A stretch of DNA of 64,000 nt from NCBI GenBank assembly GCA_015178975.1, contig WHVD01000154.1, forward strand, positions 1-64,000. Direction: 5' to 3'. Both the position numbers and the translations under genes were made by a program. Positions 1-64,000 of this stretch are shown here, in pieces. The notes under the pieces were generated by a model that saw nothing but the letters and a program-made list of their open reading frames with translations, was not told the origin of the DNA and ran no database searches. The DNA comes from Hysterangium stoloniferum. Taxonomy: Eukaryota > Basidiomycota > Agaricomycetes > Hysterangiales > Hysterangiaceae. Numbering within the stretch: the first letter of the stretch is position 1; the number at the start of each line of letters is the position of its first letter.

Positions 1-2076
1 ATGCCGATCGGCATTCCAGGAATTGAAAAGTGCGTTTACATCCGCCCCTATTTTGTCGCACTGGAAACCCGACGTTCAACTCATCGTGGAAACTGATGCT
101 TCGGACTATGCGCTTGCCGCGATATTGTCCATTCTGGACACTGATGGTGAAGTACACCCAGTAGCTTTTCTGTCTCACACATTTTCGGCGCCCGAACTCA
201 ACTACGACGTTCACGATAAGGAATTACTCGCAATCTTTGAAGCTTTCAAGACATGGTGACATTATTTGGAGGGCTCGGCCCACCTGGTAGATGTTATTAC
301 AGACCACAAAAATTTAGTTTACTTTTCAACCACAAAACTTCTCACCCGTCGACAAGCTCGATGGTCCGAATACCTCTCCGCTTTCAACATGGTAATTCGC
401 TTCCGTCCCGGCCGCCTTGGTGGAAAACCCGACGCTATGACTAGACGATGGGACGTCTATCCTAAAGAGGGGAGTAGCGACTACGCCACAGTTAATCCGC
501 ATAATTTCAAACCTATGTTTTCATCGGAACAACTGTCCGCATCTATCCGAGCCACTTACCTCATTCATCCAGTCTTGCGAAGTGTTATCCTTATGGATAC
601 CGAAAAGTTACATCAAGATATACTATCGGCAATTCCATTAGACCCAGTCACCAAAGCACACTCGATAACCCGTCCGACCCCGATCAGCCCCGATGGTCAT
701 TAGACTCACAAGGTTTCATTCGACTTGACAATCGCATTTATGTACCGGATTCCGACACCCTTCGGCTGCGAATCCTACAACATAAGCACGACCACCCAAT
801 CTCAGGACATTTCGGCCTCAATAAGACCCTCTCACTCATTAGAAGAGAATATACATGGCCCGGCATCCGAGATTTTGTTAAGCACTATTGTAAATCCTGT
901 ACTACGTGTTTACGCTCTAAATCACAGCGACACAAACCATATGGCCTACTCAAACAATTACCGATACCGGAAAAACCTTGGAACTCGATTTCTATGGATT
1001 TTATCGAGCACCTACCGGCATCCGAAGGTCACACAGCAATCCTAGTTGTTGTGGATCGGCTCTCAAAGCAAAGTATTTTCATTCCAACATATGACACGAT
1101 AACATCTGTACAGTTAGCTGAATTATTCGTTACCCACGTATTCTCCAAGCATGGCGTTCCGTCGCATGTCACATCCGATCGCGGATCCGAGTTTGTCTCT
1201 CACTTCTTTAGGTCACTCGGAAAAGCACTAGACATGAAGTTACATTTCACTTCGGGCTATCACCCGGAAGGTGATGGACAAACCGAACGCATGAATCAAA
1301 CCTTGGAGCAATACATCCGTGTCTATTGCAACTATCAACAAGACAATTGGAAATCACTACTACCGCTGGCCGAATTCGCATACAACAACGCACCGAATGC
1401 CACTACTGGCATTTCGCCTTTCTTCGCAAATAAAGGCTACAACCCCAACATCGCAATCCACCCGGAACGCGATCTCGCATCCGCCCGTGCTCAAGACTTT
1501 GTTACAAACCTCGAAGAGCTACATCAAGAACTTCGTAAAACTATCGCAATGGCTCAAGAACGATACCAACGGTCTGCGGATAAAAACCGACTTCCACCTC
1601 CTGATTTCAAGATCGGAGACTGAGTATTCGTTAAAGCCGAGTTTTTCCGAACTACTAGACCTTCTAAGAAGCTCTCTGAAAAATATTTAGGTCCTTTTGA
1701 AGTTATAGCACAAGCCGGCACGCTTTCATGGACGCTTCGGCTCCCCGACAACATGCGTGCAGTGCACCCGGTATTTCATGTATCTATGTTAGAACCTTGT
1801 GTTCCTAACAATATACCGGATCGCATACAGCCACCACCTCCACCCGTGATTATTGATGGGGAACCCGAATTCGAGATATCAGAAATCCTAGACTCAAAAA
1901 TCGACAATCGCCGACGCTCATGCAAATTACTTTATTTGGTCAAATGGGCTGGCTATGAAGGTACAGATGAAGAAACTTCATGGATCCTAGCTACAGAGCT
2001 CGGTAATGCCTCGGAAATCGTTTTAGGGTTTCACCAAGCTTATCCGAACAAACCCGGTCCTCTCAATTCCTTATAA
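1..2076 (+). pseudogene. gypsy pol 3' part: RNase H, integrase, chromodomain
   Basis: C-terminal part of a gypsy polyprotein. RNase H is at about 60-450 (TDASDYALAAIL motif). The integrase zinc region (H-H-C-C) is at about 780-915. The integrase core has the DRGSEF aspartate near 1180 and the DGQTER glutamate near 1275. A chromodomain (EISEILDSKI to LVKWAGYEG) is at about 1870-2010. The frame is broken by TGA at 257-259, by a one-base shift near 660, and by TGA at 1621-1623. The GyA2 copy at 53-56 kb reads through the corresponding positions of the first two of these breaks. The C-terminal part would act in the nucleus, where chromodomains of this class guide integration to chromatin. This copy is not functional as read. 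Confidence 0.88.
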
Positions 2077-2172
2077 GTCTATCACGCGGTACCCGACCTT
2101 TTTCTGACTATGCCTTATGTTTTCATGCTATGATTTGTTTGTTTAAAAAGAAAAACCGATATATTTCACTAT

Positions 2173-3097
2173 CTAAGTTTCTCCCTCTACAACTTCTCCC
2201 TCCTCTCCGACCTCCGAACCCTCCTCCGCACCGACAGCCACCGATACCACACCACCGACCTTCTCCGAAACCCCAATTTCATGCCCACCGCAACTCGAGA
2301 CTTCCAAATACTGCTCAAGTTGACCACCGAGAGACTCGATAACACTGGTTTGTTTCTCCAGCCCGACGCCCAAGAGTCGCAATTGCTCAGTTATGAGCCC
2401 TTGTTGTCGCAACATCTCATATCGGTACCGACTTGTCTCCGAGAAGTAGGTCCGCATGAGGCGGTTTTGCTCTTCTAGAGCATCGGCCTGTCGCTCCTGG
2501 AATGAGCCATCGGCCCCCGGGAAAACACACCCAAGCTTCTGATCAGCGCACTCTTGACAAGTGCGGCCCTGACCATTGGTCCGGGGATGACAGGTTCGAC
2601 CCCGTTTCGTGCACCGATTGCACTTGGGGTCATTTTCGGGCCCCGCCTTGGGGGCCTGCTTTTGTTTCTATAGAAAAAAATTATTTAGGAAGTTTTTTTT
2701 TAGGAAACCGAACCCACCTTGGGGCTCGATGGCCCCGGTGCATCCTCCTCGTCCTCCTCTCCCTCTTCGTCATCGGACTCCGAAGGCGTTGCAGCCTTGC
2801 GCTAACAGATATTGTCAGTAAGGTTCGCAAAAGACACCAGAGCCAACTCACTTTTCCCTCCCGCTTCTTTTTCGTCGCCTCCTCCCGCGCCCAATCGGCC
2901 TCCTGCTGCTTGTTCTTTGCAAGCACTGCTTCCCAGTGCTTGCGTGCGGCCTCTTCTGCCGCCTGTTTCTTTTCCTCGGCCTCGATGGCCGCCAATTCCT
3001 CCTTCTCTTTCCGCTCCTCCTCTTCACGCGCCTTTTTCTTCTGCTCGAGTATACGCCGACGCTCCTTCGCGTTCGCCGTACCACTCGGCGCCGACAT
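2173..3097 (-). CDS. antisense Zn2Cys6-like coiled-coil protein gene of GyA1
   Basis: A three-exon gene on the strand opposite to pol, lying between the pol stop and the 3' LTR. Exons are 3097-2852, 2801-2718 and 2667-2173; introns are 50 nt each with GT...AG ends, and all three exons are whole codons (82+28+165 including stop). The 274-aa product has a charged coiled coil (residues about 10-82, many E/K/A), an acidic linker, then cysteines at about 126, 129, 136, 147, 150 and 157. That is CX2CX6CX10CX2CX6C, the spacing of fungal GAL4-type binuclear zinc clusters. A glutamine-rich helical tail follows. No premature stop is seen. The same gene with the same exon plan sits in GyA2 (55982-57103). 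The start lies about 230 bp inside the 3' LTR, so antisense transcription from that LTR is a plausible promoter. The function is unknown; DNA binding is inferred from cysteine spacing only. Confidence 0.75.
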
Positions 3098-3324
3098 GGG
3101 CGCAACTGTTAACCTAACTGGGAAGGGCTTTGACCCCGAGCCTATGGTCATGGTGGTTAAAGGAAGGGAAGTGGAATTTCAAGCGCCAGGAACTCTCAAA
3201 CTTTTATATGCAAACTTTTGCCGAGTCACATGATGTTTGACACACCCAGCCGTACCCGACAAGTTTTTACGTACGGGATCTAGATTTTCGGCCTCCTTGG
3301 GATTTCGGCCAAAAGGGGAGATAC

Positions 3325-4044
3325 TGTTATGACCGTGTCGCAACCCTATCGGCCCCGAGGTTATCGCCACTTGTCAACGTTTCAAGTCATCCTCTCGGAA
3401 ACCATCGGCCCCGAAGCTGACGAATGTTTCGCGAAGATCAAACTCCATTTACGCCCACGTCAAATAACTCGTATTGTCTGGTCAAACTTTGATACGTCCC
3501 CTTTATTATGTTGATCCGTTCAATCTTATGTTTCGCATATGTCTATCTATATTTGTAGTCCTCGAACCATTTCCTTTTACCGTAATCCCGCTCTTGGTTA
3601 TCATCGGCCTCCGAACTAATCATAAACTTCCCGTTCCTAGTCAAGCTTATTGTTAATACCGTGTTCCACCCTTCTCCCCATTAGTATTTTCCAGACGCCT
3701 GTTACTTGTATATGAACCCGCTGTAATTGTAGTTACTAGGCAATCAGAATATCGACTCAGAATACCCTCATACGTCTGTAGCAGTCTCATACTAGAAGAA
3801 CCCCCTTCCGCCTTCGCGTGCGCTCGCCCATTCTCGGCCCGATCCCTTGGCCCGACACTTGACCTGTCCTTCGGTTCCGATCGGTATCTCACCAAAAGGT
3901 CCTTCTTAGGATATAGTCTTTGCCTGTCCGAAATTTAAGGACAACCTACAGATATTTGCGAGGGCGCAGCACATAAGCTGAAGCCAAGTCCTTCCGATCG
4001 GTCCCCGTCGGCCACTGACATTAGTCAGTTTCCAGTTCTTAACA
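3325..4044 (+). repeat. 3' LTR of GyA1
   Basis: A 720-bp LTR starting TGTTATGACC and ending TTCTTAACA. It is preceded by a purine tract (AAAAGGGGAG). Related solo copies occur at 19128-19863 (plus strand) and 21736-22479 (minus), with diverged or shortened copies at 9696-10651 and 24884-27081. It contains the shared motif CACATAAGCTGAAGCCAAGT about 55-80 bp from its 3' end. Confidence 0.9.
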
Positions 4045-6272
4045 CATACCCGGAACAGGATCGATGTGTGTCAGTGTCGCCTGCATAGTCAGCATCAACA
4101 TACCCAACTGGCATGATATCCCTATGCAAACCCCCATAGGTAATGCCATAGTGGAGTGTCCCCTTAATGTAACGTAGAATGTGTGTCAAAGTGTTCCAGT
4201 GAGCTCTTCCTGGGTTTGAGGCGAACTTACTGAGTGTGGAGACCGCATATGAGAGATCCGGGCGTACATAATAGACCCCAACAACTCACAGTATGGCTTA
4301 TCCGCAATGAAGATGTGGTCCTCCACTGTCTGAGGCACCTGCTCCTTGTTCAGTGCGATGCCTGGTGGTAGTGGTGTGGTGCGGGGGTTTGATTCTGTCA
4401 TGCCGAAACGTTCGAGAATACGTTCAAGGTATGCACATTGTGATATTCTAATCGTTCCTTGCTCCCTATCTCTGTCAATTCGTATTCCTAGGACTAAGTT
4501 GGCGTCCCCAAGATCCTTTGTCTCATAAGTCCATCCTAGCTCTTCCTTGGCCCGTTTTGCTTCTTCTACAGATGATGAAATTCCGGTTGTGTCATCAGTG
4601 TAAGTACTCGTTATGGTTGTGTTGCCATTCGCGTGTTGGGATCGTACGGAAGGATCAGCCTTTGACCAGTAGTCTCCTAGTTCACCCATTTCTCTGTCCA
4701 GCGTCCCCCACCAGTTGTTAGCACCATCCATTGTGCCGTATAACATCCTTTCTAGTCGACCTACTTTTCCGGCCTCCTTTGCTCCATCAGGTAATTCTAT
4801 GTGTGTTATGGCTTGTGGGACGGAATTGAGGTATGCTGCAACATAATCAGCTTGCCATGCCTCCATGTTAGTGGCAGCAGCAATAGCCAGGTTCATCCGC
4901 AGCGACTCATAGCACACAACTGAAGTATATGTTTCGAAGAAGTCGACACCGGGAATTTGTGTGAAGCCTTTCGCTACGAGTCGTGCCTTGCGTGAAGTGA
5001 GTTCACCATTGCCATTGTATTTGCTTGCGAAGGAGTCTGGCATCTGTAGGGCAATCCATTACCATCCAGACCCCATGTTTCCTCATTACAGCAAGTTCCT
5101 TGTTGATTGGGCCCTCCCATATATTGGGACGTGTCATTGCCTCGCTGTATGTATTGGGGAGCCACATGTTCGTCGGATCTGGCATTGTTTTCACGTCAGT
5201 GTGAAAAGCACTATGCGTTCTGTCATCTGCCCACGCTTCCCCTGCCGCCTGTGCATTTCGGATTTCGTTCTCTGAATTAATAGAGTCTTTGAGTGCCTGT
5301 GTTGGTACAGGGACATGCAGTGAGCGACGTGGTGCAGGTTCAGTGATGGTTGGTTCTGAAGCAGGCTGGAGTGAGATGTTGGTTGGAAGGGTATGGTCGT
5401 GCATGGGTGCTAACCCCCTGTAAATCTCGTCTGGATTCTTGCTAACTGGTGTGTCAAGGATCACATGGTCAGTATGGTGCATTTCCCCCTCACCCAAAGA
5501 CTCAGTCAGTGTCTTATGACTACGTCCTTCCTCAAAGATGACGTCGTGTGAGCGAAAAATGTGGCGGGTATCTGGGTCGTATATCCTGTAAGCGTCATGC
5601 CCAAAATATTCAATGTGGATCCCCTTGATTGACCATGGGTCCAGTTTACTGAGTCCGCCTCCAGCTTCAACTGGGATCTTTGCATAGGCTACGCAACCAA
5701 GAGGTTGCAGGTGAGAAATGTCGGACTTTTTGCCATACCACAGTTCGAATGGGGTCACATCTGGGTTTCTACTGGTGGGAATAAAATCCATCACGTATGC
5801 AACTGCCGCTGCAATTTCACACCACAATGTTGGGGGTAAGTTGTTTTCATATAGACAGATGCGGACATGTTCGATAATGGTGTGATGACACCGCTTGACA
5901 ACACCATTGGATGACAATGAATATGTGGTTGTGCTTTCATGTACTATACCCTGTTCACTGAGGTATGCGGTCCATGAAGAGTTGACGAATTCTGTGCCTC
6001 CATCTGTGCATATAGTGCGCACCTTCGTTCCTGTCTGTCGTTCAGTGAGTGCTGTATAGTGTTTCAGTGCCGACAAGGTTGTCTCAGCCTCTTTATTCGA
6101 CATGAAGAATACCTCCTGGTGGCCACTATACCCGTCAACACATGGCATCATATAACTCCTACCACCGATGGACTGTACTCGTGACGGCCCCCACAAATCA
6201 ACATAGGTGCGTTCTCCAGTTGTTGTCTCACATTCATCATTAATATAGAATGGACGGCATGTGTGCTTCCCT
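4045..6272 (-). pseudogene. copia pol: integrase, reverse transcriptase, RNase H start
   Basis: The integrase core is in the piece 6196-5003: DGGTEF gives the second aspartate, and the position of the catalytic glutamate reads SNGVVKR, so lysine replaces glutamate. It is followed by the copia-type linker (WYGKKSDISHLQPLGC). The reverse transcriptase is in the piece 5043-4186 (RKARLVAKGFTQ, then YTDD at the active site). A one-base shift near 5040 separates the two. The frame then continues to 4045 with a copia RNase H motif (GYVDADYAGD) and stops at the GyA1 insertion. The glutamate loss and the frameshift make this copy inactive. Confidence 0.85.
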
Positions 6273-6273
6273 A

Positions 6274-6804
6274 TTATACAGCTGGCATTGATGCAATCAC
6301 AATTGTGCAGAAAATACGGTCATCCATTTGTCCCCCTTGAACATTGACCTTCGCCCATCCCTCACGCAACTGTGAAAAATGGGATATAATGTCTGTGCCA
6401 TAGATATTCTTAATAGCACGAAGATTGTTGTCGGCATTGAGCAGGCCTATGTCATAAGATGTGCTGTGGACCTCCTTTAGAGCAGACCATGCTTCGCCTG
6501 CAGTATCTGTGGATTGGATGCCATGCCCGACTGGGTTTTTTACATTCAGGTCAATCATTGATTTTGCATATGCATTGCACTGTTCCCATTCCTCAGGTGA
6601 GGGGTTTCTTGATCCCCAGTAACTCGTTGGTGTGGGTATGGAATTAGGTGTGAGTGGAGAAGGCTTCTGAATGGTCCCATCCAGATACCCTTGGACACCT
6701 CGTGCACCTGCAGCTGACCAAATAGTATTATGCCATGTAAGCCAGTTGTGTCCTTCAAAATGGTCCTCAGATTGCAGCATGAATAGGGCTGGCTGGTTAG
6801 ACAT
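6274..6804 (-). CDS. copia gag, N-terminal part
   Basis: A 176-aa open frame starting MSNQPALFML, with the copia gag pattern HNWLTWHNTI (N-terminal gag domain) and the later stretch DTAGEAWSALKEVH and ISHFSQLREGWAKV typical of the UBN2/retrotrans_gag fold. The normal C-terminal zinc knuckle is absent because the copy is deleted between gag and integrase. It forms the particle coat in an intact element. The start codon lies about 130 bp downstream of the primer binding site. Confidence 0.75.
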   Translation of the reverse strand: MSNQPALFMLQSEDHFEGHNWLTWHNTIWSAAGARGVQGYLDGTIQKPSPLTPNSIPTPTSYWGSRNPSPEEWEQCNAYAKSMIDLNVKNPVGHGIQSTDTAGEAWSALKEVHSTSYDIGLLNADNNLRAIKNIYGTDIISHFSQLREGWAKVNVQGGQMDDRIFCTIVIASMPAV

Positions 6805-6819
6805 GTTTGATGGGGGTTT

Positions 6820-6861
6820 GGTCAGTTGGGGTCGGTCAGTTGGGGTCAGTCAGTTGGGGTC
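6820..6861. repeat. short GGTCAGTTGGGGTC tandem repeat in copia leader
   Basis: Three imperfect copies of a roughly 14-bp unit, followed by related GGGGTC words to about 6890. It lies in the untranslated leader just upstream of the copia gag start. Confidence 0.7.
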
Positions 6862-6934
6862 GGGTTTGATTATTCGGGGTCAGGTTTGAAGTCAGTTCAG
6901 CCAGTCAGTGGTAGTGTTTTTAACAGCTTTGGTT

Positions 6935-6947
6935 GGGGCCCATAACC
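6935..6947 (-). promoter_or_regulatory. copia primer binding site (half-tRNA type)
   Basis: Directly inside the LTR, the minus strand reads GGTTATGGGCCCC. This is complementary to GGGCCCATAACC, which is the anticodon stem-loop of initiator tRNA-Met (CAT anticodon) rather than to a tRNA 3' end. Drosophila copia uses this half-tRNA priming. The same 13 bases follow the LTR at 16073-16085. Confidence 0.65.
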
Positions 6948-7238
6948 TGTAACAAATATGCTATGTTACATTAGGTAAGAACAAAAAGTGAAACGACAAT
7001 AAGTAGTGATAACATACCTCAGTCGACATGAAGTAGTGACTCGACTGAGGTATGAGTCTTGAGTGTCTGGTATTAAATAGTACGTGATTATATTGCATAG
7101 AAACGATGGTAGTAAGACCATATATTGGGCAGGAATGATGCGGCTTTGTGTATCTGTGTACAGTGTGGTATAACTGGGTACGGTGTGGTGTAGCCGTCTG
7201 GGCTTGGTAATGCGGAGTGTGTGAGCCTAAATTCAACA
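6948..7238 (-). repeat. putative copia 5' LTR
   Basis: The left boundary (TG at 6948) is set by the adjacent primer binding site. The right boundary is a guess at ATTCAACA (7238) because no second LTR or target duplication is available. It contains a CGACTGAGGTAT word shared with the copia LTR at 16086. Confidence 0.45.
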
Positions 7239-7930
7239 TGTTGAGTTTCTGGTATTAATCCTTTATACTATAGTCACCTCTTAATTGAGTACTGATTATT
7301 AGTTTTCTTTACATTGTTATTTGTAGTCTAAGACTTCAGTCACCTCTAGTTGAGTAATTTGACTGTTTATTACATTACAAATAATCCCTGTTCCATTGCT
7401 CATTTATTGTGAATCAGTAAAGCATATTCACAAAATATCTTAAGTGTTTGAGCATAAATAAATACTGAGAATATCCTTGCAAGATCCTAAAGACTACATT
7501 AAGATCCTGATAAGTTAGTATCACAGTAGACCCTGTAGGTTAGTGTAAATAAAGCATATATTAGCCAAATAGTGTTTTATTCTATATCTAATCTTTTAAC
7601 CTGTTTATAAATATTTTTACTATTTGATAAATAGTATAATATATATATAAACTAGCTAGAATCGAAGTTGAATCTAGTTTTGGAATCAGTGAATTGTTAT
7701 TCATATTTTAGTAGTTGTTTTCACAGAAAAAGAACAGCTTGCAAAACCTTCTTTGTGAAGTAGGGTGCATATATTCAAGTAAACGCTTGACTTCAGGGGT
7801 TCTAAGTCTATTCAGGCTGCCACTGATTAATATCAAATACTTAAATTATTTTACCTTGCAGTGAATTGAGTATTTGCACATTTTGATAGAGCATTGGACT
7901 TCTTTTTCAGAAAATAGTATTAAAATAAGG
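7239..7930. other. AT-rich stretch without recognisable gene
   Basis: Low-GC sequence with many short stops in all frames. No transposon coding domain, tRNA or long repeat could be recognised. It may hold upstream exons of the hydrolase fragment that follows, but none could be supported. Confidence 0.5.
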
Positions 7931-7935
7931 CTAAT

Positions 7936-8586
7936 ACACCAGGGACTAAATATCCCAGTCAATTCCGTCAAGCCGTTCTCACCATGAAGCATATCCTTGA
8001 TACTGGTATCTCCCCAGCAGATCTGGTGCTCACAGGTGACTCTGCCAGCGAAATGCTCTGCACTCAAATAGTCTCGCACATCCTCCACCCTCATCCTGAG
8101 CTCTCCATCCTCCCCGTCCCTGCAGCTCCCTTTGCAGGCATCCTCCTAATGTCCCCGTGGTTGATATTTGACAGTGAATCTGACTCCTTCCTTAATAACA
8201 AATGCAACATAATCTCAATAAAACCACTTGTTGCATGGGGACATCTTATCCGTGAGGGTACTGCATTAGAAGGGAACAAAAATGAACTGGGGGGATTTTG
8301 GGCTGAACCACATAAAGCTCCACTTGAGTGGTGGAAAGGGGCAGATAAGGTCTCGCCACACTTCCTGCTCACTTATGACGAACAAGAGGCCTTGAAAGAT
8401 GACATCATCGAATTTGGGAAAACGCTTCAGGCTAGTGTTGAGGGTACAAATGTGGAGGTGAAGGTGGTGGGAGATCCTGCTGGTTTGCACATTGACTCAA
8501 CCACCAATGTGTTTCTTCATCATAAGGTGAGGGACATCATGAAGATAATAGCTGGATGGATTCATGATCGACTCACCTCCCCATAA
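7936..8586 (+). pseudogene. alpha/beta-hydrolase fold-3 (esterase/lipase-like) fragment
   Basis: An open frame running from about 7936 (in phase before the first ATG at 7984) to the stop at 8584-8586, about 215 codons. It has the family segment KYPSQFRQAV before the nucleophile elbow GDSAS (expected GDSAG; serine near 8041) and a late GLHID histidine. Fold-3 esterases usually have about 300-350 residues with an HGGG oxyanion motif upstream. That part is not found to the left, so this is a 3' exon or a truncated gene. A splice acceptor (CACCAG) at about 7941 is possible. Enzymes of this type hydrolyse esters or acyl groups; no substrate can be inferred. Confidence 0.5.
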
Positions 8587-8947
8587 AGTCAGTGTCTTTT
8601 TTTGTAGCATATTCCCATTTCCAAGTCTGTGTACTATCTTTTTCGGTTATTTGACTTTCTTGGAACTTAGTGTAAATGGGGGAAAACCCACAATAACTGA
8701 ACAATACTCAGCACATCAGGGAATTTAAGGCTTTAAATTGTCTCAGCTAAGGTGATGAATATGGCTACCTTTCTCAAGGTATTCAAGACTTTCCCTTTTC
8801 ACGGGGTTACCAAGTTAGCTCCGTAAGTTAACATTCCTAGCATCTGAGTGGCCACGACGATCCATGTTCCATTTGTCATTATGCAATTCCCTTTTGGTCA
8901 AAAAAGGCTGCCCACTAAACTAATTTAGTGAACTTACAAACAAACAT
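8587..8947. other. intergenic, nothing recognised
   Basis: No coding or repeat signal is seen before the fold-back arm begins at 8948. Confidence 0.5.
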
Positions 8948-9695
8948 CTGCAGTAACCCCTTTTGGGACACTTCCCAAAGAGATAAACTTGAATAATGAA
9001 TTTTATTGTGCACTAAACTTTACTTAAAATATAGACATTTTTGGCCATCACACAAGAGCGGAACTAAAGGTAACCTTTAGGTTGAACTTAGTTTGTAAGT
9101 TAAATATTACATCTAGTTTTAATATTGAGTATGTCAAAAAATATACCCAAAAAAATGATCTTTCATCAGCATTTTTAAGACAACATGAAAGATACTAATA
9201 GTTGACAATTAGACAGACTTTTGTGAAGCTAAAAAATATAACACTTTGTACCTATTTTAAGGAGTACTGTTAGGATCCCTGTCATCTTTAAACCCCTGAA
9301 ACCTGTTTTTAGTCTCATAACCCCCCAGTGTCCCACTACCAGTACCCCTGCTCGTGGTATCACTCCTCACAGTGCCCCTGACACTTGTTTCTTTGTAGGT
9401 TAGCCCCTTAGCCCTCCATCCCATTCACTCCCCCATCACCATTCTATGTATACATATATCCCATTTTCCACCTACTAAGAAACAATATTAGGTGGCAAAT
9501 ACATGGATATGGAAATGGAGGAGTGGATGGAGCAGAGATGGAACAGGTTGCTAGTTCATTATGAACAAGTATTGGGGGAGCTGCATGTGGGTGGGGGCTC
9601 CAATAATGAGACAATGAGGGTTTTCTAGTGAGAAACATGGGGGCCTGAAATGATGGGATCCTAACACCCCCTGATTGACTTATGTAGTTATATAC

Positions 9696-10651
9696 TATTA
9701 AGAACAGAAAGGTGACTAAGGTCAGAAGACCAACAGAGGCTGAATGGAAGGACTTGGCTTCAGCTTTTATGCTATGCCCTCACAAGTTACCATCAGGTGT
9801 CCTTAAATTTCAGGCAGGCAAGAACTAGTCCTGTCATGCAATCCTCATGGTAAGTCACCGATTGGAAGCCAAAGGATATGTTGAGGGTTTGGTCAGAGGG
9901 TCAGAGAGTCAGAGGGTCAGAGGGTCAGAGAGTCAGAGGGTCAGAGAGTCAGAGGGTCAGAGAGTCAGAGAGTCAGAGAGTCAGAGAGTCAGAGAGTCAG
10001 AGGGTTGGAGAGTCAGAGGTTTGGAGAGTCAGAGGGTTGGAGAGTCAGAGGGTTGGAGAGTCAGAGGGTTGGAGAGTCAGAGGGTTGGAGAGTCAGAGGG
10101 TTGGAGAGTCAGAGGGTTGGAGAGTCAGAGGGTCAGAAACTGAGTGTGAGTGAGCACAAGCAGAGGTGGAGAGTGGATACTTAGAGTGAGACTATGAGAG
10201 TTATTTAGGGGTGTTCTGAATTGATATTCTGATTGCTTAGTAGCTACATTACAGCAGGTTTATATATGAGTCATCAGCATCTAGAAAGTACTAACTAAGG
10301 GAAGAGCGGAAATGCCCCAATGACAAATAAACTTGACCAAGAACAAGAAGGTTACAATAAAGTCAGAGGCCATGAATAACTGAGGGTGATAACTACAAAA
10401 AAGGAAACAGTCCACAGTATATATGGGCATGGGTGAGACATAGAATAAATAGATCATCAAAGGATAAAGGGACATATCAGAGTATGACCAGATAGTATGA
10501 GTATAATTTAACAGGAGCTGTAGCAGAGGTTGATCACCATGATGGTGTACATCAGTTGCAGGTTTACTGATAGTGGCTGATATGAAGATGTGACAATAAC
10601 TTGAGGTGATAGTGTCATCGGTTATCTTTGGGTTGTGACACCATCATAATA
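9696..10651 (-). repeat. diverged GyA1-type solo LTR, minus strand
   Basis: It follows the minus-strand GyA1 LTR in order: TATTAAGAAC start, GGACTTGGCTTCAGC near 9750, and TTGTGACACCATCATAA near the end. The putative target duplications TATAC (9691-9695) and CATAC (10652-10656) match at 4 of 5 bases. It is longer than its relatives because of the tandem repeat at 9896-10136. Confidence 0.65.
9896..10136. repeat. 8-bp/16-bp tandem repeat GTCAGAGG / GTTGGAGAGTCAGAGG
   Basis: An array of 8-bp units (GTCAGAGG, GTCAGAGA), turning in its second half into regular 16-bp units with GTTGGAGA. It sits where the related LTRs have a single GGGGTCAGGGA word, so it is an expansion inside the LTR. Open frames across it are low-complexity artefacts. 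Confidence 0.9.
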
Positions 10652-11814
10652 CATACCATCATCAGCCCCTCCAACTTAAAGCCTCCTCTCCCTGTTTGGC
10701 TTAGATATTAACAAGTACTCAAATCCCATTCCTAAAGGTGCTCTTTGGTGAAGTGTTAAAAAATAAATTTAGTGATTGGATTTTAAGGTACATCAAAATG
10801 AGCTATTTACATAGGAAATGGATTTAACACAGTAAAAAATCTTTCCCAAATTTAGAGGTTTTTGCACTACAAAATTCACTATACTCTGTGCAGGTCACTC
10901 TGGAGATGATCTTTGCATGATGAATTTTGCAGTGCACAAAATCCTAAATTTGGGAAAGATTTTGTACTACCTTAAATCCATTTACCAAATATAAATAACT
11001 CATTTTAATGTACCCTATAATCTGATTACTAAATTTATTTTTAACACTTCACCATAGGACAACTTTGGGCATGGGATTTAAGTACTCCTTAAACTAGGTA
11101 AAAAACATCATATTTTTTAGCCTCTCAAAATTCTATCTAATTGTCAAATATTATTTCCCTTTAATGTTGCCTTACAATACTGATAAAAGTTCATTTTTTG
11201 GTATATTTTGACATGCTCAATATTAAAACTAGATGTGATATTTAACTTACAAACTAAATTCAATCTAAAGGTTAGCTTTAGTTCCACTCTTGTGTCACCA
11301 AAAAAGTCTATATTTTAAGTAAGATTTAGTGCACAATAAAATCCATTTATTAAAGTTCATCTCCTTAAGAAGGATTTTGCAGTGCTCCAAAAGGGTTCAC
11401 CACAGAAGTGGATATATCTTCGACATATGTTCAAGTATCGTGACAAATTAAATGATGGGCTGTACTATCCATATCAACCACAATTGGAAGGCTCACAGAC
11501 TAGCATTAGACTCGATAGACAAGCCTTCCTGCTTTGCATTGTTCTTCTGCCCACTACCCAAATATATGTCCCGCAATAGGAGTCCAATACACAAGCATCT
11601 TTGCCTACTTAGACAATTTCACTTGAAGGCGAGTGTTTTTAATCCCCCCTTTTACAACCACCTTCCCTTTGGGACATCTTGTCCCACTCCTCACATTTCA
11701 GTCTATATTCCATAGCTATCCATCATTTATCTCATCTGTTATAGTCAATGGGCTATCGCATGTTCTCAATCACAAGAAGAACCAAAGCTGTTATACACAC
11801 TACTTTGTCCCTAG

Positions 11815-12361
11815 ACAGTCTTCAACAGTCCACTTAATTTCATTACTGCTACGATTAGCACCGAGACATTGTTCCTCCAACCCCATGCTGGACACACTTG
11901 TCCCTTGACAGTCATCTTAAATTCATTACTGCTACCATTAGCACTGAGCCATTGCTCCTCAATCCAGGCTGGATGCATTTGTCCCTTGACTGTCCGCTTA
12001 AATTCATTGCTGCTACAATTAGCACTGAGCCGCTGCTCCTCAATCCCCATGCTGGACACATCTGTCCCTTGACAGTCTTTGACTGTCCGCTTAAATTCAT
12101 TACTGCTACCATTAGCTCTGAGCTGCTGCTCCTCAAACCATATGCTGGACACACTCGTCCCTTGACAATCTTCGATTGTCCACTTAAATTCATTACTGCT
12201 ACAATGAACATCGAGCTGCTGCTCCTCAAATCTGAGGCTGGACATACTGACTCGTCCCTTGACAGCCTTTGACTGTCCACTGCAATTTATTTCTACTACC
12301 TTAGCATCAAGCCACTGCTCCTCTAACCTGACACTGGACTCACTGATTCGTCCCCTGACAA
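11815..12361. repeat. minisatellite, six units of about 80-97 bp
   Basis: Six diverged head-to-tail units, each containing CTTAAATTCATTACTGCTAC, then GCTCCTC, then GTCCCTTGA. Unit length varies because a short TTTGACTGTCC segment is present or absent. It lies just upstream of the tyrosine-recombinase fragment. Open frames on both strands follow from the repeat and are not evidence of a gene. Confidence 0.85.
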
Positions 12362-12389
12362 GCTCCAAAAACCCATGTCCTCCTAATTC

Positions 12390-12702
12390 ACCCCTATTTT
12401 GCAATGATTTTGGATCCCTTCAGTATTCTCTCTTTGTGTCTTCTCTCCGATCCCTCCTCCACACTGCTGGTTTCGATCCTACCTCCTTCACGGGTCACTC
12501 CTTTCAGAGTGGTGCAGCTTCTTTCGCTGCTGAAGCAGGGTTTACTGACTATGAACTTCAACTGATAGGGTGCTGGCACAGTGATCCCTACAAACTCTAC
12601 ATTGAGTCCTCCTGCACACGCATTATTAACCTCTCTGCTTGGCTTCATTGGGCTGTTCCCACCGCTCAACCTCCCAGTCCACTGGACCTTCATCTCACTT
12701 AA
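12390..12702 (+). pseudogene. tyrosine recombinase C-terminal fragment (DIRS/Ngaro- or Crypton-like)
   Basis: About 100 codons with the layout of the catalytic C-terminus: FVSSLRSLLHTAGFDP, then TGHSFQSGAA, then a G-W-HSD-YKLYIES stretch with the tyrosine. In active enzymes the box reads HxxR; here it is HSFQ, so the second arginine is lost. Upstream parts (first arginine, N-terminal domain) are not found; the sequence before it is the minisatellite. It is a remnant of a YR-type mobile element or related gene family; which group cannot be decided. Confidence 0.55.
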
Positions 12703-13466
12703 CCGTCTGGCTTGAGCACGGCCCAATTTATTTCTGGTCACACAAAAGAGCGGTGGCAATGCAATAGAGTCTATTTGCTTGCCCAAACTCACGAACGAAC
12801 ACCAGAGATGATTTGGACAAAAATAATTTGTCCATGTTCTCTGAAGGAGGCACGTGATATAGACAACAATGCTCGATCACTCTTTATGCCACTCATTGTC
12901 CTCTTGTTCCCCTTTTCTCTTTGTTCTCTCTCATTGTTCTTGATCCTATATATCACACATGCCTAGTTCCACAGGGTTATGAGGTACCTATTTGTTACAA
13001 CCATCTTTTGATCATCACATCCTATATTTCTCCGATATTATTCACCACTATTTTCTCACCCTTGAACTCCGTATAAGAACAGCCAAGGATATTAGACTAT
13101 ACCTCAGGCCAAGCTATTGTCAGGAATCAGTGTATATAATGTATCGGTCTGAATTTGCTGCGGTATTTTACAGGCTACCATCTCAAATATAATATCTAGT
13201 GCTGATGAAAGATATAGATTACTGTGCTTCATCCCATTGGGCAGCACAGCTGAGGCCAAAATAATCTCACCCTTGTTTTCTTTTATCAAATTCAGCTTGA
13301 GGTGGTGGTCCCCTGATCCCTACCAGTCCAAGTCCTGTTATCTATCCAGGGCCACAATTTGCTTCCATCGACCAAGACTTATCAAAAATAGAGCATGGAT
13401 TTTGGAATTCGCTAGTATCCATCGTATCCATCTTTAATCATCTATCATATGATATGAAATGTTAAT
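12703..13466. other. no recognised feature
   Basis: Short open frames only, with no recognisable domain. Confidence 0.4.
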
Positions 13467-13509
13467 GAGAGTATTTGCAACTAATGAAATATTAGTTGCA
13501 AATACTCTC
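13467..13509. repeat. perfect 19-bp inverted repeat (hairpin)
   Basis: GAGAGTATTTGCAACTAAT (13467-13485), a 5-nt spacer, and its exact complement (13491-13509). The symmetry continues weakly into flanking TAAT/ATTA. It could be the tip of a small palindromic element. Confidence 0.8.
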
Positions 13510-13699
13510 TATTAGTCTGGGCTATCGCTTCCTGTCACTTCCTGTCTATGGCTTCAGCCTCTCCCAGCCCCCAAGTGAACTTTGTAGATAAAGTCAGATT
13601 TCCCATTAGCAGAAGTAATCTTGAGGGTCACCTAGGGGTGGATATCCCAGATGTCCTTTGACAACAGTACAGCTTGAATGATTTTTTTTCTAGGATATG

Positions 13700-13999
13700 G
13701 GCAGCACTGCTGGAGTATAAGGGTTTTACATTGCAGGATGGTCTTTTGTTTTTGAATCTGGAGGAGGTCAAATTACTTTGTATCCCTGAATATTACTGTT
13801 GGAAATAGACAGGTGCACTAAATTGTTATCTTGCACATCCACTCAATCCTGGCTCATCTAGGGGCAAGGAAAACAGCTATGTATCTGCAAACCAATGTGT
13901 GGTGGCCATCATTGACCAAGGATGTTGCCAAGTCATGCAGTGTGTGTGCCACTTCAAAATCAGATACTCAGAAACCTCAGGGATGCCTCTGCACATTGT
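13700..13999 (+). pseudogene. gypsy integrase zinc-binding fragment, plus strand
   Basis: Plus-strand frame with HSILAHLGARKT, then WWPSLTKDV and CSVCATSK, giving the H-H-C-C zinc motif of gypsy integrases. It is preceded by a degraded LQDGLLFLN / LCIPEYY segment. It belongs to a gypsy lineage different from the minus-strand copy that begins at about 14000. Confidence 0.7.
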
Positions 14000-15696
14000 A
14001 AGTTCCACAGGTGTTCCAGTACCGGGAGTTGTTTCAGAAGGCCATATGGTTTCTGACGCTGTGATTTAGAGCGTGGACAAGTAATGCAAGATTTACAATA
14101 GTGCTTAATGAAACCTCAGAGTCTGGGCCAAGTATATTCTCATCTTACATATCATTGATAGAGTTTTGTTGAACCCAAAATGTCCCGAGAGTGGATGGTC
14201 ATGTTTGTACTGGAGAATCCTGAGGGGGAGGCCGTCAGAGTCCAGTACATATATACAATTGTCTAGTCTAATGAAACCATGCTGATCAAGAGACCACTGG
14301 TGTCCACGGGGTTGTCAAGGTGTGCTTTAGTTATCAGGTCTAGTGGAATTGGTGATAGAATATCTTGATGTAACTTCTCAATTCCACAGATGATGGGATG
14401 AATGAGACAAGTCACACAGACTGATGCAGTAAGCTGCTGATTCATGAAAATAGGTTTCAAGTTATGTGGGTTTACTGTGGCATAGTCATTGCTCCCCTCT
14501 TTAGGATAGATGTCTCATCATCTAGTTAGAGCATTGGGTTTGCTGCCGAGGTGGCTGGGTCGAAAACAGATAATCATATTAAAGGCAGACAGCTATTCAG
14601 ACCAGTGGGCCTGCCAGCAGGTCAAAATTTTCGTGGTTGAAAAGTATTCCAGGTTCTTGTGATCTGTTACAATGTCAATCAGAATTCCCAAGCCCTCAAA
14701 ATAGTGTCACCATGATTTGAAAGCTGAAAAAATTGCTAGGAGTTCCTTGTCATGAACGTCATAATTGAGCTCTGGTCTGGTGAAAGTCCAGGACAGAAAA
14801 GCCACAGGGTAGACTTCTCTGTCAGAGTCCTGGATAGCCAGGATGGCTCCAAGTGCATAGTCCAAGGCATCTGTCCCAACAATGAGCAGAATGTCTGGTT
14901 TCCACAAAGCCAAGGAAAGACTGTATATCTTTGACTTTTCTGGGTTCCAGCCAATCTTTAATGACTTGTACTTTGGCTTCATCCATGCAGAGTCCATTGG
15001 GTCCCATTATGAAACCTAGATACTCCACAGAGTCCATGTCAAAAGTACATTTTTTACCATTTGTGAATAAACTTGTTTATTGTGTACTGCAGGGTCCTTG
15101 GAGTAGATAAGAATGTTGTCCAAGTAAACAATGATGCATACATTGAGCATGTCAGAGACAATATCATTAATAAAATGTTGAAAAACAGATGGAGCATTGG
15201 TGAGCCCAAAGGGCATCACCAACCACTCAAAAGCCCCATAATGGGTCCTGAAAGTGGTTTTCCACTTGTCTCCTGTGGAGATCTGGACCAAGTGGTAGGT
15301 GTGTTTAAGGTCTATCTTGGTGTCAATCCAGGCATTCCATGGAGCATTGAGCAGGTCAGATATAAGTGGCAGTGGATACTTATCCTTCCATGTAACAGCA
15401 TTGAGTCCTGTGAAATCAACAAATAGTCGAAGGGATCCATCCTTTTTCTTAACAAACAGAACAGGTGCTCCAAAAGGAGACTTTGAGGGTCTGATAAAAC
15501 CTATGGACAAATTTTCATCCAGGAAATCCCAGATTGCAGAAAGTTCTGTGGAGGAAAGCAGGTAAATATGTCCAAGGGGTGGCTGGGCACCTTCTTCGAG
15601 GTCAATTTTTAAGTTGCACTCTCTGTGGGGCAGAAGCTGGTCAACTTTATGCTTACTGAAGATGTCCAAAGAAATCATGATATTTCTCAGGGACAC
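14000..15696 (-). pseudogene. degraded gypsy pol (GyA-like), minus strand
   Basis: Reading leftwards: reverse transcriptase (15696-15016; LSIGFIRPSKSPFGAPVLF, active site YLDN instead of YLDD), a shifted segment with KVKDIQSFLGF, a deletion of roughly 50 codons, RNase H (14997-14707; VGTDALDYALGAIL), and the start of integrase (14460-14000) with the CCKSC-like zinc region. There are several frameshifts and stops. It is similar in order and sequence to GyA1 and GyA2 but older. It ends abruptly at about 14000 against the plus-strand fragment. Confidence 0.8.
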
Positions 15697-16072
15697 CTTC
15701 TAGGTCTGCAAGTTGCTCAGATGCCAGAGTTGAAAAACAACCAGTTGCTTCATCAAATTTTAAATTGATAGTGAATGCTGGGTATTTTCCTTACACTCCT
15801 TACATCCATATCTATTTCCTTGGGGTAAGTGGCATTCCAGGGCTTGTCAAGGTAGTTTTAAGATCCAAAGTCCTTGCCGCAAGCCAGGTCAACCTTACCA
15901 AAATTTCCCTTAAATCTACTTAAATATTTTTCAAGTGCATTCAAGGTATATAAGGACAGAAAACATTTTCCTGATGGACTGCGGAGCTCGTTTGTAGGTA
16001 AAAATCGGGTGTGGCCTTTTCAGTGCGAGTCGTTTGAGTAAAAAATAAAAATGCAGCTTAATGTGTGCCCTC
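15697..16072. other. junction between gypsy and copia debris
   Basis: The first part continues the degraded gypsy upstream of reverse transcriptase; the last about 100 bp is copia leader. No intact coding sequence. Confidence 0.45.
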
Positions 16073-16085
16073 GGGGCCCATAACC
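16073..16085 (-). promoter_or_regulatory. copia primer binding site (half-tRNA type)
   Basis: The same GGTTATGGGCCCC as at 6935-6947, immediately next to the LTR that starts at 16086. It is complementary to the initiator tRNA-Met anticodon arm. Confidence 0.7.
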
Positions 16086-16347
16086 TGACAAAATCTATAG
16101 TAGGCACGAATCGCCCGAACTATGTACAAGAGTTATTCGGCACAACAACGTATACTATAGAGACTTACTTGAATCGCTGCCTGAGGTTGGCAATGTAACG
16201 ACTGAGGTATCGTGCCAAAAGTTTCTGGCACAAGTAAGCGTGGGTAGAGGCTGTGCTCGTAGCACAAGGCGGCACAAGGTAGAGATTTGATACGAGATTA
16301 CTGACGCCAGGGATCTGTGGCCCTATCGTTCGATGCTTGATTTGTCA
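16086..16347 (-). repeat. copia 5' LTR
   Basis: A 262-bp LTR with matching ends TGACAAA and TTTGTCA (7-bp inverted ends), bounded on the inside by the primer binding site. The rest of this copia element to the left is lost within about 120 bp. Confidence 0.7.
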
Positions 16348-16449
16348 ATATTGTCCTACATTTGGCAGCAAAAATAATTACATGCATGTCCGAACCTCGA
16401 AGACAATTACCGAGATCCTGAACATATCAGGCAGGTGTGTCTTTGAGCT

Positions 16450-16869
16450 CAAGGTATCACATCAGGTGCCACCGCCGGAATTACGTTGGTGGCGACATGT
16501 TTGTTTGCACTCGTGATATTGGGGTACATTTGGTTGCGAAAGTATCGTTCTCATGCCAAAGGTGTTCCATCCCTCGAAAAAACTTACCAAGACCCGGCCA
16601 CGCATCGAACAAGTCCGTATCTCTGACTTTTTGCCTTCAAGGCATATCTGACTCAACGGCTTAGGCCCTGCTGCCAGAATCCGTAATGGTGATATAGTTC
16701 GACTGTACCAGGTATCGGTTGGCACAGCGACTACTGAATCTCGTCCAAAAACATCGACATATGGTTTGGGGTCGTCCTCAACATCTGAGCGACCTGGAGA
16801 CGAGACGATGATGTCCCAAGCTGGCACCAGCCACCTAGCTGGTCGCAACGACGTGAATGCACACAATTG
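16450..16869 (+). pseudogene. single-pass membrane protein, C-terminal part, frameshifted
   Basis: The first frame gives a clear transmembrane segment (ITLVATCLFALVILGYIW, about 16471-16524) followed by positive residues (LRKYRSHAK), a normal cytoplasmic start. It stops near 16625. A second frame, one base shifted, carries on with a Ser/Thr/Gly-rich tail (GDIVRLYQVS to SSSTSERPGDE) and stops at 16867-16869. It is more GC-rich than the transposons around it and looks like host coding sequence. It lacks its extracellular part, which would be cut off by the copia LTR on its left. It resembles the C-terminal layout of fungal membrane proteins of the type that starts at 63653, but homology is not shown. 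Confidence 0.5.
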
Positions 16870-17392
16870 AGTGGCATCACCACCGGTCTATACTGCAGCA
16901 TTATGATACATGGCTGGTTATTGTAATTACTGTGAGTTGTTCAATGTGGCATTTGCCGGGACTTCTGCGGAATGATGTGGGATGTATTGATGATTCAGAA
17001 TCGCTAGAAGGATTTCGAAAATTTCCAATGTATTCTTTCGGGAGATCTTTTGAATATTAAAAAAAAAGAACTTTTAATTACACTGTAAATAGCAGAGTCA
17101 GCTACTCTCTAATTAATTCCCTGCCAAAGTTAAATACTTCCTGAGATGGTCACTGTCCCGTCATGCAAGGGTAGATATTGTTGAAAAGATGCAGTAAGTT
17201 CCCGTGTGGGTGAAGGGAGCAACAAGGTCCCTTATATATTACAACCGGTTACTAAAACCTGATAATTGAGGCATCGTATGATGAAATACGAGAGGTATCG
17301 AAACTCCATATGTGGGTGTATGGTACCTCCCAAACGGAATGCGCAGTGACAGCCTGTTACTATCTTCCCTCAATACTCCTAGGCTGAAAAAA
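16870..17392. other. spacer between membrane-protein pseudogene and KDZ gene
   Basis: Contains an A-rich run at 17059-17070; no further gene is recognised. Confidence 0.4.
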
Positions 17393-18265
17393 ATGACTGC
17401 TGCAGGCCAAAACAGTAGGAAAAAGAATGCAGGACAAATGCCATCCTTTGATATATCTGTTGTGAATCAGTCTCCAGGCCCTTCTGTAAAGGATTCTCCA
17501 TCCTTAACCTTCAATATCCCTGTGATTGGTCTCAGTAGTGGCTGTGAGCATTTGTCTACAGCCAAAGAAGCAAAAACAACTTCGAGGAATCCTTTGAAAC
17601 CATAGTGGGTAATTCAGGACAGTAATACTACATCCAAGCGAAGGAGGAAAGCCCCCAGTATTGGAAATGGAGTAGGGGAAACAGAACTCAGTGGGGATAT
17701 AGAAGAACAGCAGGAGATCTTCACAGTGACACTGAATCCCTTCAAAAATGGTGAAGAAAATAATTCAAAATTAAACCAAAATTCTCAATTACAGGAACAG
17801 GATCTTGTTTATTGGGAGTGTTGCTTAGGAGAGGATAGGTTGAGCTGGTTACATCATTCAACTTTTATTCTCCAAGACTGGGACCCGAAACTTGAAATGC
17901 TAAAGGTATGGTCTTCCATTTCACTGTATAATGTTTTATTAATAATTTTTAGACTGACAGATACTTCCATGTTTGATATTTACCTATATCTGGATCAGAA
18001 GCCTCATTATCCTGTGACTGTGCAGCCAATAATTGTATCCATACAACTATTCTCTCTCAGCACATAAATTTCATTCTATCTATGGAGCCTGAGTCCAATA
18101 CACCTTACCCCACTGCATATCTTGTAGCTGGGACAAAGGGGAAGGACCACTTTATTTTCTCAATCTGTGGTTCATTTGGTGAAGCACAAACTGGTGGCAA
18201 GTAGGTCTTTGTGTCATTAACAAGAGATGGGTTTCGTTCCTGCACTAAAAGGGGATTTTGTCACC
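17393..18265 (+). pseudogene. KDZ transposon protein (CxC-type), segment 1
   Basis: The start of a large basidiomycete KDZ-family gene (Kyakuja-Dileera-Zisupton). Exon 1 runs from ATG 17393 to 17905, with one in-frame TAG (17603-17605); it is Ser/Lys-rich. A 47-nt intron (17906-17952) precedes exon 2, which contains CDCAANNCIHTTILSQH, FSICGSFGEAQTGG and VSLTRDGFRSCTKRG, the pattern of the CxC5-like cysteine cluster proteins associated with KDZ transposases. In-frame TGA near 17974 and TAG near 18207 show decay. The gene is cut at 18265 by an LTR insertion and resumes at 20006. Confidence 0.65.
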
Positions 18266-20000
18266 TGTTAGGACTGGAAAACCTGCTGGGCTCTGGACCC
18301 CATCCTATATGCATCTGACTCTCTATATCGTACCCAAGGTACAGTTACAACTGGAGTACCTGCCAGGACCCACACGTCACCCTATATGCACCAGTTGTCA
18401 GACTCCACTGGACCTGCACATCAATCTGTCTATATCTGACACTGTGTCTCCTGCACCAGTCTTTGGACTCTGCTGGACCCACACAACAGCCTGTTTATAC
18501 CCGACTCTCTGTGCCCATCACCAGACTCTGACTGCACTCCTGGAACCTCTCTAACAGAGCATGTCAACCTGTCAATATCTGACACTGTGTCTCATGCACC
18601 AGTTGTCAGACTCTGCAGGACCCACATGTCAACCTGTTTATACCCAACTCTCTGTACCCATCACCGGACTCCAACCGGACTCCCGGAACCCCTCTAACAG
18701 AGCATAGAACCCTATTCCCATTATGGTCAAATGACCTGTCATGTTTTGCACCCTGCCCCCATTCCATTCCATCCCTAATACCTAGTTTGGTATTTGCTTG
18801 TTTCATTTTATAATTGTTCTGCCCCTCATCATTACCAGATTTGGTATTATTACATTTCAATGTCTATAAGTCTCCCATACTTGTGTACTTATAATCCAGT
18901 TTCAATATCGAACTAGTAACACCCCAAATACATCCTGATCCAGTCTCAACTCCTCTTGTTTGTCTGCACACTCAATTCCCATAACTCCCATGGGAACTCC
19001 AGAATCTACATCTTCCTTGTAGGTGTTCTGTCAGCTTGAAATATGGACACCTGAATGAGTGTATGAGGGCACAGCACATAAGCTGAAGCCAAGTCCATCT
19101 CAGTACCTCTGGTAATTATTCTGATACTGTTATGACCGTGTCGCAACCCTATCGGTCCCCGAGGTTATCACCACTTATTAACGATTCAAGTTACTATTCA
19201 AGTCACCACATTGGAAACCATTGGCCCCCGAAGCTGACGTATGTTTTTGCGATGATCAAACTCTGTTTACACCCACGTCAAAATACTTGTATTGTCTGGT
19301 TAAACTTTTGATACGTCCCTTTTATTATGTTGATCTGTTCTATCCTATGTTTCACATATGTCTATCTATATTTGTAGTCCTCAAACTATTTCCTTTTAAT
19401 TTAATTCCGCTCTCGGTTATCATCAGCCTCTGAACTAATCATAAACTTCCCATTCCTAGTCAAGCTTATTGTTAATACCATTTTCCACCTTTCTCCCTGT
19501 TAGTATTTTCTAGACGCCTGTTACTTGTATATGAACCTGCTGTAGTTGTAGTTACTAGGCAATCAGAATATCGACTCAGAATACCCTCATACGTCTGTAA
19601 CAATCTCATACTAAGAATCCCCTCATCCGCCATCGCGTGTGCTCGCCCACTCCTGGCCCCGACCCCTTGGCCCAACACTCGACTTGTCCTTCAGTTCTGA
19701 TCGGTATCTCACCAAAAGGAACTCTTTAGGATTAGTCTTTGCCCATCTGAAATCTAAGGACACCCTACAGATATTTGCGAGGGCGCAGCACATAAGCTGA
19801 AGCCAAGTCCTTCCGATCGGTCCCAGTCGGCCACCGACATTAGTCAGTTTTCAGTTCTTAACAGATACACTCTTTGTACTAATCCCTGTAAACTCAGACT
19901 ATTACCTGGGGACTCCATGGGACATTCCCGGAAAGTGTTCAGAATAATTACCAGAAACTCTGTGGGGCTTGAGACAAGATCCTTGTTTCAGTACTTAACA
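18266..20000 (+). repeat. LTR-C solo LTR, copy 1 (TSD TCACC), with inserted GyA1 LTR
   Basis: Starts TGTTAGGACTGG, ends CAGTACTTAACA, flanked by TCACC (18261-18265 and 20001-20005). Without the inserted GyA1 LTR it is about 994 bp. It is CT-rich with many CACCAGACTC-like words. Removing it joins the KDZ frame across the site. Confidence 0.85.
19128..19863 (+). repeat. GyA1-type solo LTR (TSD GATAC)
   Basis: A 736-bp copy of the GyA1 LTR, TGTTATGACC to TTCTTAACA, flanked by GATAC (19123-19127 and 19864-19868). It is inserted in LTR-C copy 1. It is a solo LTR left by LTR-LTR recombination. Confidence 0.92.
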
Positions 20001-20274
20001 TCACCACAAACCACTAGCTCAAAAATATGCTCACAGTGCAGGAATAATCAATGAAGCCCACCAATTAATTTCAGCAGAAACAGGGATAGAAGATGTTGAA
20101 GAAGAATCAATAGGAGAACCAATCTGTCATGTCCCTAACTATGTGGAAAAGCCTATATCTTATTTGCCAATACCTGTCTCCCATTGGGCATGACTTCCTG
20201 AAGACAAACTTGACTACCTATGTCAACTTCCTGAAATCCCACCTGAATATTTCCCATTGAATTCAATGTCAAGA
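20001..20274 (+). pseudogene. KDZ transposon protein, segment 2
   Basis: Continues segment 1 in frame once the TCACC duplication is counted once: HHKPLAQKYAHSAGIINEA, ETGIEDVEEES, then PVSHWA with a TGA, and EIPPEYFPLNSMSR. It is cut by the LTR-C insertion at 20275 and continues at 22700. Confidence 0.65.
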
Positions 20275-20315
20275 TGTTAAGTTCTGAATGCAGACCCACA
20301 GATAGTCTCACAGAG

Positions 20316-20934
20316 TGTGAGAGGTATGGTGAAATATACTCTGGAAATATAGTCTGGATGAGCTCATGGTATATTTCCATTATTATTTCTACTTTCTCTC
20401 TATTTTATTATACGCATATAGTTAGTTCGATGACCTATGTATTTGGTACATTGACTCTTGTGGGTGCATATGCACCAGACTCATGTATTCTAGTGCTGGT
20501 AGTTAGAACTCAGACACTTTTTACCCTGCAACAACACTTACCCAGACACCCAGTTAGTGTCCTGTAAGTTGTGATTGGGGTATCGTCTCGACCGTCACAG
20601 GTGGGCTTTAACTACTAGTGCAATCAGAGTTTCGAACTATACTAGTTGAAACTCAAACCATTATCTCCATTCACATGGACTACATCCACACTACTCTGTT
20701 ATTTGACTCTCTCATTATTCTCATTCAGAATTGTACTTTTCAGTTGATTCCCCTTTATTCATTTTAGCTCTCTATTCTACTTTAGATAGCTAATTCACTC
20801 GACCATATGGAACTAAACAGTCAATACGTGTTCAGACTGTATTAGACTTAGATAGTCAATACATCATCGTGTCGTACCTAAACGGTTGATATTCTTCGTA
20901 TATAGAACAGTTAGAACTTCCACCACTCTTCACA
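20316..20934. repeat. solo LTR of another family (TSD CAGAG)
   Basis: 619 bp with inverted ends TGTGA...TCACA, flanked by CAGAG (20311-20315 and 20935-20939), inside LTR-C copy 2. It has no coding sequence and no second copy was noticed in the window. Confidence 0.75.
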
Positions 20935-21735
20935 CAGAGGTTTCCGGTAATTATTCCAAACACCTATTTCTTTTGGGAATTGTCCCACAGAGTCCCCTCC
21001 CTGGGTAATAGGTCTGGAGAAGTTTCTGGGGATATTAGTACAAGGGAGTGTGGTATCAGAATAATTACCAGAAGGTATGGTGGTAACGGCTGAGATGGAC
21101 TTGGCTTCAGCTTATAGGCTGCACCCTCATACACTCATTTGGGTTTCCATATTTCGAGCTGACAGAATGCATACAAGGAGATGTAGATTCTGGAGTTCCC
21201 ATGGGAGTTCCAGGAATTGAGCATGCTGACAGACAAGAGGACTAGAGACTGGATCAGGGGTGTAACTTGTTCGAGGGTCAAACTTGTTTGAGATTGAAAC
21301 TGGTTTTTAAGTACATGAATGTAGCAGACTTGTATAGACTTTGAAATGTAATAATACCAAATCCGGTATTAATGAGGGGCAGAACTATTAAACATAAAAT
21401 GAAACAAGTAAATACTAAACTAGGTATTAGAGACGGAATGGAACGGGAGTGGAGAACAAATCATGACAGGTCATTAGACCATAATGGGAATGGGGCTCTG
21501 TTAGAGGGGTTCCAGGGAGTCCGGTTGGGGTCCGGTGACTGGTCCGTGAGATACGGAGTGTCAGGTGTATATAGGGTGGAGTTTGGAGTCTGGTGGAGTC
21601 CAATGACTGGTACATGAGACACATGACATACCATTTGACCATAATGGGAGCAGGGTTCTATGCTCTGTTAGAGGGGTTCTGGGAAGTCGAGTCGGAGTCT
21701 GGTGACTAGTCCATGAGATATAGAGTGTTGGGTGT

Positions 21736-22479
21736 TGTTAAGAACTAGAAACTGACTAATGTCGGTGGACCGATCGGGACCGATCGGAAGGACTTGGCTT
21801 CAGCTTATGTGCTGCACCCTCGCAGTAATCCGTCAGGTGTCCTTAAATTTTGGGCGGGTGAAGACTAGTCTCAACGAATACCTCTTGGTGCACTACCGAT
21901 CGGAATCGAGAGATAAGTCAAGTGTTAGGCCAAGGGGTCAGGGACCGAAAAGGGGGGGGTGAGTGCACGTGAAGGTGGAAGACGGAATTCTTAGCATGAG
22001 ACTTCTGGAGGCATAAGAGGGTATTCTGAGTCGATATTCTGATTGCCTAGTAACTACAACTACAGCGGGTTCATATACAAGTATCAGGCATCTAGAAAAT
22101 ACTAACTAGGAGAAGGGCGGCAAATGGTATTAACAATAAGCTTGACTAGGAACGGGAAGTTTATGATTAGTTCAGAGGCCGATGATAACCGAGAGCGGAA
22201 TTACGGTAAAAGGAAATAGTTTGAGGGTTACAAATATATATAGACATATGTGAAACATAGGATAGAGCGGATCATCATAATAAAAGGGATGTATCAGAGT
22301 TTAACCAGATAGTTCAAGTATATTTTGACATGGGTGTAAATGGAGTTTGATCACCATGAAAGCATACATCAGCATTGGGAGGCTGATGGTTTCCGATGGG
22401 GTGACTTGAACAGTAACTTGAATTGTCAATATGTGGCAATAACCTCAGGGACTGATAGGGTTGCAACACGGTCATAACA
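21736..22479 (-). repeat. GyA1-type solo LTR, minus strand (TSD GGTGT)
   Basis: 744 bp, TGTTAAGAACT to GGTCATAACA, flanked by GGTGT (21731-21735 and 22480-22484), inside LTR-C copy 2. It is the reverse complement of the LTR at 3325-4044. Confidence 0.9.
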
Positions 22480-22699
22480 GGTGTATATAGGGTGGAGTCC
22501 AGGTCCCAGCAGGTTGTCCAGTAGTGTATAGAGAGTTGGGTACAGATAGGGTGGGGTGCATACAGAGAGTTGGGCATAAACAAGTTGACATGTGGGCTCT
22601 GTTGGGAACTCTGGTTGTAACTATACAATATAGAGGGTCGGGAGCATGTAGGATGGGGTCCAGGGGCCCGGAGGCCAGTGGGTTTTCCAGTTCCTGACA

Positions 22700-23860
22700 C
22701 AAGATGCCGATGTGGAAACATTGTTCCAGAAGATCTACCAAGAGAAACCACAACCCAAGGAATTGTTGTATTTGGGCTACAGAGAGCATACATATTGGCA
22801 AAATTGAACTCCAATGGTGTATTACTTGTAAACACAATTGAAGATATTATGGGCCTGACCTTGGAGATTTTGGAATTTTTAACTGGAATAATGCATTTGG
22901 ATTCACCCATGAGCTTCTTAATCAGTATACTAACACTTTTACTACAGCAGAGAATCCTTTCAGTGCATTTGTACTTGCAACTCATTGTCTTTATCTTTCT
23001 GCAGATTCTCCAACCCCTCTCTGTTCCACAGAAACCTTCACCCATGTCTGGTTTGCCTTTACAGATCTTCAGCAGTTAGATTATGGTATTAAATGTCCAA
23101 TATGTGGACCTCATCCAGATATTGTTATTGCTGTTGGGGTAAGCATTGGATATTCAGTGACAAAAAGCATCTCTGGGCTTCATCCTCCAAGCTTGATTTT
23201 AAATGATTCTCCAAAGGTATCTAGAATTAATTTAAAGCCATCCAGGATGGCAATTCCAAATCCCAGTGTTTGTAAAGTAATAAAGGAGCTAACTGCCACC
23301 AAAATCCCCCCAGCATTAGTCAACCTCACATTCCAGCAACAAGAGTTATATCCTGTTATTTCAGAATTTTTGAAATTCTACATCTCATTATCTGATTCTA
23401 AAATAATTGTTCCAGTCAGGGAACTATTATGCCAGGTGGGTTTCTTTCATGGTCTCTGGCATAAATACTATGAACTGACAAGTTGAAGATTGCTGCAGAA
23501 GATATCATATTTCAGCTTGTTCCTCTCACAGCAGTTTCTCTTCTACAAGAATTAGCTGTGAAAAAGATCCCCCCACACTTACAATTATGGTGTCCATCAA
23601 TGGGAAACATTATATTGTCATACACTGCAAAGCAGTCTCCAGAACCCTTGTTCAAGATTGCTCAGTGGCTTTCTGACTGTGCACAACAGGTTTATAGCAG
23701 CCTTTCACTTCACACACCCTCTCCTCCCACAAATATAGCAAGTCATCTAGACTGGAGAGTCTCTGGAAGCGGGTATGGTGGCCCACCAATTCAGATGCAA
23801 CCATCTTATCCAGAGATACCAAGGGATGGTTTGACAGAGGGAGAAATTATGAAGGAGGAG
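22700..23860 (+). pseudogene. KDZ transposon protein, segment 3 with cysteine cluster
   Basis: Rejoins segment 2 exactly at CAAGA, giving SRCRCGNIVPEDLP. It then reads WCITCKHN, GPDLGDFGIFNWNNAFGFTH, HCLYLSADSP, FTHVWFAFTDLQQL, KCPICGPHPDIVIAVG. The scattered Cys pairs and the GPDL...F.FTHELL block fit the CxC5-like region of KDZ-associated proteins. The frame continues to a probable splice near 23435 and further exons (KIPPHLQLWCPSMGN; GLTEGEIMKEE). It is cut at 23860 by LTR-C copy 3; the last piece is at 27270-27342. Confidence 0.7.
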
Positions 23861-24959
23861 TGTCAGGAACTGCCCCCAGACCACATCCTACATGCTCCCG
23901 ACCCTCTACATTGTATAGTTACAACCGGAGTTCCCCCTGGAGCCTGCACGTCAACTAGTTCATGCCCAACTCTCTGTATGCACCCCACCCTATCTGCCCC
24001 CAACTAGACACCTTCTGTTATGACCCGGAATCCATCAGACTCCGCCTTTGACATTCAACTTTGTTACATGTTCTTGGTCATCTCCTGAACCAGACTCCGA
24101 CTGGAGTCTCCGAACCTGCACATCACCCTATATGCACCAGTTGTCAGACTCCACCGGACTTGCACCTCAACCTGTCTATACCCGACACTGTGTTATATAC
24201 ACCAGTCCTCGGACTCCACCAGACCTGGACATCAACCTGCTTATACCCAACTCTCTGTCTCTCATGTACCAGTCACCGGACTCTGACCGGACTCCTGGAA
24301 CCCCTCTAACAGAGCATAGAACCTTGCTCCAATTATGGTCAAATGGTCTGTCATGTGTCTCATGTACCAGTCATCGGACTCCACTGGACTCCAAACTCCA
24401 CCCTATATACACCCGACACTCCGTATCTCACGGACCAGTCACTGGACCCTGACCAGACTCCCCGGAACCCCTCTAACAGAGCCCCATTCCCATTATGGTC
24501 TAATGACCTGTCATGATTGGTTCTCTGCTCCCATTCTGTTCTGTCCCTAATTCCCAGTTTAGTATTTACTTGTTTCGTTTTATGTTTAATAGTTCTGCCC
24601 CTCATTAATACTGGATTTGGTATTATTACATTTCAAAGTCTATATAAGTCTCCTATATTCATGTCCAGTTTCAATCTCAAACAAGTTTGACCCTCGAACA
24701 AGTTACACCCCTGATCCAGTCTCTAGTCCTCTTGTCTGTCTGCACACTCAATTCCCAGAACTCCCACAGGAACTCCAGAATCTACATCTTCCTGTATGCA
24801 TTCTGTCAGCCCGAAATATGGACACCTAAATGAGTGTACAAGGGCACAGCCTATAAGCTGAAGCCAAGTCCATCTCAGCAGCATGTTAAGAACTGAAAAC
24901 TGACTAATGTCGGTAGGCTGACAGGGACCAATCGGAAGGACTTGGCTTCAGCTTACATA

Positions 24960-26566
24960 CAGTGGGTCAAAAAACTGCCCCAATGTTTATGCATTTTAGA
25001 AAGATTGATATTGTGTGAAGGAATGACATCAGCAGAAATTCTGAAAAATTCACATGATATACTAGAACATGTTGGCTATCTACCAACTTAAGAAATCATG
25101 TGATTCCAATCAAAGCTCATTGCTCAATAAATCAAACAAAATAATCACTCATTGGGGCAGTTTTTTGACCCTCTATTATTTTCTCTGATTTTCAATGTTA
25201 CACACCAGTATAAGGTAGGAGTGGGTCATGTGAATCATCAACATATCATGTGACCTTATTTGTATCAATTTGGCATGTTGAACTTTGTTCATTCATCTCC
25301 TTGACTCCTTACCACCACTATGAAATCCATCTCTGCTGAAAAGCATTCTTCTGTTGTTTCTCTCCTCAATGAGGGATATTCCCATTGTCAAATTCAAGCT
25401 AGGACTGGCCTGGGGAAGGGTATTATTGGCTGGATCAGTAAGGAGGTAGAGGGGGATAAGGAAAATCATCCTGGTGGCCATCCTTCCAAGCTTTCCCTTA
25501 TGACAAACAGTCAATTATCTGTCAAATCAGCTCTGGGAAGCTTGACAATGCTGTCCAAGCCACCTAATTCATAAATTCCATCATATCTACCTCTGTCACT
25601 CCTCATACTGTTAGGAATGTGTTGAAAGAAGCTGGCTTTAGGTCAGCAACAAAGAAGAAAGTCCCTATGCTCAAGGGGTCTCATTGTCAGCAATATCTAA
25701 AGTTTGCCCAATACCATGAAAATTGGACTATGGAGGACTGGAAGAGGGTGTTGTGGACTGATGAGACAAAAATCAATAGGATTGGGTCAGATGGAAAGGT
25801 ATATGTTTGGAAGCAACAAGGGGAACCAGTATCAGACAGGACCACCACACCAACTGTCAAACATGGAGGGGGGAATAACTTGATGATTTGGGGGTGTATG
25901 GGCTGGAATGGGGTGGGGAAGCTGATAGAGATGCAGGGGAACATGGATGCAGTGCAGTATTGTGAGATTTTGGAGGAGGGAGTGGAGGAGAGCATTGAAA
26001 GTTTGGAGATGGCTGAGGATAAGTGGTACTTCCAACAGGACAATGATCCAAAACATACCTCAAAAAAGGCAGACCAGTGGTTTTCTGACAATAACATCAT
26101 TCCCATGAAGTGACCTGCCCAATCCCCTGATCTAAATCCCATTGAACACCTCTGGCAACACCTCAAGGCCAAACTCCAACAATATGACATACCACCCAAA
26201 GGAGTACATGAATTATAGGACAGGGTGGCAAAGGAGTGGACTGAAATACCACCAGAGACATCTCAGAAGCTAATAGAAAGCATGCCTAAGAGGATACAAG
26301 CAGTTTTAAAGGCAAAGGGGCGTCATACAAAGTATTAGATTGTAAAATAATAGAGGGTCAAAAAACTGCCCCAATGAGTGACTATTTTGTTTGATTTATT
26401 GAGCAATAAGCTTTGATTGGAATCATATGATTTCTTAAGTTGGTAGATAGCTAACATGTTCTAGTATATCATGTGAATTTCTCAGAAATTTTGCTGATGT
26501 AATTCCTTCACACAATATCAATCCTTCTAAAATGCACAAACATTGGGGCAGTTTTTTGACCCACTG
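24960..26566 (+). mobile_element. Tc1/mariner element with 223-bp terminal inverted repeats
   Basis: A 1607-bp element flanked by TA (24958-24959 and 26567-26568). The terminal repeats, 24960-25182 and 26344-26566, both start CAGTGGGTCAAAAAACTGCC. Each repeat also ends, on its inner side, with the complement of the same word (GGCAGTTTTTTGACCC). It encodes one broken transposase gene. The symmetry may extend a few bases outward (CATA), so the exact edge is uncertain by 2-4 bp. Confidence 0.92.
25320..26336 (+). pseudogene. Tc1-type DD34E transposase, broken
   Basis: N-terminal helix-turn-helix part at 25320-25574 (VVSLLNEGYSHCQIQARTGLG), stop, then a shifted frame from 25619 with the catalytic domain: WTDETKINRIGSDG (first Asp), QQDNDPKHTS (second Asp), SPDLNPIEHLW (Glu), with 34 residues between the second Asp and the Glu. 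TGA at 26111-26113 replaces the tryptophan usual before PAQSPDLNP, and TAG follows near 26218. It would cut and paste the element at TA sites if intact. This copy has at least one frameshift and three stops. Confidence 0.85.
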
Positions 26567-27269
26567 TATGTGCTGCGCCCTCACAAGTAACCGTCAGGTG
26601 TCCTTAAATTTCGGGCAGGCAAAGACTAGTCCTAACAAGTTCCTCATGGTGAGTTACCGATCAGGACCAAAGGATAAGTCATGTGTCGGGCCAAGGGGTC
26701 AGGGACTGAGAGTGGGCAAGCGCACGCAAAGGTGGAAAGCAGGATACTTAGAGTAAGACTTCTAGAGATGCATGTGGGTGTTCTAAGTCAATATTCTGAT
26801 TGCCTAGTATCTACAACTACAGTGGTTTCATATACAAATTATTGGTGTCTAGAAAATACTAACTAAGGGAAGAGCGAAAACATTACTGACAAATAAACTT
26901 GACTAGGAACCAGAAGGTTACAATAAGTTTGGAGGCTGTGATTTAACCGAGAGTAGAATTATGAGAAAGGAAATAGTCCACAGGTTACAAGTATATATGG
27001 GCATATGTGAAACATAGTGTAGAATGGATCATCATAATAAAAAGGGACATATCAGAGTATAACCAGATAGTACATGTAACACAGCACCACCACACCACCT
27101 GTCTGGAAATTATTCTGATACCATGTTCCTTGTACTAATATCCCTGAAACTTTCCCTGGACTTATTACCCGGGGACTCCATGGGACATTTCCTGGAAGAA
27201 AGTGTGTGTTCAGAAGAATTACTGGAAACCTCCATGGGACTTCCATGGATCTTTGTTCAGAATTTAACA

Positions 27270-27342
27270 AGGAGACTGAATGTGGAAAATATTATAGCCA
27301 ATACAAAAAGGCTCATTTAACTGGAGGGCTGATGATTCTCTG
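27270..27342 (+). pseudogene. KDZ transposon protein, segment 4
   Basis: Rejoins segment 3 at AGGAG and reads TECGKYYSQYKKAHLTGGLM, the entry to the KDZ transposase domain (C.KYY..Y....LTGG). It stops at 27342 against the GyB LTR. The catalytic remainder is not found to the right of GyB, so the gene is truncated. Confidence 0.65.
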
Positions 27343-28698
27343 TGTAATGTATTCAGGGGATTCTCTTAGATAGCTCAATATATGCTATAGTGTCACAGAG
27401 CTTCAACAATAAAACAAGCAAAGGTCCAGTAATTTAAATACTGATAGATTAATGAGCTGCACTATGAAGCTTAAACAACTCAAATCAATGCTTATTTTGA
27501 TTATTGAAAGGTTCAATAGAACTGTGTATGACTCTTTTAGCAAATACAAGAACTATTCCTTGAGAATAGGGGCTGGAAGCTGAATATATGCGCAGTAACT
27601 TGGCAGAGACTTGATATAAGAGCTTCGGATTCTTGTATGCTTATTTGTAACTATTAATAGTTATTTAACAAGGTGTTAAATAATTTATTAATAGAGAAAA
27701 TAAATTGTATTGGATTATCTAAGTGCTTGTACTTGATTAATTCAATAAACTTAGGGCTGGGCCTTGAATAATCTAGTATTGGCAGGGATTTCAGTAAGGA
27801 TACTTAGATACTTATTAGGTTTATTATCTAATTAATAAGCCTAAAGGGTAGCTGTGAGGCTGGGGAACTTAGATGATTAGCTAAGTTCAAGAGTTGCTGA
27901 CAAAGATTCAAGATGCTGCAAGTGTAGGTGCTTGCAGTGAGTGTATCAGACTAAGGCTATTATTGTCCTTAGGATGATGAGGTAAGCTTCTGTGCTGTAC
28001 TGTAAAATATGTGTGTGATAGATTGGTTTTATTGGAAACTTGGCCCTCCTTATATACATTTTGCTAACTCAATGATTAGCTAACTATTTAGTTTATGAGG
28101 TCATTAGTGAGATCATAATGACCTCACATTCTACTCATTATTTACCCTTTGTTTAACATGTGATTCCCTTCTCTGAGACAAGGGTTCTAACCTCTTGCTT
28201 GAACATGAAGGTTCAAGGCCGCGGTCCCGGGACGGGAGCAAACCATGAGTCGGCGGAACCTAATAATGACTCGGGTAGTCACGTTCGTGACTTGTGTGCC
28301 TCGGGTAGTCACATTCGTGACTTGTGTGACTCGGGTAGTCACATTCGTGACTTGTGTGACTCGGGTAGTCACATTCGTGACCTTTGTGACATCCCGACAC
28401 TGGAGGCTTATGTAATAAGTCACATGACTCCAAAAATGTGCAAACTAGGCTGCACAAGGTGCCGAAAGGTAATAACTAAGTAAATAAAATATAAATAATT
28501 AGTTAAAAATTATAATAAATTAACTAAGATATAATATCATAATATGAGTTCATCTATGCTATTATTTATGCGAAGTTAAAAGGAATAAGGCCTATTTTTC
28601 ACAATAAACCTAATAAAAATACAATAGAAATTCGAGAAAATATTAAATAATTCAAAGAAAATTAAGAGAATATTATGAGATAATGTTGATACATCACA
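27343..28698 (-). repeat. GyB 3' LTR
   Basis: 1356 bp; on the minus strand TGTGATGTATC to ATACATTACA. The right LTR adds up to 1266 bp; the 90-bp difference equals three 30-bp units of the tandem repeat at 28267-28386. A GC-rich block (CCGCGGTCCCGGGACGG) lies near 28219. Confidence 0.85.
28267..28386. repeat. 30-bp tandem repeat, four copies
   Basis: Four copies of a unit containing CTCGGGTAGTCACATTCGTG. GTCAC and GTGAC within each unit form a small stem. The right GyB LTR has a single copy (46443-46472), so this is a recent expansion. Confidence 0.9.
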
Positions 28699-29167
28699 CC
28701 ATCCAAGCCTCAAGTTTTAAACCATTCTTTTGAAATGTATCGAACCATTGAGCTACAAAGGTTCTAGAACCAGTGACGAGCAAAGGGTTGGTTCTGAGAT
28801 CTTGATGGTTTCCGAAAGGTGCAGGCGTTATACAAAGTTCACGAAACTTCCCTTGGGGAATAAAATAAGAAATAGTAGAGTCGGAAAGGATAGGAGTGTA
28901 ATTATCTGCTGCAATACAAGTTAATTTAACGTTCGAGAGATGATACTCCCAAAGATAATACACCAGAGACTCTCGAATGCGATAGACTTTGACTCCATTG
29001 TATTCAATAGGAATCCAATCGTATTCATTAAGTCGATAATGCAGTGGTTTTCGGGTAGGATTAAGTGTATGAGAAACTAGTACTTTGTTTTGTGAAAGTT
29101 TCCCTTCAACGATTTTGATAGAATAGTCCAATCCGGTGACCGGGGAGAGCTCCATACGAAATTCCAA
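28694..29167 (-). CDS. accessory open frame of GyB, unknown function
   Basis: A 157-aa open frame between the chromodomain end of pol and the 3' LTR, on the sense strand of GyB. Its stop codon (TGA) lies within the first bases of the LTR. The sequence (start MEFRMELSPVTGLDYSIKIV, with IPIEYNGVKVYRIRE and TSYFIPQGKF-like segments) has no signal peptide, membrane segment or zinc motif that can be seen. It is uninterrupted while gag and pol are broken. It occupies the place where env-like or other third frames sit in some gypsy elements, but it does not look like an envelope protein. The start could be later (second Met). Confidence 0.55.
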   Translation of the reverse strand: MEFRMELSPVTGLDYSIKIVEGKLSQNKVLVSHTLNPTRKPLHYRLNEYDWIPIEYNGVKVYRIRESLVYYLWEYHLSNVKLTCIAADNYTPILSDSTISYFIPQGKFRELCITPAPFGNHQDLRTNPLLVTGSRTFVAQWFDTFQKNGLKLEAWMV

Positions 29168-29263
29168 ACTTTTTTGATGTGGAATAGTTTTCTTTTACTT
29201 GAATATATAAGAATGAAAGAAATAATAGCGCATATAGGGTGCATATATTGATGTTTTGGTTAT

Positions 29264-32200
29264 TTAGAGGCCGAGTTGGCCAGTGAGACCTCTGTGAGTC
29301 TCGGATGGCTGCTGTGCACTCTTTCTTTTGTTTTCCCAGTCACGAAGAATTGCAGGAGCATTCTTCAAATCTTTTTTAGTAAGCCATTCATCAAAGTTTG
29401 AAGAATATCCCTTGAATCGAACTCTATAGATTTGATTTCTCTTTCCACTTCGCGATCGTGACCATTTCTGTCCTACTATTGCTTCGACTTCATATTCTGG
29501 AAGTTCTTCAAAATCTTCCCTGTTAAAATCTTTCTTAGGTCGTATCCCAAACCCTTCAGGTGACTCAGAATACCTTTCCAAATGTGCAATATTTAAGACA
29601 GGTTGAGTCCCATATGATGCAGGCATTCGGAGCCTATATGCTACTGGACTAATCTTCTCGAGTATTTCAAAAGGTCCTTCATATCGCATTAGAAGCTTTT
29701 GACCCTTTCCCTTAATGTTCTTCAATAAAGATAAGGAGTGGGGATTCAAGACAACTAAATCGCCTTCTTGGAACTCCACAGTGAGTCGTCCTTGATTGTA
29801 ATACTTCTTTTGGAATATTTGCCCTAATAATAGAGTGTCCTTGGCTTGATCTCTATTGGCTCGGAATTGCTCCACCATTAGATCAGCTTGATCGCTCCAT
29901 CCCCTTAGATCAGATTCTGCAGATTGAGTTACTATATCTGGTCTACTAATGGGTTCCTTTCCGGGCGATAGGTAACTTGTTTTAGTATTCGGATTAAATC
30001 CAAATAATAAAAATGCAGGAGTGAATCCTGAGATAGTGTGAACACTTGTATTGTACGATAATGCGAATCCGTCCAATAAGGGAGCCCAATCGGCCCGTTC
30101 TGGTCCAATATATGCGTGCAAAGCGACTTCTAATATTTGATTCATTATCTCTGTCTGACTGTCTGCTTGAGGATGATATGCTGTAGTTAAAGCTCTTTTA
30201 ATATTCAATTGCTTGCAAACGGACTCCCAAAATCTTCCTGTCCATTTGCGATCTCGATCAGATATAATCTGTCTCGGGAGACCATATTGCATGATTATAT
30301 GCTTGAATATTAACCTTCCAATTTCTTCTTCATTGTCTGTAGTATGGCATGGAATAAATATACCATACTTTGTTAGTTTATCAACTACTACTAGGATGTT
30401 ATCAAAGCCGTCACTTGTGGGGAGCTCTGGAATAAAATCCATAGTAATAACTTCAAACGGCTGAGTCGGGATCGGGATCGGTTGTAAAAGTCCATATGGG
30501 GCATATCTTCTTATCTTGGATTTCTGACAGATATCGCATGTATTCACAAATTGCAAAATATCTCGTGACATCTTTGGCCAATAGTAGCCACTCGCAATCC
30601 TATTGTATGTTTTGTGATATCTGGCATGAGTGCCATTAAATAGCTCATCATGCATTTGAAACATAATCTCAGAGCGTTTTGATTTCGGAACACAGAGTCT
30701 AGAATTCCCTTGAGAGTCTTCAAAGAATATTAATCCTTCATTGCCCAAAGAATATTGGGGGAATTGAGGATTAACCCAATTGTCTTCGGTCCTTAATGTA
30801 TTTATAACTTTTGTAAAATATTGATCTTCATCATACCCTTTAACAAAACTTATAATTTCATTAGGATCGGCTCCAATTAGCACACTATAGCCATGTGTGC
30901 TCAAATAAGGTGATTTCATTTGTCCCAAAAAGGAATTCTCAATAGAGACGCTGAGATTTACCGATCGGCTCAGTTCTTTGAACTCCTCTTCAAAATAGTG
31001 CCTGCCGAGATTCAATATATCGGCTTCGAATTCAGGTGAGATTTCGTCATAAATTCTTGCTAGAGGATCGTTCTCTCTATCCTCTAGGCTTACTGATATT
31101 ATCTTATCAGATATCAGGCTATCTTCTCTAGGCAAGTGCCGTCTCAATCTCGAAATTGGGTCAACATTCGAGTGCACTCTACCGGCTCTGTGCACAACCT
31201 TGAGGTCAGTATATGCTGCAAAGATGGTTCCCCAGGTGAGCAGTCTTCTATTAATATTTTGAAAGGTTCTGCTCCATGTTAAAGTGGCATGATCTGTTAT
31301 AGCCCAGATCTTCTCTCCTTCAAGGTAGGATTGGAACTTCACTAGCCCTTCCTTTAAGGCTAAAGCTTCCCTTTCCGTTGGTGAGTAATTCCTTTCTGCA
31401 GATTTTAATGTTCTTGACCAATAGGCAATTACTCTCTCAACATGAACAATAGTGTCTTCAAAATTCTCGGCCCAAGAGCCATTTTCCGGTAAATGCTCTT
31501 CTTCTTTTGATATAGCAATCAATAACTGTGGGATTGGTTCACCATTATCATAGGCCTTCTTTAGCTTGTCATATGTCTTGGTTCCTTGTAAGTCCCTGAT
31601 TTTGATTGGCTGGACTTGTTGCAGAATTGCTGCAATGCCAATATCACAAGCATCAGAATATAACCTATATCCTAAACCTCTGATAGCATATGCTCTGACT
31701 GGAGCATTAGTTAGAGCCTTTTTAGCTAATTCAAAAGCATTTTGCTGTGCATTTCCCCATGTCCATAGTACATCCTTTTTGAGTAATGAGAATAATGGGT
31801 TGACAATCCAAGCATAAAATGGAATATATGCTGAGAAATAGACCATCATTCCCAAGAATGTTTGAAGCTCATGAACATTTCTTGGTTCTTCTAATTGTAG
31901 AATAGCATCTATCTTCTCTTTATTAGTAGACAAGCCAAGTCGGGAGACTTTCTGTCCTAATAACTGAAGTGATTGGTAGGCAAAATGGCATTTTGAGGAA
32001 CATGAGGTCATTTTTGAAGCAATGATTGCTTTGAGGACTGATTCTGTATGCATTAAATGATCTTCAAAGGTTTTAGAGAAGATGACAATATCATCAATGT
32101 AGACCAAAGCAAATATCCAGAGGAATGGGGATAGAATATTCTGCATAACTCTCTGGAAGACTGCTGGGCCATTTCTGAATCCAAAAGGCATTCTCAGGAA

Positions 32201-33600
32201 TTGATAAAGCCCTCTGTGTGTTCTGAAAGCTGTCTTCTCTTTATCTTTTGATGCCATTTCCAATTGAGTAAAACCGGCTAATGCATCTAGTGTAGATAAC
32301 CACTGAGATCCAGTTAATGCTTTAATATATCATCTTGCCAAGGCAGTGGAAATTCATCTGGAATTACTTGAGCATTAAGTTGCCTGAAGTCAATTACCAT
32401 CCTGGGCTTTCCTTGCTGATAAATGATAAATGCAGGAGCACCCCAAGGGCTTTTGGAAGGCTCAATGACTTGTAATTTGACCCATTTATCCATCTGATCA
32501 TCAATAATCTCCCTATTCTTAGGCGAGGCAAAGAATGGAGGTCGGGAAATTTTTTTCTCTTGTTCCTTCTCTTAGATTTATCTCCACCTTGGCAGGATAG
32601 TGGCCCAATCTTCCATCTAATCCAAATGCAAAACGATTCTTCCATAAGATAGCCTTTAGTTGATTCTTCTGCTCCAATGATAAATCCTTATTGATATCAA
32701 TCTCTTCAAAGAATTTATCAGAGCTAATATCATCAGGAGGAGTTTCTGCTGTCTTTGGGCCACCTTCTGATTCTCCTTGAGTATTAGGCTGATCAATAGA
32801 ATTGTATTTCGGATTGAGAAGTTGGCTAACAATGCTCTTGATCAAATAGGAATGAGCACTTAGATGGGATAGTTGCTCATTGTCTAAATGTTCCAAGCTA
32901 TCCAACCATGTTTCTGGATTATGGGAGTAGCCTAGTATTTGGCCTTCATGTATATGCACTGGAAAACTTGAGAAATTGGAAATATATAACCAAGGATTTT
33001 TCCGAGTAATAATAGAATCAGGAGTAGCATAGAAATCTTGGTCTCCTCGGTCAGATAAGAATATCTTCTCTATATATGCTATATCAGATCCCTTTGGGAA
33101 GGACAGGGTCACTGGTATAGCACTTATAGACTCTGGAGAAATTGTTATGTCAATGCTAGACCTTACTGAATTCTCAGTTTGCTTAGATTGAATTGATTTC
33201 TTTATTTTTTTGTTCTTCCTATGACCCTTGATCTTTCCGGCAAGATCCGAGAGCTTTGGAGTGACATTAACTTGGAAAGCTTCACCTCTTTCATCTTTTA
33301 ATAGAGGTCCAATAGAATTTTGAACTTTGATAGACCTTCCACTAGAGCCAAAGCTCAAGATTGAACCTTCCTCTCCTCGGATCACTGAGATTGCATATTG
33401 GTCTGCAAAATCATTGCCAATAATGAATGGAGTAGTCATTCCTTTGACTACATAAGCTTCAATGATTAATTCGACTGGCCCTTCACTTGTATCAAAGTAA
33501 ATAGGCAAGGAAATAAACCCGGATATTGTAGAGGCTCCAGTTACTTGAATTAAATTGATTCTCTGTCCATTTTTTATATTTGGAGCATTTTCGAGTTGAG
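29264..33600 (-). pseudogene. GyB pol: protease end, RT, RNase H, integrase, chromodomain
   Basis: The first piece (frame ending 33724-32519) carries the end of the protease and the linker (TPFIIGNDFADQYAI). A shift in an A-run near 32550 leads into KNREIIDDQMDKW and PSKSPWGAPAF of the reverse transcriptase. A second shift near 32330 leads into the long 999-codon frame 32263-29264: active site YIDD (about residue 56), RNase H (YSDACDIGIAAIL), integrase zinc region (H-H-C-C, about residues 560-605), integrase core (DRDRKW; SQTEIMNQ), and a chromodomain (YEVEAIVGQKW to VRFKGYSSNFDEW, about 925-970). The last 999 codons are uninterrupted. Two frameshifts make the whole gene inactive as read. Confidence 0.88.
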
Positions 33601-36372
33601 ATAATGTAGAGTAGATATCAATGAAATATCTGCACCAGAATCCACTATAATATTTGTAGGATTTTTGCCATAACTTCCAAGCCATCCTTGAGTGGAAGTG
33701 GCTTGTGCTCCAAGGAAAGCACAACCGGGAGGCCTGGCCATCAGTCTTGGCAAAGAAAATATTTCCCTCTTGGTGGAATTAGCTAGTTTGATAATATAGT
33801 TCTTGACATTGAAGATTCCATTCAACATTTTCCGCTGTAATTTCTGCTCAGAGGCCCTTTTCTGCACAGTAGTTCCCATGTTATCTGAATATATGCTGGT
33901 TTTCCTTTCAGATTCAAGCTCTGATCCCCTCTGACTCGACTCAGGGACTGAAGACTGGTTATTGGAAGTGGAAACCATGTTAACTGATGTGCATATATTC
34001 AGTGCTTGAGATGATTCTGTGTTGGAATGCTCTTCTGAATTCAATTCAATCAAATCAGTTGATTCTTCTATAGTTTCTTGAGAGCTCTCTTCCTCTGAGC
34101 TACAATTGTAATAGAGGTCATCGTATTCTGTTTGAGCTTGAATATCTTCTTCAGTTTGACTAATAAAATTTGTCCGAGCATTTCTTATTCCTTTCTTGGA
34201 GTACTTGCAGTCATAGTCCCAATGCTTTGGGCTGCCACAATGCCTACAAGGCCTAGCCTTCTTGAATTCCAGAGTATTCCCTTTAGAGACAATTGAGTCA
34301 TCTCTTGGGAACTGAGGTTTCCCAATATTAGAACTTCAACCAATTAAATTGGATCTTGCAAACTTGAAACGGTTAGGTCTTGAGGCAGAGCCTTTAGGCT
34401 CTCTAAGTGACTGCTCCAGTTGCTTCAATCTTCTGTCTATGGAAGAGGTAGAAGAAGTGAAGAAGGATGTTTGAAGAGCTTCCTCATGATGCTTAATGGC
34501 AGTTGCAAATTCTCTCAAACTCCTATACCGGTGGGTGTCTAGAATGGCTGCCCAGAACTCAGGAGCTCCATTCATCACTTCCATGATTGTTTCAGAGTCT
34601 GAAAGCCTGTATACCATGCTGAGAAGCTCTGTTTTCCGAATGAAATAGCTTGTAGGAGATTCAGTGGAGTGACCTGCTTCCCGGTAGTTTGCTTTATTAG
34701 TTCTACTTTTCTGCCGGTCAAGCCAGGACCTATTCATGTAATAAACACAAATAGCCCTTCTCAAGGTACTCCAAGAGACTGTAATCTCACGGCGGTAATC
34801 TGTTGGTAATGACCAGAACCATAAGTCGGCTTCCTTCTCAAGCCTGAGAGGGATTAATTGTCCCAACTGTTGGAATATATAGTTGCTTCATTCAGATAGA
34901 TTATTGATCTTGAATATCCATTTGGACAAAGTGTCTGGATCACCATCCCACTTGGGAATAATTTCCGGCTTCAGTTTCAGATCAAAATGAGCTTCTTGTA
35001 TGCTCTTAGCACTTGTAGTATCAGGTAGCTTGGGTGGCCCCCTCATAGAATTAAATCTTCTAGGGCCACTAGGACCATTATCTCCATCATCTCCATCACC
35101 AGGAGGACCTCCTCCTCCTTGAGAGATGTTTGATTCTCCAAACAAACCTGACCTATGAGGCCTTCTATATGATGTTCTCCTATCCCTCTCAGGATCATAA
35201 GATATATGCATCCCAAGAGGTTCTCTGACAGGCTCTTTCCGAGGAATTGTAGTTCCTAAACCTGTAGTAACATAAGGCAATGAAGCCTGCCTTTCAGGAG
35301 GTCTTCTAGTTTGAGGCTCTTGTAATAACTCTGACAATCTTCAAGATTCTGACATATATGCAGGCAGATTATCATAAGGGGAGTGATCACTTGAATGAGG
35401 ACTGCTTGTATATTCAGAAATATGCTTCCTAGCCTCTTGGAAGCCTCGTTCTTCATGTAGAGGCACTCCCTTTTTAGTTTCATGCTTCAAAATGCTATAA
35501 TCGATTTCTTCTCCTTCAGAAGGTAATTCAAATTTTACTTCACTTGTCATTTCTTTAGGAGTTGAATGGATTATTCCTATAGGTTCATGACTAGGTGGTT
35601 CGGAAGGTGATTCTATTTCTGGAGGAAGCTGAATCTGGCTGATCCCCTCAGACTCGACCTGGGCTGGAGAAGCCTCTTGCTGCTCAGGTACTTCAGTTTC
35701 ACCCATTGGAATTAGAGCCTTGTGGAAATATAAATATGCCAGAGTATTCTCAATCTCTTCACGATAGAGGACTGAGATAACTTCGAAGTCTTCTTCATTC
35801 CATGCTTCTCTAGGATTATCATTTGGTCCCCATTTGGGTAGTTTAGGTACTTGTATGCACCTTTAAGTGAGTATAGGAGTTGCCTTATCAATATGCTCTT
35901 GAAGTATCTCCTGTAATAGTTCATAACATCCAGGATCTAAATGATAGCCAGCATCTTCTAATGGCAATTCTCTATTTTCCTCACTAGGGATTCCTCCCAA
36001 TAGGTCTTCTAACAAATAGAGAGCATGAGCCGCTACCTTTTCAGCCTGCTTGGGCAAAGGCATATAGGGTAGACTCTCTGTGTTTGGAGTGTATCTCCTC
36101 CCAAGTTTCAAAATGAGTTCTCTCCTAGACTTGTGTGGAAAGGTTGTCTCATACAGTCTCCTCAATCTCACTGTACTTGGATAGAGGTAAGTAAGATCTC
36201 CTGGTCTGGCTCTATCAATCCTTAATAGATGCTTTTGTGGAGTAGCAGAGAAACTGTGGACTGGAGTATTGGGAATGGTAACATTAAGATGGCGGAAATG
36301 TTCAGGAGTTGTGGTGGGTGTTGGAGAGACTAATCTCTCTGGATGTAGTTGTATGCTAGGTGTTTTGGACAT
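33574..36372 (-). pseudogene. GyB gag with zinc knuckle and start of protease
   Basis: One frame from ATG 36372 to about 33574 with four internal stops: TAA 35863-35865, TGA 35341-35343, TGA 34888-34890, TGA 34336-34338. It has a long Pro/Ser-rich N-terminus, a basic GPRR region, the gag fold (WDGDPDTLSKWIFKI; ADLWFWSLP), a CCHC zinc knuckle (CRHCGSPKHWDYDC near 34215) and the protease active site VDSGADISLIS near 33625. The frame then shifts into pol. The encoded coat and protease proteins cannot be made full-length from this copy. Confidence 0.85.
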
Positions 36373-36609
36373 AGTAGAATTATTTCTAGTCCTACTAAGA
36401 GTAAATCGAATACTGTTAGGTGGTAAGAGAGTAGGAGTATTCGATGGAGGAATAGGTGTATTGATTTGATTCGAAGAAAGCTTTTGTAGCTTGATAGTAA
36501 CTTGATTTAGTCTTGATTTGATTTCAAAATGTTCTGGATGAAAGCCTTGATCCAGAATATATGTGGGTTACTGAAAGATTGCTGCAACAATAGATTGAAA
36601 CAAGTTCTT

Positions 36610-36625
36610 CCCAGAACGTCCACCA
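36610..36625 (-). promoter_or_regulatory. GyB primer binding site
   Basis: The minus strand reads TGGTGGACGTTCTGGG, five bases inside the 5' LTR. TGG followed by TGGACG would pair with a tRNA ending CGTCCACCA. The tRNA itself cannot be named from the window. Confidence 0.5.
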
Positions 36626-36630
36626 ATTTT

Positions 36631-36678
36631 TGTAATGTATTCAGGGGATTCTCTTAGATAGCTCAATATATGCTATAG
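36631..36678 (-). repeat. GyB 5' LTR, inner 48 bp
   Basis: Identical to 27343-27390 of the other LTR. It stops at the Plavaka insertion; the rest of this LTR is at 45569-46786. Confidence 0.9.
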
Positions 36679-36931
36679 CATCAGGAAAACGGGGATGGGC
36701 GCTAATGTGTACAGTACCGTCTAGACCAACAAGGTCTTGTACAGACAGTATAGACAGTCCACGTAGTACGCGAATATCGGCTACCAGCTCAGGTATGCCT
36801 AGCGGGCACCTCCATAGACATTAGGAAAATGGAGATGGGCGCTAATGTGTACAGTACCGTCTAGACCGACAAGGTCTTGTACAGACAGTATAGACAGTCC
36901 ACGTAGTACGCGAATATCGGCTACCAGCTCA
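36679..36931. repeat. 140-bp subterminal direct repeat with internal TIR copy
   Basis: Two units (36679-36818 and from 36819). The second begins CATTAGGAAAATGG, a near copy of the terminal CATCAGGAAAACGG. Both share GATGGGCGCTAATGTGTACA and the rest up to ATCGGCTACCAGCTC. They are possible transposase binding sites. Confidence 0.88.
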
Positions 36932-37306
36932 ATACGCTTAGTGGGGCATAGCCGTATGCTAGTAGCTAGTCCAGACAGTCTTGGATAGTCTAAGTAGTAC
37001 TATGATGTATATGCAGTACAGTACAGTACATTTATTGTAACAATAGGTAGTACTTAATCACTCCCCATGGTTAAAAGCGGGTAGTCAGAAAAACTACTAA
37101 TCAGCTCATACTACACTAAGTAGTATAGTACTCTGCCAAACCTGTGCCTTCAAGAAAACCCTTTCACCCTGATCCCAGCTTATGTCAAACTTCATAATTC
37201 CTATCCCTCACTGGCAGGCTTGTGACCCAACTTCCGGGTCATGGGGACTTTTTCAAGAAGTAAGCAATATTATTATGTAATCAGGTACATGCTAATTACT
37301 CCTCAG

Positions 37307-37829
37307 ATGCAAAATAAAACAGATCTGGCAGACTCAAAGCAGACTCTTGGACTTGGATTTTCTGGAGATGGATATATTCTTTCTGCTTATAGAAAAGATG
37401 GAATTGGTATGTTTATATGATGCTCTAATATAAACAAGGGATTAAGACTTCATTTTTATAGATGTTCTTACCTTAGAGTCTGAACTGTATCACCCAATGG
37501 GTTCTGGCAAGCCACCTGATAATTCTAAGAGGCCCCCCTATGTCCTGCTGCTTGATCTCCCTTGTGATGTGGAAAAAGATACTTTGTATAAAGCATTTGG
37601 GAAATATGGGAAAGTTATCTCCTTGAAGGTGAATTATAATTCCCAGGTACAGGACAATTTGATTCAAATATAATTGTTTTCATTCTGAGTGATATAATAG
37701 GTTGATTTATTGTATGGACATATGATTGTATCTTCAGAGGCTATGGCTCAGGACTGTGTGAAGTACATACATGGACAGGTTTGTCACCAATTCATCTGCC
37801 ACCTGCATCCAACTGAATGGCACATATAG
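37307..37829 (+). CDS. small RRM (RNA recognition motif) protein, three exons
   Basis: Exons 37307-37406, 37462-37646 and 37701-37829, with introns of 55 and 54 nt (GTATGT...TAG, GTACAG...TAG); total 138 codons including stop. The product has a short N-terminus and an RRM fold: RNP2-like YVLLLDLP, helix with DTLYKAFGKYGKV, strand ISLKVNY, RNP1-like YGHMIVSS, and helix AMAQDCVKYIHG. The aromatic residues of a strong RNP1 are partly missing. It lies inside the Plavaka element, convergent with the transposase gene. A further upstream intron (37260-37306) may separate a 5' leader. It is either captured host cargo or a regular component of this element type; RNA binding is inferred from the fold. 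Confidence 0.65.
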
Positions 37830-38255
37830 AGCCTGAGACCTGGTGGTGGAAGAATAAAAATAAAAATACTAGACTCTTATGAGTTTTTTGGACACAATGG
37901 AATGCATAAAGTCATATACATTAACAAAACCTACTAAAGTGACCAGATAGCTCTAACCAATAAAGCATTGGATTACTATCACAGTCCACTTATCAAGGGA
38001 GCATACTCTAGAATGCTGAAGGTGTTAGCATGCAAGCTCTAATATAAGAGAAGGGAGTTCTAATTGATATTTGAACTGAAGACTTGTAGCATACAAAGAC
38101 AAGGATTTGTATTAAAAATAAAGTCAAGGTAAAAAACAGAACAAAGGGAGCAGAATGGATGAAAAGGATGAGAGGGATCATCAATGGAAGATGGATGTTT
38201 GAAAGGATCAAGCAACTTGGCATAGTAAACATGATGAGAATGGAAAACCAGTTAA
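37830..38255. other. spacer between convergent RRM and transposase genes
   Basis: No coding domain recognised; presumably holds both 3' ends. Confidence 0.5.
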
Positions 38256-41200
38256 TCAAAATAGAGTCTGATATGTTAATTGGTTATGAAAAGAATTCAC
38301 AAAAAATCTATCGTGCTTATCAAGACAAGTGTGTTCATCAAAATTAAGAGGAGGCAAGGTCTTTGATTTGGGAAATCTTGGAACTAAGGAGCATGGCTGC
38401 ACAATCCAGTTCAAAGGAATTACACCTCCCTCCTTCTGGTTATTCTTGTTAACAAGTTGCTTTACTTCATACATATCAATATATTTGACTGTCTCTGCTT
38501 TAGGCTTTGAGAACCATTCAACATAGGCCAAAGGTTCATATTTTTCATTCTGGCCAGTAATTAGCTTGTTTGTCATGGGGTCACGTGCTGCTCTGAAGAT
38601 AAGTTTCAAACGTCCAATTCGAAGACCTATAATTGAATTGAATTCATTAAATAGTATTATAAGATGTTTTGATAACTCAATGACTTACCATTCATGCCAT
38701 TTTGTTGGGTCCCTATGTCACTCTGCTCATCAATGACAACAGTATCAAAACATGGTATAGAGCTTTTGGAAGTCTTTAGTCTGGCAAGCACCCCACATCG
38801 TTCATTAGAACCATTGTATACTCCAACTATTGGTAGTTCAATGGACACTCTACTCCAGATAGCTAATGTATTCCAGTGTTCAGGTAGGTGAAATGTTAAG
38901 GCATTTTGATTTAGCTGTCGAGTTGTAATGTCTTTATTTTTGAGTCTGATAAGATACTTCTTCAACTCCATTTCAAATTGTGGTATAGAATAATCATCAG
39001 TAACCTTTTGAATAGGCACTTGTGAAAAAGGTGGCCGTTTAGCAATGGCATGAGATGATTTAGTTTGTAGTGCATGGAGTTTTGGCTTGAACCTTACAAC
39101 ACTCAGTTGATTACTTTGTGGTAACCTTTCTTCCTCACTCTCAGCTAGATTGACATTGATTTCACAAATTTCCTCATTTGATGTGTCTGAACTAGTTTGC
39201 AGTAGGTTTCCTGTCCAATCATTATTTAGCCACCGAAGATACAAACTGTGCTGTTGAATTTTGTCCTGTCTGGTGAGCCAAGTGATCATTTGAGTTATAT
39301 AGTCTTTGTGATTTGTGTGCTCAAATGCTGACTTGACAAGGTCAATGTGATACCGTTCAGAAATCTCTGTACTATAATTATTAGTAGCACCAACCCAGCG
39401 TATGTGTTCTGGATAGTGCTTCCGACAATGTTTCTTTGGAATAGCCCAATGATCATCACCTCTTTTCAAGGTACGACCACCCTCTGTGACAAATGCTTCT
39501 CGATGTAAATCATAGATCTCATCAAATTCTGTAAGCCTTTGCAAGTCTGCCTCTGTGAGATGTGTCCACTGAGCAGTGAAAATAAAGTCCAATTCAGCCC
39601 TGACAGCTTGAACAATTTCATTGCTTGTAGCACCATAAATTGCAGGAAGAAAAGATCTTTCAAGATCTTTCCATTCCCGTCCTGACCATTGTGAAATTTT
39701 TGATATTCCTGAGCTAAAGTGCCTGTACCCATGCTCCTTTGGTAGCCGACGGAAGCGTTTGTCAAGTTCAAAATCACCAATGATGTTCCTACACCATTTA
39801 GCTGTGTGATCATAGAAAGCTTTATGCAATCCATGCAAAACATCATTGCAGATAACTTTACAAATATCTGTGTGTGGGAGATCTTCCCAGAATGGATACT
39901 CCACCCCACTTAATTGAGCTTCCTTAGCTGCAGTAATAAAAGTCCATGTATCAGCATTGACCCCAACATGCCTACGAACTGTACATATCTTCTCCAAAAT
40001 ACTATGAGCTGTCCGTGGTGAGCAAATATGAAGTTCTCCTAAGTTCTTGGTTTCAGCAAGGCAGGTTGTACATGAGTTTTTCCCAAGACATGCAATTAGT
40101 GTTTGCTCTTCTTTATCAGCCAAATACAGTACAAGGAATATTTGGTGTTCTCGTAAAAGTCCTTTGGGATCTGGGATCCAAACAGGAATTTTTCCTGCAT
40201 GTCTCAGTGGCTCCACAACTATTTTCATGCATGTGTGAAAAAGGCGTGCTTGCAACCTTCCTGGAAATTGATTGTCTTTTGTTTTTGTGGGAAATTCAGT
40301 TTTGCCAAATTTGCAAACTGGGATAAATCCCACAAGCATGAAAGCAAGCTTGCTTGGTTGATTTCGAACAGTTGAATCTATATGCCCACTAGAAGCATAA
40401 ATTGGATGAACTTTGCCATCACCAGAAAAGTTTGTTACATGTGTGGCATCAGATGCCAAAATAGCAGGAAGTACTGTAACACCTGGTGGTACCTTTGTTT
40501 GCAGTTCCAGCCAGGCATCTCCAGTGTAGATATCACCATAAACACGACCAGCATCAGATAGCTCTTCATTTGAGTACCAAAGGATAGGTTCATAATTCAT
40601 AGCATCCTCAAATGCTGGATTCTGTTCCAGGTAACTCAAACATTCAACTAGATCACAATAGTATAAAATCTGTGGTTCATTGGGAGCTTCAGGTAAAACC
40701 ACCTCCTTTGAATGCCATTCTGGACCTGCTTGCAAAAATTCATCAATACGTTTCCACATCTCTTGAGCTGTCTTGAAACTTGGCTGGTGTTCCATTTCAC
40801 TGATCTGACAAGTAGGTTAGTACTGAATCAATATAACAAGCAACTAATATACCCATTTAGTTTTTAAAAAGGCATCAATCTCAGCATTTGAAATTCCACA
40901 AGTTCCAAGCCATTCAACCAGACTCCACTCAGCCTCATCTGCAAATGGGAATGCAGGTAAATCGGGGGTGGTGGTTGTTCGATGAAGCTTTTGGAAAACA
41001 GTCTCACAAGTACCATGGACTGTGGATGCATCTGGAAATGGTCTTGCCTCAAATATATCCATACCTTTAGTGTTGGAAGTAGAACTCTGTCTAATAGGAG
41101 GTAGTTCATTTGGATAGAGTTCAACAGAAGGCTCTTGTGGCAGTTCCAAATGGAAGGTATTGACATCCTTGCCCTGAATATCTATGTCCATGAACTTGTT

Positions 41201-41479
41201 TGGTGAGTAGAAACGAGGCCTTTTAGCTGGGCCGTTGTCTGGTGTCTTTGGACTATCATGAGGTACATTAAACTGTCTCTGCTCTATCTCTGATGAGTTT
41301 GGGTCAGAATTCGATCTAGCTTTGATTAACAGAAGGGATGCATAATATTTCTCCTGTTGCTGTTTGTACAGTTCACCACATGCTTTTGATTGAGCATAAT
41401 GACCCTTCAGTCTTGCAAAAAAACTGCTGCAAAATTTACATAGCTGAGTTGCATTTGTTGTGGGCATCTTTGGGGCCAT
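38256..41479 (-). CDS. Plavaka transposase, intact
   Basis: Exons 41479-40853, 40804-38689 and 38626-38256; introns of 48 nt (with a TACTAAC branch point) and 62 nt; 1038 codons in frame without a stop, so 1037 aa. The N-terminus has a zinc-finger-like CKFCSSFFARLKGHYAQSKAC (split: C-C then H-C). The body has the Plavaka hallmarks: VLPAILASDATHVT, SGDGKVHPIY, KLAFMLVGFIPV, NDVLHGLHKAFYDHTAKWC, and RFRRLPKEHGYRHF with GISKISQWSGREWKD. The C-terminus carries RIGRLKLIFRAARDP. Plavaka enzymes are CACTA-related cut-and-paste transposases of basidiomycetes. ATG 41479 was chosen because the upstream in-frame Met (41563) precedes the zinc finger by a hydrophobic, unlikely extension. The product and TIRs look intact, so this may be an active autonomous copy. 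Confidence 0.88.
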
Positions 41480-41539
41480 TATGCTAAAGATGTTGTGGAT
41501 GCCTTGAGAAAGTGTCAGCACCAAGAAAAGAGGGGGAGA

Positions 41540-42540
41540 GGGAGAGAAATAAGCCAAATACATCTAAAATAATCTAAAAAGTGAAAAAGGTTATGAATAA
41601 ATTTCAACAGTATAAAAGTACCATAAATGCACCTGAGATGGTTATATGCCCTTCAGGCAGTGTATTAGAGCACAGGAAATTGCAGGAAGCAGGCAAACTC
41701 TGACTGCAAATGCATTTTTCAATTATCAAGAGTAAAATGTAAATTAAATTAAATACAGAATACAACACACCTTTTATGTGGCCTTCAGAGCTTATAAATA
41801 TTGCAAAGAGAAGCCTCCTACAATGTAGGGAAGGAGAGAGAACAGACAAAAAGAGAGGTAAAGGGAGAGAAACAAGGCAAATCTAAAATAGTTCCAAACA
41901 GCAAAAAGAAAAAGTGTAAATAATTTTCCAATAGCATAAAGGCATTAAAAGAAGGTACCTAAAACTGTTATATAGCCTTACAGCAGTGTATTTCCAGAGT
42001 AAGAGCACAAATATCACTGGGGACAGACAAATTCTTCCTTCAAATGAATTTTTTTAATCATTAAAAAATGAAAGTAAATTAAATTAAATACATACAGGAT
42101 CCAATACCCCCTTTATATGGTCTTCAGAGCCGTAAAGAGGAGCCCCCTATACTGTGGGGAGGAGAAGGCCTGGGGAGGGAGAAGAAACAGACAAAGAGGG
42201 AGACAGAGGGAGAGACACAAAGCAAATAAGTCTAAAATAGTTCCAAAAAGCAAAAGAAAAACAAATGAACAACTTATAACAGAATAAGGGCACTAAAAAT
42301 GCACCTGAAACTGCTCTATATCCTTTGGGCAGTGTATTCCCAGATTTAGAGCACAAAAAATCCACGAAGAGGTCAATTCTGACTGAAAATGAATTATTAA
42401 TTATTAAAACGGAAAATTAAATAGAATTAAATAGAGGATCTCACACACCTTTATGTGAGCCTTTAGGGCTCAGAAATATTGCTAATATAACCCCCCTATA
42501 ATGTGGGGAGGAGAGGGCTCAGGGTGGGAGAGGTGGCAGG
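41540..42540. repeat. three tandem units of about 330-350 bp between divergent genes
   Basis: Each unit has CTAAAATAGTTCCAAA (or near), an A-rich part, a GCAGTGTATT word, GAGCACA, AATTAAATTAAATA, TTTATGTGGCCTTCAGAGC, and a purine-rich GGGGAGGAG block. Unit starts are near 41560, 41883 and 42233. They fill the space between the transposase start (41479) and the DUF6532-like gene start (42763). Confidence 0.8.
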
Positions 42541-42762
42541 AGAGAAGGATAGCGGCCTTGAGGCATCCTGCAGGCTTCCCAAGAGTGTGGGAAGTCCTTA
42601 CATAAGTTTTCCCCATATTACACTCGACACCACATCCATTCAGGAACATATCAATCCATCGCTCATACTATCAATCTGATCACTATATATACTCTTAGCC
42701 CCTTTGATAAGGTAAGTATCATAATATCTAATATCTTTTCTGACTCAAAAATCTCTTTTAGT

Positions 42763-45064
42763 ATGAATTTCAGTACAAGTACAAATTTCGACTTCGCTCC
42801 ATTTCCTGGGATTCCTGAAGATTTTGACCAGCTTGAAATCCATCCAGATATTATAGACAATGGTAACATAAATGCAGACACTGACAACTGTGCAGAGCAG
42901 GTGTTCAGTGAAAGCTATGGTGGTGCCTGCAACTCGAATGGATTCATAGCACCAGCGGGTAGTGCAGGCACAGCAGAATTCTATCAGGCACAATCCCGGA
43001 TCACATCACAGCCTGTCAGGGCTTACACAGAAAACCCTGGACCATTGCTACCTATGTGCCAATACTTACAAGAAAATGGAGTGAATAATAGAAGGGATAA
43101 TCAGGTGCGCAATTATATTTTTAGTTTTTTTATTTTTAGTACTAATTATTGTGTCATTTCCTACAGGCCCCCACTTTCCCTGTTTTGCCTGGGCTCGAAA
43201 ATTCACCACCTATTAATCCTACTGGTAGTGCTTCACAGCCACAAAAGAACAGTGGACATGCATTGGTATCATCTCTCCGTGCACGAAGGGACATCCAGCC
43301 CAGGCAGCAAAGAGTTCCCACGGCACATCCTGCTCCTTATACTATACCGCTGGTTCACAGGGCACATTCCCTAGATGTCTCTGCACTGCCCACATTGACC
43401 AACCGCCCACACTACCTCAAGGTACCTGCACGCACATCAACCAAGCACACACAACCTCCCCACCTACAGGCACACGCTGCCCCATCCATTACAAATACAC
43501 AAACACATATCCACACATCCCCATCCCCTACTTCAACCTCTTTGGTGACCGATCGTGAAGATTTCCAAAAAGAGTCCAAGACACTTCAGTGGGATGGCCG
43601 TACATTTGCATCTGGTGATCGAGAGGCTAAAGCAGTGATTGGTGCAGCTGACGCTCTTTTTTTAAACTGTCACTACTGACGAAATATATGTTTCCGGAGG
43701 TTCACAACAATATATTACAAAAAGCAGCTAGTGATGCTTGGTTTACCGGCCAGCTAAACATCAAAAGAGAAGTCGTGATTCCTTTGGATAGTAATATTAT
43801 AAGCTATGTAATATTCTCATTCTTATTTTTTTTATTATCTCACACAGTCCTTTGTAGCTTTGTAGAAATGCTCGTAGTCACCGCAACACCCTTGCAAAAG
43901 GAGTCAGGGATGACATCATTGGAACATTCAATCTGCATGAGCATAAGGAGCTCAATGTCCGTCTTAATGTCATTCAAACATTGTCCTCCAATGCCGTTTT
44001 TATTTATGAAAAGGTAAGACTTACAATTGAAGGACGGCAGAAGTTATCACCTCAAGGTGTAAGTTTTTCTTTTCTATGACCATTTTTAACCTTATTTATT
44101 TCTTTGATAATACTATAGAAACCAATGCGCAGTGGCGAATGGCACCATCCTTGCATCAAAAAGGCCATGATGCACATCGTGTTCAAAAATAGAAATTCAC
44201 ATGGCGCGCAGCATCCTGATATTTTTCAGTCCATGCCTCTTGAAACCATTGCCTTTTGCTGCATTGCGGTAAGTCATTGACTAGGCTCAATATTCCTCAT
44301 ACTAACAAAATGATAGATTAAGCATGCCCTAGACTATGAGGCGTCTCATGTGGAGTCACTCATACTAGGCCGTGCTACAGACAATACCTCTTTTGCTTTT
44401 GATGGCCGTGTTTATGACCAAAGCTATCGTGCATACATGAAATCCCTTCAAGAATTCCAAAGAAATCACTACAGCTACTGCTCAACACTTCAAGAGAAGC
44501 TATGGATTGCGGGAAGGTAATGTATCTTATTCTTGCACTATTTGACACTTTACTGAACACATCTACAGCAACAAATTGAATCTATCCTTGCAGAATGACC
44601 ACAGCATTGAAGACAATATCGTCTTTGGAGAAGGAATGGACCTGGCTGAGTATGAGATGTTGATTGCAGCAGAGCTAGCAGAAACAGCGTGTCCAGAGAT
44701 GACAACAGCTGATACAAATACGGTGCGAACATCCTCTCACACATTTCTTTGAATCAAGCTAAATTTTCTTATAATTTTCTAGACATCCTTCACAGACATA
44801 GGTAGCAGCGAAGATCACACATATGCGAATTCTCACCTCACTCCATCATTTGAATCAGACAATGTGGTAGTCACAAGTCGCACTAATATCCCATCTCCAA
44901 CTCTCACTACGCCATCTCCAACTCTCACTACGCCATCTCCAACTCTCACTACGCCATCTCCAACTCTCAATATCCCATCTCTGACTCCCAATACACCAGC
45001 TGCGACTCTTGATATCCCATCTCAGACTCTCTGGAATCTGCCAGAACCCCATCTCCCACTCTGA
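42763..45064 (+). pseudogene. DUF6532-like multi-exon gene of the Plavaka element, one frameshift
   Basis: Exons 42763-43104, 43167-43807, 43868-44058 (acceptor may be at 43858), 44119-44268, 44317-44516, 44569-44722 and 44783-45064, with introns of about 48-62 nt. The phases agree from exon 3 to the stop. Exon 1-2 is low-complexity (Pro/Ser/Thr/His). The core LLTKYMFPEVHNNILQKAAS, RNARSHRNTLAKGVRDD, WHHPCIKKAMMHIVFKN and ETIAFCCIAIKHALDYE fits DUF6532, a basidiomycete family often near Plavaka genes. The tail has 7-aa repeats (PSPTLTT). A run of seven T (43657-43663) breaks the frame of exon 2; eight would keep it. It could be a real defect or a sequencing error. The function is unknown. Confidence 0.6.
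44899..44975. repeat. 21-bp coding repeat
   Basis: Three to four copies of CCATCTCCAACTCTCACTAC(G) in the last exon of the DUF6532-like gene, encoding PSPTLTT units, followed by diverged copies. Confidence 0.85.
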
Positions 45065-45265
45065 CTCGGACACTACATCCATTGGTACCTCAGGCTCTAC
45101 CTCCGCTCTCAAAGCCCCTCTTGGACTCATTTTTTTCTCTTTTCTTCACTTCATATCATTCCGGCATTTTGAATCAATTTTTTTGTTTTACTGCCTGATA
45201 GTCATAATAATCATGTTCTGTTTGATAAAAAATATATCTGCTCTGATCAACGGTCTCAAATTGAT

Positions 45266-45312
45266 TGATATTATTATATTATTATATTATTATATTATTA
45301 TATTATATAATT
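45266..45312. repeat. ATT/ATA microsatellite
   Basis: TATTATAT units downstream of the DUF6532-like gene stop. Confidence 0.85.
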
Positions 45313-45378
45313 TATATTGTTAAATAATTTACTATATTATATTAGGATAATCATGCACACCACACATATTATCGCGTG

Positions 45379-45450
45379 CTGCTTATACCACGCGTACTGC
45401 TTATACCACGCGTACTGCTTATACCACGTGTACTGCTTATACCGCGCGTA
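45379..45450. repeat. 18-bp tandem repeat, four copies, near right end of Plavaka element
   Basis: CTGCTTATACCACGCGTA repeated four times with one or two changes in the last copies. It is about 115 bp from the right terminal repeat. Confidence 0.9.
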
Positions 45451-45568
45451 CCTAATATTTGGTCTATGTTGTCTAGTACACTCTCAGACTGGACCTAAAG
45501 TATGCGAGGTCTGAGTGGTATAGACACTCCAGGACTGTACATACCATATTTTCGACTTTCCTGATGAG

Positions 45569-46786
45569 TGTCACAGAGCTTCAACAATAAAACAAGCAAA
45601 GGTCCAGTAATTTAAATACTGATAGATTAATGAGCTGCACTATGAAGCTTAAACAACTCAAATCAATGCTTATTTTGATTATTGAAAGGTTCAATAGAAC
45701 TGTGTATGACTCTTTTAGCAATAAAAGAACTATTCCTTGAGAATAGGGGCTGGAAGCTGAATATATGTGCAGTAACTTGGCAGAGACTTGATATAAGAGC
45801 TTCAGATTCTTGTTTGCTTATTTGTAACTATTAATAGTTATTTAATAAGGTGTTAAATAATTTATTAATAGAGAAAATAATATGTATTGGATTATCTGAG
45901 TGCTTGTACTTGATTAATTCAATAAACTTAGGGCTGGGCCTTGAGTAATCTAGTATTGGCAGGGATTTCAGTAAGGATACTTAGATACTTATTAGGTTTA
46001 TTATCTAATTAATAAGCCTAAAGGGTAGCTGTGAGACTGGGGGGACTTAGATGATTAGCTAAGTCCAAGAGTTGCTGACAAAGATTCAAGATGCTGCAAG
46101 TGTAGGTGCTTGCAGTGAGTGTATCAGACTAAGGCTATTATTGTCCTTAGGATGATTAGATAAGCTTCTGAGCTGTGCAGTAAAATGTGAGAGAGATAGA
46201 TGATTTTATTGGAAACTTGGCCCTCCTTATATACATTTTGATAACTAAATGATTAGCTAATTATTTAGTTTATGAGGTCACTAGTTAGATCATAATGACC
46301 TCATATTCTACTCATTATTTACCCTTTATTTATCACATGATTCCCCTCTCTGAGACAAGGGTTCTATCCTTTGGCTTGAACATGAAGGTTCAAGGCCGCG
46401 GTCCCGGGACGGAAGCAAACGATGAGTCGACGGAATCAATTAATGACTCGGGTAGTCACATCCGTGACTTGTGTGACATCCCGACACCGGAGGCTTATCT
46501 AATAGGTCACATGACTTCAAAAATGTGCCAACAAGCTGCAGCAAGGTGCCGAAAAGCAATAACTAAGTAGATAAAATATAAATAATTAGTTAAAAATTAT
46601 AATTAAGTAATTAAGTAATAATAGCATAATATGAGTCCATATATGCTATTATTTATGCGAAGTTAAAAGGAATAAGGCCTATTTTTCACAATAAACATAG
46701 TAAAAAATACAATAAAAATTCAAGAAAATATTAAGTAATTCAAAGAAAATTAAGAGAACATTATGAGATAATGCTGATACCTCACA
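45569..46786 (-). repeat. GyB 5' LTR, outer 1218 bp
   Basis: Matches 27391-28698 closely in the same orientation, except for a single rather than four 30-bp units. With 36631-36678 it makes up the complete right LTR. Confidence 0.9.
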
Positions 46787-47746
46787 CCCACCGGACTCTG
46801 GGCACTAACTTATATGCACCCACACCCCATACACACCAATTGTCAGTTTACCAGAATTCCCACCAGACTCTGTACATCAGACTTGTCCACATTCGACTTC
46901 GTTACTTCATGTATCAGTCACCAGAATACCCACCAGACTCCATCCCTGTCTATGTCCAACTCTGTCCCACGCATCTGTCACCAGACCCTGCTCAGAAAAC
47001 CCGTCATCCCTCTAACTGAACCCCATTCCTGTATAGTCAAATGACCTGTCATGATTCGGACTCCGCTCCTGCTCCATTCCCATCATGGTTTTATGACCTG
47101 TCATGATTCAGACTCCACTTCCATTCCATCCCATTCCTAACACCAAATTTGGTGTTTATGTATCTCATTTTATGTTTGCTAGTTTTGTTTTCATTATTAC
47201 TGGATTTGGTATGTTATTCATTCCACAGTCTATATAGTCTGGCAGATGTTGTACATACAATCCAGTCAGAAAATCAGCTTAGAGTCTCCCCAGTAATCTT
47301 AGTATATTTTCCGCTCTAAACTCCTCTTTGAATTACACTGCTCTCACTAGTTGGAGCCCACAGGCTCTGACACATCTATCACTCGACCTCTGACTTATCT
47401 ATCTTGACTCCCCAACCTCTCAACCCACAACCTCTCAACCCACAACCTCTCAACCCACAACCTCTCAACCCACAACCTCTCAACCCACAACCTCTCAACC
47501 CACAACCTCTCAACCCACAACCTCTCAACCCACAACCTCTCAACCCACAACCTCTCAACCCACAACCTCTCAACCCACAACCTCTCAACCCACAAACTCT
47601 GCCCAAACTCCCCAGGATTCCCATCTGCCCATTTGAAATTGGACAAGACAATCTCATGAGTGTGCAGCCTATAAGCTGAAGCCAAGTCCTACCAGATTTC
47701 CCGCAGGTTTCTCTGGAAACCCTCCCCCATGTATGCACCCTTAACA
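46787..47746 (+). repeat. LTR-C-related LTR, 5' truncated
   Basis: Shares the CACCGGACTCTG, CAAATGACCTGTCATGATT and GCCTATAAGCTGAAGCCAAG words with LTR-C and ends CCCTTAACA. The start is cut off by the GyB LTR. It contains a 15-bp minisatellite. Confidence 0.65.
47416..47595. repeat. 15-bp minisatellite, 12 perfect copies
   Basis: CCTCTCAACCCACAA repeated exactly 12 times (180 bp). It is open in several frames on both strands; not a gene. Confidence 0.95.
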
Positions 47747-48195
47747 CAATCCACCAAAGTGAGCCTGACTGACCAACATCCCAGACCCATAAAAATATTG
47801 TTCCTAAATGTTCCATAGACATTTTGATGTCTTCAACTGTATCCTGGTCAATTTTGAGGTTATCAGACACTAAGAACTTTGAATTCTCCTGTCTCAGTGT
47901 CTCTGGACTAAGTTGATGTTAGAAGAATTGAAAATAGGAATTTAAGATCATTCACTGGGTAATAATTGTCACTACATATGCTCCTGTGACTTCTGTAAGC
48001 TCTCGGCACTTTCAAACCATGTTAGAATGACTAAAGAAAGGATAATGGTTTAGTACCTTTGATATGATTATTCCTCTCTTTTGTAGTAAGCATTTGTCCA
48101 ATCTTGGTCATTTAGTATAAAATTGACTACAAAAGGTAATCAGAAAGAGCTATAAAAGTATTATTGATTCATACCTTTCTTATCATTAACACCCT
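47747..48195. other. no recognised feature
   Basis: A minus-strand segment (47870-47750) reads as ordinary protein (DNLKIDQDTVEDIKMSMEHL) but is too short and unplaced to call. Confidence 0.35.
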
Positions 48196-49640
48196 TCCTC
48201 TTTTTCAATGCAAGCCCCACATCTGTTGTCTGTATTTCCCCATCTTCGTCTGCTGTGCATTTTCACTTTCTGTCATCTACAGGGGGTGCTGTGGGTAGTT
48301 GGGTTGTTCTGGAATGGAGCTGAGGATTGCCTATATTGGCTGAAGAATGTAAATGTTATTAATGGTTGGAGAGGATAAATGCACCAGTTGGAGGTGCTGG
48401 TGTGCATTGAGGTAACACAGAAGAATGTCGGGAGCCTGCAGTAACCACTGTAAAGGGAATATAAGTATTATTAGTGAAGAATTGGGATACAAACATACCT
48501 GGTGATCCAATGATTTCAGAGGTCACAGAAACTCCCTGCTGATAGATCCTTGTGTGCTGCTTTCTGGAGGTAGTAGAAGCTCTCCCGCACCTACAGGCAC
48601 TGATTGACCATCTTTTACTGTGAGATTAACAAAGTATGAGACTCCTGTTAATGTTTGGAAAGGGAAATACTCACTGGAAGGGTTCAAAGAACCTACAATC
48701 GTTGATTCTCCAAGATCTCCCCCATCTGGCAGAGTTGTCCCCCTCTGGCTTCTGGTACTGTCAGAGTGTATGTGGATATCTCCCACTATTTGTTGGGTGT
48801 TTGGAGGAGCCACTGAGGAGGGGAAAGAGATTGCAGGATTGCATGGCAATGAGGGGCAAGAACCTGGGAAGGTGGGAGGGCAGGAGGGTGATTTTGGATG
48901 GCAGATAAAACATAGAAATCACTAGAACTAGGGAATAATGTCCCACTGTCAGTAGAAATAAGGGTCAGGTCAATATTGGGTATAGGTAGGGAAGGGAAGG
49001 GTGCCAACATGCAGGGTGGTGTGTATGAAGGATGAATCTGAGCCGGTGGAGCAGCTACTACCATTCAGATACTTTATTAACAACAAAACTAATTCACACT
49101 GTACATCCCTTCAGTTGACATTTGTGCACCCTGTGTCTTGAATACATGTGCAGGTGAAAGATGTGCAGGTGAAAGATGAATATCTGGCATCACTAAGGGG
49201 ATAGAACAAATGTGATCAAGATGAGGAGGGCTCCTAGGTGGTGGTAGCCCATCAGACTGTGTCTTGGGTCCATTTGCTAATGTTGAAAGAGGGCTCCTCA
49301 CAATGTCAGGGGCATTGGATACCTAGAATATTTGGTTGTATGGACAAGAGTGCCCAGAAAGAGGTAATTCTCCTTGTCCAGCCTCATAGCAATGTCAACA
49401 ATGCTTAATCTAAATAATTATGACAGATATATACGAGAATTCATTATGAGACATGGTTTCACAGACCTGTTTCACTCTGGGTGCCTTCATGATCATCTCT
49501 GGATGCTGTGTAGTTACAAGTAGTTGGTGGGGTTCTGTTAGGGCAACACTAACAAGGCTACCAAACACAAGATATAATATATGTAGAAATATGAAGTGAA
49601 GAGGGGACAGCTCAATGGCAGGGGAGATCACACTTGTTTT
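48196..49640 (-). pseudogene. unrecognised multi-exon gene remnant
   Basis: Minus-strand open stretches separated by intron-like gaps. From the right: LSPLHFIFLHILYLVFGSL and APRVKQ (49640-49470), an intron-like gap, IVDIAMRLDKENYLFLGTLV (about 49400), SPLSTLANGPKTQSDGLPPP with a Pro/Ser/His-rich run (49301-49089), another such run (49064-48786), and 48849-48523. The composition is Pro/Ser/Thr-rich and mostly disordered. No known domain can be named. Frames change between pieces, so exon limits are not fixed. Confidence 0.35.
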
Positions 49641-49917
49641 AGTGGGATTCCTAAGAGATTGAAACTAAAGACTAGCTATGTACATGCCCCCTATTTATAC
49701 TATTTATTTATTATTTATGAGAAATCAAAGGAAAGTGCATATACATACATACATATACACTGCTATTGAGCAAACCAGTGCCTCGGCGCTTGCATCGGTG
49801 CTGACTTTGTGTATATTGGTGGGGCACACATTTGTGCACAGGGACAGCTTTAGACACACAGTTCTTTGCACTGTGTGTCAACCAGGCTGTGGGTGGCAGT
49901 GGTGGCCTTACAACAGT

Positions 49918-50280
49918 GACAGTGGGCTTGTGATGGTGATGGTGGGCTTGTGATGGTGATGGTGGGCTTGTGATGGTGATGGTGGGCTTGTGATGGTGAT
50001 GGTGGGCTTGTGATGGTGGCCCTCCAACAGCAATGGTGGCCCTCCAACAGCAATGGTGGCCCTCCAACAGCAATGGTGGCCCTCCAACAGCAATGGTGGC
50101 CCTCCAACAGCAATGGTGGCCCTCCAACAGCAATGGTGGCCCTCCAACAGCAATGGTGGCCCTCCAACAGCAATGGTGGCCCTCCAACAGCAATGGTGGC
50201 CCTCCAACAGCAATGGTGGCCCTCCAACAGCAATGGTGGCCTTGCAATGGTGATGGTGGCCTTGCAATGGTGGTGCTCAC
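49918..50280. repeat. 20-bp minisatellite, two sequence types
   Basis: About five units of GTGATGGTGATGGTGGGCTT, then eleven near-perfect units of CCTCCAACAGCAATGGTGGC (50021-50240), then CTTGCAATGG-type variants. It ends about 85 bp before the GyA2 5' LTR. Open frames here are artefacts of a repeat length that lacks stops. Confidence 0.95.
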
Positions 50281-50365
50281 ACCTGTATCTGTGTGTAGGT
50301 GCATATATGCACTTTATAAAATATAGAAAAATATAATAAACTTAAATAAAATAAATGGCAATCAT

Positions 50366-50930
50366 TGTTACGACCCGTTCCCAGATGTTTCAATATCCGA
50401 CTTCCGATCTCCGACTTCCGACTTCTGATCCCCGACTATGGAACATCATAGTTACCGTACCATCCACATTCTTCCCTTGTTCCACATTTGGTAATTTGTC
50501 CGTTGACAAGTATTCACTCGTTTGTTTGTTGTATTCCCATTTCGGAATATTGTCTCCCTAATATGTCTTATTGTATTTCCGTTTTAAGAACACTTCCGTT
50601 TCCGTCTTATTATGGTCTCAGTTTGTAGTACAATAATGAGTAGACTTATATTAGTTTCCGTGAATTTGTACTTTACCTTAGATCTGATATCGACTTAGTT
50701 TCTTATTCCTCCTCCGTCTTTCTGTACACTCGATATTCGGAACTCTTCGGAACTCTGAATATCCATATCTTCCATTGTAAGTTTTACTTCTGAAATTAAG
50801 GACATTGAGCATTTGCGTAGAGGCACAGCACATAAGCTGAAGCTGACGTCCTGACCCTATCCACGAGTTTCCGACTTCCCGGTGACTTTCCGATAGTTTC
50901 CGGAATAAGTTCCCGACACGGCACTTAACA
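50366..50930 (+). repeat. GyA2 5' LTR
   Basis: 565 bp, TGTTACGACC to GCACTTAACA. It differs from the 3' LTR by few substitutions and by fewer copies of a TCCGACTTCCGA-type word near its start. Confidence 0.95.
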
Positions 50931-50964
50931 GTATATCAGATCTCAACTCTGCAACTCGCTCATC

Positions 50965-52194
50965 ATGGGTCCCAAATGCAAAGCTGCTGAAGGACCATCC
51001 CAACTTCAATCCCCGTTGCAACTTTACACTACTCAATCCGAAACCCCTTTTCAGCCGACAACATCAGCTTCAGTTGAAGAAGTTACCGAGGAGGTTACCG
51101 AGGTAACAAAGGACACCAATGTTCCCCACACTTCTGACAACGAAGCAGAAGATCAGCCAGAGACATCGAAAAAGAAATCTTCCGATGAACCGACTGAAAT
51201 GTTGTTTATCAACTCCATCGTGAAATTCACTGACTATTTGAAATCCGCTGAGGATAGTAAAGAATCTTCCCACACTGGAGTCAAAGAACCCGAACCATTT
51301 ACCGGCAAGGATCCGAAAAAATTGAAGAATTTCCTTCTCCAATGCCGTTTCAGTTTCCGTGATCAACCCAATGCTTTTAAATCCGACAGTCGAAAAGTCA
51401 ATTTCGCACTCTCTTATCTCAAGGATACCGCTCAAGATTGGTTCGAACCTGGACTATCTGGAATATCCGACGAGACACCCGTATGGCTTGACGACTGGGA
51501 CGCTTTTGTGGAAGAACTGGAGACTAATTTTGGACCTTACGATCAAACCGGCGAAGCGGAAAATGAATTAATGACGCTCAAGATGAAGGACAATCAACGA
51601 GTTTCTGATTATCTCGTCAAGTTCAATACCCTCGCCGCACGATGTGGATGGGACGATTCCGCCCTCAGACACCATTTCTATATGGGACTTCCGTCACACC
51701 TGAAAGACGAAATCTGCAAAGATGGAAAGCCGAAAACTCTCCAACTCATGCAGATGAAAGCTCAAACATCCAACACCCGTTATTGGGAACGAAAAGCTGA
51801 GGTTTCTCGAGAAAATCCGACGGAACGTTCTCAGAACAACAAGGCGTCGACTAGCAAGTCTTCCGGCAACAACTCAGGCAATAACACCGGCAACTCTGGC
51901 ACTAATACTGGCAAATCAAACTCCGACCGGAAAAAAGACAAGAAATCCAACAAGGAAAAACAGTCCACTTCTGACAAACCCGACATTTCCCATTTGTTGG
52001 GTACTGACAGTAAACTCACCCCGAAGGAGAAACAACGACGTATGGACAATGACCTCTGCCTTTTCTGCAGGAAAGGTGGACACAAGGTTTCCGACTGTAC
52101 CGTTAAATCTAACTCTTCCAAGGCCCGCGTGGCAACTTCCACTATGACTACAACGTCCAAGGAAAAACCCACCACGGAGCCGAAAAAAGAGTAA
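50965..52194 (+). CDS. GyA2 gag
   Basis: An intact 409-aa frame. The N-terminus is Ser/Thr/Glu-rich. The central retrotransposon gag fold has [29 protein letters not shown] and [19 protein letters not shown] low-complexity Ser/Asn/Gly/Lys linker follows, then one CCHC zinc knuckle, [14 protein letters not shown] (about residues 368-381), which binds RNA in particles. The start is 35 bp after the LTR. The frame ends at TAA 52192-52194 just after six A residues; pol continues in the -1 frame. Confidence 0.92.
52183..52194 (+). promoter_or_regulatory. possible -1 frameshift site between gag and pol
   Basis: Gag codons CCG AAA AAA GAG TAA. The protease frame, one base back, is open across this point (EKR-V-S-N-P) and onward to the protease motif. 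A slip on the A6 run would give the gag-pol fusion. Confidence 0.4.
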
Positions 52195-55100
52195 GCAACC
52201 CTCCGGAATCTGCACGGACAGAGGGTTGCGTTGACTCTCTCCGTGTTTCCGAGGTTATCCGTCTCAATGCATCTGCTCTCTCTAATCCCGATTCATTATT
52301 TGTAAAACTCGTTTCTGACTTTCTTGAAAATTTAGTGTTCCGAGCTCTAATAGATTCTGGCTCCACACACTGTTTTGTAGATACCACCTTTGCCACGAAA
52401 CATAATCTGAAACTCCATTCTGTTCCCACAATTTCCTTGCGTCTGTTTGATGGCACTAGCAATATGGCAATTACTCAAGCCTGCAACATGTCTATCCGGT
52501 TCCCTTGTGGAACATTCCAGACGGTTACTTTTTTCGTAACACAGTTGGACTCTAGCTGTTCGGTAGTTCTTGGATACAACTGGCTCACCCGATATAATCC
52601 ATTGATTGACTGGGTATTGGGCAGTATTAATTTCTGAATTCCCGACACTTTGGTTCCTCCTGCAGCGTCTCTTCCGGCCAATGCCTTTTCAGCATCTATG
52701 GCACCTCCGGCTTCTACTGAAACCTCCGCGCCTCCAAAAATCTCTCTTATCAACGCTTCGGCATTTGTTAGGGCGAGTAAACTGGATCGTTCACAGTGTT
52801 TTTCAATCAGCTTAAAAGTTGATGAAGCATCTGGAGTTTTGCGACTCCAGAATTATCCGAGCTAAAAGCCGACCTGGAAGGAGTTCCCGAAAAATATCAT
52901 GATTTCGCGGACATTTTCAGTAAGCAAAAAGCTGACCAGCTTGCACCACATAGGCCTTACGACCTAAAAATCGATATTGAGCCCAGTTCAAACCCTCCGT
53001 TAGGACCTATTTACCCATTATCCCAATCGGAACTTTCGTCTATTCGGGAGTTCCTGGATGAACATTTGTCGATAGGTTTTATCCATCCCTCAAAGTCTCC
53101 GTATGGAGCACCTGTCCTTTTTGTCCGAAAGAAGGATGGCTCTCTTCGACTATGTGTCGATTTCAGAGGATTAAATTCCATTACATGGAAAGACAAGTAT
53201 CCACTTCCACTCGTTACCGATTTACTCGACGCCCCACGGAAAGCTCGGATCTACACCAAAATAGACCTCAAACACGCCTATCATTTGGTCCAAATTGCCG
53301 AGGGTGATGAATGGAAAACTGCTTTTCGGACTTGCTATGGATCCTTTGAATGGTTGGTTATGCCGTTCGGCCTTACCAACGCCCCTTCCGCTTTTCAATG
53401 TTTTGTTAACGATATATTTTCCGACATGCTTGATGTATGTGTTATAGTCTATTTGGACGACATTTTGGTATTTTCCGAGGATCCCGCTCTTCACGACAAA
53501 CAAGTCCGTGAAGTTTTCCGAAGACTCCGTAAAAACGGTCTTTTCGCCAACGGTAAAAAATGCTACTTTGACATGGATTCTATTGAATACTTAGGTTTCA
53601 TTATCAGACCTGATGGTCTCCGTATGGATGAAACCAAAATTCAAGTTGTCCGTGATTGGCCCGAACCACAGAAAGTCAAGGATATTCAGTCATTTTTAGG
53701 TTTCACCAACTTTTACCGTCGTTTTATTCAGAACTACTCAGATATTACAGTACCGCTCACTCGTCTTACCCATAAAACTCAACCATGGGTCTTTGACGAT
53801 AAATGCCAATCCACCTTCCAGACTTTAAAAAATGCTTTCACTTCTGCCCCAATCCTTTCCCATTGGAAACCTGATGTTCCGATTATTGTGGAAACCGATG
53901 CTTCCGATTATGCAATTGCCGCGATTCTTTCCATTCAAGATTCCGACGGTGAAATTCATCCGGTCGCATTTCTTTCTCGGACACTTTCAGTATCCGAACT
54001 CAACTATGACATTCATGATAAGGAACTTTTGGCAATTTTTGAAGCTTTTAAACATTGGCGCCATTATCTCGAAGGTTCCTCAACTCCTGTTGATGTTGTT
54101 ACCGATCACAAAAATCTCGAATATTTTTCTACCACTAAACTTTTAACCCGCTGGCAAGCCCGCTGGTCTGAATTCCTTTCTGCTTTCAATATGATTATCC
54201 GTTTCCAACCCGGACGTCTTGGTGGAAAACCAGATGCCATGACTCGATGATGGGACGTCTATCCTAAAGAGGGGGAAAGTAATTATGCCATTGTTAATCC
54301 GCATAATTTAAAACCGGTTTTTACAATGCAACAACTTTCCGCATCTATCCGAGCAACTTCCCTCTACTACCCAATTATGCGTAGCGTCATGATTATGGAC
54401 ATTGAGGAATTACATCAAGATATCCTTTCCGCACTCACTTCCAATCCGGTTCTCAAGCCACACCTAGAAGTTCCTGACAATCCGGACCAACCCCGATGGT
54501 CACAGGACTCTCAAGGTTTTATCCATCTCGATGGAGGTATCTACGTTCCAGATTCCAACAATCTCCGACTCCGCGTACTTCAGTATAAACACAATCATCC
54601 AATCTCCGGACATTACGGCATTAACAATACTCTTGGTTTAATCTGTAGAGAATATACATGGCCCAACCTCCGAGATTTCATAACCCAGTTCTGTAAGTCA
54701 TGCACCACCTGCTTACGCTCTAAGACCCAGAGGCACAAGCTGTACGGCCTTCTCAAGCAACTCCCGATACCAGAAAAACCCTGGAATTCAATTTCCATGG
54801 ATTTTATTGAACAACTCCCGACTTCCGAAGGCTTTACATCCATTTTAGTTGTTGTGGATCGATTCTCGAAACAAGGCATTTTCATACCCACTCATGATAC
54901 AATCACGTCCTTACAATTAGCAGAACTTTTCATTATTCACGTATTTTCCAAACACGGAGTTCCATCTCACATAACTTCCGATCGAGGCTCCAAGTTCATC
55001 TCCCACTTCTTCCAGGCCCTCAGAAAAGCCCTCGACATGAAACTACACTTCACCTCGGGATATCACCCGGAAGGTGATGGACAAACGGAACATGTAAATC

Positions 55101-55879
55101 AAACATTGGAACAATATCTCCGCATCTATTGCAATTATCAACAGGACAATTGGAAATCCCTTCTTCTGATCGTGGAATTCACCTACAATAACTCCCCGAA
55201 TGCAACTACCGGCGTATCTCCTTTCTTCGCCAACAAAGGCTATAATCTGAATCTCACCGTACATTCTGAATGAGATTTGGCTTCTGTCCATGCTCAAGAA
55301 TTTATTACCGACCTCGACGAATTACATCAAGAACTTCGGAAAGCTATTTCTTCCGCACAGGAATATTATCAACGTTCCGCGGACAGAAACAGGATCCCGC
55401 CTCCTAACTTTAAAATCGGTGATCAGGTTTTTGTAAAAGCTCAATTCTTCCGTACTACCCGACCTTCTAAAAAACTCGCTGAGAAATTCTTAGGACCTTT
55501 TGAAATTATAGCACAAGCCGGTTTACTCTCATGGACTCTCCGACTTTCCGATAGTATGCGAGCAGTTCATCCCGTTTTCCACGTTTCCATGTTAGAACCC
55601 TGTGTCCCTAACAAAATCCCGGAACGTATTCAACCTCCGTCCCCTCCAGTCATTATTGATGGAGAACGTGAATTTGAAGTTTCCGAAATTTTGGATTCTA
55701 AAATCGACAATCGCCGACGTACTTGTAAATTGCTTTATTTAGTCAAATGGGCAGGCTATGAAGGTACCAACCAGGAAACTTCATGGATATTGGCCACGGA
55801 ACTTGGACATGCTATGGAAATTGTTACTGACTTCCACATGGCTTATCCAAGTAAACCCGGACCTTTATCATCACTCTAA
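52195..55879 (+). pseudogene. GyA2 pol: protease, RT, RNase H, integrase, chromodomain
   Basis: Protease [13 protein letters not shown] near 52345-52385. TGA at 52635-52637, then the linker in the same frame; a one-base shift near 52830 enters the RT frame. RT has YLDD near 53450; RNase H has ETDASDYAIAAIL near 53900. TGA at 54248-54250, where GyA1 has CGA. Integrase: zinc region H-H-C-C (54590-54715), core aspartates and glutamate (DRGSKF; DGQTEH). TGA at 55271-55273. Chromodomain FEVSEILDSKI to LVKWAGYEG (55675-55765). Catalytic residues are all present, so the stops and the one shift are what disable it. Confidence 0.92.
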
Positions 55880-55981
55880 CCCTTTCCTGTTTTCTTTCTG
55901 TTCAGTTTCCGACACTCCCGACACTTCCGATATCACACTCATTTTAGGTTTTGCAAGTCAAAAAAAAAAATATTATTAGGA

Positions 55982-57103
55982 CTATTTTAAAGTCTCTGAT
56001 ATCCCAAATCCACCTTCCGGCTCTTCAGCAATTTCCGCACTTTCCACCATATCCTGCACCTCTTCATCCTCACTCTCTGATTCTTCCGGTCCATTTCCTG
56101 ACTCCCACCTTTTTTCAACACTTTCCACCAATGGATCATTAGGCTTTTCCCGTGCCTTATCAGAAAACCTCTCGGATACTGCGATAACACCAATGCTAAC
56201 CATTATCTTCTCCAGGAAATCATTTTGCCTCCGGAAATTTCGGATTAACGAATGGAAACCTTTCTCCTGGATATCATTATGGCGATCCATTGTGTCCCGC
56301 ATTTTCATGACTTCCGTCCCGATAAAAACCAACGCGTCGACGGTTTCCTTGAGGAGCTCAATGCCCGTCATATCCGTTTTCGGCATCTCAGTTTCCGCAG
56401 CTTTGGCCGCTCCTGAACTTCCCGCATCGTTAGCTTTCGGAGTCTTCTCACCTTTTGGAACCCTTTTCGAGGCGAGGGTGCACGGAAGTTTGAGAACCGC
56501 ACAGGGATAACAAGTTCCACCCCATTTTACCTTCTGTTTCCAACATGTCATATTCCATATGGAACATCGATAACACGGAGTTTCATGGTCGATTTCCATC
56601 TGTTCCAGAGCCTTGACCTTTGGTTTCTGTTTCGGAAGTTAATTCAAATACCGACCTTTTGTAGATGTACTTACTTTAGGACTTGAAGGTCCAGCCTCTC
56701 CCTCCACCTCCATCTCCACAGCTTTTCACTGTATCAAAAGTTATCAGTCGGAACCACGGAAAAAATGGATCAAACTTACTTTTCCTTCCCTTATCTCTTT
56801 CAGTTTTTCCGCCATCTCTGACTCCCGCTGTAACTTTTCCGCCTCTTCCTTCTTTTTCTGAGCCTCCGCCATTTTCCAGATCCACGCTTCTTTTTCCACT
56901 TTCGCCCGCTCCAACTCCCGTTTTTCCGCCTCTTCCGCATCTTTCAACTCCTGCATCAACACCTTCTCCTCCTCTTCCTGTCGTTGCTTCAACTCCTCCA
57001 TCCTTTGTTGAAGTTCTGCGACCTTCGACATCTTTTGTAGAATGGCAATTTCGGTATCTGAGTCTTCCGGGGTAGTGATGAATAACGGCCGACGAATCGA
57101 CAT
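55982..57103 (-). pseudogene. antisense Zn2Cys6-like coiled-coil protein gene of GyA2, one stop
   Basis: Exons 57103-56780, 56728-56675 and 56626-55982; introns 51 and 48 nt; codons 108+18+215. The only defect is that exon 2 opens with TGA (56728-56726), where the GyA1 gene has CGC (Arg). The product (340 aa if read through) has an N-terminal coiled coil (ELQQRMEELKQRQEEEEK; residues about 30-108), then cysteines at about 144, 147, 154, 165, 168 and 175 (CX2CX6CX10CX2CX6C), a linker, and a second helical part (MKMRDTMDRHNDIQEKGFHS) with an acidic tail. The exon plan, intron phase 0 and cysteine spacing match 2173-3097, although little else is identical. It starts about 185 bp from the 3' LTR. 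The gene is convergent with pol. The role is unknown. Confidence 0.75.
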
Positions 57104-57286
57104 ACAAGTTGTGGATAAAGAAACAAAAATGTTAATCGAATATTTGGAGGTTTTTATACTCAGCACATTAGCCGAAACTCTCACCTCCAGAATTGCGTAA
57201 ATTTCACGACACATAATAATCAGCCGTCGCTTCAATCACTCAGTACCTAATCGCCTCTATGGGATTTCGGCCTAACAGGGGGGTAC

Positions 57287-57880
57287 TGTTACGACCCATT
57301 CCCGGATGTTTCAATATCTGACTTCCAATCTCCGACTTCCGATCTCCGACTTCCGATCTCCGACTTCCGACTTCCGATCCCCGACTATGGAACATCATAG
57401 TTACCGTATCATCCGCATTCTTCCCTTGTTCCACATTTGGTAATTTGTCCGTTGACAAGTATTCACTTGTTTGTTTGTTGTATTCCCATTTCGGAATATT
57501 GTCTCCCTAATATGTCTTATTGTATTTCCGTTTTAAGAACATTTCCATTTCCGTCTTATTATGGTCTCAGTTTGTAGTACAATAACGAGTAGACTTATAT
57601 TAGTTTCCGTGAATTTGTACTTTACCTTAGATCTGATATCGACTTAGTTTCTTATTCCTCCTCCCGTCTTTCTGTACGCTCGATATTCGGAACTCTTCGG
57701 AACTCTGAATATCCATATCTTCCGTTGTAAGTTTTACTTCCGAAATTAAGGACATTGAGCGTTTGCGTAGAGGCGCAGCACATAAGCTGAAGCCGACGTC
57801 CTGACCCTATCCACGAGTTTCCGACTTCCCGGTGACTTTCCGATAGTTTCCGGAATAAGTTCCCGACACAGCACTTAACA
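57287..57880 (+). repeat. GyA2 3' LTR
   Basis: 594 bp, TGTTACGACC to GCACTTAACA. It is longer than the 5' LTR by extra CTTCCGATCTCCGA-type words at about 57325-57380. Confidence 0.95.
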
Positions 57881-57924
57881 ATCATATATTATGTATACAT
57901 ATTACCCTGACAGGTTCTATCTAG

Positions 57925-58175
57925 ATCAAGGGCAATAAAAATATCAAAAAGATGAAAAGAAGTTACAATTAACTTTACATACCTTTGATCTAGTACATAG
58001 CTTTATGAGTAGATTGATTGCTGTAGAAGTCAACACAATTCGACATGACATGTTGGTGCAGTTCTGCTTAGATCAAGGACAATAAATATCAAAATGATGA
58101 AAAGAAGTTAGAATCAACTTTACATACCTTTGATCTAGTTGCTGTGTATGAGTAGATTAATTGTTGTAGAAGTCA
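57925..58175. repeat. direct duplication of about 110 bp, period about 142 bp
   Basis: Two copies share ACTTTACATACCTTTGATCT and the flanks AGATCAAGG...GTAGAAGTCAA. They differ at scattered bases. Confidence 0.8.
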
Positions 58176-58199
58176 ATGTGATGTGATGTGATGCAAGGC

Positions 58200-59100
58200 A
58201 TTGTGGTTAGCCCAAAATGGAACCCCTTAGTAAGGGTGTCATGCTGCAGCCTGTTTGGGAGGTACACCAGCCTAAATTGGATGTGGGAAACTGCAGGTTT
58301 TTCACTATTTGATACCTGTGATAATTAGTATAGCTTAAAAAAAAGAGCACAGCAAACCTTGAGTGTCTTCAACAAATTGCAACACAATATCAAGAAATCC
58401 CAACAGATATGATGTTGATGAAAGTGATACATGGGTATTATACAGACCAATATGGGATTCTAATATCAAAGAGGAGTAATAACTGGATAACCTGTTTATT
58501 TACCTCAGCTCCATCAACAGTAGTCACCAATGGGGGTTTCAATCAAGTTTAGACCAATCGTTGTTGCAAGCAACTGGCAGGTATTCACAGTTTAATATTG
58601 TTGAATTATCAGGCATGTTATAGTCCGGTACACTCGGGGGGTCAAGAACAAAAACCCGTCTCCTTAATTTTACTTTACTTTTGTTCTTTGTCTCTGAATC
58701 AAATTCTAGCATGCTCCATGCATTGTCTCTTTTGTTACCACATTCTATTTTGTTCCTAGATAGCTTAAAAACAAGCATGCATCCTAGTTAGCTTCACCTA
58801 AGCTATTTGGCATCTACCGTGCAAATACAGAGTTATTATCTTGTATCTAGCACTCTTATTTCTCACAGATATATGATAGATCACAACCCAACCATATATT
58901 TCGTACCAATGCATTTTTACTTTTATTTGACTATGAGGTATCCAGCTTGGTTCTAGCTTTTTGATCCTTAGTGCAATCAGAGCCTTACAACATTCAATGA
59001 ATATCGAATTTTTAGCACATGTCATAGTTGCTACACAACATAAAACACTGTAAATAATATGTAATCACACTGTGAAGCTTAAACAGATGTACCCACATTT
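58200..59100. other. no recognised gene
   Basis: Short open frames on the minus strand (58778-58539, 59025-58798) are not in a common frame and show no domain. Confidence 0.4.
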
Positions 59101-61003
59101 CTCATGACTTTTGATTTTGGCTGTCATAACTGTGGCGCTAGCGACACTAGTGGGAAAATCCGAGGATGGCTGAACTATCACCGGAAAGGGCCTCAGATCC
59201 TTTGTAGATCTTTGGTGGAGGTTGAGTGTGACTGGCGGGGTTTACATCACAATCAGCTTCTACAAAGGATCCTTTGAGTTTTTGGATCTGGACCTGTTTC
59301 CGGTGTATCCAGAGAGCGCAAGGGCGATGACTTGAAGGAAGATGCCAATTCAATAAAATCTTAATATCCAAATTGTACATGAAAAATATTGTCAAATTAT
59401 CCTTCTTGGATTGGGTAACGGAGACCGGGAAACCGGGCTCGGTACTCAAGAAGAACAATGCATGGAACATAAGTCTTTCAATTTTCGACAATTGCTCATG
59501 CCCCTTGCCGATACTCTAGATGTTACGAACACTGTTGGGAGGCTATATCTGGGCATAGCTATTGCAGGACGTGGGGGCTTCAGGTCATTTGGAGTTACTG
59601 CCATGGTTCATGATACCGGGGAATATTGCAAATGAGAGGGGCAAGTTATATACACCCCCTCTGTTGTAATAAACGATGTGGTGCGTGCCGGGAGTACTTC
59701 CCGGTACAGACCGGCGAGATTTCCTATATAGCTTAGCCGCAAAAGTTTTACCGCCTTAGTTGCTCACCTAACGGTTCCAATTAAGGCGTAAGTAACAGTA
59801 CTACATCCCATACTTTACCTATTCTAATATATACACGCAGTCACTTAACATAGGTAGATAGCTTGGTTGTTCACCTACCAGTTCCAACTAAGGCTCATAT
59901 AGTTATCCCCCCTTTATCTCTACACCCTCATCCAATAGTTACGACATTACCTATACTTAAAGTGCGTACAACCCCTCTGCACTTTATAAACATTGCAGTA
60001 CTCGCATACACAATCGGCGAAGAGCCCCAACGGCGCACGCCATTGCACAAGTTCCAACGATCGGGACGCAGTTCCGTTCCACGCATCTCCTGCATGATGC
60101 CTTGCTCCGAATGTTACAAACTTTTTCAAATCTTGCGGATGTCTAAACTTTAGCCGTCTCCCAAAGGTTCGTCTCTCTGCTCGCGATACTATTGAACTAC
60201 ACACGCTCGCGGGGCCTACCTCCACAACTACGAAATTCTATTCCCTCGAATAAAACCGTCGGGATGCTGATACACGTTGGCGTGGTGTGTGGCTTGTGGC
60301 TTATAACACATTTCTGACGCGGGGACTCCGAGTTCCAGACCAGGCCACTAATACTCGTGAAAGGGTGGCGGCTAACAACATCGCCAACAGCGCAACTGCA
60401 CGAGGTGCCGATTGATGGTGCAATCAAACACTGGTGCTCAGGTTCAATCCCGGAGATTGAAGATGGCCACTACCAGAGAAAGGGTGCTGGCCGAGTTCTC
60501 CTCAGGGGGCCGAGAACATTGATCTTGTCTAGTATGGAAGATACAAGGTACTTCCTACTCAATCTGCCCATTAACATGAATAAGTGTGAAATGAATTTGT
60601 TTCCAATCGAGAGTGATTTTACTCAACTACATAATCTTCGGCCGTCTTAAGTGTAACTACTGGGGAATGATCTTTACCATCCAGAAGTAGCAGCAACAAG
60701 AGAGAAAATGGGCAACACTATATAATGGCTGTAGCGAACCAATGGCTTTGTAATGAAACGAATCTTGGACGAATTAAGCTCTTACTTGAGATGAAGCATC
60801 GCCTCGCCTCCCATTATCAATTGAACAAATAGAGTCCCCGCCACAATTCTACATATTTTGGGGAAGATGATAGCCGTTGGATCGTTAACCATTCGAAACA
60901 TCTAATGAAGGCTATAGAAAACACAGTAGTGCATACACGGAAAGAAGAATCGCTGCCAGCACAAACGACACCAGGCTAGGCTATGATATCGAGCCTCGAC
61001 GCT
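59101..61003. other. host-like DNA without a recognised gene
   Basis: GC content rises here. Open stretches on both strands (59147-59491 minus; 59863-60153 and 60357-60650 plus) show no domain that can be named and no consistent exon chain. Two related segments of about 35 bp, with CACCTAACGGTTCCAATTAA at 59766 and CACCTACCAGTTCCAACTAA at 59873, form a diverged direct repeat. Confidence 0.4.
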
Positions 61004-62212
61004 TCAAACGCCTCCCCAGTCGGGTAGCGTGCCCATCTGAGCAATCATGACAAAGTCCTCCTCTTCATCGCTCCACACCCAGCGGTGACGGTCATAATTG
61101 CCTTTCAAGAATGTGATATCCCGCAAGGCATGGCTGTAGACCCGCAGATCACAGCATGTACTGAGCTCCCAGTATGGATCAACGGGCGGGTGCAGGTGGG
61201 AGATCACGAGCTCGATGTTTTCTAGTTCGGTAAGACGGAGGAGGGGTTGATAAAGCCTCGTCACCTGATGAAGAGATATGTCATGTAAGTATGCGCGAAT
61301 ATATGACAGCAACGAAGATAATACACGCACAGGGACATCTTTGGCGAATGGAAAGTTAACGGCGCCGATATACTTGAGATTGGGCAGGAAGCGCGCAGAC
61401 AGCTCCATCACATCCAACGAATACGTCTCAGAATGCTGTGCATGGGTAAGATCGCCCATATCAAATGCCAAAAGGCCTTTAGCAGCTGTACTGCGCACCA
61501 AGCATCGGCCAACCAGATGGCTGGCAGACGGGAAGGAATGCAGCGTGGTCGAGAGGCCAAACTTAAATCGCACATGTGTGACGGGACGGCCGGGGACAAG
61601 TAAACATACTGCCGAAGGTGGGGCTTCAATAACAGTGAGGTGTGGTGCCGCGTCGTTACGGAGAGTAAGTGTGCCTGGTACTTGATTTGGTGTAAGGGAG
61701 ACACCGCCGGGTATATCGGCCGTCTCGATACGCGACAGACCTCTCGCACCAGGGCTCTCGAGGTACGCGGTAGCCTCGGTATCCCATCCAAACGGAACGC
61801 GTAATATGGTGAGGTTGCCAGTTGCGCCGTGGAGACTGCGGAGTACCCAGGAGAAATAACAGGCTTCGTGGTCGGCTGCCATGATGACCAACAGCTCTAA
61901 TGACGCAGCACATCGTTTTAGAAGCTCGGAGACGTCAGTCCAGTAAGACGGTGGTATGCGATCACGATCGGTTGCTCGAATGTATAGGTGATGTATGAAT
62001 GTGCTCAAAAGCGGCCGATCAACATAATTTTTTAACATATCCTGAAGATGGCGAGGGCCAACAAGGTAAAGCATGCTGTAAAGATATGGCTCAGCAATAT
62101 TGTGCAGTAATCGGGACGATCGGGCGATGGCTGCCAGGTGTTTAGTGTCATGAACAGGGTACAGGTGTTCCACGATACGTCTATAGATTTCCGCTGGCAG
62201 AACATCAGGCAT
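61004..62212 (-). CDS. F-box-like protein
   Basis: A single-exon 402-aa gene, intact, on the minus strand. The N-terminus (LPAEIYRRIVEHLYP, then LAAIARSSRLLHNIAEPYLY, residues 4-45) is the F-box pattern common in basidiomycete families of this size. The rest lacks clear repeats but has leucine-spaced segments as in the leucine-rich substrate-binding half of such proteins. F-box proteins join Skp1 to mark targets for ubiquitin-dependent breakdown; the target is unknown. Codon use and GC content are host-like, unlike the transposon island to the left. ATG 62212 is the first Met and directly precedes the F-box. Confidence 0.8.
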   Translation of the reverse strand: MPDVLPAEIYRRIVEHLYPVHDTKHLAAIARSSRLLHNIAEPYLYSMLYLVGPRHLQDMLKNYVDRPLLSTFIHHLYIRATDRDRIPPSYWTDVSELLKRCAASLELLVIMAADHEACYFSWVLRSLHGATGNLTILRVPFGWDTEATAYLESPGARGLSRIETADIPGGVSLTPNQVPGTLTLRNDAAPHLTVIEAPPSAVCLLVPGRPVTHVRFKFGLSTTLHSFPSASHLVGRCLVRSTAAKGLLAFDMGDLTHAQHSETYSLDVMELSARFLPNLKYIGAVNFPFAKDVPVRVLSSLLSYIRAYLHDISLHQVTRLYQPLLRLTELENIELVISHLHPPVDPYWELSTCCDLRVYSHALRDITFLKGNYDRHRWVWSDEEEDFVMIAQMGTLPDWGGV

Positions 62213-63652
62213 GTTTTAATGGTAATATTTCGGATATCTCGAAGTTAACGAAACGGGGTGATCCTTGGAAGGTACAATGACACAGGATTTTTTTTAGCAC
62301 TTATGATTTGGCTAAAAGTCTGTGCAGAGAAAATATATGAGTCTCGGCCGGGTCATTGTAATTCAAAGAGAATATCTCACGCCTTAGAGTTGCTTCCTTG
62401 CTGCCAATGCAGCTGCAATCTGACAACAGTAGCAGTGGGGAATGACTGAGGGTGTGGTGTGGAGTTAGTAATATAAGGTCATGCGTCACGTGGCACGTTG
62501 TAACGCGTCTGTATGCTGGAAATTAACTTGATAATTCCCTGGTTATTGAAAACGAACCAAATAATGATAATCTGGAAATAAGACTAAATGTAAGTAGACT
62601 ATTGCTCATCGAGGGAGAAACATGTCAAAGCTTGCCACATGCACTGAGTCCCTTTCGTCTCAAGGATCTCGTGCATATGACGGCTACATGATTTGGTAAA
62701 TGACTCGGAGGTTTCTTTCCCCTAAATGCTCTTCTGTGATAAACGAACAATATTCACTCACTCACTCTCATCGTGGGTGAAGTTTCACTACTTCAGTTAC
62801 CTTTCGCGTAGTGATATACATAGAATACATGCTGAACCGTAAAACTAAAATACATAGTATATCATAAACGCACTGCTGTTTGCAATACAATAATTGAGCT
62901 TCGACCACCTGCTCTTCATCAGAATATGCACAGCGCTGTGAATGCTACGCTTGGACCTCCTCATTTTTTATATTAAAATTGACGCAAGAACCGATGACCC
63001 TGAAGCCTCCCACGCTGAATAAATCAAATCACAATCGGCTCTATAGGCGACGGACAGCCGCAGTGGCCGATGGGGCAGTTAGCGGCCGGTGAAAGGCACC
63101 CCAGAAGATCTAACAAATATCGCCAATGTAGAGGCGGAGTTGTATCAAAGATGAGTATGCACGGGGCTTTGACTGAGGTATTTACAAAGACGGGCTGGGA
63201 TGCTTGAGTATTCCAGTGGTTCCGACATTTGATAAGGGCGATGCATGATGATCGGATGCTGGTAGGCACTCAAGAGGCACTTCTGAATTTATTTGGGTGA
63301 TCTATGAGATTGAATTGACTGGTCTTCTCCCCCTCCACTAGAATCAAATCTTACTTTTGCTGACAAAAACAGCGATCTGAACTTGGTGATTTGTGTCATA
63401 TGATTAGCAGTCGTTGATGGAGGCATCATTATGATTGGACACATGGGCGGAACTACCTTGATTCTTCAACTCCGATATCAAATCAACTCGTCAGCAAAGC
63501 TCAGTCGCATGGATTGGTATTCTTCTTCACCACATCATGCAAGTGAGTATCCGGTAATTTCTTATCCATTTCATTAGCTCACTGCTATATTCAGCCACCA
63601 TGTCCTTTTAAGGTAGCCCCAACACAACGTCTCTGATCAACTCGAGTTCACA
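62213..63652. other. intergenic, promoter side of two divergent genes
   Basis: Lies between the F-box gene start (62212, minus) and the gene at 63653 (plus). No further gene is supported. A tiny upstream frame (ATG TCC TTT TAA, 63600-63611) precedes the start at 63653, with a favourable CACC context. Confidence 0.5.
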
Positions 63653-64000
63653 ATGTGGTTGGGTGTTTTTCAAAGCGGGGTTACCGGTCTCGTCCTTAGT
63701 ACACTGCTGGCTGTTGCACGTACCCAACGGATCAGACTAGTGGATGACTCGGATCCTAGTATAAGTTATATGGGACAGTGGACCCATGTTCCCAACGGAC
63801 ACCAGGTCGGTGGAGCTGTCAAACTCACACGGCAAAAAAACGCGACAGCGTCCTTGCTCTTCAATGGTATGTAGTTCAAGTTGCTTAGACTTAAATCCCA
63901 TGTTACTGACATCCCTTTATTACAAACTCAATATAGGTATAGGCATTTCCGTCTTTGGCACACAGGGAACGCCCGGGGGGAATATCACAACCTCATTATA
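63653..64000 (+). CDS. secreted or membrane protein, N-terminal part (runs off window)
   Basis: Exon 1 63653-63866, intron 63867-63936 (70 nt, GTATGT...TAG), exon 2 from 63937 to the window end, in frame. Residues 1-24 are hydrophobic (GVTGLVLSTLLAVA), fitting a signal peptide. Then RLVDDSDPSISYMGQWTHV, GGAVKLTRQKNATASLLFNG, GISVFGTQGTPGG: the pattern (DDsDpsI.Y.g.W; a.f.FnGt.i.vyGt) of a basidiomycete extracellular family that usually continues into a Ser-rich stretch and one membrane helix. Function is not known. Confidence 0.75.

Follow-up and report, generated by a model that had tools for sequence, protein, structure and literature searches.

An antisense accessory gene carried by a lineage of gypsy chromoviruses in Hysterangium stoloniferum appears, on balance, to encode a DNA-binding regulator of its own element, as judged from sequence comparison. 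The gene was studied in a window, by which we mean the whole stretch of 64,000 nucleotides that forms the start of contig C62 (genome 111 Mb). This contig begins inside the pol of the carrier element, which belongs to a family designated A. The role of antisense accessory genes in LTR retrotransposons has been open since their discovery in plants, mainly since little about an activity could be read from the proteins. The Hysterangium gene resembles a well-understood class of DNA binders and has candidate target words, so that the question can be reduced to a binding test. The coordinates are collected in Table 1.

Table 1. Features of the family A element and of the window's family C element (positions in the window)
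Feature	Position	Strand	Remarks
Pol 3' part, family A gypsy chromovirus	1..2076	+	RNase H end, integrase, SH3, chromodomain
Exon 3	2173..2667	-	six-cysteine cluster, long helix, acidic tail, stop
Six-cysteine cluster CX2CX6CX10CX2CX6C	2527..2622	-	
Intron 2	2668..2717	-	50 nt, GTGGGT..TAG
Exon 2	2718..2801	-	acidic stretch, GPSSPK
Intron 1	2802..2851	-	50 nt, GTGAGT..TAG
Exon 1, with corrected (probable) start at 3151	2852..3151	-	Glu/Ala/Lys-rich, coiled-coil-like by eye
Spacer, gene start to 3' LTR	3152..3324	-	purine-rich tract at LTR end
TATA-like box	3203..3208	-	57 nt upstream of start
3' LTR, family A	3325..4044	+	720 bp, TGTTA..TAACA, rich in CCGA/TCGG
Gag-pol open segments, family C gypsy chromovirus	50929..55880	+	
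Family C antisense gene	55982..57103	-	exons 57103-56780, 56728-56675, 56626-55982; one in-frame stop; cysteine spacing of A
Family C 3' LTR	57287..57880	+	594 bp, rich in CGGAA/TTCCG

The pol adjacent to the gene was broken by two stops and one frame change, as had been described (ORFs 2-259, 260-703, 505-1623 and 1624-2076). The rve, Integrase_H2C2 and Chromo domains were found in it above the Pfam cut-off, and the integrase followed by a C-terminal chromodomain identified a Ty3/gypsy chromovirus. Homology among most copies ended at about 4044, and the 3' LTR of family A was redefined as 3325-4044. Three copies (L059-L061) had two LTRs each, about 7 kb apart. The LTR pair of L059 was 99.3% identical, with GATCA at both flanks as a target-site duplication. 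The pairs of L060 and L061 were 96.9% and 95.4% identical and showed no matching duplication. In addition, a gag-pol fragment on the minus strand (4045-6849), which we take to be copia-like, ran up directly to where the family A LTR ends, and the family A element seems to have inserted into this fragment.

The gene model of the original prediction was reproduced on the minus strand, with three exons (3097-2852, 2801-2718 and 2667-2173; 246, 84 and 495 nt, stop counted), two 50-nt GT..AG introns, 274 aa without internal stop, and the spacing CX2CX6CX10CX2CX6C at residues 126-157. The exons, the introns and the frame stood, and the ATG at 3097 was the part that did not. The frame upstream of this ATG was open and conserved across copies. 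In place of the Met at 3097, L047-L049 had Ala and L050 had Leu, and the Met aligned to 3151 was kept; therefore, the gene probably starts at 3151 and encodes 292 aa. A database gene model, P0002, also began at the Met equivalent to 3151. Splice sites in other copies were read by projecting the structure of the window's gene through one alignment. All 50 copies, with the window's gene counted in, had GT and AG aligned at the splice sites, and intron lengths were 50-56 nt (intron 1) and 46-60 nt (intron 2). The gene is probably spliced. Of the 50 copies, 29 were intact, by which we mean that a Met was present at the corrected start, exons 1 and 2 were open, exon 3 reached at least 150 aa and both introns had GT..AG. 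The cysteine spacing was readable in 43 of the 50, and the other seven were decayed. On the sense strand over the gene, all three frames contained stops in every one of the 50 copies.

A protein search of the genome with the antisense gene gave at least 228 matches, counted exon by exon. Fifty gene loci were read, namely the 30 best matches (the window's own copy included) and 20 across the more diverged ones. The gene was antisense to a chromo-pol match in all 50. The nucleotide match to the window ran beyond the gene into the LTR in 48 loci, the exceptions being L027 and the decayed copy L052. The reverse test started from a search with the chromodomain region (150 matches listed), from which 20 loci without a nearby gene match among the matches listed were read. 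The gene was present at all 20, with all three exons in 15 and part of them in five (L065, L069-L072). The 50 and 20 loci, which are part of all copies in the genome, all had the gene in the antisense position between pol and 3' LTR. The claim that the gene is part of the retroelement was thus borne out from both directions, and other gypsy copies carrying it were found.

The gene was also compared across families. Family B (L047-L050; further examples are L062-L064 and L066) was 91-96% identical to A in the chromo part, and exon 3 was only 61-64% identical. The chromo part of family C (L078-L081) was 87% identical to A, and its antisense gene was only 32% identical overall. However, its place, strand, two intron points and cysteine spacing were as in A, and it was intact in all four copies. 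The second gypsy chromovirus of the window (50929-57880) belongs to family C, and its gene was about 30% identical to the family A gene. Six control loci were read, L082-L086 and a third gypsy of the window (win_gypsy3, ~29264-34887). An antisense zinc-cluster gene was not found in five of the six within the stretch examined. The control L086 did carry one and was designated family D. The family D gene agreed with A in place and strand, had three exons and the spacing CX2CX6CX8CX2CX6C, encoded 206 aa in L086 and 242 aa in L087, and was dissimilar to A; the second intron donor of L087 was not GT. The family D cluster piece gave 108 genome matches. Nine of them paired with a listed integrase match on the opposite strand at 1.8-2.8 kb (by eye, start to start). 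The third gypsy chromovirus of the window, of another family and on the minus strand (28694-34887), had an extra sense ORF after the chromodomain (28694-29194, 166 aa), and no antisense zinc-cluster gene was found in its checked part.

Selection was monitored with dN/dS (NG86). The values were below 1 and not near 1, in agreement with the proposal that the gene is selected. Among 28 pairs of eight intact copies they were 0.12-0.48. Ten copies of diverged subfamilies (families A/B) gave 0.10-0.46 in 45 pairs, a set in which three copies contain stops, stop codons were skipped and dS was >1, near saturation, in several pairs. Pol gave 0.05-0.38 in the same 45 pairs. The antisense frame +1 gave 0.67-1.51 and frame +2 gave 0.23-0.55; the latter was below 1 too, yet it was above the gene frame in 45 of 45 pairs. 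The family C gene gave 0.15-0.33 in 10 pairs that included the window's own family C copy, and the family D gene gave 0.19 in a single pair. By these codon comparisons, the antisense gene is under purifying selection on its protein. The original argument from a clean gene beside a broken pol in the window gives weak evidence for selection, because the copies read first were picked by similarity to the gene.

Relatives of the protein were also sought. Protein searches, one of which scored 8000 candidates sharing most words, gave only two matches, both H. stoloniferum gene models, and a scan of viral contigs for relatives of the antisense protein gave no match. The two models, P0001 (BU17DRAFT_68404) and P0002 (BU17DRAFT_70826), are annotated as hypothetical proteins and look like decayed copies of the antisense gene. 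P0001-like pieces, each 78-98% identical, were found on contig C537 (71926-72972). Repeats are usually masked before gene annotation. Because of this masking and the limited scoring of candidates, the lack of protein-database relatives outside the species does not mean that the gene is absent elsewhere.

The original prediction had placed antisense transcription possibly in the 3' LTR, and this was not supported. Between the gene and the LTR, 43 of 50 copies had a TATA[AT]A box, at a distance of 56-59 nt upstream of the start. The LTR was set aside as antisense promoter because this box lies outside it. The box was missing in seven copies (L023, L027, L047, L048, L049, L052 and L057), among which were three of the four family B copies. 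Family C copies had TATAAAAA in the spacer between gene and LTR. In the family D copy L086, no TATA-like box was found in the 120 nt upstream that were examined. The LTRs of A, B and C had seemed to share a conserved palindrome, CCGATCGG, which was ruled out; the shared tail was a neighbouring insertion beyond the family C LTR, which is 583 bp in L078.

The divergence between families was concentrated in one block. Family A (window 1427-4044) and a family B copy (L062) were compared per 60 bases. The identity was 0.92-1.0 in pol to about 1850 and 0.83-0.90 to about 2030. From about 2030 to about 3526, over the gene, the spacer and ~200 bp at the start of the LTR, it was 0.48-0.78, with one block of 0.88 at the LTR boundary. 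The remaining LTR was at 0.88-0.97. Another family B copy, L050, had much the same profile against A. The drop over gene and U3 indicates that both diverge, or were exchanged, as one block. In addition, within a pair of A and B copies the antisense gene had a dS several-fold above that of pol (1.68 vs 0.28 for L010-L047). This high gene dS points to an exchange of gene and U3 as a block between the families, or to their faster joint divergence. Such a block would fit a regulator and its control region. However, a template-switch exchange without function would be predicted to give the identical picture.

The zinc-cluster class of the protein was examined next to known domains. GAL4-type regulators share a range of six-cysteine spacings, which is defined for Zn(II)2Cys6 (PF00172) as CX2CX6CX5-12CX2CX6-8C, and the C3-C4 loop of GAL4 itself has 6 residues. 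This spacing was found in all four families, with a loop of 10 residues in A, B and C and 8 in D. The whole family A protein matched nothing in Pfam at E<=1. Pieces of 71-73 aa matched Zn_clus with E values of 0.17 (A), 0.64 (B) and 0.16 (C) and scores of 12.5, 10.6 and 12.6 bits, under the gathering score of 21 bits. For the B and C pieces no Pfam family other than Zn_clus was listed, and for the A piece it ranked second to DUF6310. For the whole family C protein, Zn_clus was not listed and the best Pfam match was DUF3744 (E 0.0021). A cluster profile of the four families was searched against all PDB sequences. The only matches at E<=10 were PPR1 (1pyi, E 0.071) and LAC9 (1cld, E 0.19), both GAL4-type domains. 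In hhalign, the A-D profile scored 28.6 against four host Zn2Cys6 domains, a score reached by none of 60 permutations with the cysteine columns fixed. The family C cluster alone gave a match probability of only 3% against the host domains. In AlphaFold models of exon 3, confidence was confined to one long helix that follows the cluster (residues 54-124 in A and 84-158 in C), and pLDDT over the cysteine cluster was mostly <50. Basic segments and the long helix flank the cluster. The protein resembled PPR1 and LAC9 in having its cysteine spacing within the family range and a long helix after the cluster, and it differed from GAL4-type regulators in the loop of 8-10 residues and in a score under the Pfam cut-off. 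The predicted zinc-cluster DNA-binding protein was therefore supported by the spacing and by the two PDB matches and weakened by the Pfam score. The protein is likely Zn(II)2Cys6-like and probably dimeric. We kept the class at likely, short of proof, since the Pfam scores were below threshold, the PDB matches were weak and the cluster had no confident model.

Each carrier family appeared to be enriched in its own CpG-containing word beyond codon usage. The words were CCGA in A and B, CGGAA in C, and TCGA/GTCGA in D, all of which contain CpG. CCGA was the most enriched CpG tetramer (strand-collapsed) in all nine A, B and C segments tested, at 1.9-3.7x. The corresponding values were 0.83x for the eight host zinc-cluster loci examined and 0.92x for the copia fragment. 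In the remaining window (12000-50000) CCGA was at 1.75x, second to CCGG. Scans of all words gave CCGA in A and B, CGGA/GGAA and CGGAAG-like words in C, and TCGA/GTCGAA in D. Against a dinucleotide shuffle, CCGA in A had z of 4.6 (LTR), 5.9 (gene), 6.5 (pol) and 8.7 (gag-pol), and in B 7.0 (LTR) and 3.5 (gene). CGGAA in C had z of 10.8 and 9.3 (LTRs), 5.3 and 6.3 (genes) and 5.9 (pol). In D (pol, gene and 3' part), TCGA had 4.4, 3.4 and 3.3, and GTCGAA had 1.0, 7.5 and 9.0. Some cross-enrichment was observed, with CGGA at z 4.0 in A gag-pol and CCGA reaching 4.0 in the pol and 5.1 in one LTR of C. Two controls were above z 4, CGGAA in the L082 3' part (5.0) and CCGA in win_gypsy3 gag-pol (4.4; 29 vs 14.1). 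A codon shuffle of the 1021-aa frame of win_gypsy3 reduced the latter to 19 vs 15.9 (z 1.0). The L082 value was rejected as a counterexample, as it came from a solo family C LTR in which all eight CGGAA/TTCCG sites listed for L082 lie. This LTR (L082:2035-2578), 93% identical over 515 bp, had inserted into the 3' part of an unrelated gypsy.

The coding enrichment was tested with synonymous-codon shuffles, in which the protein and codon usage were fixed (300 shuffles). In A, CCGA was observed 69 times vs 42.0 in gag-pol (two L059 frames; 0/300) and 23 vs 14.7 in the gene exons (0/300). In B it was 14 vs 8.1 (3/300). In C gag-pol, CGGAA was 32 vs 16.9 (0/300) and CCGA was 57 vs 44.9 (6/300, z 2.4); in the C gene exons, CGGAA was 12 vs 5.9 (1/300). 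In D, TCGA was 27 vs 17.0 and GTCGA was 10 vs 4.4 (0/300 each). For the pols of four pooled controls (L082, L084, L085 and win_gypsy3; 7,281 nt), all six words had z <=1.2, and a fifth control, L083, showed no word enrichment either. The family D pol (L086:1-1122) was enriched in GATC also (15 vs 7.3, 0/300).

A stricter correction used the maximum over all words, counting how many of 200 shuffles reached the best word. In the noncoding parts, the counts were 22 for the A LTR (ATCGG), 4 for the B LTR (CCGAC), 0 and 0 for the C LTRs (CGGAA) and 13 for the D 3' part (GTCGA), so that the A LTR and the D 3' part were not significant alone. The noncoding controls gave 0 (L082, with the nested C LTR), 148, 3, 148 and 0. 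In the coding parts, the A 829-aa ORF gave CCGA at 0, A gag CCGA at 49 and B chr CCGA at 39; C gave ATGG at 16 (gag), CGGA at 8 and GGAA at 59; and D gave GATC at 0. The best word was thus ATGG in C gag and GATC in D coding sequence. The coding controls gave 18, 31, 51, 7 and 36. Low counts among the controls were GTCAC in the win_gypsy3 3' part (0/200, perhaps a simple repeat), ACGTG in the L084 3' part (3/200) and CAGA in L085 coding sequence (7/200). Finally, labels were swapped at synonymous differences between families, the third segment being left out of the A-C swap (7/130 identical codons). TCGA was favoured in D (0/500 vs A, 1/500 vs C), CCGA was weakly favoured in A when compared with C (37/500, 43/500), and no significant preference for CGGAA in C relative to A was seen (153/500, 127/500). 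Families A, B and C are related and give few independent cases, the controls represent about three gypsy families, and D itself was first picked as a control. A family-specific short word accumulated in the encoding element was found, with mixed results in the label-swap and maximum-corrected tests and with words that are not fully private to one family.

These results suggested a model in which the gene would be transcribed from its own promoter in the spacer before the 3' LTR and then spliced. The basic patches, six-cysteine cluster and long helix point to a nuclear, dimeric DNA binder of the Zn(II)2Cys6 type. This protein would bind the short CpG word that is enriched in its own LTR and body, namely CCGA for A and B, CGGAA for C, and TCGA/GTCGA for D. 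Binding might mark the own family for expression, with the protein acting as an activator or an anti-silencing factor. Protein and sites would co-evolve, and the divergence of gene and U3 as one module would then be expected. If the words are its sites, retroelements, like plant DNA transposons, would encode sequence-specific recognition of their own family, and the words would form a natural series for studying how DNA-binding specificity and sites change together.

The best reading of this regulator is possibly VANC-like. VANC of Arabidopsis VANDAL transposons is described, in the part of the report covered, as binding short words that are specific to its own family and have accumulated there, and as causing methylation loss (PMC5735166). 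The likeness lies in an element-encoded, here putative, DNA binder, in short words of its own family, and in a protein and words that diverge between related families (PMC5735166). The differences are that VANDAL is a DNA transposon and that the VANC words, as that part of the report describes them, are in non-coding, often tandemly repeated parts (PMC5735166). In contrast, the Hysterangium case is a retroelement with words in coding sequence too, and its binding and demethylation are predictions. Pfam scans of pol, the family A protein, the A, B and C pieces and the whole C protein listed no VANC family. In its specific form, the antisense protein would bind its CpG word over LTRs, genes and gag-pol and shield the element from silencing based on CpG methylation, and word and protein would have switched together at least twice (CCGA, CGGAA, GTCGA). 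We regard this form, the boldest one, as less likely than not. Fungal TET/JBP genes are located in DNA transposons, and the survey, in the part covered, reports no case in a retrotransposon (PMC12730594); a retroelement route against methylation would fill this gap.

Family-specific words in LTR, gene and pol would not be expected from a general helper protein, nor would the linked divergence of gene and U3. Both observations bear on a reading in which the protein serves another step of the life cycle, as a helper of the preintegration complex in nucleic-acid binding or nuclear import, or as an integration-targeting factor, and the word enrichment is unrelated. Some plant antisense ORF proteins are nuclear, and such roles are proposed for them in the part of the review covered (PMC7264820). 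The basic segments and long helix around the cluster would also suit a helper, and specific DNA binding by the cluster is itself a prediction. We consider this reading rather unlikely.

A captured host Zn(II)2Cys6 gene could instead act on host genes, for example by altering host physiology or silencing genes to the benefit of the element. The genome contains many Zn2Cys6 domains (at least 42 PF00172 matches). However, all copies read adjoin gypsy pol, the protein searches returned only the two gene models of the same species, and the host zinc-cluster loci were not enriched in CCGA. Host capture is improbable on these grounds. There is also little probability in a self-limiting repressor for copy-number control, which would bind its own family in LTR and body and lower the expression of that family. 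The same sequence pattern would be expected of it, and HBZ, encoded antisense in a retrovirus, represses sense transcription. However, selection within the genome should favour the loss of a self-repressor acting in cis, and the gene was kept in families A to D. A reading in which the antisense RNA is what counts and the protein is incidental, or in which the open frame arises from some other constraint, is highly improbable despite antisense non-coding RNAs described for other retrotransposons in the part covered (PMC7264820) and the low dN/dS of frame +2, given the still lower values of the gene frame, the values of frame +1, the aligned splice sites despite variable intron length and the absence of an open sense frame.

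The regulator reading was compared with other antisense genes of LTR elements. Antisense additional ORFs between pol and 3' LTR (aORF-3R) are described, in the parts of two reports covered, for maize Grande (gene23), rice RIRE2, Silene Retand and bean PvRetro13 (PMC7264820; PMC11963269). They are alike in place and strand, in being kept in most copies and in the nuclear or DNA-binding role suspected for the plant ones (PMC7264820; PMC11963269). Those plant ORFs for which the parts covered name a domain have TRP28 (PF04195) or SMC-like domains. The Hysterangium gene differs in its Zn(II)2Cys6-like cluster, two predicted introns, measured purifying selection and fungal chromovirus host. The brtn gene of Boty-like retrotransposons was reportedly described by Zhao et al. 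(2011, Virology 417:248). It is an additional antisense gene of these elements in Botrytis cinerea, according to the parts of the sources covered (PMC8365987, PMC4227169, PMC7264820). It is likewise an antisense gene in a fungal chromodomain-bearing LTR element. HBZ of HTLV-1 is spliced, runs antisense and lies between the coding region and the 3' LTR; it starts in the 3' LTR and encodes a nuclear coiled-coil bZIP regulator. By layout alone it is similar, being antisense, spliced (here predicted) and placed before the 3' LTR; it differs as a bZIP started in the 3' LTR, whereas the candidate promoter in Hysterangium is outside the LTR. Antisense accessory ORFs were thus already known. Among the titles and abstract openings searched, a coverage with most subscription papers outside it, we found neither a Zn(II)2Cys6-like antisense retrotransposon gene nor private words in such elements.

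Two further features of the window were observed. A long array of 8-bp tandem repeats at 9832-10184 had all three plus frames open, and an ORF at 25568-26113 resembles a Tc1/mariner-type transposase.
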